From Gentiana macrophylla (lineage: Eukaryota; Streptophyta; Magnoliopsida; Gentianales; Gentianaceae): 64,000 bases of DNA. Positions within the stretch are counted from its first letter, which is position 1. The number at the start of each line of letters is the position of its first letter. The stretch is taken from positions 93,042,773-93,106,772 of the forward strand of contig CM047817.1 in the NCBI GenBank assembly GCA_026214975.1. The letters run 5' to 3'. Below the pieces are notes generated by a model. It did not search any database. It was not told the origin of the DNA and saw nothing but the letters and a program-made list of their open reading frames with translations. This document shows positions 1-64,000 of the stretch, one piece after another. The position numbers were made by a program, and so were the translations under genes.

Positions 1-706
1 ACCTCGACTTTAGCTTTATCAACTTCAATTCCTACTTCAGAGATTCTATGACCTAGTACAATTCCTTCTGATACCATTAAATGACATTTTTCCCAGTTAA
101 GCACTAAATTGGTATCCTCACAGCGTTGTAACACTCTTTCTAAGTGTAACAAACAGCCATTAAAAGAGTCTCCGTAAACACTAAAGTCGTCCATAAAAAT
201 TTCTAAGAATTTCTCAACCATATCAGAAAATATAGACATCATACATCTTTGAAACGTAGCAGGAGCATTACATAAATCAAACGGCATTCTTTTATACGCA
301 AAAGTTCCATAAGGACATGTGAAAGTTGTCTTTTCCCTATCTCCTGCTGCAATGAATATCTGTAAATAACCTGAATAACCATCTAAGAAACAAGAATACT
401 TATGTCCACTTAAACGTTCCAACATTTGCACTATGAATGGAAGTGGATGATGATCTTTCTTAGTATGATCATTCGATTTTCTAAAATCAATGCACATTCG
501 ATATCCTGTAATTTCCTTGTTGGAATCCATTCATTCTTATCATTCTCTTTCTTTGTGAAACCTCCTTTCTTTGGTACAACTTGAGTTGGACTTACCCATT
601 CACTATCCGATATAGGAAAGATTATTCCCATTTCTAATAGCTTAATAACCTCTTTCTTAACGATTAACTGCAAATCGGGTTGAGGCGGCGTTATGGTTGA
701 ATACAA
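1..706 (-). pseudogene. Ty3 reverse transcriptase, N-terminal half, broken
   Basis: The minus strand encodes the fingers and palm of a Ty3-type reverse transcriptase, which copies the element RNA into cDNA. The start has the usual gypsy context (residues like WVSPTQVVPKKGG, around 560-620). The catalytic motif reads FMDDFSVYGD near 180-200, with the two aspartates intact. The frame shifts near 480-500, between a segment that should read CIDFRK and the downstream palm, so no full protein could be made. RNase H and integrase would lie to the left, beyond the window. Confidence 0.85.
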
Positions 707-754
707 GGTTTAGCATCATCTTTTAGAATTATCTTATGAACACAAATCTCGTGG

Positions 755-1714
755 CTAATACCTTGAATATCGGCAAATCATCCATCCAAAAGCTTTCTTA
801 TGCTTTTTCAACATTCCTAGTAATTGATCTTCTTGTTGCTCCGTTAAAGTTGATGAAATAATAACTGGTAAAAGATTATTAGTTTCAAGAAAAGCATACT
901 TCAAATTTAAAGGTAACGGTTTCAATTCCAGATTCTTAGGCGGATCTTCTATTGATGATTTAAGAACTGGTCCTTCTAGTTCTAACTCCAAATACTTATG
1001 CCATGGTGGTTTAAAAGTAAAACTTCCTTTATCTAGAGAAAGGATTATCTCTTTCATTTCAATGTCTTCCTCATCTTCTTTATAGATAGACATCGTTAAA
1101 CATTCGTCTAATCTGTCTTCAAAAATTGGTAATTGATTATCATGAATATCTTCTATAAAAGAACATGATTCTGGCGATGTGTATTGATGGTTCATAGCTT
1201 TGAAAATATTGAAAGCAACTTCATCTTCATTGACTCTCAAAATTAATTCTCCTTTCTGAACATCGATTAAAGTTCTCCCCGTAGCTAGAAATGGACGTCC
1301 TAAGATAAGCGGTGCTGAAAATCCTTCTTCCATTTCCATAACTACAAAGTCTACTGGAAAATAAAACTTGTCTACTTTAACCAATATGTCCTCAATAATT
1401 CCTTTAGGGTACTTAATCGATATGTCTGCCATTTGCAGAGTCATTTCAGTCTTAGTAAGCTTTCCTATGCCTAGCTTTCTATAATCCTCATAAGACATGA
1501 GATTTATACTAGCTCCCAGATCACATAAAACCTTCTTAAACGAAAATCCTCCAATTTCACACGGAATGGTAAAACTACCAGGATCTTTTAGTTTAGGTGG
1601 TAACTTATGCTGCAAAATTGCAGAACATTCTTCATTTAGGCATATATTCTCATATTCCTCTAATTTTTTCTTATTTGATAGTATATCTTTCAAAAACTTT
1701 CCATAGGCGGGCAT
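755..1714 (-). pseudogene. Retroviral-type aspartic protease domain of the Tat/Athila polyprotein
   Basis: A 319-residue open stretch starts MPAYGKFLKDIL, a junction typical of Tat/Athila Gag-protease polyproteins. It carries the aspartic protease active site as LCDLGASINLM (Asp-Leu-Gly rather than Asp-Thr-Gly, usual in this clade) and the second conserved segment LILGRPFLATGRTLIDV. In the family this enzyme dimerises and cleaves the Gag-Pol precursor. The frame is broken from gag upstream (about 1720-1770) and from RT downstream (about 710-755), so this is one exonless piece of a formerly continuous polyprotein. Confidence 0.85.
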
Positions 1715-1766
1715 ATTTATAAGAGCTTCGATAACAGGGATATTAACATGAATATGACGAAAAGTA

Positions 1767-3780
1767 TCAAGGAAACGAGCATACTGATCGCCTTAATCTT
1801 TTAATTTGATCTTTAGGTGGAAAAGGTAAAGACTCTAAATCTATAACCTTTGGTTTCGAAGTCATTCTCTCTTTTCCTTTATCCTTTGGGGTATTACTTG
1901 ATCGCCATGTTTCAGGTTCTTGAATTTTTTCTTTTAAAATATTCCCTGAATCCATCTCTACTTCAGATTCTTTCTGTTCTTCCTGTTTTTTATCCTTGTT
2001 TTCTTTATCTTCTATTCTCAAATGTTCCTTAAATAAAGTTCTTAAATCTTTATCCATGGGGTCTTTCAAAATCCTAGGGATTTTTACCCATTTTTCACCT
2101 TCATTCTCAGGTTCCAAACTTCTATTCCTTTTCAAGAAATTCTCTATAATCTCTTCTTCCTCATCCGTAAATTCAAGTTCATCTTTAGTTTCTTCCTTCT
2201 TTCCATCTAAATCATTCTCTACTTCATTATTACCGAAGTTTTCTACTCCATTACTACCGTAGAGTTTCCTACTTCTCGTAATCACAACATTTACCTCTCT
2301 TGGGTTTCTTTCAGTGTTACTTGGTAATCCTCCAGGAGGTCTACTGTTGTTACGTTCACCTTCCCTACTCAAATGATCTTCCATATTCCTTAATGAAGCT
2401 TCTATCGTTCTCATTCTGGTATCATGTCCATTCATAGATGTTTTCATTGTACTCATGTCCTTACTGACTGAACCTATAGAAGTCATCATTGTTTCCATAT
2501 TCTTAGCTTGAGTAGATACTACACCCATCATATTTTCCATCAGTTTTTCCCATTTTTCAACTCCTTCGCAGTTGAGTTGAACTCGAGTTATTGGTATACT
2601 TTGAGTGGTATCTTCGAGGATAGGATCTAGGTAATGATTGTAAATTCGATTAGATGTATTTCCTTGATAAACTTGATTATTATTCATATTCTTATACTGA
2701 ACTGGATATGGCGGTTGTCCTGGCTTACTAGGGTTTTCAGACCATCTAAAAGTTGGGTGGTCTCTTCTAATAGCATTAAATGAGTTTGAATATGCATTGT
2801 TCAAATTCCTATGCTGCTGAAGAAAACTCACTTCCTCTCTTGAATATCCTGTTGGTTCTTCTATCCCTACTGACACATTATCACGACTTGAGTATTCAGT
2901 TGGAGTATTATTTTCTGAATTTTGACTCTTACCTTGTTGTAATCCATCAAACTTCCTACTCAAATTTTCCAAGTGTGCTAGAACTTCCGTATTTGACGTA
3001 CATCCTTCTGCAAAAGCTACTTTTCTAGTGCTAGAACCGGTTTCCCACATTCTGTTGTTTTTGGAAATCTTTTCTATAGCATCGTAAAGCTGCTTGAGCT
3101 TCACTCATCATTAACGAACCACCGCATGCATGATCTACATCTCAGACGTGAATCTTTTCTTAGTTCTGACGTAAAAGTCGGATTTGCATATCTAAGGAAT
3201 AACCATGATCGGGACAAGCTCTTAACAATTTTTAAACCTTTCCCACGCATTCCCAAGTGTTTCTTCAGATCCTTGTCTAAAATTGGCAACCTCGACTTTT
3301 AATTCCAAATTTCGTCCCGAGTGAAATATTGTTTCGTAAATTCAGTTTGAATATCCTCCCAACTAGTTAATGAGTGGTGTGGAAGAGACATAAACCAATC
3401 TCGGCTCTTCCTTTTAAAGAAAAGGAAACATAGTCATCCTCGTTAATTCCTTATGAGCACCTTGACTTTTGGTCAGTATTGCACGCTTCTTCAAAGCAGA
3501 TAGAGATGATGATGTGGATCTTCATCATCTTCTCCTAGAAATTGGGCTCTTGCGTCAATTAAACCAAAAAGATGAGATTTAATTTCGAAATTATTCGCTC
3601 CTTCATTTGGTAAAAGTATGGGATTATTAGTCTGGTTTCTCCTTACAGTTTGATCACAGATAGGTCTCGGGTTTGGCGGATTGTTACGATTATTTCGGTT
3701 CCGATCTGGATTGTTCCTATTATTATTATTCTCGATTATTATTAATATTAATCAGAGGTTTTGTCCATGCCCTAAAGCAT
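1767..3780 (-). pseudogene. Tat/Athila Gag remnant
   Basis: The main open part (1767-3104, 445 residues) is the C-terminal half of Gag: hydrophilic, acidic and lysine-rich, with VITRSRKLYG matching the V-T-L-R-S-G-K signature that precedes protease in this clade. A second piece (3101-3289) and the stretch to about 3780 continue Gag in shifted frames, including a capsid-like segment (around 3330-3420, reading WFMSLPHHSLTSW) interrupted by stops. Gag packages the element RNA in cytoplasmic particles. At least three frame breaks are visible. Start codon not assignable because the N-terminus is disrupted. Confidence 0.75.
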
Positions 3781-4159
3781 GATCTAGCCTCTGTTCATTT
3801 GTTTCATCACTAGTTTCAAACCATTTTTTATTTTGATTAAGATGATTCCGTTGGAGATTTTCCAGGAGTCCTAAGTTTGGTTTGACCACGTTTACTCTCT
3901 ATCCGCAATCGCCTTTCGTAGCGTTTATATCAGGCTTATAAGGAGTAAGTGAGGCTTTACCGCTTCGGTCATCAACTAATTAAAATAGAAAAATGCTCGA
4001 GTTTTAAAGAAGAAGAAAATTGGTACTAAAAGAAAGTAGATACCAACGAAAAATAAAAAAAAGAAATGTGATAAGAAGAGTGTTGGTTTATCCTCGAGAA
4101 TTTTAAGCTAATACAGGTAGTAACCATAGACACAAAAAAAGAAATTAGCGACTTTGTCT

Positions 4160-4177
4160 TCCCCGGCAACGGCGCCA
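4160..4177 (-). other. Primer-binding site, tRNA-Asp type
   Basis: On the minus strand this reads TGGCGCCGTTGCCGGGGA, the complement of the 3' end of tRNA-Asp. This is the primer used by Athila/Tat elements for minus-strand DNA synthesis. It sits six bases inside the LTR end. The identical 18-mer is present in LARD1 at 55705. Confidence 0.9.
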
Positions 4178-6924
4178 GAAAGCTGACGTCACCAAAACCT
4201 ACCCTTAGAAACGGCGTCAAGAAAGGGACAGACCTTTTCTAGGTTAGACGGATCCTAACCGGCAGTGTACCGGGTCAAATTGTAGTGATAAAGTGGTGAG
4301 TCAAGTGTCGAATCCTCAGAGAAAAAAAAATGGTAATTCTTTTAAGTGTGGTTAAACACCAAAGAGCTGCTATTAACTCGATCTAAACCGCAATTTTATA
4401 ACACAGATTACTACTACTCTAACCAACATAAAATAAATGCGTAATTTAAAAGTTATTCTAATATAATATATATAGATATATAAATATATATAGATGTACA
4501 TAAATAGTAAAATATATATATATATATAAATATATAGATACCAAAATATAATATATGACTGAGACTAACCAAAGTATATGTAATCAATTTATATGATCTT
4601 TTTGATTAATGGAATGTGTTGATCTTCCTTTTGTAGGTCCAATTGAGTGAATGAAACGGTGTACTCCTAATGTCAACAATTCCTCCTCACACGGCGTATG
4701 AAATTGTCATATGTCAAAAGTCATCACCCAAGGTCCACAATCGCCCCATGCTAAACTTAGTTAGTCAAAACAGGTACCGAGTACAAATCTACCCCGGATA
4801 AAAGAGGTGATTCCATTTGTCAGATGGCCGATGTTATTCAAGAGGCTCCGGTTGTCAAGCGGATCGATTTAATACAAACGGTGTAGTTTCAATTAAACGT
4901 GATTTTAACATTATTAAGATCTCGAGTACAAATTTTAATAAGATTTATCTTTCCAGACAAATCGCCTCGGTAGGAAATAGGATTCCGTTAATCAGACGGC
5001 CATTTTTACCCTCCGGTTTTTCTATTTTTACTCATATCATGACTTCTCTGGTCAGTTCATCATCAGGTTATATGTGGTATTCATCATGATTGATTACTTC
5101 ATTCCGAATATGTTATCAATACGTAGCGAAATAGAAAAAGATTCATTTTACTCAATTTTATTTTAACATTATTCCATTATTGAAAAGATCAAAATAATAC
5201 GATTACATAACTTTGGCTAGTTATTAGATCTAGCCTAATAACATTATAAAAAAGAAGAAAATAACAAACATAAACATAATTATTATAGAAATTACCCGAT
5301 TACAACTGTTGACTCAGAAATCGTCTCTTTCCTGTGTATTACAACGACTTCAAAGAACACCGAACCTTCGAGAATTTCCCGAACATTACTACTACATACT
5401 ACTACTACATTATTTTGGCATAAGGCCTATTTACAAACTATAAAAGAAAGAGGGAAAGAGTTATATATATAGAATATGGTTTATATATATAATTTGGTAC
5501 AAAGTGAAAGTGAGCCTCTGATCCCCTATTTATAGAATTTTCCCCTTCCCGGACCGGTCCTGAAAACTTGCCGGATCGGTCCGGTGTAATGATGATAATC
5601 ATTACAGCTTGTCATCAACATGTTCCCCATGTTACTCCCTAATGATTATGTGAAGATTTTATTTGATTTTATTTGTAATTAATATTATTTTTAACTTATA
5701 AAATTCATATCTTTTGATTCGGACTCCAAACGATATGATCAAAATGCCATAAAAAGTTCTCTGAAAACTCTTCAACTTTCATGAAAGACTCTTCTTCGTA
5801 AAACGCCGCTTTGATAACCCCGTTGTCCTCCGAACGTATTTCGAGACTTTTACTAATAGAAATCAAATGACCACTTAATCACCATTTGAGTTGTAGACCT
5901 CCAATCTTCATGATTCAAAATGCATTAGAAAGCTCATATGAAGATCTTCAACTTCCATGAAGAACGTTTTCCCGGAAAATGTCTTTTAACGAGCCATTTC
6001 AATATATGTCGTTCTTCTAGATTAAGAAACAATTATTCCTTGATCATTTATATCGGTGACGCTTTATAACTTCCTTTCACCGACTTGTATTGACTTCAAA
6101 AAGTGTCGATACTGGGATTTGATTCATCTTAGGATTCGCAATGAAATAAACACAAAATACCCGTGTAAAATAGATTACAATATTCGGTCATTAAAACCGT
6201 ACAAAAACTACAACTTTTTATTATAAATACTAACTTTTACTACTAACTATACTAAACTACAAAGATTAATATTTTATACTAATTATATCATAATTTTAGA
6301 TATTTTACATAAAATTTGTCAATAAAACGTAATAAAATTACGTAAATTCAATCATATAAAAATAATACATCACCTAGATAATTTATATAATAAAATGAAC
6401 TTATTAACTGTCAATCCGTTTGTATCTATCTTAGATTGGCTACGGGAGTCATCCTCTTTAACTTGACTTAGCACCGGTTAGGTTGCTAGATCACTGTGCT
6501 ACATTACGTGACTTCACCTTTTGGGTATCCATCTCATATAACTTGCAAGCTTACGACACTAAGGATGCCGATATTAATCGTACACCTCGTCTAGGCAACA
6601 TTCCTATGGTTAGGCGTACTTCCTAAGCGATTACTCAAGCTCTCGTCCAACTAGCAATTACCATGTTATAGTCTCATGCTAATCTACGACGTATGTATAA
6701 TCAGGTGCTAGCAATCCCCAAATACAAAACTACCTAGATAACGCTGAACGTCCGTGAAGAGCAATTCATAAGCCTACCTAAGAGTTTTATATTGGTATTT
6801 CCTTTTACACATTTTAATTAAACTAAGCGAGTAACATAGCCATAGCCATACCTAATGAGATAATAAATTCAACTAAGTTAACCTAACCATAAAGACGTGG
6901 CGTAATTAATGAGATAGCGAGGGG

Positions 6925-6982
6925 CTCGGTCGACCGAGTGAATAGGCTCGGTCGATCGAATGAACTTATTCGGTCACCCGAA
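6925..6982. repeat. Triplet of CGGTCGACCG palindromes, 22-bp period
   Basis: Three copies start at 6925 (CTCGGTCGACCGAG, a perfect 14-bp palindrome), 6947 (CTCGGTCGATCGA) and 6969 (TTCGGTCACCCGAA). The period is exactly 22 bp. Confidence 0.9.
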
Positions 6983-7503
6983 TTGATTTCGCCCCCCAGA
7001 TTACATCTTAGAATATATCTCTCGGCGTTTCATCATACGAGAGTGATTAAACAAGAATTAATTGCTTGCAGTATTCATATAAACTAACATAGATACGCAT
7101 TAATTAAATCAAGTAGATTCATGAATAAATACTAAGTGTATGACGTAGGTTATGGGATCCTCATAGACAAGGAGTCGCCACATTCCTAATGTCATAGCCT
7201 AGATCTACATCATCTAGCTATGATTAACTAATTCAAACGATAAAGCATAATTGGGAGGGATTAATTACTTAAAAGAAAGAAACAGAAAATAAAGGCTTAC
7301 ATATTGCAAATTCTTAAATTGTCGGAAACCTCAAATTATTCTACATTGTATCAAAGTTATATTATGAATTGTGAGATTGAAGAAAGAATGAAGGGATATT
7401 CTACAAATTTCGTAGTTGCTGCTTATATAGGAGTTTCTGCCGACTTATGAAGGATGTAGAAGGTAAATACGAAAAAAATCCGATAACCGACCGAAAATCC
7501 CAA

Positions 7504-7561
7504 CTCGGTCAACCGAAGCTCCCCACTCGGTCGACCGAAGCTATAGGCTCGGTCGACCGAA
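7504..7561. repeat. Second triplet of CGGTCGACCG palindromes, 22-bp period
   Basis: Copies start at 7504 (CTCGGTCAACCGA), 7526 and 7548 (both CTCGGTCGACCGA). The period is again exactly 22 bp, and the cluster lies about 580 bp from the first triplet in the same LTR. Confidence 0.9.
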
Positions 7562-7918
7562 CCTAACTTTGCACATGTTAATCGTTTTTCTTGTCTATCT
7601 TGCTCCCCACTGCACGCTTTCGTGTTGATCTGATTAATCTTTCATTTAATGCTCTGATTTTCTTCCTCTATTATCTTGAGACCATTGATTGAATGACATT
7701 AATCCTCTCGATTTGTTGTGATCTGCAAAATAAACATTTATAGCACAATAAATCGGTCTTTTAATAATAAAAACAGTTAAATACCAAATACATATTAATA
7801 ATCACTTAACATTAAATAATAAATATAAACGAGTGATTTAATATGAAATATACATTATTAATCTCGATTTAAGGTCAATGTGGATGACTTTTACAGGTAT
7901 AATTTGACCGTCATCACA

Positions 7919-9050
7919 TATCAGCAACAAGTGCAGTATCATCAGATTCAATTCCTTTTTCTGATTCTACTTCATATCCTGATTCATCTTCAGCAACCAT
8001 AGCTTTCTTGCCAGATCTTCTTTGTTGACCTTTGCTCTTCAAGAGTCTGCAGACAATCAGTCCGAAATGTCCAGCTTCTTGCAGTTGAAGCAAAGATAAT
8101 CAGTTCCTTTTCTCATTTTAACTCAGGGGGCGATCCAGTTTGAAGTTTCCTGGTTTCTTGCATTGAAAGCACAAGTAATCATTGTCTTTCTGGGATTCCT
8201 CCTTCTTTTCAGTAGATCTCTTTGTGAAATTCCTTGAGGAACCTCTTCCGCTTTTTCATCATTCCGATTTTCTTGCTCAAGAGGGAAATCGCTCTTGCAT
8301 TTCATCCAGAGATCATTTTGAGCTCCTCGATGTTTCTTCTTCTTGTGTGTAGCAGACCAATGCAGTTGGTCTTTGGTTCTTCTTTTTCAGTCCTGTGTAC
8401 AAGTTTCTTCATCAATTCATATGCCTTGAGATCCGAAAATAATTTGAAGTGTCCTCTTCATGTAGACTTCTCATTTCTTCTATTGCAGTCACCTTCATTT
8501 CCCAAACTTCTTTTGCAGGTAATGCTTCCAAGATTTTTGAATTGATTTCCTCTTTTGAATACTTTACACTCAGTAGGGTGAGTTCATCCATGATGGCATT
8601 GAATCTTGATTCCATTTGCTCAATGGTTTCATTTGGTTTCATTTTGAATTCTTGAAACTTCTTTTTGGCCACATTGATCTTGTTTTTCTTGATTGCATCA
8701 GTGCCTTCACAGTTTAATTGTAACTTATCCCAAAGTTCTTTTGCATTCTTGCAATCTTTCACTTTCATGTACATATTGCTATCCAAAGTTCTGTATATGA
8801 TATCAATAGAAATGTTGTTGAGGTTTGCTCCTTTTCTATCTTCAGCATTCCATTCTCTTTTTGTCTTTGGAATGTACTGAGTCTCATTTCCCACTGTTAC
8901 TGACTTGGTGATCTCCAGTGGTCCATCTGTCAGCACATCCATCATCTCATCATGTGTTGCAGCTAAAAAAGCCTGCATACGACGTATATACTCATCAAAA
9001 CGATCTAAAGAACACATCAACATTGTTCTAGGATACTGGTTGTTATCCAT
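7919..9050 (-). pseudogene. Sirevirus-like Gag, truncated and frameshifted
   Basis: The start ATG is at 9050, and 212 codons are open (to 8412): MDNNQYPRTML, then FDEYIRRMQAFLAATHDEMMDVL and the Retrotran_gag core with KNAKELWDKLQL and FKMKPNETIEQMESRFNAIM. These are hallmarks of Sirevirus Gag capsid domains. Below 8412 the reading continues in shifted frames with a degenerate zinc-knuckle region (around 8040-8200, one copy reading CFNCKK). The gene ends abruptly at 7918 where another element is inserted. The role would be particle formation and RNA packaging; the copy is dead. Confidence 0.8.
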
Positions 9051-9140
9051 GATGCAAAGCTTTGAAAATCAGAAACTTGTGAAAGTTTTCAAAGAATTTT
9101 CACAAGCACAACAAGTAGGATTACTTTGTAATGTATAATC

Positions 9141-9152
9141 GCTCCGATACCA
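9141..9152 (-). other. Primer-binding site, tRNA-iMet type
   Basis: Minus strand TGGTATCGGAGC, complementary to the 3' end of initiator tRNA-Met and two bases inside the LTR. This is the standard primer of plant copia elements. Confidence 0.85.
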
Positions 9153-9154
9153 AT

Positions 9155-10866
9155 TGTTGGTCCTTGAAAAGCTTTGGTTAAGTTTAGAGGGGGGTGAATA
9201 AACTTAACACTTAAAAATTTTGGAGTTAACAAACTCAGCAACTTAAGCGACCTTCTTGACAGTCGATAGTCTCATCGACACTCGATGAGTCTCACGATCG
9301 TTGATTTTGATGAATTTGTTGCTGAGGAATATATTCAAATTAAACCTTCACTTATTACTTGTTGTTAAAATATGATACCAAGTATTAGATACTCAGTAGT
9401 GTATGTGTGTGATTCAGTTGCCAGTTTCAGAAGGTTGATGTGCTAGATATACTAAATGCAGAATTTAAATGCAGAAAGTAAGTAGGCAATTTTTATACTG
9501 GTTCAAGGTGGTGTAATCCTGTTAGTCCAATCTTCTCCTGTGATGTTGGAGGAAATTCACTAGAGATCTTTGAGGTTGCAGTTACAAAAATCCCTAAGAT
9601 GTTTGTCTTTCACCAATAACTATGGCTTTACAAACTGAACACTTGGAACAGGTAGAATTGCTGCTCCAAAGTCTTCCACTGGTCCTTGAAGGGTAGTATT
9701 GCCTCTTCACCAGCTCCACCACAAACAACAGTCCTTGACACCCTAAGATGCTTCACTGTCTTCAGCAGGTTTCTTATAAAAGAAAGTTTGAATCAAGTAA
9801 GTGATTCAGCTTTCAGCAGCTTGATCAGGATGATATTATCAACAGCTTGAAGTCTTCAAGTGTGTAAACTTGATGTAACTTGATAACAGATTACACTTGA
9901 AGAAGTTGACTAGATCAGTAGCTTTAAGTTCAGTAGGGTCAGCAGGGTGATTTCTTGATAAGAATCTGAAGTTCAAGATTATCTGTTGTTTTTCCCCAAT
10001 TTTCATCCTCTGTATCTGAAATAGGAGTCCTCTATTTATAGGAAGGAATCCTTGTGACTTATGTTTGAAATTCAAACATAGCCGTTTCAGATTTGTCCCA
10101 TCTTGACTTGCTTTCTGTCCCTGTACATAGTACTGACACTGTCAGATTGCTTTTTGGCAGTTTTCAGTCTATCCACCCTTTGACTTGTATCCATTGAATA
10201 AAGGTCTGAATCTTTCCAACGTGCCTTTAATCTTATCCATTGATTTGTTTGATAAAATCAGAAGTTGTTATTTGTCATTATCCTTGTATTCTTCCAATGT
10301 AACCGTTGATTAAATTGAAATATGTGTTCAGCAGGTTCCTGTGAGTGTTAGTCTGCTGAAATACATATAAGTCAGCTGATTCAAAGTTGATGTGTTTATA
10401 AAACACTGCGGCTGACTTTCTAATATCTAACTTTTTATTATGAAGTTAGATTACACCATTTTGAACATAACCAAGTTCCAATCACCACTTAACTTATGGA
10501 ACTTGGACCTTGTATTATTAAGATATATGTAATCGTTTAGGTCATCACAGACTTCCCTAAATTCTGATTCCATATCCTTGACTTTAAATACTAAGTTTGA
10601 TCCCTTAGCCTTCAATAACTGAGTTTGAGCCCTCAGCCTTCAGTCCTCAGCAGGTTCCTAAACTAGTATATTGACTGTGTACCTATCGATCTGCACAAGT
10701 CTGGCGATGATGAAAGTCAGCTGACCAATTACAGTGCTTGTTTGATCAAACCTATACAAAGATCAAACTCTAATAAGCCTATACATTTGATCTAGACATC
10801 TTTTTGCCTTTGCTCTCTAACAGCTAGCCTGGCACTCATCACTAAAACTCAAAAATAAGTCCAACA
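9155..10866 (-). repeat. 5' LTR of the Sirevirus-like copia element (1.7 kb)
   Basis: The plus-strand ends are TGTTGG and CCAACA, a perfect 6-bp terminal inverted repeat. A TATAAATA box on the minus strand lies at 10033-10040. Short stretches resemble the SIRE-1/SIRE-2 LTR (for example around 10540 and 63180), consistent with a related family. No coding content. Confidence 0.85.
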
Positions 10867-12671
10867 ATATATAATTGCATCCTTAGTGTCAAACTGTGAT
10901 AGTGAAACCATGATAGTGATTATGGTTGATGAGATCTCGACTCACTTTAAGAGGTTGGATACATAAATGTCTCTAGTCGTATGTGCTATTAAACGGGACA
11001 TTGATAGTACGATTAGACTATTACGCATTAGATGTCTTCTATCTTATTGAAGATAGGGATAGATCTCGTCTATCAAATTGTTGAGACACTTGGACTGTAT
11101 GTGGACATGTATTAGAGAATACGTACGTTAGACTGACCCACTTACTTAATTAAGTGTCGCACTATGTGGCGGTTGTGTAATTATCCTGAGACCGGAGTCT
11201 TCATGACATCACGGTGTGGATGGTCATACTTTGACACTATTGAGGTTTCCCTTTGCCATAGGGCGATCATGCGGTAGTGATTGGGCATGATACTGAAGCA
11301 TGCATAGGATTCATGTTGCTCGTCCGGAAATCGCATATCCTCTGATTATGAGTAATATCCGAAAGGGCCTTCTTATAAGGATTGTCTTACTCTCGTGAAT
11401 CTTTGCAAAGTGGAAGTAAATGTGTTACTTCGAGAGAACATGATATCCAGATTATAAGATACGGTCATTGATGTTTGACACTCGACATATGACCGTATGG
11501 ATATTATTACAGCGATAGGATTCTATCTACATGGTAACTGTTTCGCATGAAAGGTAGTAGTCATTGCATTTGACTTTTCCGACGATTGGGGGTCATGGTG
11601 TGTTGCTAGATGCTATTCCGTGATCGTTAGGCATGAAGGACATTTTCGTAATTTGCACTTTGTGCCTACGGCCTTCATATTCGGAATCCTATCAGGTCAC
11701 ACACATAAGAACATCTAGCCGGATTAAAATGCGGTTATAGTGATAACCAAATAAGGAAAGTTTTATCTCGACTATAAAGTGTAATAGTGATTAATTAATA
11801 TGGTGGTATTTATTTATTACAAATAAATTAAATACAGGATATTAATTATGTTGATTAATTAAAATACATAGTTGATGTAAAAGTCGAAATTTTAGTGTAT
11901 ATTGATACACGTGTATTTTACAATTAATTAATCATGGTTTTATATTATCTAGCATTAATATAAGATATTAATATTTATATTTTAATACATATACATACGT
12001 GACTTGCACATTTGTAGTAAAAATATATATGTATAGATTTATATGTGTAATATATATATGTGTGATATATACACATGTGTAAATTGATTTATGGTAATAA
12101 GATAAAGATAGTCAATATTAGATATTGACAATATCGTAGAAATATTTAATATAAGATATTAAATTAAATGAGATAATTCAATCAAAGATAGTTTCCATAT
12201 TTTATTAGGAAAATGTTTTATTTCTCTCCAATCTACTAGGAAGCTTCTCCCAATCAGATTGGGAGACATAAGGGGCGCCACTTACTCTATATAAGGAAAG
12301 GATTGACTAGCTCTTTGGCACATCTCAATTCCAAGAGACTAATAGTCCTTGTGAAAATAAAAGAGCTTCTAGAGAGATTTAGAAAGAGAGAGAGAGAGAG
12401 AGAAAAGGCCGGTCTAGCAATCGAGTTTTTCTGGTAGCAATCCATGATGGGATTCCGGCGAGCTGTACGTGTGGATCACCGGTAGAGGCCGAACACTTGG
12501 GCGGCTTCATGTAGATACTACAACCGCTGACAAAGCGTCGATCCAAATAGATCAACCAAGGTATTCTCTTATCTACTTCGTTTATGCTTGTTGCTTAAAC
12601 GAAGTCGATCTTGGGTTAAAAGGAAATCAAAATTTTAAATTCCGCTGCGTTCCCGCGTAGATTTCCTAACA
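10867..12671 (+). repeat. LTR fragment or solo LTR of another element
   Basis: This 1.8-kb non-coding stretch has LTR architecture: a TATATAA box near 12286, a GA microsatellite at 12387-12411, a GC-richer U5-like end, and a CTAACA terminus at 12671. No primer-binding site follows, so either internal recombination left a solo LTR or this is a 3' LTR. Its left part appears cut by the Sirevirus-like LTR ending at 10866; no TG start could be fixed. Confidence 0.55.
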
Positions 12672-12863
12672 CGATTACAATAAGGGGAATTGCCTATATA
12701 GTCTTTTTTTTAGACTTCCATTGCCAGTATAGTCTTTGACTATTTTGGCAATTTAAAAAAAAGGAAAAATCTGAATTTATTGAAATCCCCCAAATGCCCC
12801 CACTTGAACTTTCCCCTCTTCCCCAAATTCAAATTTTAAACATATAATTCAACTCTCTCTCCT

Positions 12864-12975
12864 ATCTTTCTTCTTCTTTTTCTTCTTCTCCTCCTCCTCC
12901 TCCTCCTCCTCCTCCTCCTCCTTCTTCAATTCCCCTTACCCGTTTTCTTCTTCTTCTTCTTTCTTCGTTTTCTTC
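12864..12975. repeat. TTC/TCC microsatellite
   Basis: TTC repeats pass into an uninterrupted (CTC)n run near 12888-12922, then back to TTC. Pyrimidine strand is plus, about 1.1 kb upstream of the NLR start. Confidence 0.95.
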
Positions 12976-13092
12976 CTCCATTAACTCGTTAAACTGTTCA
13001 CAAATCACACGATTTCATGTAACTCGTGTGATTTGGGTCCAATAACGGTGTTGGAATGGGTGTTCCGGCGAGATTTTAAGGTTGAAGAAGAT

Positions 13093-13500
13093 GGATTATT
13101 TGGGTTCGAGTGAGTGTGTTTTGAGTTTGAATGAGTGTGATTTTGGTTCGAATGGGTGTGATTTTGGCTTGTGTAACATGTTCAAACATGTTCAGGGACT
13201 TGGGTTCGAGTGGGTTCAAATGGTTGTGATTTGGATGGGTGATTTGGGTTCAAATGGGGGTGATTTAGGTTCGAATGAGTGTGACTTGGGCTTGTGTAAC
13301 ATGTTCAAACTCGTGTAACATGTTCAGGGGCTTGGGGTTTTAGTGGGTTCGAATGAGTGTGATTTGGATGTGTGATTTGGGTTCGAATAGGTGATTTGGG
13401 TTTGAATGTGGTGTGATTTGGGTTCAAATGGGTTCGAATTAGGCTTGTGTAACATGTCCAAACTCGTATAACATGATTAAACATGTTCAGAAGCATTTTG
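13093..13500. repeat. Degenerate minisatellite, unit about 25-30 bp, with higher-order period
   Basis: The core unit resembles GGTTCGAATGAGTGTGATTT and is repeated more than ten times with substitutions and indels. A longer block containing CTTGTGTAACATGTTCAAAC recurs at about 13170, 13292 and 13445, giving a higher-order period of roughly 120-150 bp. Open frames across it are by-products of the repeat. Confidence 0.9.
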
Positions 13501-13633
13501 GGTAAGTTAAGAGAAAAATTTAAATGACAGTCTTTTGAGCAAGAACTTCTTCCCAAAAAATTATATAAATAAAAAACTTTGAGCAAAAAGGCTTAATAGC
13601 CACCGGCCCTACAACATATCCCTTTAATATTCA

Positions 13634-13718
13634 TTGACTTTGACTTCTTTTTTATCTATTGGCGGGTATTATTGCCTCTCTTGTGAAGGAGAGAAGCCTT
13701 TTCTAATTTTCATTGACT
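13634..13718 (+). promoter_or_regulatory. Three W-box cores (TTGACT)
   Basis: TTGACT occurs at 13634-13639, 13640-13645 (directly abutting) and 13713-13718, about 280-360 bp upstream of the NLR start codon. W-boxes bind WRKY factors in defence promoters. That these act here is inferred from motif and position only. Confidence 0.5.
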
Positions 13719-13996
13719 TTTGTTTTGGCTCTCTTTTCTAATCACAATTGTTGGGTATTGAGATATTAAAGGCAAAGCCAAGGTAAGTAAGGAATATTTT
13801 TTTGTTCCAGTGGTTATTAAATTAGTGAGGGTGATGACGAAAACGTGGTTTGAATATTCAAAGATTCATCGATAACATATAGTGAGGTGCAAAAGAAAAA
13901 AGAAAAAACCCATATGTTCATTCCCTCAGCTCCTGCTTGAGCATTTGCTGTTGAAGCGCTGTGGAAAACAAAAAAAGAAAAAAACCCAAGTTAAAA

Positions 13997-16900
13997 ATGA
14001 TTCACACTTTTGTGGATTCTGCTCTTAAAGATCTGTCGGCGTTGGTTAGCTATCCCACATTTCCTGACTCTTTTAAAGCACAAAGTCAAGCTTTCCAAGT
14101 TGACCTCAGATTTGTTCAAATGTTCCTGCGTTGCCTCATCACTTTGGACCCAGATAATGATATTGATCGTATGTTAATATCTTCTACGCTTTCTTCGGTT
14201 GAAGGCACATGGGACAGATCTGGAGATGGACTTTATAATGCTGGGCGTCAAACGATGAAAAAGAAGTTCAAAGTTTGGAATACGCTGTCATCCAAATTGG
14301 GCAACAAAATCCAACAATGTAAGCTAGAAATCAAGAATTATTGCGTGCAATTTATGTCCCCCTCATTTCAGTCCAAGCTTTTCAGGGGTGATCAGATACT
14401 GGAATTCATTGATGAAATCCTCAACAGTTCCAACAATATTCTGCATCTCCCTGCTGCAGAAAATCAATTCAAAACGCTCACAGAGAAACTCTTATCATTA
14501 AAGCATATAGTAGATTTTGCTGCTAGGAGATGCCCAGATGATGTCAAGGTGTTGACAGATTTCATGATCCATGCTCATACATGGGCTAATAAGGCAGCTT
14601 GTCTGACATGTCTTTACTGGGCAGGTGATGTGGAAGATGAGGGAAGAATGAATCTTTGGATTGCTGATCTGGTGAGCAAGGTCAACCCTTGCACTCCTGA
14701 CTTCATAGAGATGTGTTTTGCAGCCATGAAGTCGTCAAGTGCTCATAATTTCCAATACAACGAATTCTCTATAAGTTTTACTGATTTTCTGCTAGAGACT
14801 GGCGCTTTGAAGGATGACAATAAAACCCTTCGTGAGGAGTGGATATTCCTCATAAACTACATAGCTGTTCCACCTGCTGCAGACGATTATGCATTGACTT
14901 TCCATCCTGAGTCTCTTCTTCTTGGTGACGCTTCCCTTTCAGAGGACTTGACAGTAGACAGGGATATAAAAAGCAAGATTCGCAATTTCAGGAGACGAAT
15001 CGAAGAGCGTCATGTCCGGATTCCAGATTTCATTCTGCCTACGACAGACAGAATCGGCTTTGTTGATCGTCTCTTAGGCAAGATTGAACATCTGGCGACA
15101 ACTATGGAATGCAACCCAAAGATTGCCCCTTTTGCCAAATATCTTTTTAGAGTTGAGAAGGAATTAACGAATCTATGTCGGTCAATCCATGTTATTTGGG
15201 AGCTCCAAAGCAAACACGAAGATCTTAAAGATCTATTGGACCGAATGATCAAAGTAGCATACCAGGCAGAACTCGCTGTCAATTCATCTTTTACCATTGA
15301 TCAACCTCTATGGTACCATAGGTCTTGTTTGTCTTATGTCCTAGACAAAATTAAGGATATTCAAAATGAGTTTGGGGTGCTGGATACCAACCAGATTTAC
15401 GGAATTGCAGCTGGTACTGGAGTTGATGTTTCCAAACTGCCTTCTGTCTACATGCCTCCGCATTTAGAGTTCGATGATGAAATTGTGGTGGGTTTTGATG
15501 CTGCAGAACAAGTACTAATTGAACGAATCACAAGGGGAACTCCAAATCTTGGCATTGTCCCTATTGTGGGCATGGGCGGGCTTGGTAAGACTACTCTTAC
15601 CAGGAAGCTCTTTAATAAACCGTATGTTAGAAATCATTTTCATGTATGTGCATTCTCTTATGTTGGTCAAGACCATAATACTAAGCGCTTATTGCTTGAG
15701 ATTTTAAGAGAATTCATTGTGTTTGATGATGCGAATGTGACCGATGATGCGATTCGTGAAATGACGAAAGATGCTTTAGCATCCAAATTGTACCAATGCC
15801 TAAAAGGGCGTAAGTATCTTATTATCATGGATGACATTTGGGATGTCGGTGCATGGGAAGGTGTAATGAATGCATTTCCAGACGATGACAATGGAAGTAG
15901 AATTGTATTCACTACTCGGGACCGTGGTGTCCCTCAACAAGTAAATTCAAATTGTGAGCCTCATTATCTTCAATTTCTCTCCATTGAAGAAAGTTGGGAG
16001 TTGTTACAAGCTAAAGTATTCCACAAGCGTCCCTGCCCTTCACATCTTAAGGTGGTAGGATTGTTGATCGCGGAAAAATGCCAAGGTCTACCTCTGGCTG
16101 TTGTGGTAATAGCAGGTGTTCTTGCAAGAAAACCTGAAAGTTGGTCTTCATGGAATGAGATAGCAGAAAACCTTATTTTTCATCTCTCTACCGAAGGTTG
16201 TATGTACATTCTAGAATTGAGTTACAAGCATTTACCTGAGGCTTTAAAGTCATGCTTGCTTTATTTCGGAGCATTTTTACAGAAGAAATATATCAGTGCT
16301 AAAAGATTAATGCTGTTGTGGGCTGCTGAAGGATTTGTACCTAAGTCTTCTCAGAGTAGCAACTTTCTTAGCATGGCAAACCAGTATTTGAATGATCTGG
16401 TTCACTGTAGCCTAGTGATTGTCCATCAAAGAAGTTCCACAGGTGGGATTAAACGTTGTGAGGTTCATGATCTAGTACGTGAGTTATGCCAAGTCAAAGC
16501 CCGAGAGGAGAATTTTTTCTACTTCATTAAAAGATCAAACGGCTCAAACATATTCTCAATGAGTGAAATATACAAACAATATCGTCTCTGCATTCATGTT
16601 AATTTGGAAACTGAAGCAACAAGAGGCCTTACCTTTGAGCAACAAGAGGCCTTCTCTACTGCACACACTGTAATTTATTATTATCCCAGTTCCCCTTGCT
16701 CTGTGGATGCCTTAACTTTGAGCAATGTTAAACTTGTACAAGTGTTGGATATTAAGGCGGAGTGTGGTACTTTCCCAGAAGAAGTGACAATGTTAGTTAA
16801 TCTTAGATACTTGACACTCAAGACCCACACATTAAGCTCCGTTCCAATCCCATCAATAATAGCCAACCTTTGGAACCTAGAAACGTTCGTTCTAAAATGC

Positions 16901-17683
16901 TTCTCCGATAGAAAAATATGTTTGCCGGAAACAATTTGGAAGATGAAAAGACTAAAGCATGTTGATGTGGGACGAGAAGCTGCTGTTGAATTGGATAATG
17001 AGGTAGGGAAGGATTCATCAAAACTTCCTAATATTGAAAGTTTTTCTTCGGTGACTATTACTTATGGAGAATCTGGAGTAGAGTTACTGAGAAGGCTATC
17101 AAACGTTCGGAAGTTGAGCTGCTATTATTATACTTGTTTGGATTGGCAGAAAAAGTTTGAACAATTGCCAAAGTTGGACGAATATCTTACTAAGCTCGAA
17201 TCGTTGAATATAGTTTCTGATGGAGCTTTTTACCCCTGGTTACCAAGCTTCCCCATAACACTCAAGAAATTGAGTTTAGAGGGTGTTGATCTTCCTTGGA
17301 CTAAATTTTATGCAATCGCAAAGCTACCTTGTCTTGAGGTTCTGAAGCTGATGAAGAATGCATTCCGGGGTAGTAGATGGGATTTAGTGGATGAGGAAAA
17401 CATTCCCTGGGAATTTCCAAACCTGAAGTTCTTGAAACTGTACGGTTTAGATGTTGAAGAATGGATTGCATCGGATGATACCTTCCCTTGCCTAGAGCAG
17501 ATCGTTGTGAAATACTGCTATAATCTCGTGGAGATCCCTGTCTCTTTTGCGGAAGTTCCTACTTTGAAGGTTATTGAAGTTTACGATTGCAAAGAAGAAG
17601 TAGGTAAGGCAGCAATTCAAAAAATTCAGACAGAGCAGCTGGAGATGGGAAATATGATCCAAGTTCAAGTCATTACACAATAA
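13997..17683 (+). CDS. CC-NB-LRR immune receptor, R1-type (late blight resistance protein homolog)
   Basis: An intracellular NLR of 1,228 residues, single exon and uninterrupted. The frame is open from GTG at 13961, but the first ATG (MIHTFVDSAL, A at -3) is at 13997 and is the sensible start. Residues 1 to about 490 form the long N-terminal extension typical of potato R1/Prf-type proteins, including a coiled-coil-like part. The NB-ARC domain follows: P-loop GMGGLGKTT (525-533), kinase-2 LIIMDDIWD (about 608-616, tryptophan as in CC-type NLRs), RNBS-B GSRIVFTTR (about 633), GLPLA (697-701), MHD-type VHD (823-825). LRRs run from about 870 to the end. In the family it senses pathogen effectors and, ATP-bound, triggers cell death. 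All nucleotide-binding motifs are present, so it is probably functional. Subgroup could be refined by phylogeny. Confidence 0.95.
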   Translation: MIHTFVDSALKDLSALVSYPTFPDSFKAQSQAFQVDLRFVQMFLRCLITLDPDNDIDRMLISSTLSSVEGTWDRSGDGLYNAGRQTMKKKFKVWNTLSSKLGNKIQQCKLEIKNYCVQFMSPSFQSKLFRGDQILEFIDEILNSSNNILHLPAAENQFKTLTEKLLSLKHIVDFAARRCPDDVKVLTDFMIHAHTWANKAACLTCLYWAGDVEDEGRMNLWIADLVSKVNPCTPDFIEMCFAAMKSSSAHNFQYNEFSISFTDFLLETGALKDDNKTLREEWIFLINYIAVPPAADDYALTFHPESLLLGDASLSEDLTVDRDIKSKIRNFRRRIEERHVRIPDFILPTTDRIGFVDRLLGKIEHLATTMECNPKIAPFAKYLFRVEKELTNLCRSIHVIWELQSKHEDLKDLLDRMIKVAYQAELAVNSSFTIDQPLWYHRSCLSYVLDKIKDIQNEFGVLDTNQIYGIAAGTGVDVSKLPSVYMPPHLEFDDEIVVGFDAAEQVLIERITRGTPNLGIVPIVGMGGLGKTTLTRKLFNKPYVRNHFHVCAFSYVGQDHNTKRLLLEILREFIVFDDANVTDDAIREMTKDALASKLYQCLKGRKYLIIMDDIWDVGAWEGVMNAFPDDDNGSRIVFTTRDRGVPQQVNSNCEPHYLQFLSIEESWELLQAKVFHKRPCPSHLKVVGLLIAEKCQGLPLAVVVIAGVLARKPESWSSWNEIAENLIFHLSTEGCMYILELSYKHLPEALKSCLLYFGAFLQKKYISAKRLMLLWAAEGFVPKSSQSSNFLSMANQYLNDLVHCSLVIVHQRSSTGGIKRCEVHDLVRELCQVKAREENFFYFIKRSNGSNIFSMSEIYKQYRLCIHVNLETEATRGLTFEQQEAFSTAHTVIYYYPSSPCSVDALTLSNVKLVQVLDIKAECGTFPEEVTMLVNLRYLTLKTHTLSSVPIPSIIANLWNLETFVLKCFSDRKICLPETIWKMKRLKHVDVGREAAVELDNEVGKDSSKLPNIESFSSVTITYGESGVELLRRLSNVRKLSCYYYTCLDWQKKFEQLPKLDEYLTKLESLNIVSDGAFYPWLPSFPITLKKLSLEGVDLPWTKFYAIAKLPCLEVLKLMKNAFRGSRWDLVDEENIPWEFPNLKFLKLYGLDVEEWIASDDTFPCLEQIVVKYCYNLVEIPVSFAEVPTLKVIEVYDCKEEVGKAAIQKIQTEQLEMGNMIQVQVITQ

Positions 17684-18436
17684 TTGCATGTGTGCGCTCG
17701 CGAGTAACGTCAAATTCTGTTTTTCTTTTTCTTATTTCGTTTTTATAAAGATGTATTGAAATATCGTATCTTTTTCCTTCTTGAACTATGTTGTGAGAAG
17801 TATCAAAGTTCAATTTCTGTTTTCGAGAGCAAGTGTGAAATTGATTGCTGCTGTTTGGATCCTTAGTCTCTTTAATCATTCTAGCACCTTAATAAGATAT
17901 TTATTTTATGTTAATGAAATCTCTCATTCCGTTTTCATCCACATGGGGAGGCAGCATAGTCACCCGGCCATCACCACAGTTCAGGAACACCGGTGGTGCT
18001 GGATTGCTGCAAATGGCTGCGTGAAATTGTTAGCGAGTGTGTGTGTGTGTGAAGTTCTGATACGCTTACCAGTTTTGCTTTAGAGGCATATCCATTGATA
18101 CACAGTTGACGTTGGTGATGCATGCGCATGGCAGTGAGACTTAACAATGTGGATCACGGATTATACGCTCATCTGTGGAAATCGGGTTGATCCTGCTGCC
18201 ATTGCTGCGGCACGTAGTTGGGAATTCTATTTACTGCAGAGAGTATGCCTTTATACAATAATTACTATGAACCGTGGATCAGTTTGTTTAAAAGTGTTGT
18301 GTCATTTGTTGTATCAGTTTTGTTCGTAAATCGTAATAATAAGCAATATTGATGATAAAATAATGGTAACCCCTCAACTCAAGGGATCTAAATTACAAAT
18401 CAAAACAGAATTGTAAGGCACAGAAGCCTAATGAAT
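17684..18436. other. NLR 3' flank, no further gene seen
   Basis: Probable 3' UTR followed by intergenic sequence. AATAAG-type polyadenylation signals occur near 17890, and a short TG microsatellite lies at 18038-18051. Small open frames here lack recognisable domains. Confidence 0.6.
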
Positions 18437-18925
18437 GAGATTTTGGAAAATCAGGCTTTGTCCCCCACCCCCTCTTGGAATTAAAGATGCAAAATGGACC
18501 ACATTCGGTTTTAGGTTTTACGACAATAATAGTGGAGTAAAAACAGTGATTTTACGAAATTATTATTGGAGTAAAAAAACTTTAACGACAATAATAGTAG
18601 AGTTAAACAGATTTTACGACAATAATAGTGAAGTTAAATTTTTTACGACAATAATAGTGGAGTAAAATTTTTTTACGACAATAATAGTGATTTTACGACG
18701 TTATTATTGGAATAAAAAAACTTTTTACTCCACTATTATTGTCGTAAAACCTAAAACTGAATGTGTTCCTTTTTACAACTTTAATTCTGATTTTATGACG
18801 TTATTATTGGAGTAAAAAAACTTTTACTCCACTATTATTGTCGTAAAACCTAAAACCGAATGTGTTCCTTTTTACAACTTTAATTCCAAGAGGGAGGGGG
18901 ACAAAGTCTGATTTTCCAAAATCCC
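18437..18925. mobile_element. MULE-type MITE, 489 bp, with 9-bp target duplication
   Basis: Near-perfect terminal inverted repeats of about 47 bp start GAGATTTTGG on the left and GGGATTTTGG (reverse complement) on the right. Both are flanked by the direct repeat CTAATGAAT (18428-18436 and 18926-18934). A 9-bp duplication is the mark of Mutator-like elements. Inside, ACGACAATAATAG occurs five times in direct orientation (18520, 18585, 18616, 18645, 18675; the last four about 30 bp apart) and at least twice inverted (about 18727, 18825). The whole element can fold into one long hairpin. It has no coding capacity and would be mobilised by a MULE transposase in trans. Confidence 0.88.
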
Positions 18926-18934
18926 CTAATGAAT

Positions 18935-19480
18935 ACACGAAAACTGAAACTAATGAGCACAGAATCAATCAATCAATCAAAATATAAAGTAGAGAGTTAA
19001 TATATAATAATTTTGGAAATTTCACAACTCATAATGTAAAGTTAATTAGAGACCTGACCACTACTAAGCAACCACATTATTAATGGATATTTTGGTATTT
19101 GCCTGTGAAATGGATAAAATAAATGATAAAAGAGAGGAAAGATACAAACAGCAGCAATTAATCAATTTCAACAAGAAAGAATAATTTCTTAAAGCAAACA
19201 CAGATACTTCAAATACTTGGAACAGCAAAACAACTCATGGCCTCCATTGAAAATAAATAATATATCTATATTACAAAAACATCCATTCCCTCTTGACTCA
19301 AAGAACACTGGAACCATAGATAAATAAATAATCACACTTGCTCTTCTGGAACCATAAGAATATAGACCATACACGGACTTGTTTCATACAGATGGAGAAA
19401 GGGATTGATGTCTCGATTACAATGGATGGAGTACCGCATCTCCCCACAATTTCAGGGAAGTCCTCTTCTACTTACTGCTC
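18935..19480. other. Intergenic, AT-rich; nothing recognisable
   Basis: There is a short ATCA repeat (18965-18980), but no coding region or repeat family was recognised. The left border of the Athila-like remnant lies somewhere near the right end and is not sharply visible. Confidence 0.5.
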
Positions 19481-19566
19481 TCAATGCATGCATATTAGTT
19501 ATCTCATTAGCATTATACATACATCGTATTAGTTGAGTCTCATTTAATTTCCTTTCCACATTTAGC

Positions 19567-19605
19567 CATACATTAGGGACAATGTATGTTTCAAGTGTGG
19601 GGGTG
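19567..19605 (+). other. Hairpin-G-tract motif, copy 1
   Basis: Perfect 8-bp stem CATACATT/AATGTATG (19567-19574, 19581-19588) around loop AGGGAC, followed by TTTCAAGTGTGGGGGTG. Confidence 0.85.
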
Positions 19606-20205
19606 ATGATGCTTTTATCATTCATGTTTATTCTCCATAAATTGTTGGCACATAGTTTCTCCGCTAGGAATAAAGGGTCTAATGTGTGTATCAAAGAGGA
19701 GTTGTGTTTTTTGTGGTGCATGAAACGCAATAAGAAAGCAAATTTTGCACGTTGGGTCATCACACAATTCAAAAGCGTGGCCGAAAACAAGTCAACGAAG
19801 AAAGTAAAATGCTTAATTTTAGGGTCTTTCATCACTCGTATAGCTGTGCATTATAATTTAATTGATCTAAATAATTCGAACTTGCGAGTCGCTTGCCCTA
19901 TTGAGTGGATCGATCTTCCTTGTCTCATTAACTACCATATAGTGAAAGATAATAATGGAATTATGGAGTTTAAACCTCCGGGAGTGTCTGTTAGGGAGAA
20001 AACTAACACTGCAAGTACCGAGGCATCACGTGAGGATGACTTGGAGATCTTGACCGTCCAAGACCATTTGAAAAATTTGGAGACGAAGCTAGATGCTACA
20101 GCTCATATACAAGAGCGGATTTTGTCAGATAACGCTAGTCTCCAGGACATGGTACGACAATTACTGGCTCGAGAAAGCGACCAACCACCTCTACCGTCGT
20201 CTTAG
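19582..20205 (+). pseudogene. Retroelement accessory protein resembling the plant transposon / Athila ORF1 domain
   Basis: The open frame of 207 residues is probably a fragment. The segment LAHSFSARNKGSNVCIKEEL-CFLWCMKRNKKANFARWVI through GSFITRIAVHYNLIDL resembles the Putative plant transposon protein domain (Pfam PF20167 in my recollection), found with Athila/Tat elements. The C-terminal part is a predicted helix or coiled coil (around residues 155-200) ending PPLPSS. The ATG lies inside the first hairpin motif, so the natural N-terminus is probably upstream and lost. Function in the family is unknown; no enzyme motif is visible. Confidence 0.55.
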
Positions 20206-20319
20206 AGAAGTCCCCATTTTTTATTTTATTTTTTCCTTTTTTTTCTTGGACATATTGTGCCTATCAACCATTCAAGATTTCTAGTTGCATCCATCGCACC
20301 ATCTTACCATTTGACTCGA

Positions 20320-20356
20320 ACATTGAGGACAATGTCAAATTCAAGTGTGGGGGGAG
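20320..20356 (+). other. Hairpin-G-tract motif, copy 2
   Basis: Stem ACATTG/CAATGT (20320-20325, 20330-20335) around loop AGGA, followed by CAAATTCAAGTGTGGGGGG and AG. It lies about 115 bp downstream of the accessory ORF stop. Confidence 0.85.
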
Positions 20357-21701
20357 TTGTGTTTAAAAAAAACATTAAAAAAAACCATTTAGATTTGCAT
20401 TTAGGACTTTCTGGTACTAACAATACACATACTTGACTCCCTACGAACTTTTTCGTTTCTACCTTGTGTGAAGTAATGAGAATCAAACGGCAAGCAATCA
20501 ATGTATGCACACACTCTTGTTGATGCACACTCACTTTATAACATTTGTTTATGAATTTTTGAGTGATAAATCCTTTAAGCCCTAATGAAAGCCACTTAAA
20601 ATGTGAGGTTTACTTGGCCTAAAGAGCGCCCGCTCATATATATTTCTTTTCCTCTTGAGTGGTATCACACTTGGATTGATTGTTCTAGAACTTGCACTAA
20701 AATACATACCGAGACCACATTTGTTCGGAGTCTATGCATTAAGATGATAGAGGCACCTAGGTTTAACCCCTTTTGGCCTACTTTTGTTAGCCTACCCTAA
20801 TGATTTTCCCCTAGTTAGCCCCGTCTGGCCTGACTGTTTCTTTTCTTAAGCTCAGAAATTTGAACCAATAGCCATTTTGATCATTATTTCCGCTCTTTTG
20901 TTTAACCTTTTTTGGTGTTGAAAAGTATATGGATGACCTACTGTTTATCTGCTCTTGATCCACCACTATGTGTAGTTGATGTTATGGCCTTGTCATATTG
21001 GATATATGGATTAATAAGTTTTTGTTAACTTTGAGGTGAAATTTGTGCTCCTGTTAATTCGGTCAACAACATTTTAAAAACAAAAACATAAGAAAAAAAA
21101 GAAGGAAAAAAAATGGTGAAAGAAAAGGACATCAATGTGTATTGATAAGCTGTTTATAAGGAGAAGAGAAGTTTGTGGAATGTATGGATCATTTGGGTGA
21201 AGTAAATGTTTTGAGTAAATGGTGGCTTGTAGTGTGTTTGTAATAATGTGGTCACTCATGTAACTCTTCAACACTTTAGCCCTTATTTTATCCTTTTCTA
21301 TCCCACCTTTGTATGTCCCTAGCCCCGTTACAACCGTTAAAGACCTCTTGATTAATGTGTGGTATTCAATATTGTGGTGGTGGAGACTTGATTGATGTGC
21401 AAGCCTATGGTAACACCTTTCTTGTGTTGATTTTGAGTGTGAATGAATTGTCCCGGTACTTTATTCGAGCGATTTCCCGTGAGGACACGTTGGGGTTTCT
21501 TTGGCTTTATTAATTCTAAAAGTTGTGAACTAATGTGATAGGTGAGTTGTATGAGCATTAGTGTGTGGAATATGTTGTTTGATTGCTCTTTGTTTTGAGT
21601 TACGACACATGAGTGGAATCATAAGGTTGGATGTGTGTCACGTTTATGGGTGTTTTTGGTACTTTGCATACATGTATGATCGTGCATTTTGCATTTCATG
21701 A
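20357..21701. other. Non-coding stretch of the Athila-like remnant
   Basis: AT-rich, with many stops in all frames. It probably corresponds to the 3' untranslated internal region between the second hairpin motif and the LTR-proximal one. Nothing else was recognised. Confidence 0.5.
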
Positions 21702-22205
21702 TGTAATGGTGACTTAAACTATGCTACTGAGTCTGGTCTGCTGAGTGTGGCATTCAGCAGAGTATGGGGAAACATGTCCTGGTCATCAATGTATAAAGCA
21801 TCTTCTGAAGTCTGGTGTTCAGTCTGGGGGCAAGTTCAGCAGGGTTGATCAGCCTGCTGATGGCAAGTGTACGGAAGACAAGTCTGTTGATGCTCAGTAG
21901 ACTTGCAGAACACGTCTGCTGCATGTTTGTTTGAGTTACTTCTGGGGTATTTCAGTCATTTACTGGGTTGGTTGTTAAGTCGGTTAGGGTTGGACTCCCA
22001 AGGCTATAAATACCATCTGTATTAATTGTAACTTCATGTAACTTTCTGTTGATAATAAAAATATCCTCGTTTATCCATGGAGTAGTCGGCATATTACCGG
22101 AAACCATGTTACATTTGTGTTCTTCTTGTTTCTGTGTTTATTTACTTGTTAGTCTTATATCTTTACTCACAATCACCACCACTTCTTGATCGATCCATCG
22201 TAACA
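21702..22205 (+). repeat. 5' LTR of the Tork-type copia element (504 bp)
   Basis: Starts TGTAATGGTGAC and ends GTAACA, with TATAAATA at 22005-22012. It contains several AGTCTG/CAGCAG-rich stretches (21730-21920). It matches 35364-35866 over its whole length with scattered substitutions. Confidence 0.92.
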
Positions 22206-22208
22206 AAC

Positions 22209-22221
22209 TGGTATCAGAGTG
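22209..22221 (+). other. Primer-binding site, tRNA-iMet
   Basis: TGGTATCAGAGTG, three bases inside the 5' LTR; complementary to the 3' end of initiator tRNA-Met. Confidence 0.92.
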
Positions 22222-22331
22222 TCCAGGTTCATCAAGAAATCCGTTTATCCGTTTTAAGCAAGGTAGGTTGGCACCAAGGTCATAATTGACGCTACGATTT
22301 AGGATCTACGCAAGCTTTTCAGGTGAGAAAG

Positions 22332-24744
22332 ATGTCTGCTTTTATTGTTAGGATTGATAAGTTTACAGGAATGAATAGTTTTAGTCTGTGGCAGATCAAG
22401 ATGCGTGCTTTGTTGAAGCAACGGGGATTGTGGGTTCCCTTGTCTAAATCAACAGAAGGAAGTGCTGCCGAGAGAGCCAGTCTGGAGGAGAAAGCACATT
22501 CAACAATTATGTCAGATGATATTATCATAGAGGTTGCTGAAGAGGACACTGCTGAGAAGCTGTGGTCCAAACTTGAGAGCCTGTATATGACTAAGTCTCT
22601 AACCAACTAGCTTTTATTGAAAGAACGTGTGTTTAGTTTAAGGATGCATGAGGGTACTCAACCGAGGGATCATCTAGACCAGCTGAACACAATATTGCTT
22701 GATTTAAGGAATATTGATGTGAAGATTGAAGATGAGGATGCTGCATTGATTCTACTTGTATCGTTGCCTGCATCATATGAGAACTTTGTGTAGTCCTTTA
22801 TTGTTGGGAAGGACTCAGTATCATTGGAGGATGTAAGGTCATCACTCCATGCTCGAGAGTTACGTCATAAGGCATCTGGTTCTGGTACAGATAGTCAGTC
22901 TACTGGGTTGGTGGCCAGTGGAGTCAGCAGGGGGCCAGGCGATTCTGGAAAGAAGAAATCCAAGAAGAATTCTAAGGGTCCTAAAGCTAAGGATAACAGT
23001 AATTACTGCAAGGAGCAGGGCATTGGAAAAATGAATGTCCAAATAGGAAGAAGCAGCAGGGTACAGTTACTTTGGCAGAACAAGACACCAACTCTGAAGA
23101 AGATATGGCCTTAGCAGTTTCAGAGTCAGCAGGGCACAGAAATGTGTGGATTTTGGACACTAGGGCATCTTATCATGTGTGTCCATACAGGGAGTGGCTT
23201 TCAACTTATCAACAGATGGATGGAGGCCATATTGCTATGGCTAACAACAAGGTCTGCAAAATAGTTGGGATTAGATCAATCCAACTTAGGACACATGATG
23301 GTAAATTCTGTACACAGAAAGAGGTTAGACATGTCCACAAATGATCAAGAATTTGATATCACTTAGTCTACTAGACAGCAAAGGGTTCACGTTCAAGGGT
23401 GAGGGTGGAGTGGTGAATGTCTATAAGGATTCAAGTTTGATTCTGAAGGGTATCAGGCAGGGGACATTGTACATACTACAAGGGTCTACTGTATCAGGTT
23501 CTGCTGCTGTTGCATCATCAAAGGTTCACCAGTCACAATTGACCAAGTTGTGGCATATGTGATTGGGTCATATGGGTGAAAGAGGGTTGCAAATTTTGTC
23601 TAAGTCTGATTTACTTGGGGGATATAAGGCCAATGAGCTGGAATTCAGTGAACAATGTGTGTTTGGGAAGCTACATAGAAGCAAGTTCCCAAAAGCAATT
23701 CACATCACAAAAGGGACACTTGATTATGTCCATTCTGATTGTTGAGGACCTTCAAGGGTGGAGTCACTTGGTGGTCACAGGTATTTTGTGTCTTTTATAG
23801 ATGATTATTCAAGGATGGTTTGGGTAATTATGATTAAGCACAAGAGTGAAGCATTCAAGAACTTCAAGCAGTGGAAGTCTTTGGTTGAAAATCAGACAGG
23901 AAGGAAGATCAAGAGACTTTGAACTGACAATGGACTAGAATTCTATTGGTCTGAGTTTGATGAATTTTGCAAGAATGAAGGCATTGCTAGGCACCATACT
24001 GTAAAAGACACTCAACAGCAGAATGGTGTTGCAAAAAGAATGAATCAAACTCTTCTGGAGAGGGCAAGGTCCATGCTCTCTAATTCTGGTCTAGCAAGAA
24101 GATTTTGGGCAGAGGCTATTAACACAGCATGCTACTTAATCAATCGGGGCCTCACACTGGGATCAAACTTAAAACACCACTTGAGGTTTGGTCAGGAAAG
24201 TCAGCAGACTACTCTGGCTTAGGGTTTTTGGAAGCACTGTCTACTACCATGTCAGTGAGGGTAAACTGGAACCTAGGGCCAAGAAGGGTGTGTTTGTTGG
24301 ATATGGAGATGGAGTTAAGGGGTATAAAATCTAGTCATTAGCTGGAAATAGGGTTATACTCAGCAGGAGTGTAGTATTTGATGAAAACTCTATGCTTAAC
24401 TCATCCGTGAGAGCCACATCTGAATCTGAAATTGGATTTGAGACTGAGAAGGTTGAAAAACAGGTGGAGCTTCAAGCAGAGCCTACTGGATTAAAAGAGT
24501 CAGCAGAGGATAGTCAACAGTCAGCAGATCCAGAACAGGATCCAAGCCAATCTGTTGAACAAGGGTCAGTAGACACTCAAACAGCTGATGTTGGTCAGCA
24601 GGGTATAGCTCTCAGTAGAGCTAGGAGGACCAATATCAGACCTCCAAGAAGATATGGATTTGAGGAGGATATGGTTGGATATGCACTATAGGTTGCTGAG
24701 GTAGTGGATGGTTTTGAACCTAACACTTACAGGGAAGCTGTGAC
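22332..24744 (+). pseudogene. Tork copia Gag-protease-integrase, interrupted
   Basis: The ATG at 22332 opens Gag (MSAFIVRIDKFTGMNSFSLW, the usual copia start). Gag continues with a lysine-rich tail and a damaged zinc knuckle (23003-23040). The protease would be at WILDTRASYHVCPYREW, where the catalytic Asp-Ser-Gly is changed to DTRAS. Integrase follows with the HHCC region (LWHM-LGHMGERG, EQCVFGK), TDNGLEF and the NGVAKRMN segment (catalytic glutamate changed to K). In-frame stops at 22608, 22791, 23560, 23743 and 23920 each replace a CAG, CGA or TGG codon expected from relatives. LARD2 cuts the gene at 24744. Dead copy. Confidence 0.88.
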
Positions 24745-26467
24745 TGAAGGATGCAGGTTCTTAGATCTAAACGAATTAGATCTACGCGCAGCGGATGATC
24801 ACGATTTATATATCAAAACACATAATTAAAGGACTTAAACTACTACAAGGGGGTTAAGATCATGTTACCAATATAGGGAAGAGAAGCCTTGATCTTCCGA
24901 TGTGTTCTCCAAACGGCGGTTGGTGGACACCCTTCTTGATACACGAGCCTCCTTGATATGCAAACTAAAAATCCCAAGATTTTTCCAACTCGAACCCTAC
25001 AGAATAGAGGCCAAATTTTTCGGCCAATTTCTCTTGGTGAATAGTGACGTGAATAGTACCCTTTATTAGACTTGGGAGAACTCTCTTTATATAGGAGAGT
25101 AATCAATGTCCTCCAAGGATTAAATAATTAAGTGATAATTATCACATTAATCCTTTTCCAAATAAAAGATAAATAAAATGATTATCCCAAACAAATTAGG
25201 ATAAATCCTATTATTATCTAATATTCCATGAATTATCATTTAACAAATAAATGATAAATCACATGTCAAATAATTATCCAAGAAAACTAATTTCTCTCTA
25301 ATTAATTAACAAATATTGGCGCCACCTTTGGGGTTCACTAAGCCCACATAAAATGTCTTTCATGTGTATTATATTATTTAGCCCAACTAAATAATATTTT
25401 GCATATCAATTAATTAGCCCAGCCAATTAATTATCACTGAGGCCCAAGTAACAAGATTACTAGTCCGAATTACAGAAGCCACATCGGGGACCATGGACCT
25501 ATAACCAGTAGCTCCAATAATTAATTATTCATCAAACAGAATATAATTATTAATTCCGGGATTACGCCACCATAAACCCGAAACTGAACTCTACCGATTA
25601 TAGATGTATACTTATACTCAACCCATAGAGTGAATAAGCGTCCATTGATATAATCACTACATATGGATTAACCCTCCATAGATCGCCCATTCGAGTGGGA
25701 AGTCTCCGTGAACCCGACTCGAATATCTTATCCTTATTTACCATCAACCCCTCGATGATCAATTAGCACACATATCGACTAGTAGCTAATTAGTCAAATG
25801 TGAACTCCCGGGATCGATCACTTTCTTAGGGCTAACAAATAAGGGGATGTCTCTCTACTTCCCGCAGAAGGAATGGATTCCATGTCTGTGAAAATCGAAC
25901 TACTCACTCATCCGGAGATAGTGCCAATGAGAAGTGGCTTGGAACACATATTTAAGTGAACCGTAACTAACACATCAAACACTACCCGGGACAAGCAAAG
26001 ATCCCGTGATCACCTCAGATTAAGGTTGATCCATATATGATCATCTAATGATTTAATAAGATTCCTCGATTACGGAATTATACCGAGAAATACTGATTAA
26101 ATCGGTCCAAATTCTATATGAATGCCATCATATATAAATGCCCCACGTGAGTACCCTCACCGACAAATCCGGATAAGACTATCACACCCTAAGGTGTTTC
26201 GGGCGCATTATTGGTGTTTTAATCAAGAGACCCTAAACTCGATTAAGTTCACCACGGACTAACAGATTTAAGTATATCACCACTAACTCAATCCTCACGT
26301 AATCCATACACCGAAGTTGAGTTAAGTGGTTACATACAGATATACTTAGGGTTTGCAAGCAGTTGTATTACTTTACAAGCACAAAGCAAGTAATAAGGTG
26401 AGATAAATTTCTGTCATTCATTATTAAAAACAATTACACAAATTGTCTTTCGGCACTACACCTAACA
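24745..26467 (-). repeat. LARD2 3' LTR (left copy)
   Basis: Plus-strand ends TGAAGGATGC and ACCTAACA. The minus-strand TATATAAA box is at 25086-25093. It aligns to 31977-33694 throughout. Confidence 0.92.
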
Positions 26468-26484
26468 ATCTCCCACTTGCACGA
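26468..26484 (-). other. LARD2 polypurine tract
   Basis: Minus strand GTGCAAGTGGGAGATT directly abuts the 3' LTR. This is the expected plus-strand primer position. Confidence 0.75.
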
Positions 26485-29400
26485 AATGACAAGCAACGAT
26501 TGTTTTTAGAGCACACCCTATCTCATCTTATTCACAACACTCTCCCACTTGCTCTAAAGCGGATGAGATATATTCCTCAATGCCGTACCCTCCAAGCACC
26601 GGACTTGGTACACTCGATCGCTTTGGTTGTCGGCCCGAGACGAAACGTTGCCGGTCCATCTAATCAGCGGTACTCTCTCTCAATATGCTTTTGACCTCTA
26701 AAGGTAGTGAGAAGATCCTTCTAAGCTATTTCTTCACTTGTTTTCACGGTGAAGTGATATCGGCTTATCGGACTGGAATTACTCCCGGACCAAAAAGGAA
26801 ATTCTAAGCACTATGAGTAAACACCGAGCCCGAGATCAACGTAATGATCATCCTTAAATCGACTACAAGTCGAATCGGTGTAGTCAACCATATTCAAGTT
26901 TGCTCTCGAATATACAAGCATATGATTCCTCGTTCTCTAAAGATACTTGAGGACGTACTAAAATCGCTACTTATTGCTCAAATCCAAGATTCGATTACTA
27001 TTGACTTATGATAACTGACTTGCCGTTATCCAAGAGAGACTCTATCCCATTTTCTCTTTATCCGGAGATTTAGAGAATCATTCCTGAGAGGTAGGATAGG
27101 ACTACTCTCGATGAATGCTGCAACCGTATATGCATAATCAATCTTATTCAATAAGACAGGTGGGATAGCCAATGACTCATTCTCGTGGATTTGACCGAAT
27201 CAAATTCTTAGAATATAGTCCAATTTCTCTCATCCAGAGAATCTAGGCGTGTCGATTTCCGACTTGATATAGCACACCCATGTTTTTTCCAACCGTTTTA
27301 GTGTTATCATTTATGTACACTAATACTACTACTTCACCAATATTGATATCCAGTCTACGAAAGACTTATCAATACTTTGGTCAAGTTCACATATTTTAAA
27401 ACATGTGACTTTTAAATGACCGAGAGGTTCTCTTAAATCCACAAAGGATATAAGCCATGGTGTGCCTCCTACCAAAGGTTCTTTTCGAATGAATTAAGAT
27501 ATCGTTAGTCTCTTAAAAAAGGTCTTGGGAATCACCCTATCTTACGCTTTGTAACGAATCCGTTATTCATTCTTAGCTAAAACCCTTCGTTTAATGAATT
27601 GATTCCGTTGTTCAAACAAGAAAGTCTCGTGGAATCACCCTTACTTTCGCTTAACGAAATCTAGCAAGATCGAGTGGTGAGAGAGTTCAAGGTCCAGTTA
27701 ACTCTCTACTTGTCGTGAATCACCCCTATACCACTCAACTTTGCTATTTGAAAGTTTAAACTTTCCTATTCATTCGACTCTTTTCCGTGTAGATCCAATT
27801 GCTCCACCTGGGCCCGAGACACTGGGTGGTTCTACAAGAGGTCTGAATAACCCTGAGTACCAAAACTCCATTCAGTGGTTAAGGTTTTCAAACCAACCTC
27901 TATAATCGTAATCCTATACACCCACCAAGAGCCATATGTTATCAATCACCCCAAAGAGATTATAAAGTCCACAAAATCACAATGGGTCAACGGTTAAACC
28001 ATACTCCCTTTGTGTCTTGGGTGGATTGACATTACGATCTAGTAGTATTTATCGTTGTAATCACCAACAACCGATGTGGTCCGATTAAATCGAGATAGTA
28101 ACTATCTTTGGGTAACCGTACTCAAGGTTTAAGGTTGTTACTTATAGATTCTATCGTAAGGCTTGTGACAGATTCAACCGTCACTTTCTCGATCTCAAGA
28201 ATCTTATAATCAACCTTCACTCGTCTCATTAAGATGTTTCACAAACAATCACAATCTGAACGTATCGCAAAATTTCCAATCCTACCTTTAAGCATTAAAT
28301 GCTAAATGCCTACATTTATGGAAGTGGTGTGAACCGAATTCACTCCTTATCCATAAACTCACTAGCATCTTCTAGGTAGACTTCTCGGTTTACATAATAA
28401 TGTTAACCGTTATTTTGCAACTAATTATCTTAATCGAGTTTAGCGTTGTATTGTAGCATATCAATAACTATATAGGGCAAGTCTATGGTTTCTTCCTCGG
28501 TGAGAAACATTCCACTAGAGGAAGCGGCCGAGCATCACCCCAAGACTATGCGATAGCCTATTTCTCGAGCATGGAATACTCTATTCTCTCGCTAAAATCA
28601 GAGACACCTCCTCATATTCTTTCGATAAACCAACCAAAGTGTTTTGAGTAGTTATCGACAGAATGTCACCACTCAAAATCTCCCACTAGCTTGTATCTCT
28701 CACTAGACCCGAAGGTCATGGTGAACAAGCTATGTTACCCTTCAAAACTATTACCCTTTCCCGATTGAAAAGAAACTTAGTCATTGTTCCTTTGAGATAG
28801 TGTTCCAAGACCGGGAGATAGGAATCACCCTTAGCCATCACAGGTCTTGTCTACAGGATATATGCACTAATTAATAGATATTGAAAGGTCGTTTATCTTA
28901 ATACGGAAACCTTTTACCTTTAATAGTTTTAGATGTGTTACACGTACTTATTCAGCTGTTCTAAGTGGTTCTGACTTTATCAAACAAAAGTCCGAGTCTC
29001 GGATTCGTACTACAAATGTCATATTCACTTTCTATGTGGCAACAATATATCGAGTTGAAAGTGAATCCAATTGTTTCAACGAATCAGAAATGAGAAAAAT
29101 AAATTTTTCGTGATATTCAAGAGATAGAATCAAATTCATTTCCTTATATCACTCCCACTATTCTAGCTGAAATTACTGCCCGTTGTTACTTTATTAATGC
29201 ACAACTTTATTGTTCTTCCAAAGAACTAAGCCACTGAGTCAAGTTACTCGGTTAAGAAAGTCGCTAAGGATTCATTGATTAGTGATCCGAAATCACTTTC
29301 CTTATCCTATACTTTCTTTAATTAATGTTTCGGTTTAGCCTCAAAACTTTAGTTAAGATGATTAACACTTATAGACATTCTTTCCCATTCTTAACTTTCC

Positions 29401-31954
29401 TTAAAAGGGAATAGTCTTGAACTAGCAGTTCGTTTGAGTAGACACTACTCGTGAGCGTGGGATGTCTAATGAAAGTGTTACCAGTGGGGCCTGATTTTCT
29501 AATAAATCGAAAAACATATTATAAAAGCTCCCACTAGTTTATCGGTTCCAAATACCGTCTAACTAGCGACACTTTAATTTATGATTCTCCAATTTTTCTA
29601 TCAGAAAATTTCTCTTGTAGACACTACACAATTCACTAGAAGAATTTTATCGTCCCAATCATCTTTCAAACTAACTACGGTTGTCTCTCGTTCTGCACGA
29701 GTGACGATGTGACATGCCTATTTACGTCACTTAAGTTTTGAAGGCTTCAAGAGAAATATCTCTTCCGAAAAATTAATCGTATGTGAGATTAATAAATACA
29801 ACGTTTGATTACTTACCACTTTTTAACGAAGTCATTACTAGTCAATTTTACACTAGCAGTCTAGCACCTTAGAGAGATATATATATTACAGTTGTAAATA
29901 AAATTTGACAGAAAATAAATCCAAATCATACACTACTAAAATTTTAGGAACATAAACTAAGTACTTATAGTCTATCCTACCATTCCAAGGATTTAATCTA
30001 ATGCCTCAGTGCCGCCTTAGGGTAGGTCAAAGAGGTTTCGATTAATATTGAAGATCAGATTGAGAATCGAACATCTCATTTGTGATCGTCAATCACCTTT
30101 CCTTTTTCAGCCAAGGTACTACCAAAAATACCCTTTATGAGTGTGACCCTCTTTGTCTCAGATTTTTAGGTAGACCCGAGTGTGCCGCCTTAGGGTCGGT
30201 CGGTGACCCGACGAGTACCCAAAATCCTATCCTTTCGGAGACCAAGCCTTGAATTTTGATAGCGGTGAAGGCCTTCCGCCAGGGGCCGAAATCAAAGCCG
30301 CACGAGGCGTCACCATTCTCTCACGTTGCTTGTGTCAACAGTAGAGGCCGTGGGGTCGGCTGTCGCCTCTCCCGCTCCCACTCAATATTTTGAAAAAGTG
30401 GTGGGTTTACTGATCACGTTTTTGGACTTGATGTTTCATTAAGGAACAATAAATCATAGGCCCGAATTTTGTCGGTTATGTGGGCTAGCCCACCCGACCT
30501 ATTCGTTAGAACATATGTGGCCGTCGGACGGGTCAAGGCTAGGAGAGCACCGTTGAGCCGTAGCGGCTCTTCGGATGGCTCAAGATTGCTGGACTTCGTG
30601 CAAACGCCACACGTGGAGGGTGAAGTCGATTGAGCCGTAGCTACTTGTTGACCACCCAACCGTGGTTAAACCACTTTCAACCTGTTTGCCCGTGATTATC
30701 CAATCCTTAAACATCAAACATTCACGTAGACACTACGGAACAAAAACGTAATCTCGTCTTAGGTAAGGTGGAATTCACCAAGAATCCAACACCTTAACCA
30801 TGAGGTTTCGGGATTTTACTCCTTATGCTTTCGCAGAGTGGGATTCACCGAGAATCCATCACCCAACCTCGACGATTGAAAAAACCCGTGTTCCTCGGTT
30901 TTTACCCTAATTAGTTTCTAATTAATATCAAACAATTAATTAAAACTAATCATGTGTTTTATACATGCCTAACTAATTCCTCGAATTAATTTCTACATGT
31001 ATGCATATGGAGTGGAATTCATGATATGATGCATGTCATGGCAATTTTCCGGTTCTACTCATACAATCTACACATGTATACTAGTGCGGAAAATAAACAC
31101 CGAGATGGACCGTTGGCACCCCCGTAACTAATCTATTCGAAAATAAATTAAAAAAAGAAAAACCTAATCTGCAGCTGTTAAGAATCTTCGACGATCGGCA
31201 TATCAAACGAACTTGGATCGGGACGAAACTTTCCAGATCTGATCTTTACTCTTCGGGCTTCAATATGGACGGTTGGATCGGAGCTTTGACTTGTCAATCT
31301 TCCTCAGTGAGCCGCCCAACTTGCTGCTGAAAACAGACTCTTACAGCAGCGCATCATTGACTTCCCGAGGCCGATCGGGGATCGAGTTGAATCCCGATCG
31401 TCCTGAAAATTTTATCTCACGTCCATAACTCCATGATATACGATCTGACCGGTCGGATTTTAATTTGAACGGTCCAATTGTTCCCAGAAAATCGAAGAAA
31501 TCACAGTTAGGGTTTCTGCGAATCCTGTGTTTTTCTGTTACAGCTGCCTCTTCTCATCAACGAACGGACATCCAAACGGACTCTGATCGACGCCAAATTT
31601 TGTGGGATTGTTCATCTACTTCCAATCTTGATTCTGACCGGAGGGATCTTCGTTTTAACGGCTCAAACAACGGAAAAAACGAAAAGACTAAACAGCTAAT
31701 GTACAGATCTATTTTCTGGAAATTAAAATTGCAATAATATGTGAATTACATAATTTCCTATACTCATATGAACGAATTTTCATCGTTTATATGAGTTTAC
31801 AATAGATCTAACGGGAAAACGGTGCCAACCCCAATCCATCTCTTCAACCATAGCAATTTAAAAATTATTAATACATAATAATAAGTAAAATATCACCTAC
31901 ATGCAATTCCACTCCTTTAAATCGTTTAATTACGATTATGACTATACAAATCGT
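26485..31954 (-). other. LARD2 internal region, non-coding
   Basis: 5.5 kb without credible coding sequence on either strand; the longest open frames are under 100 codons and match nothing I recognise. Recurrent short motifs are visible: ATCACCC at about 27531, 27634, 27719, 27946, 28534 and 28833, the word GTGCCGCCTTAGGGT at about 30008 and 30182, and two GAATCC-type hairpins at 30764-30862. The right end (30900-31950) is leader-like. Confidence 0.7.
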
Positions 31955-31974
31955 GGAACCTGGCTCCGATACCA
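31955..31974 (-). other. LARD2 primer-binding site, tRNA-iMet
   Basis: Minus strand TGGTATCGGAGCCAGGTTCC, twenty bases complementary to the initiator tRNA-Met 3' region, two bases inside the 5' LTR. Confidence 0.9.
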
Positions 31975-31976
31975 CA

Positions 31977-33694
31977 TGAAGGATGCAGGTTCTTAGATCT
32001 AAACGAATTAGATCTACGCGCAGCGGATGATCACGATTTATATATCAAAACACATAATTAAAGGACTTAAACTACTACAAGGGGTTAAGATCATGTTACC
32101 AATATAGGGAAGAGAAGCTTGATCTTCCGATGTGTTTCTCCAAACGGGCGGTTGGTGGACACCCTTCTTGATACACGAGCCTCCTTGATATGCAAACTTA
32201 AAAATCCCAAGATTTTTCCAACTCAACCCTAGTTAGAAAGTAGGCCAAATTTTTCGCCAATTTCTCTTGGTGAATAGTGACGTGAATAGTACCCTTTATT
32301 AGACTTGGGATAACTCTCTTTATATGGAGAGTAATCAATGTCCTCCAAGGATTAAATAATTAAGTGATAATTATCACATTAATCCTTTTCAAATAAAAGA
32401 TAAATAAAATGATTATCCCAAACAAATTAGGATAAATCCTATTATTATCTAATATTCCATGAATTATCATTTAACAAATAAATGATAAATCACATGTCAA
32501 ATAATTATCCAAGAAAACTAATTTCTCTCTAATTAATTAACAAATATTGGCGCCACCTTTGGGGTTCACTAAGCCCACATAAAATGTCTTTCATGTGTAT
32601 TATATTATTTAGCCCAACTAAATAATATTTTGCATATCAATTAATTAAGCCAAACCAATTAATTATCAATGAGGCCCAAGTAACAAGATTACTAGTCCGA
32701 ATTACGAAGTTTACATCGGGATTTCATACTGACCTATAACAAGAAAGCTCCAATAATTAATTATTCATCAAAGTAATATAATTATTAATTCCGGGATTAC
32801 GCCACCATAAACCCAAATCGAACTCTACCGATTATAGATGTATACTTATACTCAACCCATAGAGTGAATAAGCGTCCATTGATATAATCACTACATATGG
32901 ATTAACCTCCATAGATCGCCCATTCGAGTGGGAAGTCTCCGTGAACCCGACTTCGAATATCTTATCCTTATTTACCATCAACCCCTCGATGATCAATTAG
33001 CACACATATCGACTAGTAGCTAATTAGTCAAATGTGAACTCCGGGATCGATCACTTTCTTAGGGCTAACAAATAAGGGGATTGTCTCTCTACTTCCCCAG
33101 AGGAAGGAATGGATTCCATGTCTGTGAAAATCGTAACTACTCACTCATCCGGAGATAGTGCCAATGAGAAGTGGCTTGGAACACATATTTAAGTGAACCG
33201 TAACTAACACATCAAACACTACCCGGGACAAGCAAAGATCCTGTGATCACCTCAGATTAAGGTTGATCCATATATGATCATCTAATGATTTAATAAGATT
33301 CCTCGATTACGGAATTATACCGAGAAATACAGATTAAATCGGTCCAATTCTATATGAATGCCATCATATATAAATGCCCCACGTAGTACCCTCTCACCGG
33401 CAATCCGGATAAGACTATCACACCCTAAGGTGTTAGGCGCATTATTGGTGTTTTAATCAAGAGACCCTAAACTCGATTAAGTTCACCACGGACTATGATT
33501 TAAGTATATCACCACTAACTCAATCCTCACGTGTAATCCATACACCGAGTTAAGTGGTTACATACAGATATACTTAGGGTTTCTGTGATGTATTATTACT
33601 TTACAAGCACAAAGCAAGTAATAAGGTGAGATAAATTTGTCATTCATTATTAAAAACAATTACACAAATTGTCTTTCGGGCACTACACCTAACA
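31977..33694 (-). repeat. LARD2 5' LTR (right copy)
   Basis: Plus-strand ends TGAAGGATGC and ACCTAACA, next to the primer site. It differs from the left copy by scattered substitutions and indels; for example, its TATA region has one change near 32335. Confidence 0.92.
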
Positions 33695-35232
33695 GTGACA
33701 TGTTCAGAGGCATCCCAATGGCTTGTTGCCATGGGAGAAGAAATGGAATCACTTCAGAAGAATGAGACTTGGGATCTGGTCAAACAACCACAGGATTGGA
33801 GCCTGGTAACTTGCAAATGGATATTCAAGAAAATGAAGGAATGACATCTGCTGAGGGTTTCAGATATAAGGCACGTTTGGTTGCTAGGGGGTTCAGTCAG
33901 AAAGAGGGGGTAGGCTATGAAGAGATGTTTTCTCCAATGGTCAGACATACTTCCATCAGGGTGCTGTTAGCAATAGTGGCACATCAGAATCTTGAACTTG
34001 AGCAATTGGATGTGAAGACAACTTTTCTACATGGAGATGTAGATAAGGAAATTTATATGACTCAGCCAAAGGGTTTCCAAGTTCCTGGCAAGGAAGGATA
34101 TGTGTGCAAGTTGAATAAGTCCTTATATGGACTTAAGCACACCCCAAGACAGTGGTATAAGAAGTTTGACAGCTATATGATTCAACAGGGTTATAGAAGG
34201 AGTCCATAAGATTGTTGTCTTTATCACAACAAGTTGAAGTATGGTTCAGTCATCTATCTGGTTCTGTATGTGGATGATATGCTGATAGCTGCTGCAAATA
34301 AGTCTAACATTCAAGATCTGAAGAATCTGCTCAAGGCTGAATTTGAGATGAAGGATTTGGGGAATTCAAAGAAAATTTTGGGGATGGAGATCTATAGAGA
34401 TAGGAAGCAGGGGAAGTTGTTCTTGTCTCAGAAGGGGTATATTGAAAAGGTATTATCCAAGTTTGGCATGACAGCAGCCAAACCTATAGATACTCCAATG
34501 GCACCAAATCTACATATGTCTGCTGTGTTTGCTTCACCGTCAGCTGAAGTGGAAGAATACATGTTAAGAGTTCCATATGCTAGTGCAGTGGGTAGTTTGA
34601 TGTATGCCATGAGTCAGATTAGGCCTCGATTTGGCTCGTGCAATCGATCTTTGTCCAAGAGGTTTATGGCTCAACCTAGAAAGGAACACTGGAAAGCAGT
34701 GAAAAGGATATTTAGGTACCTTAGGGGTACATCAGATATTGGACTCATTTATGGAGGTTGTACTCAATGTTTTGTCACAGTGGTACGGGTTCGATTATCG
34801 ATTATGTCACTGATGTGACGGTAGGAGATCAATGACTGGGTATGTGTTTACTTTAGGTAGTTCTGTGGTAAGTTGGAAGGCAACTTTACAGGGTACAGTG
34901 ACATTATCTACTACTGAAGTAGAGTATAGGCACTGACAGAAGCAGCAAAGGAGGCAATCTGGTTGAAAGGGCTAGTCAATGATCTGAGTCTGCATCAAGA
35001 TCAAGCCAGGTTGTATCCTGACAGTCTTAGTGCAATATGTTTGGCTAAGGATCAGGTTCATCATGAAAGAACCAAGCACATTGATATTAGGTACCATTTT
35101 CTAAGGAATGAGAGGAGGGTCAAAGTGGAAAAGATTAGTACTGATGTCAATTATGCTGATATGTTCACTAAACCAGTTTCAAGGGGCAAGTTTCAGTTGT
35201 GTCTGGACTTGTTAAATATCCAAAGCGGTTAA
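33695..35232 (+). pseudogene. Tork copia RT and RNase H
   Basis: This continues the polyprotein after LARD2. RT has KARLVARGFSQKEGVGYEEMFSPMVRHTSIR, LDVKTTFLHGDVDKEIYM, LNKSLYGLKHTPRQWYKKFD and the catalytic LVLYVDDMLI (34258-34290, both aspartates present). RNase H runs from about 34850 ([11 protein letters not shown]) to TKHIDIRYHFLRNE, with DMFTKPVSRGKF near the end. A stop at 34207, a frame change near 34760-34830 and another near 34930 disable it. Confidence 0.88.
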
Positions 35233-35363
35233 ATCCGAATCTGGGAATACTCAGCTGAAGTTGGAGGTCTGCTGAGGTATTCAAATCTGAAGACAAAGAG
35301 GATTTCTGGCACTTGGTTGTGCATCAAGTCAGTTTTCATGAAGTTGAAGTCAAGGTGGAGATT

Positions 35364-35866
35364 TGTAATGGTGACTTAAACTATGCTACTGAGTCTGGTC
35401 TGTTTAGTGTGGCATTCAGCAGAGTATAGGGAAACATGTTCTGGTTAGCAATGTATAAAGCATCTGCTGAAGTCTGGTATTCAGTCTGGGGGCAAGTTCA
35501 GCAGGGTTGATCAGCCTGTTGATGGCAAGTCTACTGAAGACAAGTCTGCTGATGCTCAGCAGACTTGCAGAACACGTCTGCTGCATGTTTGTTCGAGTTA
35601 CTTCTGGGGTATTTCAGTCATTTACTGGGTTGGCTGTTAAGTCAGTTAGGGTTGGACTCCCAAGGCTATAAATATCATTTGTATTAATTGTAACTTGATG
35701 TAACTTTCTGTTGATAATAAAATATCCTCGTTTGTCCGTGGAGTGGTCAGCACATTGCCGGAAACCACGTTTAATTTGTGTTCTTCTTGTTTCTGTGTTT
35801 ATTTACTTGTTAGTCTTATATCTTTACTCACAATCACCATCACTTCTTGATCGATCCGTCATAGCA
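35364..35866 (+). repeat. 3' LTR of the Tork-type copia element
   Basis: Starts TGTAATGGTGAC, TATAAATA at 35667-35674, ends ATAGCA. Nearly full-length match to the 5' LTR. Confidence 0.92.
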
Positions 35867-36110
35867 CATGGCTTAGGTGAGAATAGTACGATGCTCAGGG
35901 ACTAGCATCATTCAAGTGTGGGGGAGTTTGATGGGATCGTAAATGGTTGGTATTTTATTGCATTTTTGAGATTATTTTCTATAGAGATACGCGCTTTTAT
36001 GGTGTGTTTGGTGTTGTTTTGAAGATTTGATGAAAATAAGCTGTGGAGGAGTAGTTTTATTATATGTGACATGGAATGAAAGAGTGGATTATAAAAGATG
36101 TGAAAGACTA
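35867..36110 (+). mobile_element. Athila-like remnant continued: 3' end and truncated LTR
   Basis: This resumes the sequence cut at 21701. Hairpin motif copy 3 (35890-35926) is followed at 35929 by TGATGGGATCG, the apparent LTR start. The LTR is readable for about 180 bp and is then replaced by the LINE fragment near 36110. Confidence 0.6.
35890..35926 (+). other. Hairpin-G-tract motif, copy 3 (polypurine tract position)
   Basis: Stem GATGCT/AGCATC (35890-35895, 35904-35909) around loop CAGGGACT, followed by ATTCAAGTGTGGGGGAG. The tract ends two bases before the LTR TG, where a polypurine primer belongs. Confidence 0.85.
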
Positions 36111-38302
36111 CAGTTGTGTTGAAAGACTACAGACCTATTAGTTTGCTTGGATGCTTTTATAAGATTGTTGCAAAAATATTAGCAGAAAGGCTGAAGGTTG
36201 TAATTCCCGTGGTGATAGGTGAGGGTCAGTCTGGGTTTGTTAAGGGCCGACAAATTCTAGATGGCGTTCTTATTTTGAATGAAGCGGTGGACTTCTTAAG
36301 AAATAAAGGTATGACCTCTTTTATTTTTAAGGTCGATTTTGAAAGGGCTTTTGATTGTGTAAATTGGTCCTTTCTGGATAATACTTTGAAAAACATGGGA
36401 TTTGGTTTAAAATGGAGAAAGTGGATTCAAGGATGTATATCTTCGGCTCGAGCTTCGGTATTGGTGGGGAATAGCCCATCCAAGGAGTTCAATTTGGAAC
36501 GTGGTATAAGGCAGGGAGACCCTTTATCTCCTTTTCTTTTTCTCATTGTGGCGGAAGGTCTAAATATTCTTATGAAGGAAGCAATTGCAAAAGAAAAGTA
36601 CATTGGGGTTAGTATTGGGAAAGAGCAAGTTCAAAGCACTCATTTGCAACATGCGGATGATACGGTTTTCATGGGAAAATGGAGTATGGAAAACTTAAAG
36701 AATCTTAAAAGGATTTTGTATTGTTTTGAGAAGCTATCCGGTTTGAAAATAAATATGGGAAAAAGTTCTTTGGCAGGGATAAAGGTGCCGGAAGTAGATA
36801 TAAGTAATGCAGCTGTTTCTTCAATTGTAAGAAAGGTGTTTTTCCATTCAAATATTTGGGGCTTTGGGTGGGGCAAAATATGAATAGACAAAAGGCATGG
36901 GAAGTTATTATTCAGAAATGTAAGGCAAAGTTAGGTTCTTGTAAGTGGTCTACACTATCGGAGGGTGGTAGATTGGTTCTCTCAAAAGCTGTTCTAAGCG
37001 CTCTTCCGCTCTTCTTCTTCTCCGTCTTCAAGCCTCCTGAATGTGTGATAAAATTTTTGGAAAGTGTGAGGTCTTCTTTTTTTTGGGGAGGGGATGGGTC
37101 TACAAAAAAAATGCATGAGTTGAATGGAAAAAATTTCTGGCTCCTAAATCTTTGGGGGGCATCGGGGTGGGTAGTCTTAGGGTGAGAAATATGTCTTTGC
37201 TTGGTAAATAGTGGTCGAGATTTATTTCAGAACCAAATGCTTTGTGGAGGAAGGTGATTGTGTCTATTCACGGTGTTGAGGATGCGTGGGAAGTGGGTGG
37301 TTCTCAGTTGAGAGGTGGAGGAGTGTGGAAGGGTATTGCTAGTGCTGTTAAAATTATTAAGGGGGCTGGTGTGGATTTGATGGGTTCGGAGCGTTGGGTA
37401 GTGGGTGACGGTAGTCGGGTGAGTTTTTGGGATGATAATTGGGTGGGCGTTGGTCCGTTAAAATCTGTTTTCCCTATACTTTTTAGACTTTCTTTGTTCA
37501 AAGGTGCAGTTGTAGAAAGTGTGGTAAATTGGGTAGAAAGTAGGCGTTCTTTCCTCTGGTCTTGGAGGAGGAGTTTGAGGGGTTGTGAGGAGGAGGAAAC
37601 AGGTGAGTTGGAAGATTTAATCAACTCTTTTGATGAAAATGCAGGAATACGGGATAAATTGAGGTGGAGACTTAGCTCGAATGGCGTCTTCTCGGTGGCA
37701 TATCTGCGGAAAATGCTTGAACTTGATTTTTTTTAAATGTTTTTTCAGCTAATGAAGAGGTTGCCAAGTGGAATAAACTATTACCTTCAAAAGTGAATCT
37801 TTGCATGTGGAAAGCTAGTCTCAAAATAATTCCCACAAAACCGAATCTTATTCGTCGTGGTGTTGCAATTCTAGATTCTTTGTGTCCGTTATGCTACAAG
37901 TTTGAAGAAACAGTTAATCATCTTTAATTTGCATGCGATGTGGTATTATTGATTTGGTCACATACCCTAAGTTGGTGTAAGATTGTTGGACTAAATGCTT
38001 TTTCGTTTAGTGATATTTTCCGTATGCAAGCTGGGAATGCGGGGAAGAATTTGTCGAAATCGGCTTCTAGTTTATGGGCTGCTTTGGTTGGTGTCACGGC
38101 TTGGGTAATATGGAACCATAGAAACAAAGTCATATTTCAGTCTCAAGTTTTGAATCCGGAGTTGATTTTCAGAGAAATTCAGAGAATATCTTTTTCTTGG
38201 CTTTCAAGCTCTAATTGCCTCCGTAAATTGGAGTGGGAAGAATGGAAAGCTAACCCGATGATTGCAGCAACTTAAGTTATGGGAGTTTGGAATAACATAG
38301 AT
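36110..38302 (+). pseudogene. LINE (L1-type) reverse transcriptase with zf-RVT region, 5'-truncated
   Basis: A non-LTR retrotransposon polymerase lacking its endonuclease half. It starts at LKDYRPISLLGCFYKIVAKI, continues with GQSGFVKGRQILDGVL, FKVDFERAFDCVNW, RQGDPLSPFLFL and the catalytic QHADDTVF (about 36650; the FADD core altered to HADD). The post-RT part (36856-37736) and a zinc-finger-like zf-RVT region (37770-37930, CPLCYKFEETVNHL) follow to a stop at 38275. Frame breaks occur near 36840, 37150-37210 and 37736, and a stop near 37925. Such proteins reverse-transcribe their mRNA at nicked target DNA. The 3' UTR is cut after about 25 bp by the Ale LTR. Confidence 0.88.
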
Positions 38303-38450
38303 TGTGGAAAATATTATTTCATGTATTAACAATTATGGGAAATAATACAACAGTGTTTATAGTAATACAAATGCTAAGGCTATGGTAGTAATTACACTTA
38401 CACACTAATTACAGTAAATATAAGAATACACAAATATACATCTAATACCA
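38303..38450 (-). repeat. 3' LTR of the Ale copia element (148 bp)
   Basis: Plus-strand ends TGTGGAAAAT and CTAATACCA. On the minus strand it begins TGGTATTAG directly after CCAACTTGAGGGG, the polypurine tract (38451-38463). The pol stop codon TAG lies inside it. The left flank is TAGAT within the LINE 3' UTR. Confidence 0.75.
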
Positions 38451-40981
38451 CCCCTCAAGTTGGACGAGGGCAAGACCTAACTTGCTGCTCTGATGTACAA
38501 AGGACAAGTGAGAAAGAGACTTGGTGAGACAATCTGCAAGTTGATCCGATGCATTAACATGAGCAACACGCAACGAACCATATTGTACTTGATCATGAAT
38601 AAAATGATAGTCGATGGCAACGTGCTTCATCTTGGAATGAAATATAGGATTGTGACAGAACTGCGTGTTGCCCAAATTATCACAATAGACAACCAGAGCT
38701 CGGGAGACAGGAAAACCAAGATCACGAAGAAGAAATGTAACCCATATAAGCTCCGCGGTAGTAAAGGCGACAGACCGATACTCTGCCTCAGTAGAGGATC
38801 TAGCAATGGTGGATTGCTTCTTGGAGCTCCAAGAGATGGCATTCCTGCCAAGGTACACAACATACGCACTAGTAGAAGCATAATCATCCTTACAGCCACC
38901 CCAATCAACATCAGAAAAGGCATGAAGAACCGGTGAGGAATCACGGTAATGCTGAAGGCCTATATCCACTATCCCAGCCATGTAACGAAGCATGCGTTTA
39001 GCATGATTCCAGTGAACATCCGTGGGAGCATGCATAAACTGAGACAATTTATTGACATCAAAGGCAAGATCAGGGCGTGTAAACAGGAGATACTGAAGGC
39101 TGCCAATAACCATACGATACTCAGTAGCATCATCAAGCGGGATACCAGACTGCGCAGTAAGGCCAGAGAGATCAACAGGCAGCGGAGTAGTAACATGATT
39201 AGCCTGATCCATATGAAGACGAGCTAGAAGTTCAGTGGCATAGTGCTTTTGAGACAAGATACACCCGTGATCATTGTGTATAATCTCAATACCCAGGAAA
39301 TAGGAGAGAGAGCCAAGATCCTTGAGAGGAAAGCGACGACCCAAAAGAGAGATGAACGTCTCAAGAGCCTTAGGATCATTTCCTGTAATAATGATATCAT
39401 CGACATATACCAACAGATAAATAATAGTATTACCGGTATTGTAGATTAATAAGAAGAATCAGACCCGCATTCCGAAATTTGCTATTGAGAAGAAACCCTT
39501 TAAGCTCATCATACCATGCCCGAGGCGCCTGTTTCAACCCATAAATAGCCTTACGCAACTTGCAAACATGGTGCGGAAGCTCATTACTGACAAACCCGGA
39601 AGGTTGGGCCAAATATACATCCTCAGAAAGATGACACTGTAGAAACGCATTGTTGATATCCAACTGTCGTAAAGACCACCCCTGCGATAGTGCCAGGGTA
39701 AGAACAACACGTAGGGTGGTGGGTTTGACCACCGGACTAAAGGTCTCATAATAGTCAATGCCAGGACGCTGGGTAAATCCTTTGGCGACAAGCCGGGCCT
39801 TGTAGCGATCAACCGAGCCATCCGGATGGCGTTTGAGATGGAAGATCCACTTGGAACTGATGACATTCTGGTTGGGCTGGGAAGGAACAAGAGACCAGGT
39901 CTCATTACGGATGAGAGCATCATATTCCTCCTGTATGGCAGCCCTCCATTGAGGGTGTTTTTGAGCTTGGGTGATGGTGGCGGGTTCAGTGGTGGAGGAA
40001 GAGGAGAGTTGAGTGTGAAGGTTGAGCTTTTGGATGGGTTTGTGAATGTTATTGCAGGACCGAGTATGCATGGGGTGAGTGGATTGAGAAGGAGGAGAGG
40101 GTGGAGGGGGTGGAGGTGGAGGTGGTGGAGGTGGGGATGGGGGAGGGATGGAGGTGGAGATGGTGGAGGAGAGGGAGGTGGAGATGGTGGTGGTGTGGGA
40201 GGAGGTGGAGGGGGTGGTGGGGATGGGGGATTTTGTGTAGGAAGACGAAAAAAGAAGGAGATGGAAACCAGCCAGAGAGTGAAGGTAAACCGGAGGTGGA
40301 AAGGGAGGTGGCCGAGGGAACCTTAGAGGAGAAAGGGAACACAGACTCGACAAACTTGACATGACGGGAAACATAAAGGTGAGATTCCTCGAGATCATAG
40401 CAATAGTACGCATGTTGGTTGAGAACATAACCGAGAAAAACACACGGTTTGGAGCGGGGTTGTAGTTTGTGAGTGGTATAAGGACGTAACCAGGGATAGC
40501 ATAGGCAACCAAACACACGAAGTTTGTGGTAATTAGGAGGAGCTTGAAAAATGGACTCATAGGGGGAGGTCATTTTGAGGGTGGGAGTGGGAATACGGTT
40601 GATGAGATAGACCGCAGTAGAGAAAGCAAAGGGCCAGTAGGTGGTGGGAACAGAAGCATGACCAAGTAAGGAGAGGCCAGTTTCAATTATATGCATATTA
40701 CGACGTTCGGAGATTCCATTGTGTTCAGGAGTATAAGGTGGGGTGGTGAAAAACGAAATACCATTTGTTGAGAAATAGTCTCGAAGAGAGATAAAATCAC
40801 CACCGTTATCCGAGTATAAGACTTTGATTGTTTGTTCAAAATATTTTTAACAATGGCGCGAAAACGGATGAAGGTAGAATGAACATCATATTTACGAATT
40901 AAATGATATAACCAAATATAGCGCGTAAAATGGTCAACAAAGATAACAAAATACTTGAAACCATCAATAGAAAGAACAGGT
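38442..40981 (-). pseudogene. Ale copia integrase end, RT and RNase H
   Basis: On the minus strand: integrase core (40980-40600; YSDNGGDF and HNGISERRN with the catalytic D and E, one frame change near 40840), proline-rich linker (about 40100-40230, thirteen consecutive prolines), RT with [53 protein letters not shown] and LVYVDDIIITGND (about 39390-39415), RNase H with SSKKQSTIARSSTEAEYRSVA, ending QLEGWY and stop. A frameshift at about 39430-39475, just before the YVDD box, splits RT. Otherwise well preserved, suggesting modest age. Confidence 0.9.
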
Positions 40982-42396
40982 TGTTAGGAACATTTTGTTA
41001 TGTTTTGATGATGGCCATACTAGCTGTTATAGCAAGCCTGAAATAAGTTAGAAACCTCTGTATAAGTCTTTACTTAGAGTCTGACATGTTGTATAAGTTG
41101 AGTCAGACAAGTATTGTACTAGTTGGTAGGACGACAAAGTAAAAACAGATTTCCGGCAGAGTAAAGCCAGCTAAGTACCAGCAGAGAAGCAATGAAGACA
41201 TTATGGTCTGACTTATAACCAAGGAAGTCTGTGATGAACTTGGATAAGTCTAAGTTATGTTCCAAGTGATGAAACTTAATGTTTAAATATGGTGTACACT
41301 GATCTCACATAAATCAAGGATCAGTGAAGTTCAAGGATTCTCTTTTGATTTAAAGTATGAAGGAAACAGTAAATGGACAAAGTAAACTGACTGTCGGCTG
41401 AGTGAAGACAAAGCAGTGAAGGAAGATCCAAGCGGCAAAGTCAGAAGGATCACTTGACCGATCAGAGAACGGCTAAGTAAACCTTACCTAATTAGTTTCA
41501 TAAATATGATGAAGATACAAAATAACAAGCATTTTTTAAATGCACAATCAATAGAGGATCAATCAAGAACTGATTTTCTGATAAACGTTTGAAGAAAAAT
41601 CCGATCACTGAAATCAAGGAGAATACAATTAAGGGGGGGATCAAGAATAAAATCAAGGATTATTCCCCTCATTAATATAGCCAACGGACGAAAATTCAAA
41701 TCAAGTATTATCAAGGCTATAAATAGAAGGCATTGACAGAAAAAGAAAAAGACAAGGAGCACGAAAAAGAAACTGAGCAAAAAAACTCTGTCAAAGTGAA
41801 AAGTCTTCTATCTATGCGAAAAAGATATATCTAGTGATCAACTCAAAACTGAGAGCTACATTTCAATATCAAGCATTGAGATTGATCAAAAAGTTTGTGA
41901 ATCCAATTCACATCAATCAAGCAACTGAATCAGATCCATCTAAGAAGGAGTTGTGTTTGTGATAGCTGCTGAAGGATTTGATCCCAAGGAGCAGTGAAAG
42001 AGACTGAGTCACTGAAGCTGTTGTAGTCAAGGAGTGATAGTCTTGTAGATTGTGAAGCTTGTGTAGTCAAGGACAATCAGACTATTGAATATGTGAAAAC
42101 AATAGTGAATTCCTCCAATCATCACAGGAGAAGAGTGGATTAAGGGATAACACCACCCTGAACCACTATAAGCTTTGTGTCAATTTACTTTCAGCGATTT
42201 ACCTTACCACATTCATTTAATTACTTATATTATATCCTATATCCGCGATTGCCTAAACTACTTTGAAACAACATAGTAAGAAGGGACTTATCCGCTGTCC
42301 AAAAGCTTTTAAAAACAAGAAAAGTTCTTGAAACTCCACCATAGTCATTCACCCTCCCCCCTCTGACTATAGTTTTACCCTTCTCTGGCACCAACA
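40982..42396 (+). repeat. SIRE-1 5' LTR (1,415 bp)
   Basis: Starts TGTTAGGAACATT, TATAAATA at 41718-41725, C-rich tract at about 42350-42361, ends CACCAACA. Confidence 0.93.
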
Positions 42397-42398
42397 AT

Positions 42399-42412
42399 TG
42401 GTAGCAGAGAGC
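42399..42412 (+). other. SIRE-1 primer-binding site, modified tRNA-iMet type
   Basis: TGGTAGCAGAGAGC, two bases after the LTR. It differs from the usual TGGTATCAGAGC by a T-to-G change and an inserted AG. Confidence 0.75.
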
Positions 42413-42536
42413 GTTGTTCCTAGTATCGTAACACATTCAGATCTAATTTACAGTAACAAGGAGATCACATATTTTCAAAGTAGTTTTCAAATCTATGCTT
42501 TCTACTCATATACATAAATATCTCTTATCTGTACTT

Positions 42537-44626
42537 ATGGATTCTTCAAACTTTATGTCAAAAGTACATGTTTTCAATGTTAATAATTTTGATGAATATA
42601 AAATAAGAATGTTATCTCATCTTACAGCAACTCATGAGGAGATGCTGGATGTAATTAATGATGGCTCAATCATGATCATGACTGTGATGGTCACAAAAGC
42701 AGATCAAGGAAAAGAAGTGGATAAACCCAAGAAGGATTGGACCAATGATGACAGGAGAAGAGAAAATCTGGACTTTGTTGCAAAAGATATGATCTTGAAG
42801 ACCCTAGATAGCAATATGTTCATGAGAATCAAAGACTGCAAAACAGCAAAGGAGATGTGGGAAAAGCTGACACTGATAAATGAAGGATCTGAAGCAGTTA
42901 AAGAAAACAAATTATCTGTTGCAAAATAGAAATTTGAGAACTTCAAAATGAAGGCTGGTGAATCCATTGATCAAATGGACAACAGATTCTCAAGCATCAT
43001 TAGTGAACTACAACAGCTTGGACACACATATCCTCAGAAAGAAGTGTGCTTAAAGATCTTAAAAGGCTTACCTGAAAGATGGAAGATCATAACATAAGTA
43101 ATTAGAGGAACAACAAATCTTGAAAACACTGACACCCTGACTTGATGTCCCAACTAAAGGCTCATGAATTTAAGTTGAACGCCGAAGACATTATACCAGC
43201 AGAGGCACATAAGGCCCAGACTTTGGTTGCACCCCAAGCAAAGTCAAGCGGTGATGATGCAAACAAAGAAAGAGACACAGGAGTCAAGGAAGGAACATGT
43301 AGCTTTATTAGTAAAACGTTTTGACAGGTTTAGCAAGAAAAAGATATTCAAAGGAGGATCGTCATCAAACAAAAAGTCAAGCACAAGCAAAGACACCAAG
43401 AGAAAAGATGATGAATACAGATGCTTCAACTGCAATAAGAAAAGGGCACTTCAAGGCTGATTGCCCTGAAGAAAAAGACAAACCTGAGGATAAGAAGAAG
43501 TACAAGACAACTGAAAAGAGAAAAAGCAAGAAGGCACTCAAAGCTGAATCTAGCAGTGAAAAGAATGAAGAATCATCTGAAAATGATTCTGATGATGAGG
43601 ATGACAACACAGACAATGAAAAGGCCTATCTATGTCTTATGGGCAAAGAATCAAATGAAACTGAGGTAACATCTAGTTCATGCTCATCATCTAGTGCATC
43701 CACATCTAACACTGCACAATCTTCTATTATCCCCTTAGATTCTGCAAACCCAATCCAAAATCTCATGAGTAAATTTGAACAAATTGAGTTGAATCATGAA
43801 ATTCTGGAACAAGAGTGTGAGAATCTAAGAAAGAAAAGTAAAAGACTAAAGAAAGAACTGGATAAAGCAAAAGCTGAACTAACTAGTAAGGAGACTTACT
43901 TAAATGATCAACAAGCGGTGAGATGGTCATACATCCGGTGTTGATGATTCGATTGAGAAAATCCCCTACCAAACTAAGAACACCACTTTGCACCTTTAAA
44001 TGCACCACTTACAAACCCTCAAAAGGTTTGGATCCAGATCTGGTCTTGGCTACAACAGTCAGGATGAGAATAGAAACAATGGACAACACAGTTCTGAATC
44101 TAAGACCAACAATGGACCAAAGTGCAGAAAAGGATAGACCATAGTTTCAACCACTCTTCCTGTACCGGTGAAGTCAAAACCTAGTGCAGTGAAACAGCAG
44201 ACTAAACCATCAATCCAGTCAACCAAAAGCAAAGACTTTCTGAAAGGTAAAAGAAGACTTTATCCTTCAGAGGATGATTGGAATGTGGCACCTCCAAAAT
44301 ACAAGAAGAAACCAGTTCATGCCATGCATCATGTGTTTAAGAAAAGCCAACCTAGGCATATTCCTAGACATATGAAGCAACATGAACACATGTCTCCCAC
44401 TGCATATTGGAAAGTGAAAAAGGATGCAAATACACCAAAAAGTAGAGAAAAGTATCAGGATACCTTCAGTAGAAATATCAGAAGCTATTCTGCCATGCCT
44501 TATACATATGAAGTTGATGACTTTAATTATCCAAAAAGAAGATCATTTGGATATAAACTTGGAGTAGGAGGCATGACTGATAACAGGTATGGACCCAAAC
44601 AGTGTTGGGTACCTAAACATAATTAA
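42537..44626 (+). pseudogene. SIRE-1 Gag
   Basis: The ATG at 42537 (MDSSNFMSKVHVFNVNNFDEY) opens the capsid domain (LTATHEEMLDVI, TLDSNMFMRIKDCKTAKEMW). A stop at 42927, a frame change near 43080-43150 and another inside the zinc knuckle near 43435-43445 (CFNCNKK then, in the next frame, GHFKADCPE) break it. The long tail typical of Sirevirus Gag is lysine/serine-rich with an acidic stretch (about 43560-43620) and a coiled coil (about 43780-43900), continuing in other frames to the stop at 44626. Role: RNA packaging and particle assembly. Confidence 0.85.
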
Positions 44627-44638
44627 TTTGTTTTGTAG

Positions 44639-47600
44639 GATGTCTGGTACATAGACAATGGATGTTTCAGACACATGACAGGGAACAAGGGATGGCTCAC
44701 TGACTTTAAAGCTTTTGATGGACCCAAAGTCACCTTTGGAGGCAAAGAAAACCCTGGCAAAATTAAGGGGGAAGGAACAATGCTCAAGAACAATTTGAAG
44801 ATTCAAAATATGGCATATGTTAAGGGACTAAATTTCAATCTGCTAAGCATCAGTGAATTCTGTGACAAAGGCTACAATATACACTTCAACAAGAAAGGAT
44901 TCAAGGTGGTTCACAACCAAACCAACACAGTGGTTCTTTCAGGAAGAAGAGAAGATAACATGTATGTGGTGGATTGAAAAACAGCTAAGGCAGAAACATG
45001 TTTGTTTGTCAAAAAATAAACAATCAACCAGCTGGATTTGGCATAGAAGATTAAATCATCTAAATTTTAAGACCATCAACACATTATCAAAGAACGAGTT
45101 AGTTGAAGGCCTTCCTGAGATCACATTCAACAAAGAAAGCCTCTGTGATGCATGCCAGAAAGGAAAGCAAATCAAAAGCTCCTTCAAATCAAAGCCCTAC
45201 CAATCAATATCAAGAATTTTACATCTTCTACATCTGGACTTGTTTGGACCAATCACACCAGTAAGTGTAAGTGGTAAGAAATACACTCTAGTAGTGGTTG
45301 ATGATTTCTTCAAATACACCTGGACCATATTCATGAACAAGAAGAAAGAGACACTCAAGAAGCTGCCAGATTTGCTGAGAAGAATTCAAAATCAGAAAGA
45401 ACTAAAGATTATCAAGATCAGATCAGATAGAGGCACAGAATTTCTAAATGAAGTTATCAGAACCTATTGTGAAGAAAATGTTGTACTACATCAATTATCT
45501 GCAGCAGGAACTCCACAACAAAATGGTGTAGCAGAAAGAAGAAACAGAACTCTCAAAGAAGCAGTCAGAACAATGATTGCAGAAGCATGCCTACCAAAGA
45601 GGTTTTAGGCTGAAGCAGCAAACACGACATGCTATACACAGAACAGATCAATCATCAACAAATATCATGGAAAGACTCCATATGAAATATGGAATGGAAG
45701 AAAACTTAATATCTCATACTTGCATATGTTTGGATCAAAATGTTTTGTTTTGAACAGGAATCAGCTGCATACCTTTGATGAAAAGACTGATGAAGGAATA
45801 TTTATGGGATATTCAGATACCAAAAAAGCATTCAGAGTACTCAACAAAAGAACATCGGTGATTGAAGAATCAATACATGTAATCTTTGATGAACCAATCA
45901 CAAATGGTGAGAATCTTCAGGATCAAGAAGAAGAAGCAACACAAAGGGAAGTATATACAAATGCAACCATACCAGCTTCCTTTTCTGAATCACCATTTCG
46001 AAAATCAAGATGAGCCACATGTCAATACAACAGAAGAAGCACCAGAACTTGAAGCTCATGCACAACCTGAAGGTGTAGAAGCACCAAGTGAAGAACAACC
46101 TCAATCTGACCTCAATTGGCTAAAAGATCATCCTGAAGCTCAAGTCATTGGAGACATTCACACAGGAGTTAGAACCAGAAGACAACTGGAGCATATGCTA
46201 ACATGCTTTCTATCACAAGTGGAACCCAAGACAATAGATGATGCAATTCAAGATGCAGACTGGATCACAGCCATGCAAGAGGAACTAAATGAATTTGAAA
46301 GAAATATGGTCTGGGAACTTGTTGACAGACCTGACACATCCAACATCATTGGAACAAAATGGGTATTCAGAAACAAGATGGATGAGCAAGGAACAGTTGT
46401 CAGAAATAAAGCAAGGCTAGTTGCAAAAGGTTACTCTCAGGCAGAAGGAATTGATTATGATGAGACATTTGCACCAGTAGCAAGATTGGAAGCAATTAGA
46501 CTCTTTCTAGCCTTTGCTGCACACAAAGACTTCAAAGTCTATCAAATGGATGTCAAAAGTGCATTTCTGAATGGACTTTTGGATGAAGAAGTATACGTGG
46601 AACAGCCTCCTGGTTTTCAACTCAGAGGAAAAGAAGATAAAGTATACAAGCTCAAAAAGGCTCTTTATGGACTCAAACAGGCACCTAGAGCGTGGTATGA
46701 AACACTATCACAAATTTCTGATCAAGAATGGATTCAACAAGAGAACTATAGATAAGACTCTATTCAAATTAGAGGAAGGAACAAGTACATTGCTAGTACA
46801 AATCTATGTTGATGACATCATCTTTGGATCAGAGGATGAAAAGCTGTGTGAGAAGTTTGCAAACCTGATGAAGAGAAAATTTCAGATGGGAGAATTAAAT
46901 TATTTTCTTGGCCTTCAAGTGAAGCAAATTAATTGGTATTTTCATTATTCAAGCCGAGTACACAAAAGACTTAATACACAAGTATGCTATGGATACAAGT
47001 GGCATAGCAGATACACCAATGTGTACAAGAGTCATTCTTGGAAAAGATGAAGCATGAAAAGATGTTGATCAAAAAATGTATAGAGGAATCATTGGATCCC
47101 TACAATATCTAACTGCAAGCAGACCTGATATAGCATTTGCAGTAGGAGTATGTGCAAGATTTCAAGCTCAACCAAAAGAATCACATCTTCTAGCAGCCAA
47201 AAGAATAATCAAATACCTGAAGAACACCATCAATGTTGGAATTTGGTATCCAAAAGATAGAGGATTCAAGATGATACCATATTCAGACTCTGACTATGCT
47301 GGATGCAAAATAGATAGAAAAAGCACCTCTGGAACATGCCAAATGCTAGGCATCAGACTAGTCTCATGGTTTAGAAAAGCAAAACTCCATATCTACATCA
47401 ATAGCTGAGGCAGAATATATAGCAGCAGGCAGTTGTTGTGCACCAGTACTGTGGATTAGACAACTGCTAAGAGATTATGGAATAGAGGAGAAGACAATTC
47501 CAATCATATGTGACAACACAAGTGCAATATCCATCACTGAAAATCCAGTGTTGCACTCAAGAACAAAGCATATTGATGTAAGACATCATTTTATCCGAGA

Positions 47601-47736
47601 TCATGTTGAAAAAAGAGATGTTATTCTAAGATACATACCCAATGAAGATCAATTAGCTGACATCTTCACTAAACCACTTAGTCATGAAAGAATTAGCATG
47701 TTGAGAACAGAGTTGGGAATGATTGAAATTGACTAA
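44639..47736 (+). pseudogene. SIRE-1 Pol: protease, integrase, RT, RNase H
   Basis: Protease begins at VWYIDNGCFRHMTG (44640-44680), where the usual catalytic Asp-Ser-Gly is Asp-Asn-Gly. Integrase has the HHCC finger ([10 protein letters not shown] to CDACQKGKQ), LDLFGP, RSDRGTEF and NGVAERRNRTL. RT has [41 protein letters not shown] and IYVDDIIFGSED (46800-46840). RNase H has SDSDYAGCKIDRKSTSG and ends DIFTKPLSHERI to the stop at 47736. Breaks: stop at 44976, stop at 45606 (TAG where FWAEAANT is expected), frame changes near 46010, 46700, 46920-47050 and 47390. Non-functional as it stands. Confidence 0.9.
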
Positions 47737-50700
47737 GTACCAAAGAGAGGCTAACTGGAGTAATCAGCTAAGTGACTTCACCAGCTGATCAAACCTTTGC
47801 CTTCATTAGAGACGTAGCAGGTGAAGCACTGGTACTCAGGAAAGTCAACTTACTGATTGTTAGGAACAGTCAAGTACAGCGGCTCAGTATAAAAAAAAAG
47901 GCACTCCACCGGCAAAGTGACCGACCAAGGACCTTCACTGAAATGAAGATTAAAGTCACCAGCAAATTAAAGTGTGAACTAAATCAATTGTTATGCACAT
48001 GGAGAATAAGGAATTCATAGAGGATTATACTGTGGAAGATTACACACGTGGAGATCAATTTACAATCATGGAGGTAACCATATTATTTTTCAAATTACAA
48101 ACGCCTCGATTCCCGGGATCTATCATTACTTACCACAATACACTCCCCCACTACACTCGAATATCGTGATTTATGTACATAAAATCACGCCATTATGTCA
48201 TAAAATCCTTCCATATTCAACCACGTTCACACTATCCAAATCATCCTATATAAACAGCACTTAGAGGTTTTTTTTTTCAGAAATCTTTACACTCTATTAC
48301 ATGTTATAAAACTTTTTTTCTCACTTCAAAATCAAAGCTTTCTCTCAAAATTCAAAAATGGCTTCATCTTCTTCCCAAATCACCCAAACTGGAGCACAAT
48401 ATGAAAAATGAATTGCCACCAGATCATTCTTTCAAGAAGAACCTTATCTAAAACTATGCAGAAATGATGAGGAAGCAAAAAGACTGGCAGACGGTTGCAA
48501 AAATCTGAAATTGCTAACCTTTCAAAATCCTCCAATCTTTGATGTCTGCTATGAAAGTTTAATCTCTTTCTGGGAAGAGTGCACAGTATGTCTCTGGGGC
48601 ACTTACAGAAAAAGGTGACGAATGGGAGGAAGACAAGATCGTTGCATCTGTCAACGGCACAGACGTGGTCATATACAAAAGGTAATTCAAAAATTTCTCA
48701 AACTTTCAAATAACGGTCAAGCCAAAGTGTCCTTGGTACCGCAAAACCTGGATGATTTCTGGGTAATCATTGCCAAAACGGCAAACCCAGGGTCTAAGAA
48801 GGTCAATTGTCTAAGATCCTCTTTAAAGAAACCATTCAGTGAGTTCAGTGCCCTAATTGGAAAGAGTATTGAAGGAAAGTTATGAGCCAATAATGCCATA
48901 ACAGAGGCTAGAATTCGGCTGATGGGAATCATCTACAACCGTCTAAAGTTCAACTGGGAAAACTACTTCTTCTTGAGAATCAAAGAGCAAATCCAAGGTG
49001 AAACAAATGCGGCCAAAAAGGGGATAGCAGAAGGGAAGAAGAAGAAAGGCCAATTTTAGGTGAAAAAGTCATATGAGATTCAGTTACACTATTTGATGAC
49101 ATGTCTCCAAGTCCCTGTTGTACAACTTCACAAACTGCATGAATCCAAAGTCATGTTTACCTATGTTAAACATCAGAAGAAAGCTGGCGAAGGGAAGAGA
49201 AAGAAACCCATAAAACACACAACCAGCCAAAGAAAGAAGCAAAAGTTTCAATGAAACTTGGACAAGACAGACTTTGGAAAGTTAGTTGAAGAAGAAGAAG
49301 AAGAGGATTCTGACGTTGAGACAAAACAACCAGAGGAAGAAAACGAAAGTGAGGATGAACAACCTCAAAATGAGGACGCTGCAGGAAACACTGGAGATGA
49401 TGAAGAAACTCCAGAAGAACCTGCACAAATGTCTACAAATGATATTGATGATCGAATTGCAGAATATCTTGAATGGAAGGAAGGGGATTCCAGAACTCAG
49501 CTTCAAGACTCCGAAAGCATGCTTTTTGAGGAGGCCTGGCTCTTTAATTTTCTGGGAATCACAACCCTGGTTGGTGTACTTGATGAATCTCCACTATGGG
49601 ACATGGTTGATACAGCAAAGGCAAAACTGCCACCGATCCCTGACCAAAATAGTGATGACTCGGAAGATGGTGAAGATGATCATGATAATACTGATCAGGA
49701 TGATGGTGATGATCATGATGAAAATGATGGTACTGATCCTCATGCTGATGATGGTGATAAACAAGGAAAAGATGATAGCCCTACACCAGATGCAATTGAT
49801 GATAACACTCTCCTAAGTTTGTTTTTACAACCACAAGGTCCAGTCAAGTCAATACCAGCTGAGGCAACCTTACCAACATTACCAACTAATGCCAGCAAAC
49901 AACCCTGAGCCAATTCCACAAACCCCTGTGGATACTACAACAACGCCGACAGTAGTATTAGACACTGGCTCAGCTGCTGCCACTCCAGTCCAAAAAACCC
50001 CCAGCACAGATCAAGGGGGAATAGCAGCCCATGCTACACCAGCATACACATCCACCCAAATACTTGAAGACTTGGAAGTCGATGCAGATGTTACTCAACA
50101 TCAAGAGAGATGACAGCAAATAGAACCAGAACCAGCTAACATCCGTCACAAACTCTCTCAGCTGGCAACTGGCATCTCCAATGAGACCTTTGAAAAAGCA
50201 GCAGATCTGCTGGCACAGCAAGCCATGTAACTCAGATCCATGACTTCAGCATTCAATGATAAAAGTTACTCTATAGAGCGAAAATTCAAGGCCATTGCTG
50301 AGTATATTGATGCACAGAATATTTTTGTGCAACGACAAAGAGATCTGATGAGACAGCTCAATATCAATATCACTTACAACCTTGCAGGTCCCAGACAACA
50401 CATTTCTCAAGAAAATGATTCGATGGCATTGGCATTCGGCACCAGATTCCGTAGTGTCACTGAGAAACTGACTGATCATGACAACAGATTCACATCCATT
50501 GAGTCAAAATTGGACACTCTGATTGGAACAACAGAGACTATAAATGGCATCTTACTCCAGCAAAGGGATGATGCTGCCAAAAAAGGGGAAACAAGTAAGC
50601 CTGAAGGATCAACAGTAAGACCCCCAAATTTTACAGAGGAATAGCTGAGAGCAAGGGACAGAGAAATAAAAATCAGAAATGAAGCTGAATAGTAGCAAAG

Positions 50701-51653
50701 GAAGGCCAGAGAAGAAAGAGAAAAGACCTCAAATGAACCCTGCATAGGATTTCCTCATCCTATTCAAAGAAGGGATGATGATAGAGATAGATCAGGTGGA
50801 CAACACAGACACTGACAAAGAAAGACTGGATCAAGTCAAAGAAAGGAGATCAAAGAAAAGAACACAGAACTGGCACAAGCAGAGAGAAAAGAAGTTTCTC
50901 AACTCACAGAAACAGGCAAGAATATAAGGCTGAGATCCTAGATCATGTGAGAAGAATTTTTCAGAGTTCAAGAAGGGTTGTATCCAAATCAGACACAAGA
51001 TCAAGCATGGGCAGACTGGTAAGCTACCAGGATGAACAGAGGAGAGTTGACATGCCCAAAATATACAATGATATTAAAAGACAACATGCATCTCTCCAGC
51101 AAAGTGGTGAAACAAGCAGACCAAGTTTAGCCATACCACTTTCTGCAAAAGGACCAGAAGATTTGCCAACTGAGCAACAAGAAGACTTCAACTATATGGC
51201 AAAATTCTTCAACCCTATGGGGAGAATGAATAAACAAGACCAATAGGGTTTGTACAAAAATCTCAAATTTGCTGACTCACACATTGCAGAAGCTAGGGAT
51301 AGACTTGAGAAGTATTTTGGAGAGCCCAGTGCAAATGAAACTATGCCTGAATTTAACAGACTCTTTGCCAAGAGAGTATTCTAAGGAGTATCTGAATACA
51401 CTGATATGGCATACTGGAAGTGGAAGTTTCCAGAGATCGATTGGAAAGACATTGAGGAGGTTCCGACTACAAAATTTAAGAGGTACAAAGCAGAATTAAG
51501 TAAAATGTAGTTACCATACCTTCAATATGCTTTGAGCTCATGTTTTCTGATTGCCCTTAATGGATGAATAAATCATTGACCTTTATTCTGTTGCTCTATT
51601 ATGGAAAATTATTACATACTTATGTTCAGGCTTATGAGGGTTTTGGCATTATC
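47737..51653 (+). other. SIRE-1 post-pol region
   Basis: 3.9 kb between RNase H and the polypurine tract. About 600 bp of untranslated sequence with a TATA-like TATATAAA near 48247 precedes the accessory frame (48358-51499). About 150 bp of 3' untranslated sequence follows it. A promoter for a subgenomic RNA at 48247 is only a possibility. Confidence 0.6.
48358..51499 (+). pseudogene. SIRE-1 accessory protein downstream of pol, fragmented
   Basis: A once-long frame, perhaps near 1,000 residues, starting MASSSSQITQTGAQYEK at 48358 and now broken by about ten stops and shifts. Visible parts: a globular N-terminal part (to about 49060; DDFWVIIAKTANPGSKK, MGIIYNRLKFNWENYFFLRI), a lysine-rich segment, a strongly acidic region (49280-49780), a proline/threonine-rich stretch (49860-50080), coiled coil (50240-50600) and a conserved C-terminus (IPLSAKGPEDL, YMAKFFNPMG, about 51130-51230). 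The C-terminus is also present in SIRE-2 at 63661-63999, so it was a real gene of the family. No membrane segment or enzyme motif is visible, which argues against a classical envelope protein. Function unknown. Confidence 0.6.
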
Positions 51654-51666
51654 AAAAAGAGGGAAA
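51654..51666 (+). other. SIRE-1 polypurine tract
   Basis: AAAAAGAGGGAAA, directly before the 3' LTR. The equivalent tract in SIRE-2 lies at 63441-63456 on the minus strand. Confidence 0.85.
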
Positions 51667-51667
51667 T

Positions 51668-53073
51668 TGTTAGGAACATTTTGTTATGTTTTGATGATGG
51701 CCATACTAGCTATTATAGCAAGCCTGAAATAATTTAGAAATCTCTGTATAAGTCTTTACTTAGAGTTTGACATGTTGTATAAGTTGAGTCAGACAAGTAT
51801 TGTACTGGTTGGTAGGACGGCAAAGTAAAAACAGATTTCCGGCAGAGTAAAGCCGGCTAAGTACCAGCAGAGAAGCAATGAAGACATTATGGTCTGACTT
51901 ATAACGAAGGAAGTCTGTGATGACCTTGGATAAGTCTAAGTTATGTTCCAAGTGATGAAACTTAATGTTTAAATATGGTGTACACTGATCTCACATAAAT
52001 CAAGGATTAGTGAAGTACAAGGATTCTCTTTTGATTTAAAGTATGAAGGAAACAGTAAATCGGCAAAGTAAACTGACTGTCAGCTGAGTGAAGACAAAGC
52101 AGTGAAGGAAGATCCAAGTGGCAAAGTCAGAAGGATCACTTGACCGATCAGAGAACGGCTAAGTAAACCTTACCTATTCAGATTCTTAAATATGATGAAG
52201 ATACTGAAGATCAAGCATTAAATGCACAATCAATAGAGGATCAATCAAGAACGGATTTTATGATAAACGTTTGAAGAAAATCCCGATCACTGAAATCAAG
52301 GAGAATACAATTAAGGGGGAATCAAGAATAAAATCAAGGATTATTCCCCTCATTAATATAGCCAACGGATGAAAATTCAAATCAAGGCTTATCAAGGCTA
52401 TAAATAGAAGGCATTGACAGAAAAAGAAAAAGACAAGGAGCACGAAAAAGAAACTGATCGAAAAAACTCTGTCAAAGTGAAAAGTCTTCTATCTGTGCGA
52501 AAAAGATATATCTAGTGATCAACTCAAAACTGAGAGCTACATTTCAATATCAAGCATTGAGATTGATCAACAAGTTTGTGAATCCAATTCACATCAATCA
52601 AGCAACTGAATCAGATCCATCTGAGAAGGAGTTGTGTTTGTGATAGCCGCTGAAGGATTTGATCCCAAGGAGCAGTGAAAGAGACTGAGTCACTGAAGCT
52701 GTTGCAGTCAAGGAGTGACAATCTTGTAGATTGTGAAGCTTGTGTAGTCAAGGACAATCAGACTATTGTATCTGTGAAAACAATAGTGAATTCCTCCAAT
52801 CATCACATGAGAAGAGTGGATTAAGGGATTACACCACCCTGAACCACTATAAGCCTTGTGTCAATTTACTTTTGGCAATTTACCTTACCACATTCATTTA
52901 ATTACTTATATTATATCCTATATCTGTGATTGCCTAAACTACTTTGAAACAACATAGTAATAAGGGACTTATCCGCTGCCCAAAAGCTTTTAAAACAAGA
53001 AATTTTTTGAAACTCCACTATAGTCATTCACCCCCTCCCCCGACTATAGTTTTACCCTTCTCTGGGACCAACA
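51668..53073 (+). repeat. SIRE-1 3' LTR (1,406 bp)
   Basis: Starts TGTTAGGAACATT, TATAAATA at about 52399, ends GACCAACA, followed by the target duplication CAGGT. Confidence 0.93.
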
Positions 53074-53901
53074 CAGGTGATGTCCAGACATCACTAAAAA
53101 TATTCTCTTGGGGGCGGGAAGAATGTAATGTAGAATCACCAAAGGGTAGTTTGTGACTTTTATTTTCTAGACACGCAGAACAATGCGTGGAAGAAGAATT
53201 GACTGACTGTAAATCATAATGTTTAATAATGGTAGATAAAATAGGCTGAGCTGGATGACCCAAGCGATGATGCCAGTCTTGAGACGAAGCTTTATTGGAC
53301 GCAAAGGCAACTAGAGGAGGATTGGGCCACTCGTATAGACCACTTCTAACAGTACCACGGAGGATAGGCTGGTTCGTCTGAATGTCCTGTACAATAAATT
53401 CAGAGGGTAAGAACTCAATAGACAGATTATGGGCTTTGCATAGTTGGGAAATTGAAATTAAATTACGAGACATGCTGGGAACACAAAGGACATTATGAAA
53501 AGTGGAAGGGTGAGCAAGTAATGGGAGGAGGAAGCGCCGATTATAATAAGTAATAGATAAACCCTTACCATCACCAACCATAAAATCATCAGTGCCGGTG
53601 TATGGAGCATGAAGAGACAAATTCTGGAGGTCCGAAGTGACATGGTGTGAAGCCCCGCTGTCAAGTAGCCAATTAGGTGTGTTGGAGTCGAGCTGAGCCG
53701 AGTCAGGCAAAGGAACTGCAACATTTGCTTAGGGCCGAGGGGGGCGTTGATTTCGAGGGCCAAAAATCTGGCTCATTTGAACCTGAAACTGAGGACAATA
53801 CTAAGAAAAATGACCCTGAGTATAACATAACTGACACTTACCCAAGAATGGCCAGTGAGTGTTGCTATTGGTGTTAAAATGGCGCTGGTCATTGTAATTG
53901 T
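53074..53901 (-). pseudogene. Ale copia Gag end, protease and integrase start
   Basis: On the minus strand from 53901: the zinc knuckle (about 53780-53840; CQLCYTQGHFS, a stop codon, then YCPQF), protease NWLLDSGASHHVTSDL (catalytic Asp-Ser-Gly intact, about 53640-53680), pre-integrase segments FHNVLCVPSMSRNLISISQL and WHHRLGHPA, and the integrase finger cysteines CSACLENKSHKLPF. It joins at 53078/40977 to the rest of integrase across SIRE-1, and at 53901/60382 to the rest of Gag across LARD1. Stops in the Gag part disable it. Confidence 0.88.
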
Positions 53902-54583
53902 TGTTAAGGGTGATTTTATACGTTTTATAAGGATATATTTTATATCAATATTCCCCATATGTGGATGTTTTTCATAGAAATCGAGCTTTATATTGAAATA
54001 TTGAGCAAGTGATGTTTTTAATGGGTTAGTTGCAAACTTGTATGATTTATGTGTAAAATTGATGGTTTTATATTGATTTGGAAGATACTACATTTTGCAA
54101 TATGTTTGATGACTTGTAGGTACACAATTCTGGCTTGGAAAAGGATTTAGAAGGTGTCAAAATCGGATTTGAAGTGAAGGAAAGAGATAAAGAAAGAAAA
54201 ATTAGCTTTAGAAGACCAAACTGGTGTTTACTTTGTTGGATTCCGAGTAGTGACGACCTTGCAACGCAGTTCTTGATATGATAACAACCGATTTGACTCT
54301 GGACCTCAAGAGAAGAGTTGTAGGGCTTGAAGAGAGGATTCTACAGGATTTTGAATCACTCCATTCCGACTTACGAGGCCCGAGATATGAGCGTTACAAG
54401 TTTGGATGTTGTTGCTGAAAATAGTGAACGGGCGTCCGACATTATGGACGGGCGTCCGGCACCTTTACTGTAGCAACCGACTTGATTTTTCTATAAAAGC
54501 AGCTGCGATTCCAACCCTAATTACATCAGATTTTTCATATGAAAATTACACAGACAGCAGCCGCTTTCTGGGAGCTTTCAAGG

Positions 54584-54616
54584 CCGATCACCCGAGCCTT
54601 GTGCTCGGGTGATCGG
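54584..54616 (+). other. GC-rich 14-bp perfect hairpin downstream of the LTR TATA box
   Basis: CCGATCACCCGAGC (54584-54597) and GCTCGGGTGATCGG (54603-54616) around loop CTTGT, about 90 bp after the TATA box. It is repeated unchanged in the 3' LTR (59257-59289) and would be a very stable RNA structure in R/U5. Confidence 0.9.
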
Positions 54617-54794
54617 GGTTAGATTAGGTCTTTTATTTTGTTCTTTTCCTTCTTGTTCGAGCATGATGAAGGCTTGAAGCTTTCATCCATGGAGCAGCCA
54701 TGTAATCCTTTTCTCGCAGCACTTTGATTCCTTTCTATGGATATTTTGTAAGTTTTATTTATAATTGTTTCTTTTTCTATGTTCAATTGTATCT

Positions 54795-55280
54795 TGCAAT
54801 ATAAATCGGAAGATGATTGCATGATTTGATGCTACCGTATGACGGAAGTCGGTGTAGTTTAGATCACCATAGGAAAGAGTAGATCTTTAATCTATACATA
54901 ACGGAAGTTCGTAGGTTAAATATCTAGATTTACGAGAGGATCACAATTTGATTAATTCGATGCAAGATTATCTTAGATTGGAATTGAGGATATCACCGTT
55001 ACGGAAAGATAGGATTTTTCATGTGTTTAATTCATTATGTTGTTCTTGTTCTCTTTCATGTTTTTATGCCGCATGTTAATCGAATTTAGATAACGGAAGT
55101 TAATAGATTCATTAGATTATCGTGAGGAGATTGACAATAATTATTCCAACAAACGGAAGTTGAGGGATAATGTTGTTAGTTAGGATTCAATCCATATCTT
55201 TGATTTGTATCGATATTAGTTAAGACCGGAAGGTAAACTAATTAATGGCGTGATAAATCGGAAGAGGAAACGCTTCATTA
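54795..55280 (+). other. LARD1 LTR stem-loop array with CGGAA loop core, 5' LTR copy
   Basis: Eight consecutive stem-loops. Stems: TGCAAT/ATTGCA (54795, 54816); ACCG/CGGT with outer CT/AG (54832-54857); TTTAATCTA/TAGGTTAAA (54886, 54912; one G-T pair); TATC/GATA (54991, 55008); GAATTTA/TAGATTC (55082, 55104; one G-T); ATTATTCC/GGGATAAT (55140, 55164; one G-T); ATTAGTT/AACTAAT (55215, 55236); TAATGGCGT/ACGC plus CATTA with a 2-nt bulge (55243, 55270-55280). Every loop contains CGGAAG or CGGAAA, most often AACGGAAGTT. A ninth, weaker one (AGATC/GATCT, 54861-54886) has AGGAAAG in its loop. Confidence 0.85.
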
Positions 55281-55704
55281 GAAAAGATAATAATCCAAGA
55301 TAACTAATGAATGAATGTTTGTCTATCTTGTTGATTTTCGGTGGGGTGATGGTTGTTGGGAATAGGTTGATCATGGTTTGTTTATGTTTGTTCGGATTAT
55401 TAGTTAGTTTTATCTTGTTTTCGTAGATGTAGTTTTATTTATTTTGTCCATAACTATATTTCCGGCTTTGGATTAACAATCCTCCGCCCGATTATTTTTC
55501 TCATTTTAGTTTAGGTTTAGTTAATAAAGAAGAATTAATTAAATTAGATTCAACATCCCAATTCCCTGAGGATCGATACCCGTACTTATCCAACTTTACT
55601 AGCAACTACCCGGTATTCGGCCGGTTAGGAGGTAGTTTTGCATGGTAGTATAGGTTTTATAAATTTTCTTTTGTTTTAATGATGCAAAATCTCCCCAACA
55701 AAAG

Positions 55705-55722
55705 TGGCGCCGTTGCCGGGGA
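55705..55722 (+). other. LARD1 primer-binding site, tRNA-Asp type
   Basis: TGGCGCCGTTGCCGGGGA, four bases after the 5' LTR. Confidence 0.93.
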
Positions 55723-56040
55723 ATCGGTGTTTTGTTGAATCTTCTTTCGTTAATTTTTCTATTTTGTTACGTTTTATTTGTTTTTATTTTATTTCAATAA
55801 AAGTAGCGTTTAACAAATCGAGAGTTTTTATTTTTGCCGTGTTTCGATAACCGTTAAGTTAAGAATGTGCAAAAAGTTTTTAATCGATTTGTGAAAGCGT
55901 GAACTATATGTTTATTTGTATCTAGTCTAACCTCTGCGTGCTTTAATTTGATGTGGTCGCTCTGTGATATTTGATGTATGATCTTTTAAGAAATTAGGGT
56001 TTCTTTGTGTTTCTGCGCTTATGCAAATTGATTGTTGGAC

Positions 56041-56302
56041 GAAGCGCTCGTAAGTGAACGCCCGTCCGATCCGCCCCTAACATGCAGTAAACGAAAGGCC
56101 TGGTTTGTTGGATGCTCGTCCGTTCCAAAACGATCGCTCGCATTCGTGTTTTCAAGAACCAGACGGACGTCCATATATCTAAACTCCCGCCCGTCCAGTT
56201 CATAATCTGCAGGTGAACGCCCGTTTGACTTGTCGAACGAGCGTCCAGGGCTAAAAATCCAGGTGAACGCCCGTCTGCTTTGTTGAATGCACGTCCAGGT
56301 TC
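56041..56302. repeat. CGCCCGTCC/GGACGTCC motif cluster
   Basis: At least eight copies of a CpG-rich word close to (A)ACGCCCGTCC or GACGGACGTCC. The last four are paired: 56222/56242 and 56272/56292, 20 bp apart within pairs and 50 bp between pairs. Confidence 0.85.
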
Positions 56303-56477
56303 CAGAATTTCTCTTAACTTGATTTTTAATGCTTTATTTGATATGGATACTTTAATTTGAGCTTCTATGGCTAATTGTTTTTACGTAGATGATCTGAACT
56401 TGCATGTTTACACATTTCCATCTATGAATCCATGTTAAATAACTGATTAATTTTTATATGCATGATTCATCTATGCA

Positions 56478-56936
56478 AGTTATAGTCACTGTCGGTTCTC
56501 GTATGCTATAACTGGTCTTCGTGTTAATTAGTAGCTAATGTCGGTTTCCGTATGCTACGTCCTTTTCCATATGAGTTATATCTGTTTAGTATAGCTAACT
56601 GTTGGTTTTCCATAATGCTATCACCTTTGACGAGTCTTAAGGCGCGTCTACAATGCATATAATGTACAGCACTGTCGTTTATCGTAACCTGTCATTATTT
56701 GGTAGACGTTTATTATATACATGTCATGCTGCAAATGAGTGGGCTAGTTTTCTTTCTTTTATTTCCTTTTATTTTTGCATATCACTTAGATGCATATCAT
56801 TTAGTTGCATGTCATCTAGTTGCATTGTTTTTCTATTTTTCTTTTATTTTTCTTGAGCGTAGTTAACTGTCGGTTTCCGTAATACTACCTCGTTTTTTTC
56901 CATGATGGTAACTGTTGGTTTTCCATATGCCATCAT
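56478..56936 (+). other. LARD1 internal stem-loop array with conserved 18-21-nt loop
   Basis: Six stem-loops whose loops resemble TAACTGTCGGTTTTCCGTAT. Stems: AGTTATAG/CTATAACT (56478-56485, 56506-56513); GTAGC/GCTAC (56531-56535, 56554-56558); ATAGC/GCTAT (56591-56595, 56617-56621); ACAG/CTGT (56666-56669, 56689-56692); GTAGT/ACTAC (56859-56863, 56884-56888); ATGATGG/CCATCAT (56902-56908, 56930-56936). All are perfectly complementary though their sequences differ. Confidence 0.88.
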
Positions 56937-57541
56937 TATTTTATTATTGTATATCATATAGATTGCATTGTAATATCTTTTTCATGTAGTTGCACCTAGC
57001 CCTACTGTTTTGTAATGTTCCATGTATAATTTCCATCTTTATATGGGCTTAATTTGAAAATTCTCTATGACTTCTTTTCCGTGTATAATCCTCTATCATT
57101 ATTAGTTGGAGTTTGATGTTTCTGCTTGCACATGTGGTCTATATTATTCTACAAGCTTCTGTGGCTTTATTCTTAGATGTCCTGAGTTTAAGAGTTGATC
57201 TTTCCATCTGAGCTATTATTTCTTTTTGTGCTTATATCAAACTTCCATATTTAGACGTTTTGATGTTCTGTACTTTCCCTGTTTGATTTTTCCATCTGAA
57301 GCAATTCTATTTTGTGCTTTGTAAGTTCTATTCCCCCTTGCCCCCGAGGTATTTCTTTGTTTTTCATGAGTGCAGGGTATTTGCATTAGCTTTTGTGAGT
57401 TTTAGACGATATCGGTTTTCTGGTGGATGGTCCACAATCTAATGATATCCTCGAGCATTCCTGGGTGATGCGCATCATCCCAGGGTTGCTCCCTTTCGGA
57501 AGACAATCAGCTAAGTTCTTTTATCTTGTCTTTATTTCTGC

Positions 57542-57580
57542 ACAACATGAGGACATGTTGTAATTTAAGTGTGGGGGAGG
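57542..57580 (+). other. Hairpin-G-tract motif, copy 4
   Basis: Perfect 8-bp stem ACAACATG/CATGTTGT (57542-57549, 57554-57561) around loop AGGA, followed by AATTTAAGTGTGGGGGAGG. It lies 1.0 kb upstream of the LTR-adjacent copy. Confidence 0.88.
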
Positions 57581-58035
57581 GAAATGGTTTGATGTATCTA
57601 CATTCATTTGCCATACTATTATATTTCTATGAAAGGTGCTAAATTTTAAAATTTTGTTTGTTTTGTCCCAAGTGAACAAATGCATATCTTTGTTCGAGTT
57701 CTTATATCATTGGTGCATTATTTTGCGTATTTAGTAAATTTAGTTGTTTCACCCGACACTATTTTTCACGTGCCATAGTAGATGATGAGCTATGTTTTTA
57801 AGCCATACCCATTTGATTAGAGATTTCTGATGATTATCGCATGATTCTTTGCTTCCATACTAATTTTGAAATTTTAATAGTTTGTGTTTAGAGTTAAAGT
57901 ATGACATACTGTGAATATCTGAAGGTTTGAATGTGATAGGAAGGATATAATTTAAGGTTTGCATACCAATCTAAGATGAATAATATGAATTATGTATTTA
58001 AGTGTCGGAAGTAGCTGCCGATGATTTGAGTGCGG

Positions 58036-58137
58036 TAGGGCATTATCACGAAATGTCCTATACCACTATGAGGTTCAATAGCTCCCGACTGGCTGATGAT
58101 AGTAGTCCCAACTAGGGTGTTATCACGAAACATCCTA
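58036..58137 (+). other. LARD1 stem-loop pair with identical TATCACGAA loop
   Basis: TAGGGCAT/ATGTCCTA (58036-58043, 58053-58060) and TAGGGTGT/ACATCCTA (58113-58120, 58130-58137), both with loop TATCACGAA. Two stem positions change together in both strands between the copies. Confidence 0.85.
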
Positions 58138-58556
58138 TTGCCTGGGAATGAGGGCATATATGCTATATATGTGGAATTGATTGAACTTTAAGAAAAATTA
58201 GTGAATGGTAATGTGAAAAGATTGTTGAAAACCGTAGTTATCTTCTGACTATCCCCAGTATAAACTGAATGATATGTTGTAGGGACTATCCTCTGAGTAT
58301 GTCGGAAATATTTTAAATACTCCTTATTATTATTTTTCGAGTACGTATGTTTTGTGAGGTGCATGTTATAATCGTTTTTATATTTCTGATTTAAATGGGA
58401 TGTTGGCTAGTTTTGCTTGAATCAATTTCAAGTGTGGATTTGGTGGAAATTTATTATGGCTATGCACACACTCACTTGGGTGAACCTCTAAACTACTTGA
58501 ATATGTTTTATATTTGCATAAGTGTTTATTTGTCTCGAGTGATGATTATGTTTTGT

Positions 58557-58593
58557 CTTGCTCGGGGACGCAGCAAGGTTTAAGTGTGGGGAG
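58557..58593 (+). other. Hairpin-G-tract motif, copy 5 (LARD1 polypurine tract)
   Basis: Stem CTTGCT/AGCAAG (58557-58562, 58572-58577) around loop CGGGGACGC, followed by GTTTAAGTGTGGGGAG, which ends one base before the 3' LTR and so serves as the polypurine primer. Confidence 0.88.
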
Positions 58594-58594
58594 T

Positions 58595-60381
58595 TGTTAA
58601 GGGTGATTTTATACGTTTTATAAGGATATATTTTATATCAATATTCCCATATGTGGATGTTTTTCATAGAAATCGAGCTTTATATTGAAATATTGAGCAA
58701 GTGATGTTTTTAATGGGTTAGTTGCAAACTTGTATGATTTATGTGTAAAATTGATGGTTTTATATTGATTTGGAAGATACTACATTTTGCAATATGTTTG
58801 ATGACTTGTAGGTACACAATTCTGGCTTGGAAAAGGATTTAGAAGGTGTCAAAATCGGATTTGAAGTGAAGGAAAGAGATAAAGAAAGAAAAATTAGCTT
58901 TAGAAGACCAAAGCGGTGTTTACTTTGTTGGATTCCGAGTAGTGACGACCTTGCAACGCAGTTCTTGATATGATAACAACCGATTTGACTCTGGACCTCA
59001 AGAGAGTTGTAGGTCTTGAAGAGAGGATTCTACAGGATTTTTAATCACTCCATTCCGACTTACGAGGCCCGAGATATGAGCGTTACAAGTTTGGATCTTT
59101 GTTGTTGAAAATAGTGAACGGGCGTCCGGCACCTTTACATCAGTAGCAACCGACTTGATTTTTCTATAAAAGCGGCTGCGATTCCAACCCTAATTACATC
59201 AGATTTTTCATACGAAAATTATACAGACAGCAGCCGCTTTTTGGGAGCTTTCAAGGCCGATCACCCGAGCCTTGTGCTCGGGTGATCGGGGTTAGATTAG
59301 GTCTTTTATTTTGTTCTTTTTCCTTCTTGTTCGAGCATGATGAAGGCTTGAAGCTTTCATCCATGGAGCAGCCATGTAATCCTTTTCTCGCAAACACTTT
59401 GATTCCTTTCTATGGATATTTTGTAAGTTTTATTTATAATTGTTTCTTTTTCTATGTTCAATTGTATCTTGCAATATAAATCGGAAGATGATTGCATGAT
59501 TTGATGCTACCGTATGACGGAAGTCGGTGTAGTTTAGATCACCATAGGAAAGAGTAGATCTTTAATCTATACATAACGGAAGTTCGTAGGTTAAATATCT
59601 AGATTTACGAGAGGATCACAATTTGATTAATTCGATGCAAGATTATCTTAGATTGGAATTGAGGATATCACCGTACCGGAAAGATAGGATTTTTCATGTG
59701 TTTAATTCATTATGTTGTTCTTGTTCTCTTTCATGTTTTTATGCCGCATGTTAATCGAATTTAGATAACGGAAGTTAATAGATTCATTAGATTATCGTGA
59801 GGGAGATTGACAATAATTATTCCAACAAACGGAAGTTGAGGGATAATGTTGTTAGGTTAGGATTCAATCCATATCTTTGATTTGTATCGATATTAGTTAA
59901 GACCGGAAGGTAAACTAATTAATGGCGTGATAAATCGGAAGAGGAAACGCTTCATTAGAAAAGATAATAATCCAAGATAACTAATGAATGAATGTTTGTC
60001 TATCTTGTTGATTTCGGTGGGGTGATGGTTGTTGGGAATAGGTTGATCATGGTTTGTTTATGTTTGTTCAGTTATTAGTTAGTTTTCTTTGTTTTTCGTA
60101 GATGTAGTTTTATTTATTTTGTCCGCAACTATATTTCCTGGCTTTGGATTAACAATCCTCCGTCCAGTTATTTTTCTGTTTTAGTTTAGGTTTAGGTTTA
60201 GTTAATAAAGAAGAATTAATTAAATTAGATTCAACATCCCAATTCCCTGAGGATCGATACCCGTACTTATCCAACTTTACTAGCAACTACCCGGTATTCG
60301 GCCGGTTAGGAGGTAGTTTTGCATGGTAGTATAGGTTTTATAAATTTTCTTTTGTTTTAATGATGCAAAATCTCCCCAACA
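58595..60381 (+). repeat. LARD1 3' LTR
   Basis: Starts TGTTAAGGGTG, TATAAAA at 59165-59171, GC-rich hairpin 59257-59289, CGGAAG stem-loop array 59470-59957, ends CCCCAACA. Compared with the 5' LTR it has one rather than two ACGGGCGTCC units (20 bp shorter there) and a few substitutions. Confidence 0.95.
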
Positions 60382-60594
60382 ATTGTTGTTGTTGTAATTG
60401 GGGGGCGGCTGTTGTGGTTGACCCCGCCAAGTAGACTGTTGCGGCTGTGAATTTGACCACTGAGAGTTGGAGTGCTGCGGCTGATTTTGATGCGGCCTAG
60501 ATTGCTGATAATGGCGGTTGGGCTGTGATGATGGCCGGTACGCTGCATTGGCGGTGGCTGGAGCAAAGCCCGGCGGTGGCGTAACCGATTTAGT
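60382..60594 (-). pseudogene. Ale copia Gag, Gln/Asn-rich part
   Basis: The minus strand reads VTPPPGFAPATANAAYRPSS followed by a glutamine-, asparagine- and serine-rich stretch ending PPPNYNNNN at the LARD1 insertion point, where it joins 53901. This is the low-complexity linker before the Gag zinc knuckle. It is cut on its N-terminal side by element X near 60595. Confidence 0.8.
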
Positions 60595-62022
60595 GATGGA
60601 GTCAACTTTACTGTACTTTGGTGTGCAGTTTAACCCCCGTTTATCACCGTATTGGCATGTTTTGGGTAGATATAGGCCGTTTCGAGAGTATAATCGAGAA
60701 TTATATACACGGGGAGTCAAACTGTCATATCGATGGTAAACTCCGCCTTTTTAGCGATATTTCACTCTTTTTAGAGTGCTTTTGTCTTGCGGAATTATGC
60801 GTGGTGTTTGTTTGTCTATGTTATTGCAGGGCTTAGGTGACTCGAGGACCCGAAAGGTGATGTTTTGGACTATGAGACGTGATCGTGGCCCGAATGTAGC
60901 ATAAAAAGTGAAGAAAAGCCAATTTTGGGATGAGGACAAGCCAGACAGGTGTTTGATATACCTCAGACGGGCGTCTGAGGGAAGGCCACATCCGACGGGC
61001 GTTTGCTCATTCCAGACGGGCGTCCACAGCATTGGCACTCATTCAGAAAGTTATGTTTTTGGCTAGACGGGTGTCCAAAAGACCCCCAGACGGGCGTTTG
61101 GGTAGGCTCAGCCCGATTCACGAAGCTCATTTAACACAGACGGTCGTCCAGGTTTACTGACGAGCATCCAGGGGTCGAAAAGCCTCAAGTCATAAGTTAC
61201 CAGACGGGCGTCCAAAGGAATGCGAACGCCCGTCCAATGAAGACGAAGCCCTAATATCTTCATATTTTCCAGCGGACGGGCGTCGACATGGACCAGGCAG
61301 GCGTCCGGGACCGGCAAGAAGCAGATTTCGACCTAATCTATAAATACGTTGACTCATTCAGCCCCTACTCATGTTTTGCCGACTTTAGACTTTTCTTAGG
61401 CGATTTAGGGGCGATTTTAGCATAGATTAAACACCCTTTGATCCCTTGATTCCCTAGATAATTTCCTTTGATTCTACACATCTTTCATAGCTTAGTTTTG
61501 CATTACAAGATCAAAGATTCAACTTTTTGGGTACAACTGTTTGTTCATACTTTCTGGATCATATTTTCAGCAGTTATATGGTAATGATGTTTCTTTTATT
61601 TATTGCTTTTATTTCAATTTCCATTCTTTATTCTGTTATTACATTATTTTGAGTAGCTAAATTCATGTGTAGTCGAATTATGTGAAAGCGAGCGAAAACC
61701 CTAAGGGGGATGAGATAGGGAGTTGTGTAGTGCGTAAATTATTGTTTAAACGATTAATCCACGTCCTAAAACTTGTTTTAACGTCTTTGAATTAGATTGA
61801 TCACCTAGTTCACTGTCACACACATCAAACTTATAGATGTATTTTGCGGTGAGATGTGGGATAAGGGGTTTTAGGATCGTTGCGTAGATTCGGCCTAGTT
61901 GTTAGGTCCGACCCCAATACAAAGGTTTGTCATCGTTGTTCTAGCGACTCTAGAGCTTAATCATGTTAGGTTAATCGGTTTTCTAAAGGGAGAATTAATT
62001 AACTGCACATAGGGTGGTTAGA
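60595..62022 (+). repeat. Element X: LTR of a further retrotransposon, interrupted by SIRE-2
   Basis: It starts where Ale similarity stops (TGATGGAGTCAAC). There is no coding content. It has eleven or so GACGGGCGTCC-like words in both orientations (60965-61310) and TATAAATA at 61339-61346, then a U5-like stretch to 62022, where a minus-strand SIRE LTR begins. The right end and its partner LTR lie beyond the window. The motif cluster relates it to LARD1. Left boundary is a best estimate. Confidence 0.6.
60965..61310. repeat. GACGGGCGTC near-palindrome cluster in element X
   Basis: The CGT (or variant) of successive copies falls at 60972, 61000, 61021, 61072, 61095, 61145, 61165, 61209, 61231, 61281 and 61302. 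Neighbours are often 20-23 bp apart, mostly as pairs. Confidence 0.85.
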
Positions 62023-63440
62023 TGTTGGTCCCAGAGAAGGGTGAAACTATAGTCAGAGGGGGGGGGGGGTGAATGACTATAGTGGAGTTTCAAAAACTTT
62101 TCTTTTGTTTAAAAGCTTTTGGGCAGCGGATAAGTCCCTTCTTACTATATTGTTTTCAAATCTGTTTAGACAGTCACATATGTAAATTTTGATGTATGGA
62201 AATTAAATGAATGCTGTAAAGTAAATTGCAGAAATTAAATTGACACAAGGCTTATAGTGGTTCAGGTGGTGTAATCCCTTAATCCACTCTTCTCTGTGAT
62301 GATTGGAGGAATTCACTATTGTTTTCACCGATACAATAGTATGATTGTCCTTGGCTTCCCAAGCTTCACAATCTACAAGACTATCACTCCTTGACTCGCA
62401 ATGCGGCTTCAAGTGATTGATCTTCCCTTTGTCGCTCCTTAAGATCAAGATCCTTCAACGGCTATCACAGATTCAACTCCTTCTCGATTGCCTCCGATTC
62501 GATTTGCTTCAGATTTGATGTGAATGTGATTCACACACTTGCTTGATCAATCTCAGTTCTGAGTATGACTTTGTAGTTCTGATATTTGAGTTGATCACTA
62601 GATGTATCCTTGTAAGTTCAGAGAGAGGGCTTTTCAAATTGACAGAGTTTCTGCTTGATTTTTTCTTTTTCAATCGTTGTTTGTTTTTCTGTCAATGCCT
62701 TCTATTTATAGCCTTGAGTAACTTTGGTTTTGAAATTCCGTCCGTTGGCTATATTAATGAGGAATAATCCTTGATTTTATTCTTGATTCCCCTTAATTGT
62801 ATTCTCCTTGATTTCGTTGATCGGATTCTTTCTTCAAACGTATAATGAAAACCCGTCCTTGATTGATCCTCTATTGATTGTGCATTTAATGCATGATCTT
62901 CTGTATCTTCAACATATATCAAATCTGATCTGGTAAGTGTTACTTCGCCGTTTTTAGAACGGTCGAGTGAGCCTTCTGACTTAGCCGTTAGTTCTTTCTT
63001 CGCTGTTTTGTTTTCACTTTGCCGAAGGTCAGTCTACTCAGCCGATTCACTGTTTCCTTCTTTGTTCTAGTATTAGGAGAGTCTTTGTACTTCACTGATC
63101 CTTGATTTGGGTGAGACCAGTGTACACCATATTTGAACATTGAGTTTCATCACTTGAAAACATAACTTAGACTTATCCAAGGTCATCACAGACTTCCTTG
63201 GTTATAAGTCAGACCATAATGTCTTCATTACTTCTCTGCTGGTGCTTTGCTGGCTTCACTTTGCCGAATATATGTTTTTGCTTTGCCGTCCTACCAACTA
63301 GTACAATACTTGTCTGACTCAACTTATACAACATGTTAGACTCTAAGTAAAGACTTATACAGAGAGTTCTAACTTATTTCAAAGCTTGTTGTAATGTACT
63401 AGTATGGCCATCATCAAAACATAATAAAATGTTCCTAACA
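62023..63440 (-). repeat. SIRE-2 3' LTR (1,418 bp)
   Basis: Plus-strand ends TGTTGGTCCC and GTTCCTAACA. The minus-strand TATAAATA is at 62703-62710. A G run of about a dozen near 62058-62070 corresponds to the C-rich tract of the SIRE-1 LTRs. Confidence 0.9.
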
Positions 63441-63589
63441 ATTTCCCCTTTTTGATGATGCCAAAACCCTCATAAGCCCTGAACATAAGTAATCAACATT
63501 TTTCATAATAAACAACTGAATAAAAACTTTAGCAATTTTATTCATCCATCATAGGGTAATAAGTTCTAAGACTTTATTCAAGTGTTACA

Positions 63590-64000
63590 AACTATATTTT
63601 GCTCAATTCAGCCTTGTACCTTTTGAATTTTGTAGTCGAACCTCTTCCATGTCTTTCCAATCAATTTGAAACTTCCACTTCCAAGAAGCCAAAGTGTGTA
63701 TTCAGATACACCTTGGAAAACTCTTTTGGCAAAAAGTCTGTTGAAATCAGGCATGGTCTCATTTGCCTTAGGTTCTCCAAAATATTTTTCAAGTCTTTCC
63801 TAGCCTCAAAGAATATGTGAATCTGCAAACTTGAGACATTTGTAGAGACTCCACTATTTCTGTTTCTCCATTCTCCCATAGGATTGAAGAATTTTGCCAT
63901 ATATTTGAAATCTTTTGTTGTTGGTTGCAAGTCTTTCGGTCCTTTTGCATATAGTGGTATGGTGAGCTTGGTTTGTTGTGGTTTGTTTGAGAAGTGCAAA
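63590..64000 (-). pseudogene. SIRE-2 accessory protein, C-terminal part, partial
   Basis: 112 residues are open to the window edge (IPLYAKGPKDLQ, YMAKFFNPMGEW), matching the SIRE-1 accessory frame at 51130-51230. The frame changes near 63661; similarity continues to about 63600. No recognisable domain. Its presence in two separate copies shows the frame belongs to the family. Confidence 0.65.

Follow-up and report, generated by a model that had tools for sequence, protein, structure and literature searches.

In MuLV the stem-loops SL-C and SL-D, which serve packaging and dimerisation, share the same GACG tetraloop (PMC5874298). The hairpin array described here is similar in that, past the primer binding site (PBS), the noncoding leader of the element contains multiple stem-loops that have a recognition loop in common. 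It differs in consisting of six copies, in having an internal loop and an inner stem as its conserved part instead of an apical GACG tetraloop, and in belonging to an element without gag.

Sireviruses, which are Ty1/copia elements, are also close to this locus, since many short dyad copies, often with a CGG-CCG core, occur in noncoding parts of these plant LTR retrotransposons. The available sections of PMC2829016 present these dyads as DNA palindromes of the same sequence, placed in the LTR and upstream of env, whereas in our array the arms vary with pairing kept and the location is the leader of a Ty3/gypsy-type LARD. The Sirevirus repeated motif was rejected as an identification because the arms differ between copies and two of the hairpins (c3 and c6) carry TGG/CCA.

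Diaspora and Calypso, soybean elements of the Athila group, have a tRNA-Asp PBS 5 bp beyond the LTR (PMC1142308, in its accessible part). They share with the element studied here the long LTRs and the similarly placed tRNA-Asp PBS, and the noncoding leader of Diaspora is unusually long (873 bp). Diaspora, however, encodes gag-pol, and the same part of that source mentions no hairpin array. The barley element BARE2 is likewise non-autonomous, is packaged in trans and has conserved dimerisation and packaging signals, but it belongs to Ty1/copia, has kept pol, and its signals are not described as a repeated covarying hairpin in the available text of PMC3735527. Even for Ty1 and Ty3 the binding sites of Gag are described as not precisely defined (PMC4974528).

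In the literature searched, in which subscription journals were thinly covered, no description of a comparable hairpin array was found. Gene-less LARDs can be abundant in plant genomes and their entry into foreign particles is poorly understood. The array, with its defined core, offers a short candidate for a signal of this kind, its six internal copies provide covariation evidence within one element, and it could serve as a covariance-model query for related elements and for a helper.

Structure of the element

The array belongs to an LTR retrotransposon of 6.48 kb (53902-60381) in the window, that is, the whole 64-kb stretch of DNA that was analysed. The features of this element are collected in Table 1. 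It has paired LTRs with a target site duplication, a PBS and a polypurine tract (PPT), and no ORF of 100 aa starting with ATG, GTG or TTG was found in the internal region (2.9 kb), where the longest stop-to-stop frames have 71 aa on the plus and 128 aa on the minus strand. With this full anatomy and no coding capacity in the internal region, the term LARD that the first-pass annotation had used for the element is a fitting one.

The PBS, which we take to be of the tRNA-Asp type, begins a few nucleotides past the LTR, as in Athila/Tat (OTA) elements. In the type and placing of its PBS and in its long noncoding leader the element resembles Diaspora and Calypso, and it is probably a non-autonomous LARD of Athila/Tat type. 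The two LTRs have a K2P divergence of 0.021 (2.1%) over 1776 aligned positions. Commonly used substitution rates for plants are 1.3e-8 and 7e-9, which place the insertion at 0.8-1.5 million years ago. A TATA-like TATAAAAG is present at 54492 in the 5' LTR. With a transcription start some 30 nt downstream of this box, the distance between the RNA 5' end and the array would be almost 2 kb.

Table 1. Position of the hairpins and of the retrotransposon features within the window
Feature	Position	Strand	Description
Target site duplication, left	53897..53901	.	ATTGT; direct read
5' LTR	53902..55700	+	1799 bp; match to 58595-60381
Primer binding site	55705..55722	+	TGGCGCCGTTGCCGGGGA, 18 nt, 4 nt after 5' LTR
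c1	56478..56513	+	Outer stem AGTTATAG/CTATAACT plus T-G pair; inner stem CGG/TCG (one G-U)
c2	56531..56558	+	Outer stem GTAGC/GCTAC; inner stem CGG/CCG
Half-site	56563..56573	+	TTTTCCATATG, 11 nt, without 5' half; trace of decayed copy, or duplicated spacer
c3	56591..56621	+	Outer stem ATAGC/GCTAT; inner stem TGG/CCA
c4	56666..56692	+	Outer stem ACAG/CTGT, outward past 1-nt bulge AATG/CATT; inner stem 2 bp
c5	56859..56888	+	Outer stem GTAGT/ACTAC, outward past 1-nt bulge GAG/CTC; inner stem CGG/CCG
c6	56902..56936	+	Outer stem ATGATGG/CCATCAT plus T-G and A-T; inner stem TGG/CCA
d1	58036..58060	+	TAGGGCATT-ATCACGA-AATGTCCTA
d2	58113..58137	+	TAGGGTGTT-ATCACGA-AACATCCTA; two compensated pairs relative to d1
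Polypurine tract	58582..58594	+	AAGTGTGGGGAGT, before 3' LTR
3' LTR	58595..60381	+	1787 bp
Target site duplication, right	60382..60386	.	ATTGT

Other repeats and hairpins were noted along the element. Soon after the TATA-like box, at 54586-54613, the 5' LTR has a strong hairpin ATCACCCGAGC...GCTCGGGTGAT, which by eye is present in both LTRs. Repeats around GAACGCCCGTCC / GGACGGGCGTCC were seen by eye in the leader (56050-56300) and in the LTR (54424-54462); they presumably correspond to the first array of the first-pass annotation. The segment 57460-57561 contains a near-palindrome CCTGGGTGATGCGCATCATCCCAGG and a perfect hairpin ACAACATG-agga-CATGTTGT, directly followed by an internal PPT-like AAGTGTGGGGGAGGG near 57570.

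The hairpin array

Six stem-loops had been proposed at 56478-56936, and all six quoted stems were found. Each unit occurs once on the plus strand, and the set is beyond chance. The perfect helices that flank the cores of c1 to c6 have 8, 5, 5, 4, 5 and 7 bp, respectively. The first-pass annotation had spoken of a near-identical 20-nt loop. A core is indeed conserved, but the loops between the quoted stems measure 18 to 21 nt and are not single-stranded throughout: inside each of them there is a short inner stem (YGG/CCR) of 3 bp (2 bp in c4), closed by a T-rich triloop or tetraloop. The quoted consensus loop itself has no exact copy and two copies within three ungapped mismatches. Below the inner stem we observed a conserved asymmetric internal loop whose 5' strand reads (T)AACTGT and whose 3' strand reads TA(A)T, the variants being TCACTGT, TAATGT and CACTGT on the former and TAAC on the latter. 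This internal loop is closed by the outer stem. The outer stems had been called different, and their sequences do differ, but they are related, with the consensus RTAGY/RCTAY common to their innermost pairs.

The start-to-start distances from c1 to c6 are 53, 60, 75, 193 and 43, in agreement with the irregular spacing of 40 to 190 given before. At least two decayed copies had been suspected between 56513 and 56590; the 11-nt half-site of Table 1, which aligns with the c5-c6 spacer, could be recovered there and nothing more. Copies of a 15-nt repeat, TGCATATCAYTTAGW, occupy 56776-56820 between c4 and c5, and the repeat is found once after c6 at 56948-56962.

Covariation of the stems

A MAFFT alignment of the units shifts the outer stems by one column, and with it RNAalifold recovers the inner stem only, with one compensated pair. 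Because MAFFT misplaces the outer stems, the arms were typed in register by hand. The pair table comprises the five innermost pairs of the outer stem and the three pairs of the inner stem in the six units. Standard pairs occupy 46 of the 48 cells, both unpaired cells being held by c4. Five of the eight pairs changed on both sides, two are invariant and one changed on one side. In this register, which was set with the structure in view and so favours covariation, the covariation score was 0.550 against 0.322 (sd 0.056) in shuffles, a value reached in none of 500, and controls in which the partner was slid gave scores of 0.187 or less. The five pairs with double changes compare with 2.1 in shuffles (3/500) and the seven cells with double changes with 2.2 (0/500). 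One of the five shuffle measures, that of further pair types, showed no excess (446/500). The change from CGG/CCG to TGG/CCA could represent two CpG decays and therefore carries the least weight among the five double changes.

Read on the transcript strand, all three pairs that are not Watson-Crick are G-U, and A-C does not occur. When the two strands were compared, c2, c4, c5 and c6 folded better on the plus strand, and c1 and c3 about equally on both. The presence of G-U without A-C cells, together with the better plus-strand folding of four of the six units, weakly favours the RNA over the DNA level. For the array alone, and within the one element studied, we consider a constraint at the RNA level probable.

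Chance expectation and folding

The core profile, which was built from the same six units that it scores, gave 19.9-25.3 for these units, whereas elsewhere in the 64 kb no score on either strand exceeded 13.5. The product of the helix chance tails would be about 5e-12 if the copies were independent, which they are not. When arms were swapped among units, 2 of the 720 possible arrangements reached the observed helix total, one of them being the true arrangement. The structural descriptor alone is unselective: it had 11 matches on the plus and 10 on the minus strand of the window, against 9-22 (both strands) in 20 Markov windows, and 517 matches on both strands of 4.02 Mb of sequence from 243 other loci. 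Selectivity comes from the clustering of six units that have the core.

The stability of the single hairpins relative to shuffles is weak (z -0.93 to -2.36), and folding of the whole stretch gave z -1.72. As delimited here, c4 is equalled or exceeded in stability by 51% of the windows of the element. Outward extension of the stem was rare in shuffled flanks for c4 (25/500) and c5 (9/500), and no better than in shuffled flanks for c1 (447/500), c2 (362/500), c3 (410/500) and c6 (274/500). In local folding of 55705-57600 the outer stems of five of the six units were paired at a probability of at least 0.65 (c1, 0.65-0.75; c2, 0.93-0.96; c4, 0.82-0.85; c5, 0.86-0.96; c6, 0.81-1.0); the values for c3 were 0.40-0.43, and 0.28-0.31 with a wider window.

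Database searches

No match at the gathering level was obtained with Rfam in the 64-kb window, and hammerhead and retrozyme RNAs were discarded on this basis. Two weak Rfam matches (E 0.27 and 3.7) fall in the internal region, both outside the array. The core was scanned as a pattern of 14 specified bases against a viral and a genome collection, neither of which includes plant genomes. It matched at least 120 stretches of the viral and at least 119 stretches of the genome collection, with one match listed per stretch; the matches listed (80 per collection) were all chance-like, in prokaryotic or viral DNA, and were rejected as relatives. The PBS pattern matched four stretches of the viral collection, which is without plants; they are GC-rich and by eye not retrotransposon-like, and were set aside. 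A role like that of siRNA854 was also dismissed, as this concerns the 3' region of Athila6 in the available part of PMC3276544. Two further candidates were dropped, namely the plant structured-RNA classes, whose description does not mention transposons in the sections of PMC12218528 at hand, and the enod40 domains (PMC10578108, available in part).

Possible function of the array

Since the element has no genes, its RNA must enter the particles of another element. Moreover, a constant core combined with a free stem sequence, in repeated copies, is what would be expected of a protein-binding RNA hairpin. We are therefore inclined, tentatively, to regard the array as a repeated packaging hairpin of an Athila/Tat-type LARD that would be read by Gag. 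The outer stem, free in sequence as long as it pairs, would present the internal loop; a protein would read this loop and its neighbours, and the repeats would allow multivalent binding. As the element provides no protein, the likeliest reader would be the nucleocapsid part of the Gag of an autonomous partner, and the array, acting as a packaging signal, would cause the element RNA to be taken into the particles of that partner. The protein binding, the identity of the reader and the packaging role are all putative.

The idea of a structured RNA signal in the LARD, advanced in the first-pass annotation, is supported by the location on the plus strand of a retroelement, by the covarying stems and by the presence of G-U without A-C cells. 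Like known packaging signals, the array is made of stem-loops and belongs to the noncoding leader of the genomic RNA. Its position speaks against the claim that it lies where packaging signals usually are, as 777 nt of internal region separate it from the 5' LTR and some 2 kb from the inferred RNA start. It is thus not near the RNA 5' end; packaging signals elsewhere are possible. In Ty1, mapping placed the packaging sequences within the initial 580 nt of the RNA (PMC4974528).

A more elaborate version, which we find doubtful, is a modular multivalent packaging code in which the partner Gag would read the internal loops and the hairpins d1 and d2, nearer the 3' end, would act alongside. If true, this code would provide a plant LARD with a defined signal for trans-mobilisation and would make it possible to find the helper from sequence.

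The same RNA hairpins could instead be read by an RNA-binding protein of the host, or serve the stability, export, localisation or dimerisation of the RNA, which we judge rather unlikely. The covariation would be equally explained and names no reader, the array is well inside the RNA and not at its 5' end, and, since the element encodes no protein, a host reader would be equally reachable. However, no feature pointing specifically to a host protein was detected, and Rfam gave no family at the gathering level.

Reverse transcription gives added chances for template switching, and stems could be kept perfect without any function if switching at quasi-palindromes used one arm as the template for its partner. 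The adjacent position of the changed pairs in d1 and d2 would suit such mutational upkeep, and the mechanism has been described to create and maintain RNA hairpins (PMC8794818). Nevertheless it appears improbable for this array, as it gives no reason for an unpaired internal loop to be conserved when the spacers cannot be aligned, and the compensated pairs of c1 to c6 are single, scattered, mostly transitions and in several cases beside a G-U, as in stepwise compensation.

A repeated motif acting at the DNA level, such as transcription factor sites or palindromes like those with CGG-CCG in Sireviruses, has a similarly small probability. In Sirevirus motifs a CGG...CCG core recurs in many copies, according to the available part of PMC2829016, and in four of our six units a T-rich centre is flanked by CGG or CG and by CCG or CG. 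Yet the Sirevirus repeats are there described as one palindrome, whereas in our array the outer arms change together and a non-palindromic internal loop is kept, and CGG/CCG is absent from c3 and c6. The three G-U against no A-C cells on the plus strand, although a small number, also argue against a DNA motif, as do the position of the array downstream of the LTR and a PBS that is not of the Sirevirus (Ty1/copia) kind.

Recent duplication of one hairpin, with likeness by descent and differences by decay, would agree with the collinear blocks described below and with the consensus RTAGY/RCTAY, but it is disfavoured and very improbable, as decay would unpair the arms and yet nearly all cells hold standard pairs and double changes coincide, and as the LTRs have diverged too little for the differences to postdate this insertion.

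Origin of the copies

The mutual best matches of the cores are c1 with c4 (0.83), c2 with c5 (0.85) and c3 with c6 (0.93), in collinear order, from which we infer, with moderate confidence, that a block of three hairpins was probably duplicated (c1-c2-c3 / c4-c5-c6). The collinear order of sisters has by itself a chance of 1 in 15, and the similarity of c5 to c3 (0.83) is nearly equal to that of c5 to c2. Simple tandem duplication had been said not to explain the array; the block duplication would explain part of it, but the array is only partly accounted for in this way. The c4-c5 spacer, with its T-rich and TGCAT-rich repeats, probably grew later. In 21 comparisons no homology past the shuffle filter was detected between the direct block spacers; the only comparisons past the filter were pre1/s45 (5/400) and s45/post6 (1/400), via the TGCAT-rich repeat.

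Comparison of the sisters over 15 pairs revealed five changes in the 5' arm and four in the 3' arm. All four 3' changes are opposite 5' changes (p 0.008, treating the three sister comparisons as independent). Pairing was kept in three of these four coincident changes and lost in the innermost pair of c1/c4.

A second hairpin family

The hairpins d1 and d2 have 9-bp stems and the same 7-nt loop ATCACGA, and are fully paired with one G-U each. Two adjacent pairs differ between them on both sides. Covarying hairpins may thus be a general trait of the element. A count of perfect hairpins of at least 7 bp speaks against such generality, since the element has 18 of them and 40 Markov copies had a mean of 14.3 and a maximum of 25, which is no excess.

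Surroundings of the element

A second LTR element is found at 1-6500 on the minus strand, and has an identical 18-nt PBS at 4160-4177 (minus strand) followed by sequence that by eye is gag-pol-like. No match to the array core with up to four mismatches was present in its leader. Around the array-bearing element there are related repeats of 1.4-2 kb at 40981-42396, 51667-53073 and 62023-63979 (95% direct, 82-83% inverted). Minus-strand frames that look copia-like by eye flank the insertion at 53024-53710 and 60280-60720.
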